Shown here: positions 1 through 37,398 of the stretch, in pieces
Numbering within the stretch: the stretch's first letter is position 1
Layout: each line of letters opens with the position of its first letter
Source of the DNA: Mucilaginibacter sp.
GTDB lineage: Bacteria; Bacteroidota; Bacteroidia; Sphingobacteriales; Sphingobacteriaceae
Assembly (NCBI GenBank): GCA_028287805.1
Contig: JAQBOY010000158.1
Location: 1 to 37,398, forward strand
DNA: 37,398 bases
Direction of reading: 5' to 3'
The notes under the pieces: model-generated
What the model saw: only the letters and a program-made list of their open reading frames with translations
What the model was told of the DNA's origin: nothing
Database searches by the model: none
Translations under genes and position numbers: made by a program

Positions 1-200
1 TAGCAGGTACGTATGATGAAATGATCCGCGCTTTTGATAAAAGAACAGGGCAGGTATTATGGGAATTTCGACTTCCGGCAGGTGGATTTGCTACCCCCAT
101 TACCTATGCCGTAAATGGAAAACAATATGTGGTAATTGCCGCCGGCGGATCAAAGAACGGACATAAACCCGGTGGTAAATATATTGCCTTTGCCTTGTAA
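1..200 (+). CDS. PQQ-dependent dehydrogenase, 3' end only
   Basis: A plus-strand frame (codons starting at position 3) is open from the window edge to a TAA at 198-200, giving about 65 residues. The tail reads [20 protein letters not shown], then a segment with [20 protein letters not shown], and ends KYIAFAL. This is the typical last propeller blade and C-terminus of quinoprotein glucose dehydrogenase-like PQQ enzymes, which oxidise sugars or alcohols in the periplasm and pass electrons to quinone or cytochrome c. It is too short for the ORF track. The 5' end lies outside the window, so completeness and substrate cannot be judged. It points the opposite way to the mannan locus and is probably not part of it. 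Confidence 0.8.
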
Positions 201-203
201 TAA

Positions 204-539
204 TTTCAGAATTCGCGCGATAGCAGAAGAACCAATGCCCAAAATAATACAGCTGTAGCATTACGCACACATTATGCGCAGCACAGCTTTATAGCCCATG
301 CAAACATACAAACAGGTACTGGTAAAGCCGGTATGTTTGATGTAGCTAACGAAATGGAAGATGTGCGTTTTTTTAACGGAGAATATGGGATATATACCGC
401 CAAGACTTCTCCCGGACGGCAATTCATGATGGTTGACGCCTATTTTGAGCATCAGTGAAAAGCGGCCATTCAAACGCAGGAAGCCGGGTTAACCATCGTA
501 CGTATGACAGCAGCATTTATAATACCTGCCAAGTTATGA
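204..539 (+). pseudogene. Pectate-lyase-superfamily (GH28-related) protein fragment with internal stop
   Basis: After the dehydrogenase stop, the same plus frame contains protein-like sequence: LRTHYAQHSFIAHANIQTG, then GKAGMFDVANEMEDVRFFNG and SPGRQFMMVDAYFEHQ. A TGA at 456-458 interrupts it and it resumes as KAAIQTQEAGLTIVRMT up to a stop at 537-539. This pattern resembles the right-handed beta-helix core of Bacteroidota pectate-lyase-superfamily proteins as I recall them. The TGA sits where an arginine codon (CGA) would be expected, so one transition would explain it. There is no start region and no C-terminal half. I read it as an internal fragment of a decayed gene. The family call is from recall, with no alignment run. 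Confidence 0.65.
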
Positions 540-835
540 GAATCTTGTTGCCACTATTAGATTTAATGCTGCTGTCTTATGATGTTAAATGCGAGGCGTC
601 ACCTGACAGTCTTCTGGGTGTGTTAAAATCTGAAATGTATAAAAAGAGGTTTTACGATTCGCAAAAAGATCGCCGTGTCCGCTTGTTTAAACAACAACAG
701 CGTGCTATTTCCCTAACCAATCTTGCTGCCCGGTATGCACTTTGCCACGATCTTTACGAGGAATATAAAAACCATGTATTTGACTCTGCTTATGTATATG
801 CCTTGAGACTTAACCAAATTAGCAAGCTGATGCAA
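536..835 (+). pseudogene. N-terminal fragment of a DUF6377-type regulator
   Basis: An ATG at 536 opens a protein that begins with a hydrophobic signal-like segment (MRILLPLLDLMLLSYDVKCE). It continues SPDSLLGVLKSEMYKKRFYD and then ARYALCHDLYEEYKNHVFDS, ending AYVYALRLNQISK. The DSLL..L..E...K..YD...K and L.EEYK...FDSAYVYA...L..I pattern is that of the DUF6377/tetratricopeptide sensor-regulators often found beside Bacteroidota polysaccharide loci. Those proteins are normally about 500-600 residues. Here the similarity stops at about residue 97, where the frame runs into antisense of the next fragment. The ORF-track start at 455 is an artificial upstream extension. Only the N-terminus survives. 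Confidence 0.55.
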
Positions 836-844
836 AATATATTA

Positions 845-1138
845 CTGTCAAGTGCTATCTGGCCCCAGGTAACCCCCGATCGTACAGGCGATACTTGCTT
901 AAGCACAACCTTACCTGTATCGTTAATCAATTCAATGTGCAGCAACCCGCTGCGAGCCGGGTTTAATCGCTCATCCAAAACATAACCTTTCAACCAAATC
1001 GTATCGTTAATATGATAGTACGGGCGGTCAGTACTTATAAATACTTTTTCTGTCGGATTGTTAGGTTTATGTATAGTTAGTATTTCCTTTTGCATGACGG
1101 CAATTGCTGGTTGCTGGTGGCCGAACCTCCTGTTCTAC
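845..1138 (-). pseudogene. MG2 (macroglobulin-like) domain protein, N-terminal fragment
   Basis: The minus-strand frame from an ATG at 1095 encodes EKVFISTDRPYYHINDTIWL, then KGYVLDERLNPARSGLLHIE and LINDTGKVVLKQ. The motif EKV(Y/F)..TDRP.Y...DTIW.KGY is the start of the MG2-like domain in large Bacteroidota cell-surface proteins of 800 residues or more, often with a TonB-receptor plug-like or carboxypeptidase-regulatory region. Family-like sequence stops near position 850, where it abuts the DUF6377 fragment on the other strand. The frame stays open upstream of the ATG to about 1138, so the true N-terminus may also be missing. Less than a tenth of the expected protein remains. Confidence 0.55.
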
Positions 1139-1461
1139 GGCGGAAATGAATAAACTGTGTTTGCCTTTTAAGCGAGGGCCGAACCTAAATAGTCATTGTC
1201 AGAGCAATCGAACTATGTTGAATAAGTGAATTTGCAGCTTAGAGGTGCTATGGGGCTGAGGCTTAATTCTAAAGCACAATTTCAAGAAGTTTACACATAA
1301 GGAGACTGTGATAAATGATACATTCCCCGTTAATGTGAGAAGTGTGTATCCAGGTTTACGCTATCAAAGCTATCGCAATGACGTTTAAAGCATTAATACT
1401 TTTTTACCAAACATTATCATATCTGTAGTAATTGATAATATTTCATACAGAGCATCCAAAC
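1139..1461. other. Gene-free spacer
   Basis: About 320 bp with no convincing coding frame on either strand. It separates the left-hand fragments from the 3' end of the first carboxylesterase. I see no T-run hairpin that would mark an intrinsic terminator for the leftward operon and no good TAnnTTTG promoter. A short plus-strand frame ending GLRYQSYRNDV at about 1387 could be another remnant, but I do not recognise it. Confidence 0.4.
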
Positions 1462-3018
1462 CTACTTATTAAAAAAGCTGTCCAGTAGCACATATCTTTT
1501 AAAATTCTTTTCCGGTTGCGACTGGCTGTTAACATCGATCACCATTACTTTAGGGATGCTGCTTTGCAAGCCATACCAGGTAGCCAGTCCTTCTCCGTTC
1601 GGGTTACCTGTTTTTATAAAATTGGCAAAATAAGTTTCCATGGTTTTCGATACTTTATAATCATCCGGTGTCCAGGCGTAAACTTTATTATATGGTAAAT
1701 TACCTAAAGCATATTCAATTTCTGATGCATGCGCCGCGCCAAGAGAATTTGGGTTATCCTGGCCGTTGACCATTGGAGGACGTTTGCGCGAAAACAAGTA
1801 CCGGTAAACCGGGAAGCCATTTGTTTTGCTATGCAGATCAATAAATTTCCAGGTAGCATAGGCTATAAACCTGTCGGATGCCAGGTCGGTAGCCGCCTGT
1901 GGTACATCGGCATCAGCTGCAGCCGGGTATAATTTTAATACTTCAGCCGTACGATCGCCATAAACTTTCTTTAAAGCGTTTTGATAAGCATCTAATGTTG
2001 GCGCTTCCTTACCCAGCAAGTTATCATACCCCACCTCCGCCGAGTTCCATCCTGCCAGTAGAGGTATATTCATTTGCCTGCCTGTTGCGAAGATGGCTTG
2101 CGGCGTTTCAGGTAAAAAATAACCGTCAACTGTATTGGGAAAATGTGATGATGCAGATAGCTCCAATAATTTATCAGCAGGTATTTTTCGAAGATCAGCT
2201 AATGATGTCACATTAATTTTTTCGGCAAACTTAACACCGTTTTGTTCGGCTTCAGCTAATGGTACAGGCGACAAATTTCCTAAAACAGATCCGCTCTCGG
2301 CAATAGCACCTGCAAACAAACGTTTTGACAATGGCGATGCCATTTGCGCACATACGGACATTGAACCTGCAGACTCACCGGCTATGGTAACTCTTTTTGG
2401 ATCACCGCCAAAGGCGGCTATATTTTTTTGCACCCACACTAATGCAGCATGTTGATCCATTAAGCCATAATTGCCCGACGAATGATGCAACGATTTCCTG
2501 GTAAGATCGGGATAGGCCAAAAATCCAAATACACCCAGTCTATAGTTTACCGTAAGGGTAACAATCCCTTTTTTTGCCATGCTTTCGCCGTCATACCGGT
2601 ATTCTGATCCATCACCGGCATTAAAACCGCCGCCATAGAAATAAACCATTACCGGTAATTTTTCCTTAGCCGATTTTGCTGGTGTCCAAACATTCAGATA
2701 CAGGCAATCTTCACTTTTACCATCGCTCCTGAAGATCATATCACTGTAAATAGTCCGCTGCATCGCCTGCGGACCGAAATGATCTGCATGGCGAACACCA
2801 GTCCAGTTTTTGGGTGGCACAGGTTCTTTCCAGCGAAGATCGCCTACCGGTGGCCGGGCAAAAGGGATTCCTTTAAATGAACGTATACCGCTTGCTTCTG
2901 TAACGCCCTGCACTATACCGTTAACTGTTTTAACTTGGGGAACACGATCAGTTTGGGCAAAGGTAACGCCTGTTTTTAAAAAAAATATCAATAATAAAAG
3001 ACCGGTAATTTGTTTCAT
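1462..3018 (-). CDS. Secreted type-B carboxylesterase
   Basis: A 518-residue alpha/beta-hydrolase of the para-nitrobenzyl esterase/cholinesterase type. It has a Sec signal peptide of about 21 residues (MKQITGLLLLIFFLKTGVTF, then AQ), the family start G.V.G......FKGIPFA.PP, an oxyanion hole GGGF near 129-132, and the nucleophile elbow GESAG with Ser about 216. Candidate acid and base residues are the Glu in NSAEVGYDN and the His in GAAHASEIE. Length is normal. In a mannan locus a role in removing acetyl or other ester groups is plausible but unproven, because this family is promiscuous. It is the last intact gene of the leftward cluster, 66 bp after the GH30 gene, and probably co-transcribed with it. 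Confidence 0.9.
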   Translation of the reverse strand: MKQITGLLLLIFFLKTGVTFAQTDRVPQVKTVNGIVQGVTEASGIRSFKGIPFARPPVGDLRWKEPVPPKNWTGVRHADHFGPQAMQRTIYSDMIFRSDGKSEDCLYLNVWTPAKSAKEKLPVMVYFYGGGFNAGDGSEYRYDGESMAKKGIVTLTVNYRLGVFGFLAYPDLTRKSLHHSSGNYGLMDQHAALVWVQKNIAAFGGDPKRVTIAGESAGSMSVCAQMASPLSKRLFAGAIAESGSVLGNLSPVPLAEAEQNGVKFAEKINVTSLADLRKIPADKLLELSASSHFPNTVDGYFLPETPQAIFATGRQMNIPLLAGWNSAEVGYDNLLGKEAPTLDAYQNALKKVYGDRTAEVLKLYPAAADADVPQAATDLASDRFIAYATWKFIDLHSKTNGFPVYRYLFSRKRPPMVNGQDNPNSLGAAHASEIEYALGNLPYNKVYAWTPDDYKVSKTMETYFANFIKTGNPNGEGLATWYGLQSSIPKVMVIDVNSQSQPEKNFKRYVLLDSFFNK

Positions 3019-3084
3019 AATTGAAATACTTATTAAAAGAAAATGGTAATTGGTTATTACTAATGCAGAAATATCATATGCAAA

Positions 3085-4470
3085 CTACCAGACATAGGTA
3101 GCTACAGCGCCACCATCCAGGCTTGAAGCAAATCCCCTGCCCTTACAGGATACATTAAAGATTTGTGTTGATTTGCCCTTATTCGCCACAATCAGAACTG
3201 TTTGACCTGCGGGAGTTTCAAAAGCGACATCGGACAATACACCGGGCAGCGAACTATAGACCCGTACCGAATTATCCGGTATAAATTTAGAGGCATGCGC
3301 AATGGTATAATAAGCCAAGTTTCTGCTTACCTTATCACCATCAATAGTTATAGCTCCCTGGCATCCTGCACAACCGCCGTTATCGGTGTGAGGTTTATTG
3401 TTCGGGTCGGCCGCAATATTCCACAATATCACATTGCGGCTCCAGTTGCGGGTGGCCCCTATCACAATCCTGTCTTCTGGGTTGGCTACATTAAAATCGT
3501 TATGGCTTACCGCCATCATTTCGGTAAAATAAACACCCTTATCAGGGAAAGCGTCATGAACCTTGCTGAGTGCCGTGATAGGGCCAGCATATAAATGAAA
3601 GCCAGAGCCTGCAGCATATTTACGCGCTTCGGGATCAGTTAATATGGTAATTGGATATTCAGGCGCATCGCAGTTATGATCATATAAAATGATCTTGGTT
3701 TTAATACCCGCAGATTTAAGGGCAGGACCTAAATCATTCTTGATAAAATCAAGCTCTTGTCTGGCTAAAAACTGCATACTTGGCGTATTGCCATTATTAA
3801 ATGGTTCATTTTGCACAGTAACAGCATCAATGGTAATGCCGTGCTGTTTCATGCCTTTAATATACTTAACAAAGTATTGAGCATATACCGGGTAATATTC
3901 TTCCTTTAGTTTACCGCCCTGAATGTTATCATTACTTTTCATCCACAACGGAGCAGACCAGGGAGAACCCAATACTTTAATTTGGGGGTTAACCGCCAGT
4001 ATCTCTTTCATCACCGGTATCACATCCTTTTCATCTTCTTTTAAAGTGAATTTCTCCAGCCGGGTATCCGTTTGACCGTCAGGAAGATCATCATATGAAA
4101 ATGTATGATCATTTAAATCAGACGAGCCAATGCTCAATCTTAAATAACTGATGCCAACATTGTTTTCCTCATGACCGAATAATTCCTGTATCAATTTTTT
4201 GCGCTCATTAGGGGACATCCGCATCATATTTTGGGCGCTTCCACCTGTTAAAGCAAATCCAAAGCCGTCTACTGATTGATATTTTTGCGATGGGTCAACA
4301 ACAATAGTCGCGGTACTATTGAGCGACTGGCCAAACGACAAAGGCGATTGTTTAGCCAATAGTGATTTTTTATCATTGGTGGTAAGCCACCAATCAACTT
4401 TAGTTTGAGCATAGCTTGTATACACTTGTGCTGTAAAGGTTAATATTAAAGCAGATTTTAATAATCTCAT
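3085..4470 (-). CDS. Secreted GH30 glycoside hydrolase
   Basis: 461 residues with a signal peptide ending near YTSYAQ. The GH30 hallmarks are VDGFGFALTGGSAQ near 68-80, LRLSIGSSDLN near 110-120, SPWSAPLWMKSN near 169-180, the acid/base in TVQNEP (Glu about 222) and the nucleophile in YFTEMM (Glu about 317). The beta-sandwich fringe at the end (ASSLDGGAVATYVW) completes the family architecture. GH30 includes beta-glucosidase, endo-beta-1,6-glucanase and beta-xylosidase activities, and I cannot fix the subfamily. It differs clearly from the second GH30 here and is not a recent duplicate. A predicted promoter with the locus-wide 14-bp element lies in the 130-bp gap upstream, so it can start its own transcript. 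Confidence 0.9.
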   Translation of the reverse strand: MRLLKSALILTFTAQVYTSYAQTKVDWWLTTNDKKSLLAKQSPLSFGQSLNSTATIVVDPSQKYQSVDGFGFALTGGSAQNMMRMSPNERKKLIQELFGHEENNVGISYLRLSIGSSDLNDHTFSYDDLPDGQTDTRLEKFTLKEDEKDVIPVMKEILAVNPQIKVLGSPWSAPLWMKSNDNIQGGKLKEEYYPVYAQYFVKYIKGMKQHGITIDAVTVQNEPFNNGNTPSMQFLARQELDFIKNDLGPALKSAGIKTKIILYDHNCDAPEYPITILTDPEARKYAAGSGFHLYAGPITALSKVHDAFPDKGVYFTEMMAVSHNDFNVANPEDRIVIGATRNWSRNVILWNIAADPNNKPHTDNGGCAGCQGAITIDGDKVSRNLAYYTIAHASKFIPDNSVRVYSSLPGVLSDVAFETPAGQTVLIVANKGKSTQIFNVSCKGRGFASSLDGGAVATYVW

Positions 4471-4533
4471 AAAATTCTAATTATCAGAACAGGCAATTGG
4501 TTAAATATCCTTTGTTAGGATAAAGCGTCGTCA

Positions 4534-4577
4534 CAAAGCTAAAATTGGGATTGTCAAATCTGTAATACTATTTTAAC
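4534..4577 (-). promoter_or_regulatory. Predicted GH30 promoter with 14-bp operator
   Basis: Read on the minus strand, GTTAAAATAGTATT (4564-4577) is followed after exactly 22 bp by TAGCTTTG (4534-4541), a perfect Bacteroidota TAnnTTTG -7 element. The GH30 start codon is about 64 bp further on. The 14-mer ends where a -33 element would be expected, which suggests an activator site. The same arrangement occurs at three other transcription-unit starts in the window. Confidence 0.65.
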
Positions 4578-4600
4578 ATTATAGGGTATTTAACAGATTG

Positions 4601-7600
4601 CTATTCCATAAAAGTGATATTATTTATCCTAATAATGGCATCATTGGGCTTTGTACGCTTTACAGCATAAATGTATACATCATGCCTGCCAGTTATTGGG
4701 TTGATTAAATTACCGGTTATCGTATTGGCTTTATCAAATGATCCCGTTTGCCGGTAAGCAACGGTACTGATCACAGGCCCTGCCTGCGAATCCATATGTA
4801 CCACTATATCGCCATCTGCATTTTTGGAGCCGTAGTTATAAATAAATTGTTTAATACCGGTCAAGTCAATATCTTTCATTAACAAATAAGCATTGTTGCC
4901 GCCTTCGGATAGTTTATCTCGAAATCGCGGAAAACCTAAATAGCCATCCGTAAAAGCGGCATTTATGTCTGTACCGTGCCGCAATGTAATAATATCCTTT
5001 CCCTGTAAGGGCCCAACTATCTTGCCTCCCCTATCGGTGTAGGTAGCCACAATCGTATACTCGCCGCGTGGTTCACTATCATTATACTTTAAGATGAGCT
5101 TTCCATGCATCGGTATGGATATCACATTGTTTGCCTTCTTATCCGTTAAAGAATAAATATATTTTACAATTTCGCTGGCATCGGTCACCGATAACTGCGG
5201 GTGAGCGCTCATAACAAAGTCTTTGCTCCAGCTTCCGCCACCGCCGCTAATTATTTTTTGGGCAAGCTTGTTAACATATCCATCCCGTTTTTTATAACGA
5301 TTGGCGATAGCTGTAAAACTTGGGCCAACAGCCTTTTTATCAATTTGATGACACGATTTACAATCGCTGGCAGCCATTAAAGCTTTGCCGGGATAGTTGC
5401 TACCGCCTAGTATTTTAACCTGATCAGCGTGAGTATAATCAACTGGTTGTGAATTATAAACATAAAATGCCTTAACACGGGCCGGATCAATTTTTTTATC
5501 CTCCTTATCCTTTACATTGATGCTGTACACAAATGGCTTGTCTTTCCAGAAAAAAGATTTATTGCCGGGGCCGGCAATGGTTACCACCGGTGCTGTATTA
5601 CCTGCTTTAACGATAACCGTATCTTTCGCAGTAGTCCCTGCCCTATCAGTTACTTCTAATATCGCTTTATAAATTCCCGGTTTACGATAAGTATAAACGG
5701 CATCCATTGTTTTGGCGCCTCCCCTTTTGCCATCAAACAACCATTCATAGGTTAGCTTATCGTCATCATCTAAATCCATGCTGTTTTTTCCGGAAAAGCT
5801 TACTTTAAGCGGCACTTCACCGCTGATAGTTTTTATTGCTTGAATGTTTTTAGTGTCAATCGTCAAATAAGCCCGCTTGTTAATTTTTGCCATTTCTGCT
5901 GAATCGATTATGGTAGCTTTCGCTATAGGTGGCCTGTTGCCGGTATTGTATTCAATTTTTACCAGGCTGGCATCCTCATTGGCTACGCCATAAATTGAGC
6001 CATACTCTAGCATATACATTGTACCGTCCTTGCTGAATACCATATCAATTGGCCGCCTAAAATCACCGTTGGCTGCCATAAATGATTCCGTACGTACGAA
6101 GTTCTCATTTTTATCCAGTTCAACCGTCATCAGCCAGTTGCGCATCCAGTCGGCTATAAATAATTTACCATCGTAATAATCCGGAAACTTATTTGGCGAG
6201 CCGCCATTAGGGTTAAACACATAAACGGGACCACCAATGGCGCAACGTCCGCCAAAACCCAGTTCAGGCCAAATATCCGAAGCCGTATACGGATACCAGA
6301 TCATGGCAGGCATGGCCGGTGGCAATTGGTTTAACCCTGTATTATTAGGCGAATTATTTACCGGTGCTTTCGGATCAAATACCGGGCCTGCTGTATTAGT
6401 CGCAAAGTTCCAGTGGGAATATGGCAGGTTATTCGCTTCAAAATAAGGCCAGCCAAAATTGCCTGCTTTTTTTGCCTGGTTAAATTCGTCGTAACCACGA
6501 GGACCCTGCGGTCCATCATTCCCTGCGTCCGGCCCGGGCTCTCCCCAATATAAAACAGAAGTTAGTGGATTGACGGATATACGGTAAGGATTACGCACAC
6601 CCATTACATATATTTCAGGCTTTGTTTTAGCCATTCCCTTAGGGAAAAGGTTACTTTCAGGAACGGTATAGCTACCATCCGCTTCAGGATGGATACGCAA
6701 AATTTTACCTTTAAGATCATTAGTATTACTGGCGCTGCGCTGTGAATCTCCACTGTAATGCTCCTTTTCAGGGCGTTCGTCCAGCGGCGAATAACCATTT
6801 GAGGAAAACGGGCTGGAGCTATCACCCGTAGACAGGTATAAATTCCCATCCTTATCCCAGGCAATAGAACCGCCATGATGCGAACCGCTGTTTTTTTGGA
6901 CAGGCACCTTTAGCATCACTTTTTCTGATGCCAGGTCAATAGTATTATCATTCCCTAAGGTAAACCTGGAAAGCCGGAAATATATCGGTTCGTCATCCTG
7001 TCCGCCAGGTGCATAATACATATAGATAAAATTATTTTGAGTGAAGTTCGGATCAAGCCCCAACCCGATAACACCTGTACCTCCTGTCGTAGTTACCGGG
7101 AACTTATGGATTAATTTCAACTGGTGCGTTTTGAGATTGAATACCGATAATTCACCAAAAAGCTGCGTAAAAAACACCCGTCCGTCATCGGCAACAGCCA
7201 GCGTCATCGGCGAATTCAGTTTAGTTGCCAATAAGGTTTTTACAAACCTGTTTTGATTGGGGGTAACTTTTGCATAAGCTTTACTATAGTCCAGTTTGCC
7301 GTCACCCATGGCATATTTAATACCACCGGAAAGGTGCTGTAAAAATAAAGGTTCGCTGTAACTCTCGTCAGTATGACCCAAACCAGTGTAAAATGCACGG
7401 CCGCCGTCATAGTCATGGTACCAGGCTATGGGGTGATTTGTACCATTGGTTCCACCTTCGTAAGTAGCTTCATCCAAATAGGCCAGTACTTTAATATCCG
7501 GGTAAAGGGAGCGGTAATTATACCACTCATCATTACGTTCCCAGTGATCGGGAAAACCAGCAGTGGCAGGGTGATTTTTATCGACCACATTAATAACAGC

Positions 7601-8062
7601 CGTACGAATGTTTGAATTAGGAACGTTAGGGATATTGGGATGACTTTCAAAATAAGCGCCTGCCAGCTTTCCATACCAGGGCCAGTCATATTCTGTATCG
7701 GCTGCGGAGTGTACACCTACAAAGCCGCCGCCAACCTGTATGTAACGCTCAAAAGCAGCCTGCTCTTCACCGTTAAGCACATTACCTGTAGTATTTAAAA
7801 ATACAACCGCCCGATATCTTTTTAAGTTATTATCATTGAAATTAGCGGCATCAGTTGTAGTATCAACCGCGTAACCATTTCGGGCACCTAATTTTTTTAT
7901 AGCAGCTATACCTGCAGGAATAGACGTGTGGTGCCAACCGGCCGTTTTTGAAAACACTAAAATTTTAGGCTCAGCGTAAACGCGCCTTTCACTGGTTACA
8001 AATGAACACAGCAGCGATAAAGCCGTTAATAAAATCCCGGCTGTTTTACTTTTTAAATACAT
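4601..8062 (-). CDS. ThuA / PQQ sugar-dehydrogenase propeller / PKD / cytochrome c fusion protein
   Basis: A 1153-residue secreted multidomain protein. In order: signal region (1-30); ThuA-like domain (about 33-255; KILVFSKTAGWHHTSIP, GGGFVGVHSAADTE, HPIAWYHDYDGGRAFYTGLG); soluble aldose-dehydrogenase-type PQQ six-blade propeller (about 265-705; GSHHGGSIAWDKDGNLYLS, VMGVRNPYRISV, FIADWMRNWL); PKD domain (about 745-820); class I cytochrome c with haem motif CKSCH (901-905) and a likely Met ligand near 951; and a C-terminal beta-domain (about 1020-1153) resembling a CBM6-type module. The parts suggest oxidation of a sugar at PQQ with transfer to the built-in haem. ThuA-like proteins are linked to keto-sugar metabolism. 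The substrate is unknown. It lies 21 bp after the stand-alone ThuA gene and ends the oxidative block. Confidence 0.9.
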   Translation of the reverse strand: MYLKSKTAGILLTALSLLCSFVTSERRVYAEPKILVFSKTAGWHHTSIPAGIAAIKKLGARNGYAVDTTTDAANFNDNNLKRYRAVVFLNTTGNVLNGEEQAAFERYIQVGGGFVGVHSAADTEYDWPWYGKLAGAYFESHPNIPNVPNSNIRTAVINVVDKNHPATAGFPDHWERNDEWYNYRSLYPDIKVLAYLDEATYEGGTNGTNHPIAWYHDYDGGRAFYTGLGHTDESYSEPLFLQHLSGGIKYAMGDGKLDYSKAYAKVTPNQNRFVKTLLATKLNSPMTLAVADDGRVFFTQLFGELSVFNLKTHQLKLIHKFPVTTTGGTGVIGLGLDPNFTQNNFIYMYYAPGGQDDEPIYFRLSRFTLGNDNTIDLASEKVMLKVPVQKNSGSHHGGSIAWDKDGNLYLSTGDSSSPFSSNGYSPLDERPEKEHYSGDSQRSASNTNDLKGKILRIHPEADGSYTVPESNLFPKGMAKTKPEIYVMGVRNPYRISVNPLTSVLYWGEPGPDAGNDGPQGPRGYDEFNQAKKAGNFGWPYFEANNLPYSHWNFATNTAGPVFDPKAPVNNSPNNTGLNQLPPAMPAMIWYPYTASDIWPELGFGGRCAIGGPVYVFNPNGGSPNKFPDYYDGKLFIADWMRNWLMTVELDKNENFVRTESFMAANGDFRRPIDMVFSKDGTMYMLEYGSIYGVANEDASLVKIEYNTGNRPPIAKATIIDSAEMAKINKRAYLTIDTKNIQAIKTISGEVPLKVSFSGKNSMDLDDDDKLTYEWLFDGKRGGAKTMDAVYTYRKPGIYKAILEVTDRAGTTAKDTVIVKAGNTAPVVTIAGPGNKSFFWKDKPFVYSINVKDKEDKKIDPARVKAFYVYNSQPVDYTHADQVKILGGSNYPGKALMAASDCKSCHQIDKKAVGPSFTAIANRYKKRDGYVNKLAQKIISGGGGSWSKDFVMSAHPQLSVTDASEIVKYIYSLTDKKANNVISIPMHGKLILKYNDSEPRGEYTIVATYTDRGGKIVGPLQGKDIITLRHGTDINAAFTDGYLGFPRFRDKLSEGGNNAYLLMKDIDLTGIKQFIYNYGSKNADGDIVVHMDSQAGPVISTVAYRQTGSFDKANTITGNLINPITGRHDVYIYAVKRTKPNDAIIRINNITFME

Positions 8063-8083
8063 GGTTAAACTGTGTATATTGTT

Positions 8084-8851
8084 TTAATCTTTTTTTATAC
8101 GGACTGTAGTTACTTTGGCGTAATCAAGCTTTATATTATTACCCATAGCATATTGTATACCTGCAAGTATATGCTGTACAAACAACGGGTCAGTATAAGC
8201 TTCCGGAAAATGCCCTAGTGCGGTATAAAATGCGCGTCCCCCGTCAAAATCATGATACCATGCCAGCGGATGATAAGCACCATTTGTACCACCTTTGTAG
8301 CTGAATTCATTAGCCGTTAATAGTACATGTACATTAACAGGTACCAACTTAAAATTATACCATTCATCTTTCCATGACCAATGAGAAGGTAACTGTCGTA
8401 CAGCGGGGTTTTCGTGATCAACCACGTTGACCACACCACCCTGCGGTTCAGGATGATTGGAGAATACAGCGCCGACCAACTGACCATACCATGTCCAGCT
8501 TTTTTCTGTAGACGACGCGCAATGGATGCCCATGTAACCGCCGCCAGCCTCAATATATCTTTTAAATTCTGTTTTTCCCACCGTATCCAGCACATTGCCG
8601 GAAGTATTTAAAAAAATGATTGCAGCATATTTTTTCAGCTTACTTTCTGTAAAATAAGTACTGTCGGTGGTTGTATCTACCTCAAAATGGTTTTCCCTAC
8701 CAAGCTTTCGAATAGCTTTAATACCGTTAGGAATAGATTCATGGTGATATTTTCCGGTTTTGCTGAATATAAGTACGCGCTTTGCCTGTGCAGCAACAAA
8801 CAAAACATTTGCGATAAAAAATAAAATCAGGCTCGCTTTTTTTATCATCAT
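8084..8851 (-). CDS. Stand-alone secreted ThuA-like protein
   Basis: 255 residues: a signal peptide (ending near LFVAAQA), then one ThuA/glutamine-amidotransferase-like domain with VLIFSKTGKYHHESIPNGI, GGGYMGIHCASSTEKSW and HPLAWYHDFDGGRAFYTALG. It is a clear paralogue of the N-terminal domain of the next gene downstream (4601-8062), sharing the order of all main motifs, so the locus carries both a fused and a free copy. Its ATG immediately follows the TAA of the Tat esterase with no gap. A strong AAGGAGG Shine-Dalgarno lies inside the last codons of that esterase, so translation is probably coupled. A second ATG follows directly and could be the real start. The catalytic role of ThuA domains outside trehalose/disaccharide keto-sugar metabolism is unsettled. 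Confidence 0.88.
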   Translation of the reverse strand: MMIKKASLILFFIANVLFVAAQAKRVLIFSKTGKYHHESIPNGIKAIRKLGRENHFEVDTTTDSTYFTESKLKKYAAIIFLNTSGNVLDTVGKTEFKRYIEAGGGYMGIHCASSTEKSWTWYGQLVGAVFSNHPEPQGGVVNVVDHENPAVRQLPSHWSWKDEWYNFKLVPVNVHVLLTANEFSYKGGTNGAYHPLAWYHDFDGGRAFYTALGHFPEAYTDPLFVQHILAGIQYAMGNNIKLDYAKVTTVRIKKD

Positions 8852-8868
8852 TTAAACCTCCTTATTAT
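8849..8868 (-). promoter_or_regulatory. Stop-start junction with strong Shine-Dalgarno
   Basis: On the minus strand the esterase end reads AATAAGGAGGTTTAAATGATG. AAGGAGG is a full anti-Shine-Dalgarno match, the esterase stop TAA is directly followed by the ThuA ATG, and a second in-frame ATG follows. Strong Shine-Dalgarno sequences are rare in Bacteroidota, so this site decides the start and suggests coupling. Confidence 0.7.
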
Positions 8869-10528
8869 AAAATATCCGTTCCAGTAACCGGCGGGCTTCG
8901 CCATCGGGATCATGACGAACTTCACATTGGTTATTAAATACCATCATCGCGCCGTTGCTCTGCTTAAAGGCCGGCCATTCCGGGAGGTCTTTATGATTGG
9001 GATTACCATGGCGTGCAAAGCTTATCCAGGCCATAGCTATCTTTTTACTCAGCTTTTTTGCTTTCCCGCTGGCACCCGTATAGTTTTCACAACGGTCGGT
9101 ATTATAAAATGCAAAGGGGATCTCACTGCAATGGAATGAACGTGGTCGACCGTCCAACATAGGGGTGTGCCATGCAAACATATATAAGTATGCGGGTGCG
9201 GCATCTTGTTCGGCTTTACGGCGTGCCTGCAAAAACGCCATTGGATTTTGAGCGCTGATATACGAAAGTATTTCCACAGGTTTTACATTCGGGTGTACTT
9301 TTCTTAGCACCTGGTAAATCTCTTCACCTCTGGTATTGTACTTTTCTGTTATTCGTTTTTTGAGTCCTGCCTCGTCCAACTTTTCAAGCGGTGCATTATT
9401 AATGCTTGCTGATGCCTCGTTTCTGGTAGTACCTACCAAGAATGGCACACTTGCTGATATTGGCGGCGCAACCGGGTCAAAAGGATGCGTTGGCAGTAGG
9501 CGACCATCAACCACAGGCTGCAAGCCGGAACGGCCTACATTAGCAGGAACTGCCGAACCCATTTTACGCTCTGCATAAGCTATAGCCTCTACTAAACGCG
9601 GCGCTTTAACCCGATGTATCTCTGCTATTTTTTCGCGACTAATGTTCAGATCGGTCAATACATGCGCAGTTATTTGCGTAGCATATTCATGCGTTGCTAC
9701 CTGTACGATAGAATTACTTTCTGATATTGCCTTATGAAATAATCCTTTCGCAGAAGGCATAGCCATCAGGGTAATTACCTTTGTACCACCGCCTGATTGA
9801 CCAAATATGGTCACATTATCTTTATCACCACCAAAATTACCGATGTTATCGCGTACCCATCCCAGTGCGGCCACAATGTCCAGCATGCCCACATTTCCCG
9901 AGGATGCATATTGGCTTCCATAATCAGATAAATCAAGATAGCCAAATATATTTAGCCGGTGATTAATAGATACTACGACCACGTCACCAAGCTTACTTAA
10001 ACTCTCACCATCATAAGATGGATGCTCCTGGCTTGAACCGGAGAAGAATCCTCCACCGTGGATCCAAAGCATTACCGGTCTCTTTTTGCCGTCATTTAAT
10101 CCCCGGGTCCACACATTCAGCCGTAGGCAATCTTCATCCTGGTAACCATCTACCCATTGATATAAAAACCCATATTCTTCCTGTAACCAACCGCTATCAG
10201 GTCTTTGCGGACTAATTGGGCCATATACCAAACAATCGCGAACATCTGCCCATGAAGTTGGTTTTTTAGGCGGCATAAAACGATTTTCATTACCTGTAGG
10301 CGCACCGTATGGTATACCTTTAAAGGTATACACTTCATTACGTGTATATCCCCTCACCTTTCCGGCTGTTGTAGCAGCAACAGCATTATTTGCAGAGGCA
10401 ACTATGCTCATTTCCTCATGATCAGGTAATTTTGCTGCCGACGCTACTGAAGACAGCGTTCCTCCCAAACCTGATGCAGATGCCAACAAACCGGCCTTTC
10501 GTAAAAAATTTCTCCTGCTATTTGTCAT
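8852..10528 (-). CDS. Tat-exported type-B carboxylesterase
   Basis: 558 residues. The N-terminus has a twin-arginine signal (SRRNFLRKAG followed by a hydrophobic stretch and SVASAA), so it is exported folded. The core is the carboxylesterase type-B fold: FKGIPYGAPTG near 69-79, oxyanion hole HGGGFF near 157-162, and nucleophile elbow FGQSGGG with Ser about 245. Candidate acid and base are the Glu in GTTRNEASAS and the His in RSFHCSEIPFAF. It is only distantly similar to the esterase at 1462-3018 (GESAG elbow, Sec signal). Its start overlaps the end of the VCBS gene by 11 bp and its stop touches the ThuA start, so these genes are tightly co-translated. Tat export next to redox proteins is unusual for a simple deacetylase. 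Confidence 0.9.
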   Translation of the reverse strand: MTNSRRNFLRKAGLLASASGLGGTLSSVASAAKLPDHEEMSIVASANNAVAATTAGKVRGYTRNEVYTFKGIPYGAPTGNENRFMPPKKPTSWADVRDCLVYGPISPQRPDSGWLQEEYGFLYQWVDGYQDEDCLRLNVWTRGLNDGKKRPVMLWIHGGGFFSGSSQEHPSYDGESLSKLGDVVVVSINHRLNIFGYLDLSDYGSQYASSGNVGMLDIVAALGWVRDNIGNFGGDKDNVTIFGQSGGGTKVITLMAMPSAKGLFHKAISESNSIVQVATHEYATQITAHVLTDLNISREKIAEIHRVKAPRLVEAIAYAERKMGSAVPANVGRSGLQPVVDGRLLPTHPFDPVAPPISASVPFLVGTTRNEASASINNAPLEKLDEAGLKKRITEKYNTRGEEIYQVLRKVHPNVKPVEILSYISAQNPMAFLQARRKAEQDAAPAYLYMFAWHTPMLDGRPRSFHCSEIPFAFYNTDRCENYTGASGKAKKLSKKIAMAWISFARHGNPNHKDLPEWPAFKQSNGAMMVFNNQCEVRHDPDGEARRLLERIFYNKEV

Positions 10529-12149
10529 TTTTAGTGTTTGATACTATTCGTTCTGTCGTTTTATGAATCGATGTCGTGTTTTTAAGTATAATAAACAACG
10601 GTTCCTTGTGCTTACTGGCGCTAGCACTTGTAAAATAACCATTGCCTAAAATCAAGTCAGTTTTCCCGTCTCCGTCCAGGTCCGCTGCATCCATGGTAAT
10701 GCCTTTTTGAAAAGGTATATTGGCAGGTAAGGAATAAGGTTGAAAATTAAAATTTCCTTTATTTTCCAGGTAAATAAACGCCTCTTCCGGCTGATGATCT
10801 GAAGGATAGAAACTAACTGTTGCAATATCCAAATCTCCATCGCCGTCAAAATCACGTGCTATTGCTTTGTAACAGCCATTTATAGGGTAAAAATATCTCT
10901 GCGCAAAGTTGTTTTTACCGTCGTTTAAAAAGATGTATACACCGTGGTACGGCTTTAATACGCGTGTATAGTCCCCGTTATCCCCACAGGTATAAATAAT
11001 ATCCATGAAGCCATCATGGTTAAAATCAACGAGGTCAAATGAAGTAGACCCATAAGATGGCGGAAATCTTAATACCTGCTGTTCTTTAAATTCGCCATGC
11101 CCTTTATTAGTATACAAAAAAACGCCCTCTTCACCCTGTGCAAACTGAGCCCATAAATCAGGTAGCCCGTCATGATTATAATCCTGAACGATAGTCCCTA
11201 AAGCCCCTGGTTTTTTTCGCAGCACATGAGATTTATATTTACCATCACCTGTGTTTTCCATCCATGACAAATCACCTACCATGTTTCCAAATTGCGATAT
11301 AATAAAATCTTCTTTGCCATCCCCGTTAAGATCGGCGCGCGTAATTTTTACCGGCCGTGCCAGTTTATCAAATAAGGGTTTATTGTCTGCTTTTATTTTA
11401 CCTTGTTTATCAAGCGCAATACCCCTGATTTCACCGTTTCGTAAGTTATTAGCTTCCAAATTAGCACCTATGCTACATACCAGTATATTACCAGGCTTTG
11501 AATTAATATCAACGATAGAGCCGCTTACCCGGGCAGCAAATAATGTTTTAAGATGATCATCAAGCACTACAAACCTGTTGTTTATACCATCGCTAATCAA
11601 TATATGGTGTGGTGTTACCGTCGTATCAATTTTTACGTAAGATGTCATGGATACGGTGCCAAAAAAAACGGATTCGGGTAACTGTACATCAAAAAAGGGA
11701 AGGTGTTTAATTACAGAAACCGACTTTTTTTGTTCGGGCATCCTGTTAGGCGCCGTATTCACAAAATAAGCTATAATATGACTCCATTTAACAGAATCAA
11801 TTATTGGCTTAACGGGGAAATAAGACGGGCTAACATCGTTAGCCCGTGCATAGCTTTCGCCCCAAAAAGAGGTATATCCTAAAAATGGCCCCATACGTGG
11901 CAAAATACCTGTATACCACATCTCTTTGGTTAATAATGACGGATCGGGAAGCATATGGCAGGTACGGCAATATTGCCCCGCTAACATTCTACCATCCTGT
12001 AAATCTGCGGCGTTCGCTTTTGGAACCTTGGCAAAACCAGAGCCGGTATCAGGAATATTATTAACTGTAATTACGATAAAAATACCAATCGTAAACAAAA
12101 TGGCGATAATGATTGAAACGGTTGTGTGTGTGTTGATCCAGTTATTCAA
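10518..12149 (-). CDS. Membrane-anchored haem-motif VCBS/FG-GAP repeat protein
   Basis: 543 residues with one N-terminal membrane segment (about 11-30), followed by a haem-c attachment motif in YCRTCHMLPDP (61-65). Then comes a beta-propeller with at least five calcium-binding FG-GAP loops: DLNGDGKEDFIIS, DYNHDGLPDL, DFNHDGFMDI, DFDGDGDLDIA and DLDGDGKTDLILG. The family is usually annotated as VCBS or FG-GAP repeat protein with unknown function. The haem motif plus membrane anchor suggests a periplasmic electron carrier or a surface binding protein. The start codon on the track is TTG: no in-frame ATG precedes the membrane segment and a stop (TAA) lies just upstream, so TTG is the best choice. 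It overlaps the Tat esterase by 11 bp and is 339 bp downstream of the DUF1735-type gene, with a broken gene between. Confidence 0.82.
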   Translation of the reverse strand: MNNWINTHTTVSIIIAILFTIGIFIVITVNNIPDTGSGFAKVPKANAADLQDGRMLAGQYCRTCHMLPDPSLLTKEMWYTGILPRMGPFLGYTSFWGESYARANDVSPSYFPVKPIIDSVKWSHIIAYFVNTAPNRMPEQKKSVSVIKHLPFFDVQLPESVFFGTVSMTSYVKIDTTVTPHHILISDGINNRFVVLDDHLKTLFAARVSGSIVDINSKPGNILVCSIGANLEANNLRNGEIRGIALDKQGKIKADNKPLFDKLARPVKITRADLNGDGKEDFIISQFGNMVGDLSWMENTGDGKYKSHVLRKKPGALGTIVQDYNHDGLPDLWAQFAQGEEGVFLYTNKGHGEFKEQQVLRFPPSYGSTSFDLVDFNHDGFMDIIYTCGDNGDYTRVLKPYHGVYIFLNDGKNNFAQRYFYPINGCYKAIARDFDGDGDLDIATVSFYPSDHQPEEAFIYLENKGNFNFQPYSLPANIPFQKGITMDAADLDGDGKTDLILGNGYFTSASASKHKEPLFIILKNTTSIHKTTERIVSNTKNDK

Positions 12150-12429
12150 TTCCCCATTGTTTTAAACCGAGTTGTTGTGGTAACGTTTACAATAAGTATA
12201 GTTATCGTATCATTCCAGCTAGTGCCAGTAAACAGATTGAACATTGGTTCCGGTGTTGGTGAACGTAACAACCAGTGCATTAGCGGACGAATTGTTATAT
12301 GTAAAAACTGATGTAGGCTTTGGGCCGTCAGTAAAAAACTGATTTAAATACCTGGTCTTTTTGACAGGAAGTGATCATGACAATAAAACAGGTGAGGAAC
12401 GACAGGTGTTTAGTAGTTAATTTTTTCAT
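12146..12429 (-). pseudogene. Frameshifted PKD-domain lipoprotein remnant
   Basis: On the minus strand an ATG at 12427-12429 starts MKKLTTKHLSFLTCFIVMIT followed by SCQKD, a lipoprotein signal with a lipobox cysteine. That frame stops after 33 codons. A shifted frame then reads QFFTDGPKPTSVFTYNNSSA and VTFTNTGTNVQSVYW, a recognisable start of a PKD domain (compare the usual YWDFGDG). That stops too, and a third frame (SWNDTITILIVNV) runs to a TGA at 12146-12148, next to the VCBS start. At least two frameshifts in under 300 bp make it a pseudogene. It sits where the surface-lipoprotein gene of a Sus-type operon usually lies, so it was probably a third surface glycan-binding protein. It fills most of the gap between two intact genes. 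Confidence 0.65.
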
Positions 12430-12488
12430 AGTTTATTTTTTTAAGCCACCGGTTATGTCAGCCGGTTTAGTAACTGTAAATAATGTTC

Positions 12489-13073
12489 CTAAATCAGTTT
12501 TAAAGCGTCCACATTTATAATAACAATCACCTTGTTATTTATAGGGCTTAACGTATATTTATTAGGGTTTGAAATAGTTATACAAAGCGCCACTATTTTG
12601 CCTGCAAATGTTTTTAACTGCGTTTCATCAATAACCAGATTAAAGTTTGTCATGTATTGGCCCTGCGGAACCGAAACAGTGGCAGGCAGTGTGTAGGCAG
12701 CACTTGGTAAAAGCACCACCGGCTTGGTTGAGCTTATGGTATTGTTGGCAATAAGTTGAGCAATCGTATCAGCTCTGGTAGAGACAGTTACAGAATAAGC
12801 ATCATAGGCTTCCTTTCCTGACCGGGTTACCCCCAAGTAAACATTTACTTTATTATTAGCTTTATCGATTTTATAATTATAGGTAGCGCTATCCATCCCG
12901 GACGGTACCATATAATTAAGATTTACCCCGCCGGATACCGTTGATTGCGGTATATAAATATTGGTTAAACCAAATGGCGTATTACTATCCTTTTTGTCAC
13001 AACCCGTTAAAGAGTATATTAGGGCCGCCGTTAACAAAAAAGTTAATTGTCTGGTGTATTGTTTAAGTTTCAT
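12489..13073 (-). CDS. DUF1735 (BT_3987-like) surface lipoprotein
   Basis: 194 residues: a lipoprotein signal with lipobox LTGC near 22-25, followed by a beta-rich domain (IYIPQSTVSGGVNLNYMVPS, then YNYKIDKANNKVNVYLGVTR, LPSAAYTLPATVSVPQGQ and VVLLP). This is the layout of the DUF1735 domain found in SusE/SusF-position proteins of Bacteroidota loci, which sit on the outer membrane and often bind glycans. Many family members carry a second domain after DUF1735, whereas this one ends right after it. It lies 30 bp after susD and is probably in the same transcript. Function is inferred from position and domain. No enzymatic residues are visible. Confidence 0.75.
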   Translation of the reverse strand: MKLKQYTRQLTFLLTAALIYSLTGCDKKDSNTPFGLTNIYIPQSTVSGGVNLNYMVPSGMDSATYNYKIDKANNKVNVYLGVTRSGKEAYDAYSVTVSTRADTIAQLIANNTISSTKPVVLLPSAAYTLPATVSVPQGQYMTNFNLVIDETQLKTFAGKIVALCITISNPNKYTLSPINNKVIVIINVDALKLI

Positions 13074-13103
13074 TACTGTTTATCTTTAAAAATCGTATAA
13101 TAA

Positions 13104-14789
13104 TTAATAACCGGGGTTTTGCTTAAGGGTACCGTTTGAATTAGCAATTTCGGCCTGTGAAAAGGGATAATAATAATTAGCCGGTGAATTAAAAGTTCTT
13201 ATAGCTACGTTTACTTTCTGGTATGCAAAGGTACCTGTACTGGTTTTAGTTACAGCTACACCTGTAATAGGTTGATTTAATACAGTTGCAGCGTTATTCC
13301 AGCGTAATAAATCCCAATAACGATGATCTTCAAAAGCCAGTTCAATTCTTCTTTCATGTTTAACAGCATTACGAAAATCTGAAACAGAGGTAATGGTAAC
13401 TGCCGGTAATGAAGTGCTTGCCCTGTCCCTAACCATTTTTAAGGCCTGCCTTGCTGTAATTGCATAACCTGTAGGTAAATTATCAGGGCCGTAAGCTTCA
13501 TTCATTGCCTCCGCATAATCCAACAGTATTTCAGCATAACGAAAAACCACCCACTGGTTTTGTGCAGTTCCCCCTTGTACCAGGTTTAAATTATCTGTCA
13601 GGAATTTTTTTAGATAGTACCCGGTTTTACTGGTATTGGCATTGGCCATATCATCAATGCCACCCGGAGCTTCATTAATTGTGCGGTTGTTCCAGGCACT
13701 GCCATTAGTTACAATACTTGCTGTTAAACGGGGATCGCGGTTATTGTATGGGTTAGCGGGATCAGGTATGCCAATATATTCATAATCAGAAACCAGGTTG
13801 TCAGAGGGGACCTCCCCGGTTTTTCCGCCTGGGGTAGCTATTGGATAATTATCAGTTTCGATTGTATTATTAGCGGGTCTGCGTACAGCAAATATGGTTT
13901 CATTACTTGAAAGTGGATTTGCGCCTGTAAAATAAGCACCATAACTGGTAGCTAAAGAATAGTTTAACCCGGTTGTAGTCATCACATCCTTTGCAGCAGC
14001 AGCGGCTTTTTGCCATTTTGTTACATCATTTGCAGGATTGTGAAGCGGACTTGCAGCGTATAATAAAACGCGCGCCTTTATGGCCAATGCAGATCCTAAT
14101 GAAAAACGGCCATCATTACCTGCAAAGCTGCTGGTTTTCCAGTTAACCTGCAAACCAGCCTTATAATTATCAATTTCTGATACAATATAACTTATCACAT
14201 CATCATAACTTGACTTTGCTACATACTCATTGCCGGCTTGTTGTAAAGTTGAAGTGATTATTGGCACACCACCCCAACGTTTAATCAATTCTGAATAATA
14301 ATAAGCACGAGCTATGTGCGCTTCAGCAATATACCATGCCAAATTTTGAATGTCATTTTTGTAATTCACCGCATCGTTGATGGTATCGCGGTTAAGTGCA
14401 AGAAATTGACGGCCATTTACAGCATAACTTAGAAAAAAATTAGCTGCCCTTATACCATTGTAATAGGTTTTGTAGAGGCCGGCATCGGGATTATTGTTTG
14501 GATTTAACCCGCCCTGGTTAAAAATCATAGCGTTTGATATGGGTGCGATTTGCTGTGCTTCATCAGAAGCGGATGCAAAAAGATTATTATCAAGGACAGT
14601 GAAGCCATATTGCAATGACGTGTAAAAAGCGTTTCCAAATGAGAATAGCGTGCTGCGGTCTGTAGCTGCCGCGGTTGGTGTTTCGAACGTGTCGATTTTT
14701 GTTTCCAAAAAGCTTTTTTTGCAACCTAAAAATGCAAAAAGAAGAATGACTGCAGGAATAAGTATGTATTTATGTTTCATATTCATCAT
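13104..14789 (-). CDS. SusD/RagB-family outer-membrane lipoprotein (pair 1)
   Basis: 561 residues with a lipoprotein signal (ILLFAFLGCKKSFLET, cysteine about 23). The alpha-helical SusD fold is recognisable from NLAWYIAEAHIARAYYYSEL, KRWGGVPIIT, the repeated LAIKARVLLYAASPLHNP and the C-terminal ERRIELAFEDHRYWDLLRW. SusD proteins cap the SusC channel and hold the oligosaccharide for import. It directly follows the 988-residue SusC (16 bp) and precedes the DUF1735 lipoprotein. It is clearly diverged from the other SusD in the window, so the two pairs probably bind different glycans or different parts of one glycan. Confidence 0.93.
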   Translation of the reverse strand: MMNMKHKYILIPAVILLFAFLGCKKSFLETKIDTFETPTAAATDRSTLFSFGNAFYTSLQYGFTVLDNNLFASASDEAQQIAPISNAMIFNQGGLNPNNNPDAGLYKTYYNGIRAANFFLSYAVNGRQFLALNRDTINDAVNYKNDIQNLAWYIAEAHIARAYYYSELIKRWGGVPIITSTLQQAGNEYVAKSSYDDVISYIVSEIDNYKAGLQVNWKTSSFAGNDGRFSLGSALAIKARVLLYAASPLHNPANDVTKWQKAAAAAKDVMTTTGLNYSLATSYGAYFTGANPLSSNETIFAVRRPANNTIETDNYPIATPGGKTGEVPSDNLVSDYEYIGIPDPANPYNNRDPRLTASIVTNGSAWNNRTINEAPGGIDDMANANTSKTGYYLKKFLTDNLNLVQGGTAQNQWVVFRYAEILLDYAEAMNEAYGPDNLPTGYAITARQALKMVRDRASTSLPAVTITSVSDFRNAVKHERRIELAFEDHRYWDLLRWNNAATVLNQPITGVAVTKTSTGTFAYQKVNVAIRTFNSPANYYYPFSQAEIANSNGTLKQNPGY

Positions 14790-14805
14790 GTACTATTTTT
14801 AATGA

Positions 14806-17772
14806 TTAAAAGGTAGCTGTTAAACCCATATTAACTGATTTGAGTGCAGGGTAGCCACTGCTGTATGTCTCCGGGTCCATGTGATAATTTTTAAGCAAAC
14901 TACTCCAGGTAACAGGATTAACGGCATTTACATAAATACGGAGTTTTGAAAGCTTAAGCCTGCGAATTAAATCTGAACTAAAGGTATATCCCAGTTCTGC
15001 ATTACGTATGCGCAGGTAATCACCGCTTTTCATCCAGAAGGTGCTTGGCCGGTAATTATTGTTATTGCCGGTGGTAGTTAACCTAGGATAATTAGCAGTT
15101 GCCCTGGTATCAATACCCTGATCAGGATAATAAGCCCAAGCGCCCTGTGCAATGCTGTACACATTGCCGTTATTAACAAATGCAACGGTTTGCGGGTTTA
15201 AAGTAGTTGATGTTGAATTTGCATAAAGTATATTAACACTTGAGCCGCTGGTTCCCTGGAAAAATACCCCCACATCAAAACCCTTGTAATTGAGATTGCC
15301 GCCAAAAGAATAAGTTAGTGTCGGGAAAGGCGACTTGCCGGTTGCAGTAACATCGGTTTGGTCAATTTTTCCGTCTCCATTCAAATCTTTGTATTTAATA
15401 TCACCGGGCTGTACTTTACCAAATGCAGGCACAGCCTCCCCGCTTCTTAAGGAGCCGTCGGCATTAAAATCACTTAACTGGTAAAAGCCTGTAGCTTCTA
15501 AACCAATAGGCGTACCAAGGGGCCGGCCTGTTTGCGCATTATAAGGATAAGCTGTAGGTACCTCCGCTTCATAATCTATCCGGTTTTTATTGTATGAAGC
15601 CATGCCTGTAATTGTATAACCGACCTGGCCCGACTTATTACTATAGGTTGCACTGGCCTCAAAACCTTTATTGGTCATTTTCCCAACATTTCTGAAAATA
15701 AGGTTATTTCCGAAATCGCCCGGAATGGAATTATCCAATGTAATAATATCACTTCTTTTATCCATAAATGCATCCAGGGTGACATTTAATCTTTTAAATA
15801 AAGTTAAATCAGTACCTATGTTATATTTAATACTTTGTTCGGCGAAAATGCCGGGATTAGCAATAAACAGCGGATTAAGGATGCCCGCCTGGGTTGGCGT
15901 ACCATTACCCTGATAAAACAACCCGGTTGTAGAGGTGGCTCCTGTATAATATTGCTGGTATAGGAAACGGCCATTTGAACTGAATGATCCTATGGTATTT
16001 CCGACAGATTGTGAATCAGAACTGCCGGTTTTACCTACGGAAGCCCTTAGCTTAAAGAAGCTCAAAACCGGGTTTGCCTGTAAAAACGATTCATTGGAAA
16101 TTATCCACGCGCCGGATATAGCAGGATAGAAGCCCCACCGGTTTCCGGGGGCATAGGAATCTGTACCGAAATAGGAGAACCCAAATTCACCCACATAACG
16201 GTTTTTATAAGTATAATTAGCCTTGCCGCTGATATCCTGGTAATGATAAATATAACCAAACTGTCCATCGCCCCTAAAATCAGATTGGTCATAATTAACC
16301 GCAGATATGACATGATGGTCGCCAAACTGCCTGTCATATCCTATCGAATAAGTGGCTTGTTCCCAGTTTTCCTGTAATACCGGACTTTCAGTGGTGGCAA
16401 CAATTGGGGTAGTTTTATCAGTAGTGGTGGTTGCACCGTTAAAATAACGTGCATAAGTAGCGGTTTTATTATAGGAGCTTACAGAGTAACTATTAAACGA
16501 GACTGCCTCATCCATATACAAACCCTTGGTAATAAAGTCGAGTTTTTCCTTTAGTCCGAAATTACCCTGCAGAACTTTGGTATGGGTAGTTAAAAACCCC
16601 AAACCGGATATGGAACCCAAAGGGTTATTCGGATAAAGTGCCGTTCCGGATAATTGTCCATTAACTGTGGGCGGGTAAATATTATCAGGATAATTAGCCA
16701 AATCATTAAAAATGTTTGCCGTTGAATAATTTAATGCACCATTTGAGGCGTTTCCGTTAACCGGATAATTAGGCATTCTGCGGTCTTCGAGCCTTCCTCC
16801 CAGGTCAACACGTGCTTCAAATATGCTAAACATGCTAAAGTTAAGGTTTGTGCGCAGGTTGTACCGGCTCAACATTTGGTTAGAAGTTACGTCGGTATTA
16901 CCTGCATTATATAATCCTTGTTGATTAGCATAATCAAATACTACATTATAACGTGCAGCGGTGTCGCCGCCATTAAAGATTAAATCGCCATCAGTATAAG
17001 GGGTGTGATTTTTCAACACTTGTTTGTACCAATCCACATTTGTGCCCGTTCCGTTTTGGTAGCCCTGTAATTGTGCTGCTGTATATTTAGGTGTCCATAT
17101 GTTGCCATTATCATTACTGACAGCTTCATTATAAAGCGTGGCGTAGCCGTACGAATTAAGCGGCTTATTAATATTTTCAGGGCTTTGAAAACCGGTACGC
17201 GTTTGAAACTGTATGGTTGGCCTGCCTATTTTTCCTCTTTTGGTAACTACCCATATTACACCGTTAGCGCCACGCATTCCAAATGTGGCAAGCGATGCGG
17301 CATCCTTTAAAATACTTATGCTCTCCACTTCTGCTGGAGCCAGGTAGGAGAAATAATTCTCATTAACTTCAAAACCATCCACAAAAATTTTAAAAGTATT
17401 ATAACCATTGGTGTTGGTTCCAACTCCATATGTACCCATGCCACGTATACCCAGGTTGGCGTTATCATATCCAGGTTCGCCTGAACCCTGGCCTACGGTT
17501 AGGCCCGGTAACCGGCCGTAAAGTGTATTGGTAATATTAGGTGTGGGCGTATGATATAATGTTTCGCCGGAAACAGTGGAAACTGCGCCGGTAGAATTTA
17601 TCCTGTCGGAATTAAACAACCTTCCCGGTACCATTTCTGAAGATTTACCAGCTTTAATGGCACTGCTATCGGAAAAAGTTGTTGCCCGGTTTGTTTGAGC
17701 CATTAACTGGCCGGCAGCTGCCGCAAGCATTGTCCCGATCAACAAGCTCCTTAATAAATATAGTTTATTCAT
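14806..17772 (-). CDS. SusC/RagA TonB-dependent transporter, short form (pair 1)
   Basis: 988 residues. Signal peptide (LLIGTMLAAAAGQLMAQ), then directly the plug domain with STVSGETLYHTPTPNITNTL, YGRLPGLTVGQG, VESISILKDAASLATFGMRG and ANGVIWVVTKRG, then the 22-strand barrel ending MGLTATF. The carboxypeptidase-D-like N-terminal extension present in the other SusC of this window is absent, as is an obvious TonB-box segment of usual length, so energy coupling may differ. Only about 30 residues of low complexity separate the signal from the plug. It imports oligosaccharides together with the SusD downstream. It lies 37 bp after the second SusD gene. Confidence 0.92.
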   Translation of the reverse strand: MNKLYLLRSLLIGTMLAAAAGQLMAQTNRATTFSDSSAIKAGKSSEMVPGRLFNSDRINSTGAVSTVSGETLYHTPTPNITNTLYGRLPGLTVGQGSGEPGYDNANLGIRGMGTYGVGTNTNGYNTFKIFVDGFEVNENYFSYLAPAEVESISILKDAASLATFGMRGANGVIWVVTKRGKIGRPTIQFQTRTGFQSPENINKPLNSYGYATLYNEAVSNDNGNIWTPKYTAAQLQGYQNGTGTNVDWYKQVLKNHTPYTDGDLIFNGGDTAARYNVVFDYANQQGLYNAGNTDVTSNQMLSRYNLRTNLNFSMFSIFEARVDLGGRLEDRRMPNYPVNGNASNGALNYSTANIFNDLANYPDNIYPPTVNGQLSGTALYPNNPLGSISGLGFLTTHTKVLQGNFGLKEKLDFITKGLYMDEAVSFNSYSVSSYNKTATYARYFNGATTTTDKTTPIVATTESPVLQENWEQATYSIGYDRQFGDHHVISAVNYDQSDFRGDGQFGYIYHYQDISGKANYTYKNRYVGEFGFSYFGTDSYAPGNRWGFYPAISGAWIISNESFLQANPVLSFFKLRASVGKTGSSDSQSVGNTIGSFSSNGRFLYQQYYTGATSTTGLFYQGNGTPTQAGILNPLFIANPGIFAEQSIKYNIGTDLTLFKRLNVTLDAFMDKRSDIITLDNSIPGDFGNNLIFRNVGKMTNKGFEASATYSNKSGQVGYTITGMASYNKNRIDYEAEVPTAYPYNAQTGRPLGTPIGLEATGFYQLSDFNADGSLRSGEAVPAFGKVQPGDIKYKDLNGDGKIDQTDVTATGKSPFPTLTYSFGGNLNYKGFDVGVFFQGTSGSSVNILYANSTSTTLNPQTVAFVNNGNVYSIAQGAWAYYPDQGIDTRATANYPRLTTTGNNNNYRPSTFWMKSGDYLRIRNAELGYTFSSDLIRRLKLSKLRIYVNAVNPVTWSSLLKNYHMDPETYSSGYPALKSVNMGLTATF

Positions 17773-17809
17773 TTTTCTCTTCTGTATTTAGTGATAAATG
17801 GTTACGAGG

Positions 17810-19648
17810 TTAATAACCCGGATTCTGTAAAATAATCAGCTTATTTACTTCTGTTAGTGGAAAAGGCTCCAAATACATTTTATCCGCCCAATAAGCCGTA
17901 TAGGAAACTGCGTCAAAGTATTGTGTTGTAAGGATGGATGACGCCAAGTTTATATTTGAAGGCTTAGCAGTGTTGTTATTCGGAAACTGAAACACAAATT
18001 GTCTGATTGGACCGCCCATTATCCCATTTCCTGCCGGAAGTTTCCAATGTTTAACATCATAGTATCTATGGCTTTCATTATAAAATTCTACAGCCCACTC
18101 ACGTTGTATAATGGTTCGCAATCTTGCCTGGTTAGTTTCGGTTATTGACGGCAGCCCTGCCCGGTTATGAACCATATTCAGGTTTTGGAGGGCTTTTGTC
18201 GTGTTTCCGACTTCATTATAAGCTTCGGCCAGGTTAAGGTAAGTTTCTGCCAACCGGAACAGCGGAAACTCAAACCATATCCGTGAACCGGCGTGATAGT
18301 AAAATTTAGTTGACTGCGCATCGCCCGCACCCTCAGCCGGGTTTGGATAAACATTGTTATTTACAACGCCCCGGCCCCAGCCATTATCGCTCCATTTATT
18401 ATCACCGGGATTATTTGCTGCATCAAAGCCGGGCCCCATGTGATCAGCAAGAAAACGGGGCTCCATACTTGCAATTTTTGAAAGGTACTCACTGCCGGGA
18501 TGCAAGCCGTCACCCACTTGTGGCCAGATTTGATCGGTGCCATCTGCCTTATAGTAATTCGGCAGAAAGTTGCTCAGCAAGCCATTGTTGTCCGTATCAT
18601 AACGATTGGAGGTCCAGTAAGGTGAAAAGTTAAACCATTTACCGGAAGCACCACCATCTGATTGGTTGGCATTATCATTCTTATAAGCCAGTATAACCTC
18701 GGGATTGTTGGGCGTAGAAGTTGCTGTGCCATAATCATCCAGTGCATTTTTATTGGGAACATTGGTACCACCGCCGGTATTTATTAAATAATAACCATTG
18801 GCAGCAGCCCAGGTTAAAACTGCTTCATTAGCGGTTATGGCGGTTTGCCATTTGGCCGGGTCATAAGTTCCGAAACAAATTAAGTCACTATGTGCGAAAG
18901 GCAGGTAAGGTGTAGCCGCATTAAACAGCGGTCGTGCCGCATACATTAAAACTTTTGCTTTAATAGCCAGTGTGGCTCCTTTAGTTAAACGACCTGTTTG
19001 GTCACCACCTGTTGAGTTAGCCGACCATTTATCAGGTAAACCGTTAATTGCTGTTTCGCATAATTGCAAAGTATAATCTAAAGTTTGCTGCAGGGTTGAA
19101 CGGGGTACGGTTAAGTTATCTGTTGGCAAAAAACTTTTAGTTACAATAGGAACCCCGCCATAGCGAATAAACATACCCATATAACGATAAGCAACAAGCC
19201 CTGCTACCTCGGCCTTAACATAAGTTTTATTGGCAGCATCCATATCCGGCACCTGATCAATATTTTCTGACACTAAGAAATCGGCGCGTATATTCGTAAA
19301 ATTAGCTCCAAAGTTATCTGCACCTCCGCTATCACCCCCATCCAAAGCATTTGGTGTTAAGCCTACATTAGCGATAGCATAAGTGCCATGCCAACTATAT
19401 CCCCGGCTTTGCTCACCAGAAATATCTGCTAATGCACCGTGCCCAAAGCCGATACCTCCTGGCCAGCCCTGGATCAATGCCCCCCGGTAGCATTGTAATA
19501 ATGCTGAAATGGCATTTACTGATGATGAATAAACAGTTGTAAGGTTTGCTGTACCCGATGTATTGGGCTTTTGCAGGAAGGTTTTTTGACAAGAATAAAT
19601 TCCCGTTATCATCCCTATGACGATTAAAAAAATTAATACTTTTTTCAT
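17810..19648 (-). CDS. SusD/RagB-family outer-membrane lipoprotein (pair 2)
   Basis: 612 residues. The lipoprotein signal ends IGMITGIYSCQKTF (cysteine about 20). SusD features: VAGLVAYRYMGMFIRYGGVP, TKGATLAIKAKVLMYAARPL, FRLAETYLNLAEAYNEVG, and the C-terminal REWAVEFYNESHRYYDVKHW. It ends LIILQNPGY, a tail nearly identical in form to the other SusD (GTLKQNPGY), typical of the family. It lies 20 bp downstream of the 1101-residue SusC and is co-transcribed with it. Together they form the first uptake pair of the operon, closest to the regulated promoter. Confidence 0.93.
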   Translation of the reverse strand: MKKVLIFLIVIGMITGIYSCQKTFLQKPNTSGTANLTTVYSSSVNAISALLQCYRGALIQGWPGGIGFGHGALADISGEQSRGYSWHGTYAIANVGLTPNALDGGDSGGADNFGANFTNIRADFLVSENIDQVPDMDAANKTYVKAEVAGLVAYRYMGMFIRYGGVPIVTKSFLPTDNLTVPRSTLQQTLDYTLQLCETAINGLPDKWSANSTGGDQTGRLTKGATLAIKAKVLMYAARPLFNAATPYLPFAHSDLICFGTYDPAKWQTAITANEAVLTWAAANGYYLINTGGGTNVPNKNALDDYGTATSTPNNPEVILAYKNDNANQSDGGASGKWFNFSPYWTSNRYDTDNNGLLSNFLPNYYKADGTDQIWPQVGDGLHPGSEYLSKIASMEPRFLADHMGPGFDAANNPGDNKWSDNGWGRGVVNNNVYPNPAEGAGDAQSTKFYYHAGSRIWFEFPLFRLAETYLNLAEAYNEVGNTTKALQNLNMVHNRAGLPSITETNQARLRTIIQREWAVEFYNESHRYYDVKHWKLPAGNGIMGGPIRQFVFQFPNNNTAKPSNINLASSILTTQYFDAVSYTAYWADKMYLEPFPLTEVNKLIILQNPGY

Positions 19649-19668
19649 ATTACAATTATTTATAATAA

Positions 19669-22600
19669 TTAAAATCTAATGTTGGCACCAAAACTAAACA
19701 CACGTGTAAGAGGGAATACATAGGTACTGCCATCCGTAGTTTCAGGATCTATGCCATATTTCTTCAATGGATAATCCCAGGTAAATAAGTTATTCCCATT
19801 GGCGTAAAAACGCAGTGAGCTTACCTTAATACGTTTTAAAAGCTCACTATTGGAAAAAGTGTAACCAATTTCAGCATTCTTGAACCGCATAAAGTTGTTG
19901 GATACCATCCAAAAATCACTGTTAAGAAAATCGTTTGAACTGCTGCTGCCATTAATAGTTGGAGACGGATAAGTAATCTTAGCACCTGATGCAGCTTTTT
20001 GCGGCGTCCACATTCCGTCATATTCCCACTGCCAGGCGTTACCGGCATTTTTGAAGAAAGGGATAGTCAGTCCGGAATTCATATAATAGGAACCATTAGC
20101 AGTACCGTTAAATAAAGTACTTAAATCAAAGCCTTTATAACTTATGGTTATTCTTAAGTTATAGGCGTATTCCGGCAAATTGGAGAACCCGATGGGAACC
20201 TGGTCACGGCTATCGATTATACCATCTCCGTTAATATCCTTATAACGGATACTTCCCAATACGGCCTGATTGCTGGTAAAGGTATTGTAGGGACGGTCCG
20301 TCAACTCCTGCGGTGTATTAAAGAAGCCGTCGCTCACCAGCCCAAATCTTTGACCAATAGGAAAGCCTGAGGCATATTGCCAGTAATAAGGATGAGGTGC
20401 TTCCGCGTCATAAATAATTTTATTTTTAGCATAACTTACCGCACCTGTTATAGAATAATTTACTTTACCTGCATGATCAGTATAACCCAAAGAAATTTCA
20501 TAACCATGGTTGGTGGTTCTACCTACGTTAACAGGAGGAACAGCGGATGAAGAAACGCCATAGGTTTCAGGGATTGTGCCTAATGTTGTAAGGATATTAT
20601 TACGATCTTCCTTAAATATATCAGCGGTCAGGTTTAATTTATCTTTTAAAAACCTGGCTTCCAATCCGATATTTTCTTTTTTTGCGCGCTCCCAGGTTAC
20701 ATCAGGGTTACCGATAGCGCCTTCACTTGTGCCGGCATAATAAGGGTTTTGCACTGAGCCATTACTGTTACCTAAATAATATCCCTGGCCACTATTACTA
20801 GTGGTTTGGTTTTGAGTATAAGCGTTAGGTAAATACAGGTAACGCCTGATCGTGCCCCCAACATTTATTTGGTCGTTACCTACCTGTCCATATGAACCTC
20901 TTACCTTTAAGAAGGTTAGCGTATTATTCTTAGGGAAGAACTTTTCGTTGGTAGCTATCCAGCCCAGGGATACTGCAGGGAAATACCCAAAACGCTTACC
21001 CGGTGCAAATTGTTCTGTTCCGTTATATCCCATATCTCCCTCAAACTGATAACGTTCCTTATAGTTATAAGTAACACGACCTACCAGCCCTTCAACACCG
21101 GAAGGGGTATTATTAACATCAGATGGGAGGGTGTATAAAGAAGCCTTGCCTAATAATAACGCGGTTACTGCATGATCACCAAATATCCGGTTGTAATCTA
21201 TTCCGGCTTCAAAATAGGTTTTATGCCAGGTATAGCTGCCGTTCGGTGAAGTGTTTAAGGTATTTGCACCGATTGCACCGCCATAAAAATCAAGGGCGTT
21301 AGGATTTGCTGCGTCCCGTTTTATCGTATATACAGGAAGGGAAGGATTATAAATAACATTTTTATTGTAGTTATCATCATAACTTGCCGTTGCGTGAATC
21401 GATAGCCCCTTTGTAAGGTAATCCATGGTATGGGTAGCTCTGATACTATTGCTGAACAGGGTACTGTAAATAGATTGAGTTCCGCTGGTTAATAAGTTAT
21501 AAACCGCGTTTTGGTTACCGATAGAACTACCGGTTTTAATACCGAGCGGATTATCAGCGGTGCCAGCTATACCGGCAAAGCCATTTACTAAATGACCGTC
21601 AATTATCCCCGGGGTAATAAAAGGGTTTCCATCATAAATATATTGCTCAATTGATTTATAACGACTACTTATGTTGTATGGATCATTTACGTTACCACCC
21701 GGACCTTTGGTTGTACCAAACTGACCGGCAAGGCTTACACTTAGCTGCAGATTTTTTGTTGCCTGAATATCAAAGTTCGAGCGGAAATTGTACCTTGTAA
21801 AATTTGATCCGGTGCTTGCACCATTATAAGTCGTATTATTCAGAATACTGCCCTGCGAAAAACTTCCTAATGATACAAAATACTTAACGTTGTCCGTACC
21901 GCCTGAAATGTTAAGATTTTGCTGCTGCTGCGGTCCGGCCCCGCCAAATTCTTCCTTATATAGATCGTGGCTTCCATAATAAAGAGCCGGACTAGCATTA
22001 AGCTGGACTTGTTGCGCTGCTGTAAGATTGGTCATTGCCGCTACCTGTGCCGGTGTATAATCGCGGTCATTCTGAAACTTCCAAAGATCATCTGGGGTAA
22101 ATAAATAGGCATTGTAACTATTATTACCTAAACTGCTTATACTGGTATTGATCGCTTGGTTACGCATAAGCGCATATTCATAAGAAGTAACATCCTGTTG
22201 CAGATTCGTTGCTTTGGTAAATCCAAAATTGGTAGAAAAGCTAATTGCGGGTTTGCCCGACCGACCCCTTTTAGTGGTAACGATGATAACACCGTTTGCA
22301 CCACGGATACCATAAACTGCGGTAGAAGCCGCATCTTTCAGGATACTGATATTAGCAATTTCATTAGCGTCCATCGCGTTAAGCTGATCAAAAGGCCGTT
22401 CGGCAGCCTGCTCAACACCGTCAATTACTATTAGCGGGTTGGAATTACCATAGGTTGCCACGCCGCGGATATGGATGGAAGCTGCGTTTTGCCCCGGCTC
22501 GCCGCTTGTTTGCAGTGCACTGATACCAGGGGCACTTGCTACCAAGGCATTAGCGATGTTCGATACGGGAGTGGCAACGAGATCTTTACCGCTGACCGTT

Positions 22601-22974
22601 GATACAGCGCCTGTAACGTTTATCCGCTTTTGTGTACCATAAGCCACCACAACAACTTCATTCAGTGCTCCCTCCTGTGCTTTCAATACTACATTTAAGG
22701 CTTTTGAATCAGCAGTTACTTCCTGAGTAGCGTAACCTACAAATGAAAACACCAAAGTTGAATTTGCGACAGGGACTGATATAGTGTATTTACCATTTAC
22801 ATCAGTTTGGGTACCTATTGATGTATTTTTCACTTTTACCGTTGTCCCCGGAACCGGTACCCCTTTTTCATCAGTAACCGTGCCTTTAATTATTCTTTGC
22901 TGAGCGAACAGGAAAACTGTATTCACCGCGACAAAAAATATGCACAATAGAAATGTGCGTAGAATTTTTTCCAT
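19669..22974 (-). CDS. SusC/RagA TonB-dependent transporter, full-length (pair 2)
   Basis: 1101 residues: signal peptide (FFVAVNTVFLFAQ), carboxypeptidase-D-like domain (about 27-110; RIIKGTVTDEKGVPVPGTTV, FSFVGYATQEV), TonB/plug linker (LNEVVVVAYGTQKRINVTGA), plug (about 115-235; FDQLNAMDANEIANISILKD, AASTAVYGIRGANGVIIVTT), then the barrel, ending TRVFSFGANIRF. It is the first gene of the long leftward transcript that seems to run through two SusCD pairs into the oxidative block. The promoter region upstream carries the 14-bp element. Its size and domain set are standard. Confidence 0.95.
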   Translation of the reverse strand: MEKILRTFLLCIFFVAVNTVFLFAQQRIIKGTVTDEKGVPVPGTTVKVKNTSIGTQTDVNGKYTISVPVANSTLVFSFVGYATQEVTADSKALNVVLKAQEGALNEVVVVAYGTQKRINVTGAVSTVSGKDLVATPVSNIANALVASAPGISALQTSGEPGQNAASIHIRGVATYGNSNPLIVIDGVEQAAERPFDQLNAMDANEIANISILKDAASTAVYGIRGANGVIIVTTKRGRSGKPAISFSTNFGFTKATNLQQDVTSYEYALMRNQAINTSISSLGNNSYNAYLFTPDDLWKFQNDRDYTPAQVAAMTNLTAAQQVQLNASPALYYGSHDLYKEEFGGAGPQQQQNLNISGGTDNVKYFVSLGSFSQGSILNNTTYNGASTGSNFTRYNFRSNFDIQATKNLQLSVSLAGQFGTTKGPGGNVNDPYNISSRYKSIEQYIYDGNPFITPGIIDGHLVNGFAGIAGTADNPLGIKTGSSIGNQNAVYNLLTSGTQSIYSTLFSNSIRATHTMDYLTKGLSIHATASYDDNYNKNVIYNPSLPVYTIKRDAANPNALDFYGGAIGANTLNTSPNGSYTWHKTYFEAGIDYNRIFGDHAVTALLLGKASLYTLPSDVNNTPSGVEGLVGRVTYNYKERYQFEGDMGYNGTEQFAPGKRFGYFPAVSLGWIATNEKFFPKNNTLTFLKVRGSYGQVGNDQINVGGTIRRYLYLPNAYTQNQTTSNSGQGYYLGNSNGSVQNPYYAGTSEGAIGNPDVTWERAKKENIGLEARFLKDKLNLTADIFKEDRNNILTTLGTIPETYGVSSSAVPPVNVGRTTNHGYEISLGYTDHAGKVNYSITGAVSYAKNKIIYDAEAPHPYYWQYASGFPIGQRFGLVSDGFFNTPQELTDRPYNTFTSNQAVLGSIRYKDINGDGIIDSRDQVPIGFSNLPEYAYNLRITISYKGFDLSTLFNGTANGSYYMNSGLTIPFFKNAGNAWQWEYDGMWTPQKAASGAKITYPSPTINGSSSSNDFLNSDFWMVSNNFMRFKNAEIGYTFSNSELLKRIKVSSLRFYANGNNLFTWDYPLKKYGIDPETTDGSTYVFPLTRVFSFGANIRF

Positions 22975-23025
22975 ACATATTAATTTTAAGTAAGTATTAG
23001 TTTATAACCGGTTTTAATTGTGTCA

Positions 23026-23069
23026 CAATATTAATAGTTTGTGAAACTACTTATTAATGCTTTTTTAAC
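23026..23069 (-). promoter_or_regulatory. Predicted susC promoter with 14-bp operator
   Basis: Minus strand: GTTAAAAAAGCATT (23056-23069; two differences from the GH30 copy), 22 bp, then TAATATTG (23026-23033; one mismatch to TAnnTTTG). The susC ATG is 52 bp downstream. This would drive the uptake and oxidative operon. Confidence 0.6.
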
Positions 23070-23155
23070 AATATGTAATATTAAATTCAATTTTAAATAA
23101 GCCAATAATTCAAACACTACATTATTGTAAGCGTGGAGGTTATAAGATCGATGGC

Positions 23156-23200
23156 AACAATTGAGTTGCCCTGCTAATCATGCAGAACAACTCAATTGTT
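23156..23200. repeat. 13-bp perfect inverted repeat with nested stem
   Basis: AACAATTGAGTTG (23156-23168) is perfectly complementary to CAACTCAATTGTT (23188-23200). The loop contains a second short stem, CTGC/GCAG. As RNA this would be one long hairpin. There is no T-run on either side, so it is not a classical intrinsic terminator. It lies 87 bp upstream of the susC operator and downstream of the GH2/esterase pseudogene. Confidence 0.75.
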
Positions 23201-23409
23201 ATTAAGGCTACAATGGAGAATAAAAAACATACTTGTTCCCATAAATATTTTAAACAACTGATTTATTGAACAAATAATAACCGCATGATAAAAAAAAAGA
23301 TCTTTTTTATTAACAGTAACTGGTGCGGATTAATTATGATATTATTTTAACAAAAGCATGTGATATATATACATTTCATATATACAACCCGTACGGATTA
23401 TTTGAATCA

Positions 23410-24140
23410 GGTTGCCGCTGTTATTATAATAAGATTGCTGTCAATATTGATGAAACCCTGTAATACAAATTCAAGCACAGTTGCCAAGCGCTTCTCCAAT
23501 AGGTCCAGTTATGGGCACCGCCCCTTATACGAAACTCATGTGGAATTTCCTTTTTTCACATAGCTATATGGACCAGGCAGTTTCCTTCATGCAAAAAATC
23601 ATCATCACCATCATCTATATACCACCTGACTGATTTTTTTGCACATCAGACATATTGTTCACCACTGCCAATACGCTGTAATGATTATAATAGCTGACAA
23701 CTGCCGTATCCGCAATAGAAGGATTAGTTCTACTTAATGACGTTTTGGCTTCTTCAACACTTAATAGTCCTGTTACCGCACTTAAAGGGCAGACTGAAGA
23801 AAACGACTCGGGATAATGCAAGGCATAAATAAAACGACCACCTCCACCCATGGATAATCCGGCAACGGCGCGAAATTTCTTATCTGATTTGATCCGGTAT
23901 TTTCTTTCAACATAAGGCATCAATTCTTTAAAAAAGAAATCTTCATACGGCCAGTCGCCTTTTGGGTCGTTAAAATATCCCCGCCTGCCAGTGTTGGCAT
24001 CAGGCATTATAATAATTGGCGGAATTGCACCGTCTTTTATAGCCCTATCAGTAATGCTTAAAACCTCGCCAAACTGAACCCAGCCGGTTTGGTCGTCGCC
24101 GCCGCCATGCAATAAATAAAGTACCGGGTAAGATCGCTTG
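23410..24140 (-). pseudogene. CE1-like esterase, 5'-truncated and frameshifted
   Basis: The minus strand encodes SYPVLYLLHGGGDDQTGWVQ, IIIMPDANTGRRGYFNDPKG and VAGLSMGGGGRFIYALHYPE (nucleophile Ser in GLSMGG), a CE1/enterochelin-esterase-like fold. The track ORF (23615-24112) ends early because of a shift at a 7-T run (23634-23640). In the next frame the family sequence continues SVRWYIDDGDDDFLHEGNCL, meets a TGA at 23556-23558, and resumes KKEIPHEFRIRGGAHNWTYW, which contains the expected catalytic His, then shifts again near 23490. The N-terminal third is missing. It is a paralogue of the intact esterase at 31342-32517, so loss may be tolerated. It lies directly after a GH2 fragment, as though a deletion had joined two genes. 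Confidence 0.8.
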
Positions 24141-24596
24141 ATGTTTCATAACACCAGTTTTGCCTGCATAAGGTATCCGGTATACTTAAGTTATTAATTC
24201 CAAAGTAGGGATCCGGATATACTCCCTGGTTTACCAATGTGGTTAAAACTGTGCCAGGTACCGTTGCATTGTACCACGAGGAACTATTAAAACCAACTGA
24301 AGATATTTTTGCCCCGACTGATCTGTTTTAGCGGCCGCTATCAATTCCCATCCATTCCTGATCCTGCATTGATCTGCACCTATTTTACTAAGAATGGTAT
24401 GGGGAGGAACTTTACCTTTTTTTATAGCTTTAGGAATTGGTGCTAATGATTTAGGCAAAGTAGCCGGATCCTGTGGCTTTAGCAAGCCATAGTTTTGTGC
24501 ATCGATATTATTAGCGGTCATCATAAGCAAGCCCATTATAACTGTAAAGATCTTCGGACAACGCCAATATTGACGTTTAAAATTTGCACAAATCAT
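24141..24596 (-). pseudogene. GH2 family N-terminal fragment (beta-mannosidase-like)
   Basis: A signal peptide (IFTVIMGLLMMTANNIDAQN) starts at 24596 and is followed by NGWELIAAAKTDQSGQ. The frame shifts near 24300-24315, at a run of A on the minus strand. The other frame continues SSVGFNSSSWYNATVPGTVL, TTLVNQGVYPDPYFGINNLS and IPDTLCRQNWCYETSS. That is the N-terminal sugar-binding jelly-roll of Bacteroidota GH2 enzymes annotated as beta-mannosidase or exo-beta-glucosaminidase-like. The sequence then turns into the esterase near 24130-24145. The catalytic TIM barrel (about 600 residues) is gone. Its ATG is 4 bp after the GH130 stop, so it was the next operon gene. In a mannan locus a beta-mannosidase is the natural reading. 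Confidence 0.75.
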
Positions 24597-24600
24597 AGAT

Positions 24601-25806
24601 TCAGGAATTTTTAATTACTATTTCCTTTTTACCGGTTGCGTGTTCATTGCGGTTAATTAATTTAATCACCTGACTTACAGAAGCGTTCGAGGTAAATCCA
24701 TCTTCGGGGGTATTTACGACGTAATCCAATAACCTTGCTATTGATGAGGTGGCCACATGCATGCGGGTATCTGATGATGCATAATAAATAAATACGGTAC
24801 CATCGTCCTCCAATATCCAGCCATTCGAAAATACTACATTTGAAACATCTCCTATTCGTTCTTCGCCTTCGGGCGCAAGCAGGTAACCCGCAGGTTTATG
24901 TATCACCCTGGTTAAATCATTCAGGTCGGTCATGAAAAGATACAAGGTGTAGCGCAAGCCTGCCGCGGTATTGCGTACGCCATGAGCAAGGTGCAACCAT
25001 CCTTTACTGGTTTTAATAGGAGCCGGCCCTAAGCCGTTCTTTGCTTCATATATAGTATGATATATTTTTTTATCAATCACGACCTCCTGATGCACAACCG
25101 GGTTTAATATATCATCAACCAAACCATACCCTATCCCCCCCCCCGATCCGGCTTCGATAAAGCTATCCTGCGGACGGGTATAAAAACAATATTTGCCATC
25201 AACAAACTCGGGATGTAGCACCACATTGCGTTGCTGCGGAGACGGCGTTTTTAAATCGGGTAACCTATCCCAGTTTAACAAATCCTTAGTCCGTACCAGC
25301 CCGCATTGGGCTACTGCTGCTGACTGATCACCTGCACTTGCGTTCGGGTCACTTCTTTCTGTACAAAAAACACCATATACCCACCCGTCTTCATGTTGTA
25401 TTAACCGCATATCGTAAATATTGGTATCCGGCTCATCGGTTTCTGCGAAAAGAATAGGCTTATCCCAAAATTTAAAATTATTGACGCCGTCGGGACTTTC
25501 TGCAACAGCGAAAAATGATTTTCGGTCGACGCCCTCCACCCGTGCCAGTAAAATATATTTACCTTTCCACTTCATAGCGCCGGCATTAAATACCGCGTTA
25601 ATACCCAATCGTTCCATTAAGAAGGGATTCGTATCCTCGTTAAAGTCATACCTCCACGTTAAGGGGACATGTGCGGCCGTAAGGATCGGATAATGATATC
25701 GTTCATAAACACCATTGCTTTCCGAAACTTTGCTGTTTTGCCTCTTAATTAGTTGATCATGGGCTTTTTGCAATTTCAACAATCGCTCTCTGAATGCCGT
25801 ATTCAT
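24601..25806 (-). CDS. GH130_1 4-O-beta-mannosyl-glucose phosphorylase
   Basis: 401 residues, cytoplasmic (no signal). It matches the GH130 subfamily 1 pattern closely: [72 protein letters not shown] (catalytic Asp about 132, equivalent to Asp131 of the B. fragilis enzyme), [36 protein letters not shown], and [15 protein letters not shown]. This enzyme phosphorolyses mannosyl-beta-1,4-glucose to mannose 1-phosphate and glucose, the step after mannobiose epimerisation. Length matches characterised mannosylglucose phosphorylases. The gene follows the symporter by 45 bp. A run of ten G on the coding strand (25135-25144) encodes part of SGGGIG and could be a slippage site. Functional specificity is inferred from recalled family motifs. 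Confidence 0.92.
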
Positions 25807-25851
25807 ATGTTTATATATTTGACTATTAATTTTTTTATTGATTAAGTATAA

Positions 25852-27678
25852 TTAGTCTTCCAGTTTATTCCACCAGGTCCGCTTTAAAATCATTCCTATC
25901 ACCACTAATATTCCTATCACAATTATCACGGGCCCGTTCATTCTTATAATTAGATACATGGGTAAAATGGTTAAGCATAATTGTGCTATCGTACCCAGCA
26001 CTACATTAAACATATCAAGACTAAAATTTTTATTTGCCTTAAAGCTGGGATCATCTGCAATCACCAGTTCATGCACATGCCCCCAAAAACCCCATGGCCT
26101 GACAGTTTTGTAAAAAGATATCAGTACGCTGGTTTTTGTAGGCGGGGCCGCGTAAGTACCTGCGATGCTGGCTGCCAGGGAAAGCACAAATAACAGCGGC
26201 CACCAATACAACGGCAAACCCGTGGTTAGACAAGGCATTATAAGTGCAGCAACAATACCTACTATCATTCCCCAAAAAAATCCGCTGGCATTAAAACGCC
26301 ACCAGAACCATTTTAAAATATTGGCAGCTACATAACCTCCATATAATCCGCCAACTATCCATTGCAAGATATCGTTTACATTGTGAGCCATAAAACCAAA
26401 TATGACGCCCACAATTACTACAACAACGCCTACTACATAATTCATATAGAGCACCCGTTTATTGGTTGCAGCAGGATTTATATATTTCAGATAGATATCA
26501 TTAACGATATAGGCCTGGGCTGCATTTAACGTGCCGCTAAATGTGCCCATAAAAGCTCCCATTAAGCCGGTTAAAACCAAACCCATGATACCCGCTGGTA
26601 AAAAGGTATTAATAGTAGCGGGCAGTATCCTCTCAAAGTCTGCTACCCCGTCAGGTCCTTTAATGTTTATCTGTTTATAATAAAGCAACGCCAATACTGT
26701 TAATCCAATAACAAGAGAATATCTTATTGGCAACAATATGATGCTTACAAAACCGGTCATTTTACTAGCATCCTTAGGGCTACGCGTGCTCAACACCTTT
26801 TGCATGTCATAGTTAGGTGCGGGGCCAGCTAATGATGCAAATACGCCTTTAAGCAGCATCATCATAAAAAACACACCGAATAAGCTGAAACCATCTTCGG
26901 CGATCTTTTTATTGGCATCCTTGAATATCCCACTCCAGTTCATATCCAGCTTCCAACCAAAAAACGGGTCTGTCCAACCCTTCGGCGTATATAGCGTTTG
27001 ATTGGCCATGTGCTGCCAGGCAATAACGCCAACAGCCAAACAAGCCACAATCATTACCATATATTTGATCACATCGCCTAAAACAATACTATGCATACCT
27101 CCCAAAATGGAATACATCATAGCTATAAGCGTAAAAACGATACCGTAAAAGTGGGGCACATATTTATCGCTTATGTGGAAAGGGATATAAGCTTTAACGA
27201 GATCCCAGGGTATAAATATTTGTACAAACTTTCCTAAGCCTATAAATCCATAGGCCATAAAACCGAGGCATCCAATAAGTGCGAATGCAATAACAATAAT
27301 ATGCGATGCCTTGATCCCTTTATCAGCAGCGCCAAAACGTGTTTGCAGCCATTCTGCACCTGTGTTTGCATTACTTCGGCGCAGCCATTTGCTTAGGAAC
27401 ATCATCATGAAAACCTGGTTAAAAACCGGCCATAACCAGGGTATCCATATACTTTTAAAACCGTAAACAAAGCATAGGGCAACCATCCACATGGTGCCGC
27501 TAATATCAAACATATCTGAAGCATCGCTTAATCCCAGCATATACCAGGGTAATGATTTACCGCCCATTAAGTAGCTATCCTTGCTTTTACCTGCTTTTTT
27601 CCGCAGCCAAAATCCAATGAAAACCATTGCAGACAAGTAAGTAAGCAGAATAAGAATATCGATCAGGTGTAATTTCAT
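25852..27678 (-). CDS. Sodium:solute symporter family sugar transporter
   Basis: 608 residues, strongly hydrophobic, with about 13 membrane helices. It begins IDILILLTYLSAMVFIGFWL and carries SKDSYLMGGKSLPWYMLGLS near 33-52, which is characteristic of the SSS/SLC5 fold. The usual helix spacing follows, with SIILLPIRYSLVIGLTVLAL and LMGAFMGTFSGTLNAAQAYI in the middle part. It is the inner-membrane importer of the locus and most likely brings in mannobiose or longer manno-oligosaccharides with sodium, as the equivalent transporter does in the B. fragilis mannan cluster. Gene order supports this: it sits directly before GH130 and 9 bp after the truncated mannanase. Substrate is inferred from context. 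Confidence 0.9.
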   Translation of the reverse strand: MKLHLIDILILLTYLSAMVFIGFWLRKKAGKSKDSYLMGGKSLPWYMLGLSDASDMFDISGTMWMVALCFVYGFKSIWIPWLWPVFNQVFMMMFLSKWLRRSNANTGAEWLQTRFGAADKGIKASHIIVIAFALIGCLGFMAYGFIGLGKFVQIFIPWDLVKAYIPFHISDKYVPHFYGIVFTLIAMMYSILGGMHSIVLGDVIKYMVMIVACLAVGVIAWQHMANQTLYTPKGWTDPFFGWKLDMNWSGIFKDANKKIAEDGFSLFGVFFMMMLLKGVFASLAGPAPNYDMQKVLSTRSPKDASKMTGFVSIILLPIRYSLVIGLTVLALLYYKQINIKGPDGVADFERILPATINTFLPAGIMGLVLTGLMGAFMGTFSGTLNAAQAYIVNDIYLKYINPAATNKRVLYMNYVVGVVVVIVGVIFGFMAHNVNDILQWIVGGLYGGYVAANILKWFWWRFNASGFFWGMIVGIVAALIMPCLTTGLPLYWWPLLFVLSLAASIAGTYAAPPTKTSVLISFYKTVRPWGFWGHVHELVIADDPSFKANKNFSLDMFNVVLGTIAQLCLTILPMYLIIRMNGPVIIVIGILVVIGMILKRTWWNKLED

Positions 27679-27687
27679 TTATATAAA

Positions 27688-28260
27688 TTATTGCATTAAA
27701 GCTTTAGTATCTACGTAACTGACCCAATAACTCTTCCCGTTTTGAGGATCCTGTGTAGCTTGCCCGTAAGCAGTTTGCTGAGAAGGGGGTTGGCCGTATC
27801 CATTCCATTTCAGGTATTCAATCAGCCCGCCGCTCCAATCCCAGTTGTTCGTCAGAAAGAGCCCTGACTTCATGTTTCGTTTGCCTGTTTCATTTAGGAA
27901 ATAATCCAGGCTTTGCAGATATTTAATATCTATTTTTCCTTCTTCGGGCTGAATGGAATATGGCACCCTAAACTTATTTGACGCAATACCTTCTGCCCCA
28001 ACAAAAACCCGCAGATTTATTACACCCTTACTCTTTAAAAAGTCAAGCTCTTTTTTTAAGCGTTCTTTAACAGCCTCGGCATTTACCTCATCAAGCAAAA
28101 CGCCATACCCGTAATTAGTGACTGTAAAGCGGTACGGCTTATTATAAAGTAATAAATCAGTTCTGTTAACCGTAACAAAATCAGACTGGCCGTTGGCCAT
28201 AAAATAGGTAAACAAAAGACTTATAAATAAATATAATAGCCTTGGGAATAATTTGTTCAA
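27688..28260 (-). pseudogene. Truncated GH5_7 beta-mannanase (N-terminal third)
   Basis: 190 residues with a signal peptide (LFISLLFTYFMANGQ). Then come the N-terminal landmarks of GH5 subfamily 7 mannanases: YRFTVTNYGYGVLLD, RLKKELDFLKSKGVINLRVF, VGAEGIASNKF, then QPEEGKIDIKYLQSLDYFLN, GLFLTNNWDWSGGLIEYLKW and NGYGQPPSQ. Typical members have about 420 residues. This one stops after SYWVSYVDTKALMQ, before both catalytic glutamates (the NEP acid and the C-terminal nucleophile). It cannot be active as a mannanase. The stop lies 9 bp before the symporter ATG, so a deletion of the 3' two-thirds appears to have fused the ends while keeping the promoter for the downstream genes. Whether a folded product is made is unknown. 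Confidence 0.82.
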
Positions 28261-28681
28261 ACAGTTACTTTTATTATTAATATTTTTTTATCATTCTATT
28301 GTTCATCGCCCGTCATTTTGAAAACTCAAAACACGACCAGGCGATCTTGTATGCAATGGTATCAGTAATATCGGGTTATAAATTTTAATCAAAAATAGAA
28401 TTGCGAATCTATTGCTGTTAATACTATTTTAACTAAAACTTGTATTAAGGTTGCACGTACGTCTATTGCTCCGGGGTCCTATTTAAATTTTCACCGGTTA
28501 ATATCAGATGAAACACTTGTTCAGCCGAACCCCTAAAACGTCCATTCTTATGCAGTAAACTGTGCTGAAGGCCGGGTACTGCACAATTAAATTTATTTTT
28601 TTATTAGCGGTATTACCCATCGTATTATACTTTGACCAGTATCGTAAATTGAATTAACTTTTCATTTATTGGTAAAGCAAT
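28261..28681. other. Intergenic region with one promoter, otherwise empty
   Basis: About 420 bp between the GH30 stop and the truncated mannanase start. It contains the predicted promoter at 28390-28433. The upstream part (28460-28590) has a minus-strand frame of about 39 codons (containing GRFRGSAEQVFHLILTGENL) that I do not recognise. It could be a remnant or chance. No clear intrinsic terminator for the upstream operon is visible. Confidence 0.5.
28390..28433 (-). promoter_or_regulatory. Predicted symporter/GH130 operon promoter with 14-bp operator
   Basis: Minus strand: GTTAAAATAGTATT (28420-28433), identical to the GH30 copy, then 22 bp, then TATTTTTG (28390-28397), a perfect TAnnTTTG. 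The start of the truncated mannanase is 130 bp downstream. This promoter would express the symporter and the phosphorylase, so it stays useful although its first gene is broken. Confidence 0.65.
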
Positions 28682-30118
28682 TTACTCAATGACAATCGTG
28701 CTAATGGAATGGGGTAAGCTATTGACTTCCGCTGCCTTATCAGCGATCCATAAGTGATAGGACAATTTCTCATCCGATTTATTCATCACCACTACAGCGA
28801 GCTTACCGTCAGGGTTTAAAAAAGCGGCAGATAACAATTGATCTTTATTTGATGAGCAAGCTACACGGCGGGCGCCCGGACGTATAAATTTCGAAAAATG
28901 CCCCAGGTAATAATAAGCGTTGGTATAAATTAAAGCCCCGGTTTGCAGATTCGCGTGTACCGGGGCGAAACAGTAATTAGCCACATGGTTAGGGCCTCCA
29001 TGCTCATCCAGCAAAATATTCCAGTCTGTCCAGCCAACGGTTCCATTATTAAAATCATTGATCATCGAGAAACCGTAACGCTCGCCATGGGCCCAGTCAT
29101 CAATGTTTTTTATGTTGAACTTGTCATTGCAGCCCTCGGTAAACAACAGATTTTTTTGTGGAAAGGAGGCGGATACCAGTTGCTCATTTTTAAACTGCAT
29201 ATCCCCACCTTTCCAGGTTTCATACCAATGGTAGCCTATGCCCCATATATATTTAGCAGCTTCCGGGTCATTAAATATGGTATTAGCCCATTGGAACATA
29301 AAATCGCGGTTATGGTCCCAAACCACAATTTTTTTATCACCAAGGCCTTTCTCAGCCAATGAAGGACCAAGGTAATTTTTTACGAAATCACGTTCCTCTT
29401 CCGCTGTAAACACACAGGATTCCCAAGTTTGAGATGACATAGGTTCATTTTGTACAGTAAGGCCCCAGATAGGTATCCCCTGCTTAGCATATGATATTAT
29501 AAAAAGACTATAATAGCTAGCCCAGGCCTGTCTGTACTGCGGTAACAACTTTCCGCCATGCAGCATGCTGTGATTGCTTTTCATCCATGCCGGCGGGCTC
29601 CACGGACTTAAGAATATCGTGAGCTTTCCACCCGCGGCTTTAATTGCGTGTTTGATGAGCGGGATACGGTATTTTTCATCATGACTAACATTAAATGTTT
29701 TTAGCTCACTATCATTTTCGTTAACATAGGTATACATGTCACTTGAAAAATCGCAGCTATTCATATTAGTGCGTGCAAGTGTGTAACCTATCCCCTTGTT
29801 GGGGTCATAATAGGCCGTTAACAATTCCTGTTGTTTTTCTTTTGACAATTTCGCAAATACCTCCGCGCTGGCATCAGTTATAGCGCCTCCAATCCCTAAT
29901 ACTGACTGAAATTTTTTTTCAGCGTCAACAATGATATAAGATTCGGTTTCAGCCGGCCTATCGAAATCCTTAAATTGCAGGGCGCCTGTATGGGTTAGCC
30001 GCATGTTTGTGTTTTGCGCCGTGGTATAAACCGAAACTTTTTTAATTGCTTTTCGCTGTTGGGCCCGTAATGAGCATACCACAAATACCAGTAAAAACAA
30101 AAAAGTGCTTTTTTTCAT
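28682..30118 (-). CDS. Secreted GH30 glycoside hydrolase (second type)
   Basis: 478 residues with a signal peptide ending FVVCSLRAQQ. The GH30 core: QSVLGIGGAITDASAEVF near 71-88, YTLARTNMNSCDFS near 112-125, SPWSPPAWMKSNHSMLHGG near 171-189, acid/base TVQNEP (Glu about 225), nucleophile LFTEGC (Glu about 328), and a final beta-sandwich (LAVVVMNKSDEKLSYHLW). The motif set is that of the glucosylceramidase/beta-glucosidase-like branch (WSPPAWMK, FTEGC), whereas the first GH30 has SPWSAPLW and FTEMM. A beta-glucosidase-type role would help with the glucose units of glucomannan, but this is inference. It lies 9 bp after the epimerase stop, at the end of the 28.7-35.6 kb operon. Confidence 0.92.
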   Translation of the reverse strand: MKKSTFLFLLVFVVCSLRAQQRKAIKKVSVYTTAQNTNMRLTHTGALQFKDFDRPAETESYIIVDAEKKFQSVLGIGGAITDASAEVFAKLSKEKQQELLTAYYDPNKGIGYTLARTNMNSCDFSSDMYTYVNENDSELKTFNVSHDEKYRIPLIKHAIKAAGGKLTIFLSPWSPPAWMKSNHSMLHGGKLLPQYRQAWASYYSLFIISYAKQGIPIWGLTVQNEPMSSQTWESCVFTAEEERDFVKNYLGPSLAEKGLGDKKIVVWDHNRDFMFQWANTIFNDPEAAKYIWGIGYHWYETWKGGDMQFKNEQLVSASFPQKNLLFTEGCNDKFNIKNIDDWAHGERYGFSMINDFNNGTVGWTDWNILLDEHGGPNHVANYCFAPVHANLQTGALIYTNAYYYLGHFSKFIRPGARRVACSSNKDQLLSAAFLNPDGKLAVVVMNKSDEKLSYHLWIADKAAEVNSLPHSISTIVIE

Positions 30119-30127
30119 AAATGCTTA

Positions 30128-31345
30128 TTAAAACTTATTAGTGATCTTTTCCAGACGGGTAATCATTTCCATACAAGCGCGGCTATTATGATAAGGGCAT
30201 TTCCAGAAACTTACCTTTCCATAGCCGGACATTACTGTCCCGTCGTTATTAACTCCCCAAAGCCATTCGCCTTTCTGATGATCAATGATGTGTTTTTGTG
30301 TAAAATCCCAGCTGGCTACCGCCTTATCAAAAAAGGCTTCCTCGCCGGTTACCTGGTAAGCATTATAAAATCCAACCACAGCTTCGGCTTGTACCCACCA
30401 GTGCTTCTCGGCAATCAAATGATTTGCGAGTGGCTCATATTCATAATTCATGCTGCCGTCTGCGTTTAACCCTTGGGCTGAGGCGATGGCTATTTTTACC
30501 GCTAATTGTTTTATCCTACTCACCAGCTCCTTGTCACCTAACGCTTCAGCGGCTTCCAGCAGCAGCCACGAAGCTTCAATATCGTGACCATAGGATATCG
30601 TTTCTGATCGTACCTGCCAGTTTTCATCAAAAAATAAAACAAGGTGATAGCTTATCGCATCTACAATATACTCTTCAAAGTTTTGAAGAAGTCGCCTGAT
30701 CTGTAAACCGAGCTTATCATCAGGCCATACATGATATAAGGTTGTATATGCTTCCAGGATATGCAGATGGGTGTTCATGGTTTTTTTCTCATTGGCATCT
30801 TTATCACTCAAGCGCAAATCATCTATGAGTTTCCATTCGCGTGTAAATGCTTCAAAATAACCGCCTCTGTCCGCATCAAAACTATATTTCTCTATATCGC
30901 GGTAAAGAGATAATGCAAGCGACAATGCATCTTCCTCTTTTGTTGCTTTATAATATTCCGAAAGCCCATAAATAGTAAAAGCCAGTGCATACAGTTGCTT
31001 TTTTGTATCTGCCGGTTCGCCTTTAGCTGTTACCGACCAATAAACACCGCCATATAAAGGATCAATAAAATAGCTGCGGATATAAATAAGAGCTCGTTTC
31101 GCTATACTTAAATATGCTAAATCTTTTGTAAGGTTATAAGCCGAGGAGAAGCTCCACAAGATACGCGCATTTAATACTGATCCCTTCACCGCCCCTGGTA
31201 TTGGTTGGTTATCGTTGGTTAGTTCACCATAAAAGCCGCCTTCCGTATCATCAATTGCACAGGTTGACCAATAATTTAAAATGTTTTCCAGTTCCAGTTT
31301 AAAGGCATTTTGCAAAGCAAATCTATCGGTAGCTGTAGTAATCAT
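30128..31345 (-). CDS. Cellobiose/mannobiose 2-epimerase (AGE superfamily)
   Basis: The ORF track starts at 31399, but an internal ATG at 31343-31345 overlaps the TGA of the esterase in a classical ATGA junction. I therefore take 405 residues starting MITTATDRFALQNAF. No signal peptide, so cytoplasmic. The (alpha/alpha)6-barrel family marks are WSTCAIDDTEGGFYGEL, LNARILWSFSSAYN, GGVYWSVTAKGEP, SYGHDIEASWLLLEAAEALG, AEKHWWVQAEAVVGFYNAY and, at the end, SFWKCPYHNSRACMEM, which is typical of cellobiose 2-epimerase rather than of N-acylglucosamine epimerase. It converts beta-1,4-mannobiose to mannosylglucose, the substrate of the GH130 enzyme. Gene co-occurrence with GH26, GH130_1 and the symporter strongly supports this role. 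Confidence 0.9.
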   Translation of the reverse strand: MITTATDRFALQNAFKLELENILNYWSTCAIDDTEGGFYGELTNDNQPIPGAVKGSVLNARILWSFSSAYNLTKDLAYLSIAKRALIYIRSYFIDPLYGGVYWSVTAKGEPADTKKQLYALAFTIYGLSEYYKATKEEDALSLALSLYRDIEKYSFDADRGGYFEAFTREWKLIDDLRLSDKDANEKKTMNTHLHILEAYTTLYHVWPDDKLGLQIRRLLQNFEEYIVDAISYHLVLFFDENWQVRSETISYGHDIEASWLLLEAAEALGDKELVSRIKQLAVKIAIASAQGLNADGSMNYEYEPLANHLIAEKHWWVQAEAVVGFYNAYQVTGEEAFFDKAVASWDFTQKHIIDHQKGEWLWGVNNDGTVMSGYGKVSFWKCPYHNSRACMEMITRLEKITNKF

Positions 31346-32517
31346 TGACGAAATATTTTTTGCATAAACCCTTGCAGTTCTGTCCGCCACACTTTCCACT
31401 CATGGCCGCCCGGTGTGTCATGGAATTCATTATGTATGCCCCTTTTATTTAACTGATCGACCAATAAGCGGTGCCCTGGATACCGCGGATCATCGGTACC
31501 GCAACCGATCCAGAAAAGCTTCAACTTATTGTTTAGGTTATTCGCCGTCATTACACCGGGCAATAGCACATCAACATTAAAATCTTTATCACTTAATAAG
31601 CCTGCGCTAAACTCGCCGACCCAGGCAAACTTGTCCAGGTTCCGCAATCCCATTACGAACGCTTGTCCTCCACCCATGGAAAGGCCGGTTATCGCCCTGT
31701 TATTGCGACCGGGCAATACCCGGTATGATTTTTCAACTAATGGAATCACCTCTGTCATTAACTCTTGCTCCAGTGCGTTCATGGCTTGAGAGGTACTTCC
31801 ACCTGCCCATGTACCATCCGTTAATCCGTTTGTCATTACAATGATCATGGGCATGGCCTTATGTTGTGCAATAAGGTTTTCCAGTATAATGTTTGCGCTT
31901 CCGGCCGGCTGTGTCCAGCTGGTTTCATCATCACCACCGCCGTGCCTTAAATATAATACCGGGAACTTTCGTTTAGGCTCAGAAAAATACTGCTGGGGCA
32001 GGTATACATTCAATCCCCTGGTTCGCTTCAGCGGTGTTGAAAAATAACGCCATATTTGCATTACGCCATGTGGCACATTTTGCAGCTCGTCAAACCGGGC
32101 AGGCGTTCCAGGAACTTCCACAACACTTGAATAAATTTGCGTCCCGATTTTAGTTACCGGGTTCATCATATCCAGCGTTTGCACACCATCAATACTAAAA
32201 ACATACGAGTAAATACCCGGCTGAACAGGGGCAATGGTGAGCATCCAAACATCACCTGTATCCTTCTGAAAAGCCTGCGGCTTAATGTCCCATTCACCAA
32301 AAAGCAGGTTGACGGTATGCGCCTTAGGCGCTTTTACCCTGAAAGTAATACTCCCATCTGTATTAACCACCGGCGAAAATTTTGGCGGCGGCGGGCCCCA
32401 CCAACTTTTTATGCTATAGGTATTTGCGGGTTGTTGCGCTGTTGCATTTATAGTAACAAACAAACTCGCCATTAAAATAATTCCTTTGCCTAATTTATAC
32501 AGGTATTTATTTTTCAT
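31342..32517 (-). CDS. Secreted CE1-like esterase with N-terminal E-set domain
   Basis: I start at the ATG at 32515-32517 (MKNKYLYKLGKGII), which gives a proper signal peptide ending NATAQQ. The track start at 32553 only adds sequence belonging to the sulfatase remnant. The 391-residue protein has an immunoglobulin/CBM48-like region (about 40-140; VNTDGSITFRVKAPKAHTVN, LLFGEWDI) and an esterase domain with FPVLYLRHGGGDDETSW, nucleophile elbow ITGLSMGGGQ (Ser about 280) and catalytic His in PGGHEWKVW. Such proteins act on acetyl or feruloyl esters of plant polysaccharides, here probably mannan acetyl groups. It follows the sulfatase remnant by 2 bp and overlaps the epimerase start by 4 bp. The broken esterase at 23.4-24.1 kb is its paralogue. 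Confidence 0.88.
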   Translation of the reverse strand: MKNKYLYKLGKGIILMASLFVTINATAQQPANTYSIKSWWGPPPPKFSPVVNTDGSITFRVKAPKAHTVNLLFGEWDIKPQAFQKDTGDVWMLTIAPVQPGIYSYVFSIDGVQTLDMMNPVTKIGTQIYSSVVEVPGTPARFDELQNVPHGVMQIWRYFSTPLKRTRGLNVYLPQQYFSEPKRKFPVLYLRHGGGDDETSWTQPAGSANIILENLIAQHKAMPMIIVMTNGLTDGTWAGGSTSQAMNALEQELMTEVIPLVEKSYRVLPGRNNRAITGLSMGGGQAFVMGLRNLDKFAWVGEFSAGLLSDKDFNVDVLLPGVMTANNLNNKLKLFWIGCGTDDPRYPGHRLLVDQLNKRGIHNEFHDTPGGHEWKVWRTELQGFMQKIFRQ

Positions 32518-32519
32518 AA

Positions 32520-32951
32520 TTAATATTGATTGGGATGTCGATAGTCGCCCCATGGATTTTTTATCGTTCGTTTCAAAGGTATTTGCATGCCACCCGTATT
32601 ATTTAGTCAGTCGAACAGGTCACCCGCTAATTTCTTTTTAATGTCGGCATATTTTTTATCCTGTGCCAGGTTATGTATTTCATCCGGATCTTTTTCGAGG
32701 TCATACAATTCGTTCATGTCCCAAATGCCCCAGCCGCGGATGTACTTATATTTATCAGTCCGGACACCAAAAATGGTAGGGGTAACAAAACCCATAAAAT
32801 CATACGGGTGATCGTCCGTTAAAATGAAAATGATATTACGCGGTGATGAATTAGGCATCGTTTTAATTTTGGACACTTTTTTTTGCGCTTCCAATACATT
32901 TGTGATCATGAAGATCAATAACAGCATTATTAAAAAAAGTTTAGGCTTCAT
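32520..32951 (-). pseudogene. Sulfatase remnant: internal deletion plus nonsense codon
   Basis: The 114-codon ORF has a signal peptide (LFLIMLLLIFMITNVLEAQK), then the first sulfatase strand PRNIIFILTDDHPYDFMGFV, and jumps straight to the C-terminal part TPTIFGVRTDKYKYIRGWGI, WDMNELYDLEKDPDEIHNLA. The central 300 or so residues, including the C/S-x-P-x-R formylglycine site, are missing. The ORF stops at a TGA (32607-32609) where a tryptophan is normal. In the same frame the family tail continues GMQIPLKRTIKNPWGDYRHP and ends NQY at a TAA (32520-32522). Two separate lesions make it inactive. It lies between GH26 and the esterase in the mannanase operon, so the locus once handled a sulfated substrate or the gene was acquired with the block. 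Confidence 0.85.
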
Positions 32952-32972
32952 TATGTTTAATTAATCAGAATT

Positions 32973-33971
32973 TCATTCCTGTTTCCATCCCGGCATTTTA
33001 TCCAGCGTTATGACGTTTGGCGCCGTATGGACAGCTTTGATCTGGTCAATGGTATTGCTGCTGAATTCTAATTCAGACCATACCATAAAGAAAGTCCATT
33101 TGGGCTGCTTTAATAAAATATCGGCACTCGGAAATTTTGAACATTCACCAATTGCTATCGGTTTGCGCTTAGAAACCGACTGCATAATTTCATATTTCTG
33201 ATCGGTATAGCCGCTCCTGTCATAAACATCAAGCGCCGCCACATCCCAGTATTTATCGCCGGGGTTGTAGACTTTGACATCATTTGACAGCGAGCCAAAG
33301 TCCTGTATGTCCCAAACCCAAATCAGGTTGGTTAGCTTCTTTTCTTTAATCATATAATCATGCATCATTTGATACAGTTTAAGTGTACCATCAGCACCTG
33401 GCCGGCCTCCCCACCAAAATACGCCCTGGTTCATTTCGTGCATCGGTCGCCATAATACCTCTACTCCTTTATCCTTCAAAAATTGCAGGTATACACAAAC
33501 TTCGTCAATGCGCTGTTTCCACTTTTTGTTAAGCTCACTGCCATCAGTGGTTATTTCCTTCCATTGATCATCTGTTAGTTTACTTAAAACCCCTTCTTTG
33601 TTCCATCCGCAAGGCTGCAGCATAGCGGGGTTGCAAGAGTGCCACATGATGTTGATCACAGCGCCTTTTTTCCATTCGCGCACGGCCTCATCAATCATTA
33701 ATTGGCGATTATCAATATTATCCTGTTGAAATAAAAAATCGCCGCTCCATAAACCAGGGTAGTGACCGGTAACCGAATCAACCTTATTGGTCCACCTGGC
33801 GGGTGTAGCGCTTGGCTCTTTATTATGCGTACCGGCAATGGTTTCCTTGCCGGATACACTATACAAGTAATTAAGCACCTGAAACCTGGTCTTCTTTTGT
33901 GCCATTACATTACCCACATAGCCTGAAAGTAAAATGAGTATTAATACCTGCAATGCTTTTTTCATGTTCAT
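32973..33971 (-). CDS. GH26 beta-mannanase
   Basis: 332 residues: signal peptide (VLILILLSGYVGNVMAQ), then the GH26 TIM barrel: GKETIAGTHNKEP near 41-53, YPGLWSGDFLFQ near 71-82, GAVINIMWHSCNPA, the acid/base in VLWRPMHEMNQGVFWWGGRP (Glu about 179), and the nucleophile in PIAIGECSKFP (Glu about 276). WRPxHExN and the IGEC motif are diagnostic. It cleaves beta-1,4-mannan, and several Bacteroidota GH26 enzymes release mannobiose from chain ends, as ManA of B. fragilis does. The lack of a lipobox suggests periplasmic or secreted location. It lies 8 bp after the GH5-like gene and is the one intact clear mannanase of the locus, since GH5_7 is truncated. Confidence 0.93.
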   Translation of the reverse strand: MNMKKALQVLILILLSGYVGNVMAQKKTRFQVLNYLYSVSGKETIAGTHNKEPSATPARWTNKVDSVTGHYPGLWSGDFLFQQDNIDNRQLMIDEAVREWKKGAVINIMWHSCNPAMLQPCGWNKEGVLSKLTDDQWKEITTDGSELNKKWKQRIDEVCVYLQFLKDKGVEVLWRPMHEMNQGVFWWGGRPGADGTLKLYQMMHDYMIKEKKLTNLIWVWDIQDFGSLSNDVKVYNPGDKYWDVAALDVYDRSGYTDQKYEIMQSVSKRKPIAIGECSKFPSADILLKQPKWTFFMVWSELEFSSNTIDQIKAVHTAPNVITLDKMPGWKQE

Positions 33972-33979
33972 GCTGAAAT

Positions 33980-35614
33980 CTATTTGGTTTTTGTTAAATT
34001 TGGGGTTAGTATCAAAACCATTTCCTGTTTGCCTGCTAAAGTGATATTGTTTATCGTAAGCGTTTTATTAGTGACAACAAAATTGGCTAGCTTATGGTAC
34101 TGGCGGCTTACCGGGATAAATGATTGTACGGTAAAGTTTTCATTATTTTCTACTGGCAATGATACTGGCGTAGTCATTGGTTCATCACTTTCATTGAGCA
34201 GGTAAATAAAATATTTATCGCCGCATTTTACGGCCTGTGCATGCAACAAATTTACTGAAACAGCCAATTGATCAAAGCTGCCGCTTCCGGCTTTCAGCAT
34301 CTGGTCGCTAATCTCACGTACCGAACGGAAATAAGGCTCCATATGTTCTTCATGGAAAAATTCCCACCACCAGCTCATGGGCAAAATAGGGGTTGGACTA
34401 AACATACCAAACCACAATCCTCTTTGGTAATCGTAATCCGCTTCTTTAGCATACTTAGGGTTAGCATCCTCCCACCGATAGCCAAATTCACCAACTACGT
34501 ATGGCTTGCCAAAGGTTCGGATATAATCCGGATAAATCGACGGGATCTTTTCGGTGTGCTTATAAATATGTTTCTGGTTGAAGTCTATATAGGGTATAGA
34601 ATTCATGCCGGTAATATCCCGGTGAGAAATACTTGTAGTTACCAGATGCCGGTAAGGATCAATATCTTTTAAATAACGCGACATTTCTTCATGCCAGTTG
34701 GTCACATAGGCGTGGGGGATTAATACACTATCACCTTTAGTAAACACACCATTATCAATTTCATTAAAAAACTCCCAGGCGCCAATGTTTGTGCTATAAC
34801 CCCACCTAGCCACCAGGTAACGGAGTTTGTTTTTGTATTTATCCATCGCCACCTGCGAGTGGAAAAAATCAACCCCTTTTCCGCTATTCATATCCAGTGT
34901 AAGCATCACATACATATGCAATGAATCAACCATATGTAGCAATTCCTCCATTCGTTTAATACCGCTCGGATTAAAATATTCAGTAGTATTACTATACCTT
35001 TTTTGATTGCTTACCCTTTTATAATCCAGCGGTAAATTCCAGGGGCACATCCAGGTGCGGAAAAAATTGGCGCCGTTTTTGGCCAACAGCGGCAACAATA
35101 GGTCATAAGTATATTTAGGGTTTTCATTAGTACGTGCCTCCCAGCCTACATTTTCGCCGATGCCGCGAAACAGATCACCGTTATCAAACTTAAAAGTATA
35201 AAGGCCATTTTTGTGCAGGAAGCCCGGCTTTTTTCCCGGCAACGAAATAAAAGATCCTTTAGCAGATTCGTCCGCTGCGTTTTTCGCAGATAAGTGAAAG
35301 AAATACGTGTATTTACCTGCTTCTTGCGCTGCAAAACGTGCTTTCCATACCGACGCTGTTGCGTTACCGCTTTCAAAGTAACAGGGCAATATTACCGGGT
35401 CTCCGGACGGTGCTGTCAGCACCAAATCGAGACTGATGTCCTTTTGGTCGTACGGATTAGTAAAAGGCGCCGTGATCTTTATATCCCACTCAGCTTTTTC
35501 ATATTCTGTTACTGCGCTGTTCAGTAACTTATAATTGTCTATCTTACCCTGGCTATATGAAGAAAAATTGCATAAAATAAAAAATGACAACAACACATTT
35601 TGATATGATTTCAT
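33980..35614 (-). CDS. DUF5060 / GH5-like secreted glycanase
   Basis: I choose the ATG at 35612-35614 (MKSYQNVLLSFFILCNFSS), which begins a clean signal peptide. The track start at 35647 adds 11 residues before it. The 544-residue protein has a DUF5060-like beta-sandwich (about 35-140; AEWDIKITAPFTNPYDQKD, AGKYTYFFHLSAKN) and a clan GH-A TIM barrel with NGANFFRTWMCPWNLPLDY, acid/base in GAWEFFNEID, nucleophile in YVVGEFGYRWED, and WWWEFFHEEHMEPYFR, followed by a C-terminal beta-domain. This combination is usually annotated as cellulase-family (GH5-type) protein. The exact subfamily and substrate are unknown. It is the first gene of the mannanase operon, under a predicted regulated promoter. 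Confidence 0.85.
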   Translation of the reverse strand: MKSYQNVLLSFFILCNFSSYSQGKIDNYKLLNSAVTEYEKAEWDIKITAPFTNPYDQKDISLDLVLTAPSGDPVILPCYFESGNATASVWKARFAAQEAGKYTYFFHLSAKNAADESAKGSFISLPGKKPGFLHKNGLYTFKFDNGDLFRGIGENVGWEARTNENPKYTYDLLLPLLAKNGANFFRTWMCPWNLPLDYKRVSNQKRYSNTTEYFNPSGIKRMEELLHMVDSLHMYVMLTLDMNSGKGVDFFHSQVAMDKYKNKLRYLVARWGYSTNIGAWEFFNEIDNGVFTKGDSVLIPHAYVTNWHEEMSRYLKDIDPYRHLVTTSISHRDITGMNSIPYIDFNQKHIYKHTEKIPSIYPDYIRTFGKPYVVGEFGYRWEDANPKYAKEADYDYQRGLWFGMFSPTPILPMSWWWEFFHEEHMEPYFRSVREISDQMLKAGSGSFDQLAVSVNLLHAQAVKCGDKYFIYLLNESDEPMTTPVSLPVENNENFTVQSFIPVSRQYHKLANFVVTNKTLTINNITLAGKQEMVLILTPNLTKTK

Positions 35615-35717
35615 AGGCTGATAGCTGTATTTAATCAGGACCGGCAAACATTTAGCTTACCTGCCTGTCACTAATGATGATTTAAATGACCGGTTTATAA
35701 TCTATAATTGATTGTTC

Positions 35718-35762
35718 CAAAGCTATAATAACTACCATATGTTATACTAATGCTATTTTAAC
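35718..35762 (-). promoter_or_regulatory. Predicted mannanase-operon promoter with 14-bp operator
   Basis: Minus strand: GTTAAAATAGCATT (35749-35762; one change from the GH30 copy), 23 bp, then TAGCTTTG (35718-35725), a perfect TAnnTTTG. The chosen start of the GH5-like gene is 103 bp downstream. It faces away from the araC gene. Confidence 0.65.
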
Positions 35763-35918
35763 ATTTGTTTATACAAAATCTTTCTTTCCAAAAAAAATTA
35801 ATAATTAATTTATAACTTAAACCAATATTAAATTACCAGGCATTGGCAATTAATGTATAAATATCAACTGAATGTTTAACATCAGCTTGTTTTACAGCGA
35901 TTTGAATTTCATTTCATT

Positions 35919-36007
35919 AATTTTATTTTAACATTTGTAAATAATACTAATTTCAAATTTCTGTTATTTTAACTTAGTCTGAAATAAATTTTCAATACTA
36001 TTTTAAC
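35919..36007. promoter_or_regulatory. Three further operator-like sites before araC
   Basis: Written on the minus strand, GTTAAAATAAAATT (35919-35932), GTTAAAATAACAGA (35960-35973) and GTTAAAATAGTATT (35994-36007; identical to the GH30 and symporter copies) lie in the same orientation within 90 bp. The last is 19 bp before the araC ATG. None has a TAnnTTTG at the right distance on the minus strand, so they look like autoregulatory or auxiliary binding sites. Confidence 0.5.
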
Positions 36008-36026
36008 AGATATAAACCACTTATTA

Positions 36027-36899
36027 ATGATGGATATTGTTAGGGAAATTACTCCGTTAACTCAAAATGATTGTTTTACCATTTTTTCCAGGGAAAAAAC
36101 GGAGTTTGATTTTCCGTTACACAACCACGAGGATATGGAGATCAACCTGATACTGGATGCATCAGGCGCACAGCGGATTGTCGGTGATCATATTGGTGAC
36201 ATCGACGATAATGAATTGGTTTGCGTAGGGTCGAATGTTACCCATGGCTGGTTTACTCATCATTGTAAAGGCAAAAATATTAAGGAAGTTACGATACAGT
36301 TTCATAAAGATTTATTTGATGATCGTTTCCTGAAAAGAAATCAGTTGGTTAATATCCGCAACATGTTTGAAAATTCTAAACGCGGGGTATTATTTTCAAA
36401 ACCTGCTGTTGTCGCTATGGCACCCAGGATTTTAGCCCTAAGTAAAAAAAGCGGTTTTGACTCTATTCTTGAATTATTATCGATTATTCATGATTTATCA
36501 ATTTCAAGAGACATCAAACTCCTGTCCGATTCCACGTTTACCATAGAACAATTTAACTACAACAGCCGGCGAATTGAAAAGGTGTTCGAATTCATGAACA
36601 ACAATTTCAGTAAACAGATAACACTGAATGATGTAGCTAAAATCGCCAATATGCCGGAAGCCTCCTTCAGCCGGTTTATTAAAAAACGGACAGGTTATAG
36701 CTTTATAGACAGCCTGAATGAGATCAGGCTTGGCCATGTATCCAGGATGCTGATTGATACTACGCATTCAATTGCCGAAGTAGCCTTTAAATGCGGATTT
36801 AATAATATGGCCAATTTTAACCGGACATTCAAAAATAAAAAGGGACTTACTCCTAAGGAATTCAGGGAAAATTATGTAGGTAAAAGAATATTTATTTAA
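36027..36899 (+). CDS. AraC-family transcriptional regulator
   Basis: 290 residues: an N-terminal cupin-like sensor domain (FPLHNHEDMEINLILDASG, GDIDDNELVCVGSNVTHGWF), and a C-terminal AraC DNA-binding domain of two helix-turn-helix motifs (QITLNDVAKIANMPEASFSR, FIKKRTG, then SIAEVAFKCGFNNMANFNRT, FKNKKGLTPKEFREN). This is the one plus-strand gene of the locus, divergent from the mannanase operon. It is the natural candidate for binding the 14-bp elements at four promoters and in its own upstream region, and its ligand would be a manno-oligosaccharide or a derived sugar. The start has two ATGs (36027 and 36030). A classical hybrid two-component or SusR-type regulator is absent here. Confidence 0.93.
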   Translation: MMDIVREITPLTQNDCFTIFSREKTEFDFPLHNHEDMEINLILDASGAQRIVGDHIGDIDDNELVCVGSNVTHGWFTHHCKGKNIKEVTIQFHKDLFDDRFLKRNQLVNIRNMFENSKRGVLFSKPAVVAMAPRILALSKKSGFDSILELLSIIHDLSISRDIKLLSDSTFTIEQFNYNSRRIEKVFEFMNNNFSKQITLNDVAKIANMPEASFSRFIKKRTGYSFIDSLNEIRLGHVSRMLIDTTHSIAEVAFKCGFNNMANFNRTFKNKKGLTPKEFRENYVGKRIFI

Positions 36900-37160
36900 T
36901 ACTTACTTCCCATACTTCGTTAATGTTGATCACATTCTGTCCGGCTACTAGTACTTTGTTTATTGTTCATGTATGAAATTAAGAGTACCTCTTCCTTCCC
37001 CTAAATCATGTGACCCGCCTTTTTCGGGTTTTCAAGAAAATATTGGAAAACAAAAACTTATGATACTAAGCAAAAAGAATACCAAACAACACTATACTTA
37101 TTAAAAATGTCTGTTTTTCTCCGAGGCTCGGGAAAGTCGAACCACCTAATGTCTTCAAAG
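36900..37160. other. Spacer after araC
   Basis: About 260 bp of AT-rich sequence with no protein-like frame. It holds the weak terminator at 37013-37033. The track ORF beginning at 37107 runs on into the palindromic GC island and has no family-like content. Confidence 0.5.
37013..37033 (+). terminator. Weak intrinsic terminator after araC
   Basis: ACCCG (37013-37017) pairs with CGGGT (37025-37029), followed by TTTTC. The stem is only 5 bp and the T-run short, but the place, 114 bp after the regulator stop, fits. Confidence 0.4.
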
Positions 37161-37234
37161 CGCCCCCTGTTTTCAATGCAGCTCATCAAAAATAAGAAAA
37201 CAGGGGGCGTAGCCGGGGCGGGCTATGCCCGCCC
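37161..37234. repeat. GC-rich palindrome island
   Basis: CGCCCCCTGTTTTC (37161-37174) and GAAAACAGGGGGCG (37196-37209) form a perfect 14-bp inverted repeat with a 21-bp loop. Right after it, GGGCGGGC/GCCCGCCC (37216-37223 and 37227-37234) form an 8-bp hairpin with a TAT loop. The GC content is far above the surroundings. This looks like a dispersed REP/MITE-like extragenic element, but one copy cannot prove that. Confidence 0.65.
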
Positions 37235-37247
37235 GCCGGGGAATTTG

Positions 37248-37269
37248 AAAATAAGGGGATTGCTCCCCC
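37248..37269 (-). terminator. Intrinsic terminator of the minus-strand gene at the window end
   Basis: On the minus strand GGGGA-GCAA-TCCCC is followed by TTATTTTC: a 5-bp GC stem closed by a GNRA tetraloop, then a T-rich tail, 10 bp after the stop codon of the gene at 37279. Confidence 0.6.
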
Positions 37270-37278
37270 TCATAGGAA

Positions 37279-37398
37279 TTAATTATAAATCAGCGCTTCT
37301 TTTCCCTGCCTTGCAAAATCACGGCAAAGGTTAAAAGCGGTTTGCGCCCGTTGTTTGGCCGTACCGTCCATGATCGATTTAAATTTGGCTTCCTCGCA
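37279..37398 (-). CDS. Unrecognised protein, C-terminal 39 residues
   Basis: A minus-strand frame enters from the right edge and ends at a TAA (37279-37281). It encodes CEEAKFKSIMDGTAKQRAQT and AFNLCRDFARQGKEALIYN. It is charged and helix-like, with normal codon use and a terminator-like hairpin just after the stop, so I think it is a real gene end. I do not recognise the family. It is too short and incomplete for the ORF track. It probably marks the right boundary of the mannan locus. Confidence 0.55.
   Translation of the reverse strand, partial: CEEAKFKSIMDGTAKQRAQTAFNLCRDFARQGKEALIYN

Follow-up and report, generated by a model that had tools for sequence, protein, structure and literature searches.

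A mannan utilisation locus of Mucilaginibacter sp. encodes a secreted protein of 1153 amino acids whose domain matches and predicted structure support an architecture like that of sugar dehydrogenases combining PQQ with haem. With moderate confidence, and by analogy with the fungal AA8-AA12-CBM1 pyranose dehydrogenase, we regard this fusion as an accessory quinohaemoprotein sugar dehydrogenase that was recruited to mannose-glycan loci. It is encoded on the minus strand at 4601..8062 of the window (the whole 37,398-nucleotide stretch of DNA analysed) and comprises a signal peptide, a ThuA domain (residues 33–251, 7310..7966; Pfam PF06283, E 3.7e-79), a propeller of the soluble glucose dehydrogenase (GSDH) type (about residues 266–720, 5903..7267; Pfam E 1.3e-37), a PKD domain (residues 749–816, 5615..5818; PKD_4, E 1.7e-8), a class I cytochrome c domain (residues 892–972, 5147..5389; PF00034, E 2.1e-8) and a CBM6-type carbohydrate-binding domain (residues 1061–1151, 4610..4882; PF03422, E 7.7e-10, above cut-off). 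All the domains called in a first-pass annotation of this DNA were confirmed, and the C-terminal CBM6-type domain is one that it had overlooked. The literature search found no paper describing this type of fusion.

The assignment of the propeller to the GSDH family PF07995 rests on a profile score above the curated cut-off (130.3 bits, cut-off 25) together with a six-bladed propeller fold. The structure predicted for the fusion by AlphaFold (mean pLDDT 82.3, pTM 0.73) matched the solved GSDH quinoproteins 2ism (TMt 0.82) and E. coli Asd 2g8s (0.79–0.80), as well as sGDH (0.63–0.66), the ThuA-like proteins 4jqs/4pxy (0.72–0.74; 0.72 for 4jqs) and the fungal AA12 structure 6i1t (0.57). Across 76 fusions, H395 (sGDH His144) and R490-N491 (Arg228-Asn229) are invariant, and the Gly-Pro pair corresponding to sGDH Gly247-Pro248 is nearly always kept (G520 in 72 and P521 in 75 of the sequences). 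Further invariant features of the propeller are a WMRNW motif at 639–643 and R670; Arg669/Arg670 fall near sGDH Arg406/408, in a region where the alignment is unsure. Two of the residues by which sGDH contacts PQQ or substrate differ, with Gln76 replaced by G or L and Lys377 by M. The haem site comprises CKSCH at 901–905, and C901, C904, H905 and M951 are invariant in 46 sequences. The CxxCH motif, the distal axial ligand M951 and the match to PF00034 (Cytochrom_C; 35.8 bits, cut-off 21.3) are together those of a class I cytochrome c.

The closest analogue that we can name is CcPDH of Coprinopsis cinerea, composed of an AA8 cytochrome b, an AA12 PQQ domain and a CBM1 (PMC6881789, PMC4332668). 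Each is one secreted protein that combines a six-bladed PQQ-type propeller, a fused cytochrome and a carbohydrate-binding module, and the two have the catalytic His, Arg and Asn in common and are both without sGDH Lys377 and Gln76. Fungal AA12 proteins, which likewise have neither Lys377 nor Gln76, make contact with PQQ through their counterparts of these three residues (PMC6881789); when mapped via the sGDH alignment, H395, R490 and N491 of the fusion match the PQQ-site residues His363, Arg430 and Asn431 of AA12. Further features specific to AA12 are a Trp563-Asn564 loop, His560 and Arg273; at what indirect mapping suggests is the position of the loop, the fusion has the invariant WMRNW. PQQ binding and activity of the fusion are predicted. 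The fusion differs from CcPDH in its c-type haem in place of the AA8 haem b, in its extra ThuA and PKD domains, and in its domain order. With sGDH of Acinetobacter and Asd/YliI of E. coli it shares the GSDH fold (TMt 0.63–0.80) and the catalytic core residues, but these are single-domain proteins, whereas the fusion adds haem, ThuA, PKD and CBM6 domains and has different substrate-site residues. The PVC-type haem-binding CxxCH proteins (TIGR02604; DUF7133-HEAT-cytochrome c), which in these genomes sometimes lie near SusC/D or ThuA genes, resemble the fusion in joining a propeller-type N-terminal part to a c-type haem. Membership of the fusion in TIGR02604 was considered and rejected (30.8 bits against a cut-off of 122.2; HEAT repeats were not found in the fusion).

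All the genes of the window described here lie on the minus strand. The fusion gene is separated by a 21-bp gap (8063–8083) from that of a free secreted ThuA protein (255 aa, 8084..8851; Pfam ThuA E 7e-75), which abuts at 8852/8851 (0 bp) the gene of a 558-aa carboxylesterase type B with an RR (Tat-like) signal (8852..10528; Pfam E 1.3e-97); this in turn overlaps by 11 bp (10518–10528) an ORF with a TTG start for a membrane-anchored mono-haem c and FG-GAP repeat protein of 543 aa (10518..12149; CRTCH motif; Pfam FG-GAP E 1.7e-32), termed the haem/FG-GAP protein below. The positions and spacings of this four-gene block reproduce those of the first-pass annotation. Upstream, a 340-bp gap (12150..12488) holds the degraded remnant of a lipoprotein gene (beginning MKKLTTKHLSFLTCFIVMITSCQ). 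A terminator scan of this gap found no terminator-like site on the minus strand, and promoter matches in it were at chance level only; a transcript common to the block and susC is plausible. Beyond the gap are a BT_3987-like lipoprotein (12489..13073; PF08522), a second SusC/SusD pair (13104..17772) and a first SusC/SusD pair (17810..22974). In the second pair, SusD (13104–14789) was called by Pfam (SusD_RagB), and the SusC-like ORF (14806–17772) by its BLAST match to SusC-like ORFs of relatives, not by Pfam. On the other side of the block lie a GH30 enzyme (3085..4470) and a second carboxylesterase type B (1462..3018).

The mannan context proposed earlier is real. The mannan-utilisation part of the window (24601..35647) includes GH130 (24601–25806), a GlcNAc_2-epim-family epimerase (30128–31399), an esterase (31342–32553) and GH26 (32973–33971), with an SSF symporter, a further GH30 (the second in the window) and a DUF5060 protein; together with the two SusC/SusD pairs, the GH26, GH130 and epimerase genes make this a mannan polysaccharide utilisation locus. 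The rest of the window holds the set known from Bacteroidota mannan loci (GH26, mannobiose 2-epimerase, GH130 phosphorylase), with SusC/SusD and a symporter. That known epimerase-phosphorylase route is hydrolytic and phosphorolytic, and the ThuA-quinohaemoprotein genes are an addition outside it.

The fusion family is widespread in Bacteroidota, usually outside loci of this kind. Because most of 80 fusion relatives lie away from SusC/D and the kinds of glycosidase seen in the window, a mannan-specific role is not general. Recurrences beside mannose-active enzymes were nevertheless observed. A metagenome-assembled genome labelled Verrucomicrobia (56% GC contig) has the cluster GH30-esterase-GH26-fusion-esterase, in which the two esterases are related to those of the Mucilaginibacter locus and a 60% homologue of the GH30 at 3085..4470 lies near the fusion. 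A GSDH-cytochrome c paralogue adjoins GH76 on another contig (C168) of the Mucilaginibacter genome itself, and two genomes of the genus have GSDH-PKD-cytochrome c-CBM paralogues that are oriented divergently to GH92; these mannosidase neighbours are a post hoc observation. The order esterase-ThuA-fusion recurred once, in Dyadobacter soli, where it follows SusC-SusD and the ThuA is fused on. Two lineages have ThuA joined to the fusion as one protein, and propeller-cytochrome c proteins repeatedly have a ThuA, either fused or as a neighbour. A quick tree built from 102 GSDH homologues groups the fusion of the window with two other Mucilaginibacter sequences (L073 and L066) and not with those of Dyadobacter or Verrucomicrobia, so the mannan-linked cases do not form a single lineage there.

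The four genes of the block, by contrast with their tight packing here, have mostly independent distributions. They were found all together in none of 80 fusion loci, and a search of 80 named loci and 80 relatives showed no conservation of the four-gene set; a set of three, lacking the haem/FG-GAP gene, occurred once, in Dyadobacter soli. The first-pass annotation had combined the four into one oxidative block and had named independent distribution as the outcome that would speak against it, which is largely what was observed: a PQQ/haem-type fusion inside a mannan locus is supported, and the four genes as one system are not supported. The proposed chain, in which electrons from PQQ would reach the membrane-anchored haem/FG-GAP protein through the fused haem and the esterase and ThuA would belong to the same system, could draw on the close packing, on invariant haem ligands in both haem proteins (in the haem/FG-GAP protein C61, C64, H65 and the downstream M86, across 21 homologues), and on two genomes in which a haem/FG-GAP relative precedes a large CxxCH protein (by Pfam, in one of them, DUF7133-HEAT-cytochrome c). 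It is unsupported by gene neighbourhoods and we consider it very improbable: the haem/FG-GAP gene flanks the fusion in 0/80 fusion loci, is paired with ThuA or the fusion in 0/17 of its own loci, and elsewhere lies beside SusC/SusD (often), UnbV_ASPIC, PAP2 or unrelated genes, while in three genomes (G013, G017, G031) that hold near relatives of both the genes are far apart. The haem/FG-GAP protein is probably a companion of the preceding SusC/SusD pair and not of the quinoprotein. It is possible, if unlikely, that the fusion is a general household periplasmic aldose oxidiser of Bacteroidota whose position in a mannan locus is incidental, as suggested by the several paralogues per genome, the usual distance from SusC/D and glycosidases, and the 34 of 62 well-flanked fusion loci that are without a same-strand neighbour within 150 bp; the recurring mannose-active neighbours and the Dyadobacter arrangement after SusC-SusD argue against this.

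The supply of PQQ bears on a further alternative. A profile search detected no PqqC above cut-off in the Mucilaginibacter genome, in 49 relatives or in 297 Bacteroidota genomes (23 weak matches in the 297, all far under cut-off); the same model gave five matches above cut-off in 241 Verrucomicrobia, indicating that it works. With the E. coli K-12 protein as query for the importer PqqU, the best PqqU-like receptors were ~24–32% identical and without the PQQ-binding residues Q84, R304 and R365, in an alignment that is rough for such distant receptors. The idea that a 783-aa TonB receptor adjoining shorter ThuA-GSDH-cytochrome c paralogues is PqqU found no support. Judged from its genes, the Mucilaginibacter host appears to be without a detectable PQQ-making route or a recognisable PQQ importer, and PQQ binding by the fusion is predicted. 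The propeller could then be a redox-inactive glycan-binding scaffold, as in binding by Hedgehog-interacting protein, a binding protein of the same fold that was among the structural matches of the model; ThuA would also bind sugar, in line with the ThuA-like binding domain of a levan-binding surface protein (PMC7618045). We regard this as quite improbable, because the catalytic His and the Arg-Asn pair never vary and every aligned sequence keeps a c-type haem domain, and a mere scaffold would need neither. Least credible to us is a keto-glycoside route, in which the propeller would oxidise a ring carbon of the glycoside and ThuA or an esterase would process the keto-sugar, giving non-hydrolytic cleavage akin in idea to C3-oxidation/elimination pathways. 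Oxidation at C3 with subsequent beta-elimination is an established route in bacteria (PMC10628242), and the repeated association of ThuA with propeller-cytochrome c proteins would fit, but eliminase, hydratase and Gfo/Idh reductase were absent from the Pfam matches of those ORFs that were scanned in the window, and no paper was found that establishes a reaction for ThuA.

For the favoured accessory quinohaemoprotein we infer PQQ binding, substrate, electron path and the roles of ThuA and the esterase as follows. The fusion would sit in the periplasm, where the CBM6-type domain, perhaps together with the fused ThuA domain, would hold the sugar, while the GSDH propeller, with scavenged PQQ and calcium as cofactors, would oxidise a sugar hydroxyl or reducing end; the fused c-type haem would take up the electrons from the propeller and hand them to the respiratory chain. 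The free ThuA protein and the Tat esterase encoded next to the fusion may act on the same material, through acyl removal or the handling or binding of oxidised sugar, and the module would have been recruited into the mannan locus as an accessory branch alongside the GH26-GH130-epimerase route. A broader version is decidedly unlikely: a PQQ-dependent mannose-glycan branch in which the CBM-bearing quinohaemoprotein, ThuA and esterases oxidise periplasmic manno-oligosaccharides with PQQ scavenged from other bacteria, and which spread between Bacteroidota and Verrucomicrobia within mannan clusters. If the fusion is a working quinohaemoprotein, periplasmic sugar oxidation dependent on PQQ made by others would be widespread in Bacteroidota, some mannan loci would couple hydrolysis with respiration, and the ThuA family would gain a testable biochemical context.

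The free ThuA protein keeps 55 of 67 residues conserved across the fused ThuA domains. The esterase at 8852..10528 has a 60% homologue beside the ThuA-fusion in Dyadobacter soli and a 73–74% homologue beside GH92/GH106 in another genome (G019), and homologues of the esterase at 1462..3018 lie beside the fusion or a paralogue in L089 (57%), in L073 (72%) and on another contig of the window's own genome, C372 (63%).

The four genes, all on the minus strand, encode a haem/FG-GAP protein (10518-12149), an esterase (8852-10528), a free ThuA protein (8084-8851) and a 1153-aa fusion protein (4601-8062), and both these ORFs and the overlap, direct junction and gap between them were reproduced as described in the first-pass annotation. 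Pfam recovered the FG-GAP, carboxylesterase, ThuA and ThuA-GSDH-PKD-cytochrome c domains assigned there, together with a CBM6-type domain at the C terminus of the fusion that had not been listed. The closest named relatives of the fusion are from Mucilaginibacter, and the window, an entire contig (C338) of 37,398 bp, belongs to a draft genome of 500 contigs that is 84.9% complete. Since GH26, GH130, an epimerase, a symporter, two GH30 and two SusC/SusD pairs surround the block, "mannan locus" is a fair description. Several damaged-looking genes were seen in the mannan part (23615-24596, 27688-28260, 32607-32951 and 12150-12488): an esterase is fragmented, a glycoside-hydrolase-like sequence is present as an N-terminal piece, a sulfatase-like ORF seems to have an internal deletion, and a lipoprotein gene is left as a remnant. 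These may reflect real decay or assembly error; the four block genes, by contrast, are intact.

The proposal that the four genes form a single system was weakened, because across the genomes compared they are distributed mostly independently. The haem/FG-GAP gene has close homologues (44-52% identity) in ten same-genus genomes, besides many more distant homologues, and its neighbours at 17 fetched loci were SusC/SusD pairs, UnbV_ASPIC and PAP2 genes, or other unrelated genes, in no case ThuA or the fusion. It was likewise found at none of 80 fusion loci from named genomes, some of them short. At one locus (L049, 4654-13913) the row reads SusC-SusD, FG-GAP/UnbV_ASPIC, PAP2, haem/FG-GAP and a DUF7133-HEAT-cytochrome c protein, and L050 repeats it, judged by ORF sizes. 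The fusion had no same-strand neighbour within 150 bp at 34 of 62 well-flanked loci, and the closest same-genus esterase homologue (74%) adjoins GH92 and GH106 genes without ThuA. What co-occurrence does support is an esterase-ThuA-fusion unit, in one independent case: in Dyadobacter soli, SusC, SusD and an esterase (60% identical) precede a 1365-aa protein with an extra ThuA domain ahead of the entire fusion. Such a double-ThuA protein is also present in a Chitinophagaceae MAG. Of 67 residues conserved in the fused ThuA domains, the window's free ThuA retains 55, and several of its differences from those domains recur in the extra Dyadobacter domain.

An AlphaFold model of the fusion (46 sequences; mean pLDDT 82.3, pTM 0.73) best matched solved GSDH-type dehydrogenases: 2ism (TMt 0.82), E. 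coli aldose sugar dehydrogenase (0.79-0.80) and soluble PQQ glucose dehydrogenase, sGDH (0.63-0.66). Hedgehog-interacting protein followed and, below it, ThuA-like proteins matching the N-terminal domain; a fungal AA12 enzyme was also among the matches (0.57). When 76 fusion sequences were aligned with sGDH, H395 (catalytic His144 in sGDH) and R490-N491 (Arg228-Asn229) were invariant and the Gly-Pro pair nearly so, while Gln76 and Lys377 were substituted. Lys377 and Gln76 are likewise absent from CcPDH, a fungal enzyme whose PQQ is contacted by the equivalent His, Arg and Asn (PMC6881789). The haem ligands C901, C904, H905 and distal M951 are invariant. Together, the fold matches, invariant catalytic residues and invariant haem ligands provide good evidence that the GSDH domain is maintained as a redox enzyme, with PQQ binding as a prediction. 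No description of this architecture was found in the literature. On the present evidence the fusion represents a quinohaemoprotein-like family that is widespread and apparently uncharacterised, one member of which has been recruited to this mannan locus.

Searches for PqqC found none in the source genome or 49 relatives, and none above the cut-off in 297 Bacteroidota genomes, whereas the same model gave five clear matches in 241 Verrucomicrobia genomes, a positive control for the search. This agrees with a report that PQQ synthesis genes were not found in 206 Bacteroidota genomes bearing the PQQ receptor PqqU (PMC12124388). In a rough alignment, the best PqqU-like receptors of the source genome and seven relatives lacked key PqqU residues; PQQ dependence of the fusion is thus possible only through scavenging. 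In three genomes (L213, 10816-13167; L215; L216), the shorter paralogue of ThuA-GSDH-cytochrome c type is followed by a non-SusC TonB-dependent receptor of ~783 aa, which could import the product or the cofactor; a related partial receptor adjoins a ThuA gene and a CxxCH protein on another contig of the source genome (C243; L059, 3032-4501).

Most likely, the CBM6-type domain would capture a sugar and the GSDH propeller would oxidise it using scavenged PQQ, passing electrons to the fusion's own haem; ThuA and the esterases would act on the same substrate, either preparing or processing it. A fungal AA8-AA12-CBM1 enzyme likewise couples a PQQ domain to a fused haem, but one of type b. The sugar carbon oxidised, the role of ThuA and the electron path beyond the fused haem we can only infer; as a ThuA-like fold serves as a levan-binding domain in one protein (PMC7618045), ThuA might bind sugar rather than convert it.

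Mannose-related neighbours, met incidentally and without a background rate, are only suggestive of a link between the fusion family and mannan. Paralogues without ThuA adjoin GH76 in the source genome and are divergent from GH92 in two same-genus genomes. In a quick tree, the mannose-linked cases do not cluster together. A locus labelled Verrucomicrobia (L089, 3947-14553; 56% GC, even GC3, label checked by composition only) carries a mannan-type cluster without SusC/SusD, in which homologues of the window's GH30 (3085-4470; 60%), second esterase (1462-3018; 57%), GH26 (32973-33971; 50%), fusion (57-58% overall) and other esterase (58%) occur in that order, along with a regulator combining periplasmic-binding-protein-like and AraC domains; this suggests transfer between phyla. 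The source genome encodes a second ThuA-GSDH-cytochrome c protein on contig C372 (L057; 903 aa, 51% identical to the fusion, no PKD or CBM6 match); the esterase encoded beside it shares 63% identity with the second esterase of the window.
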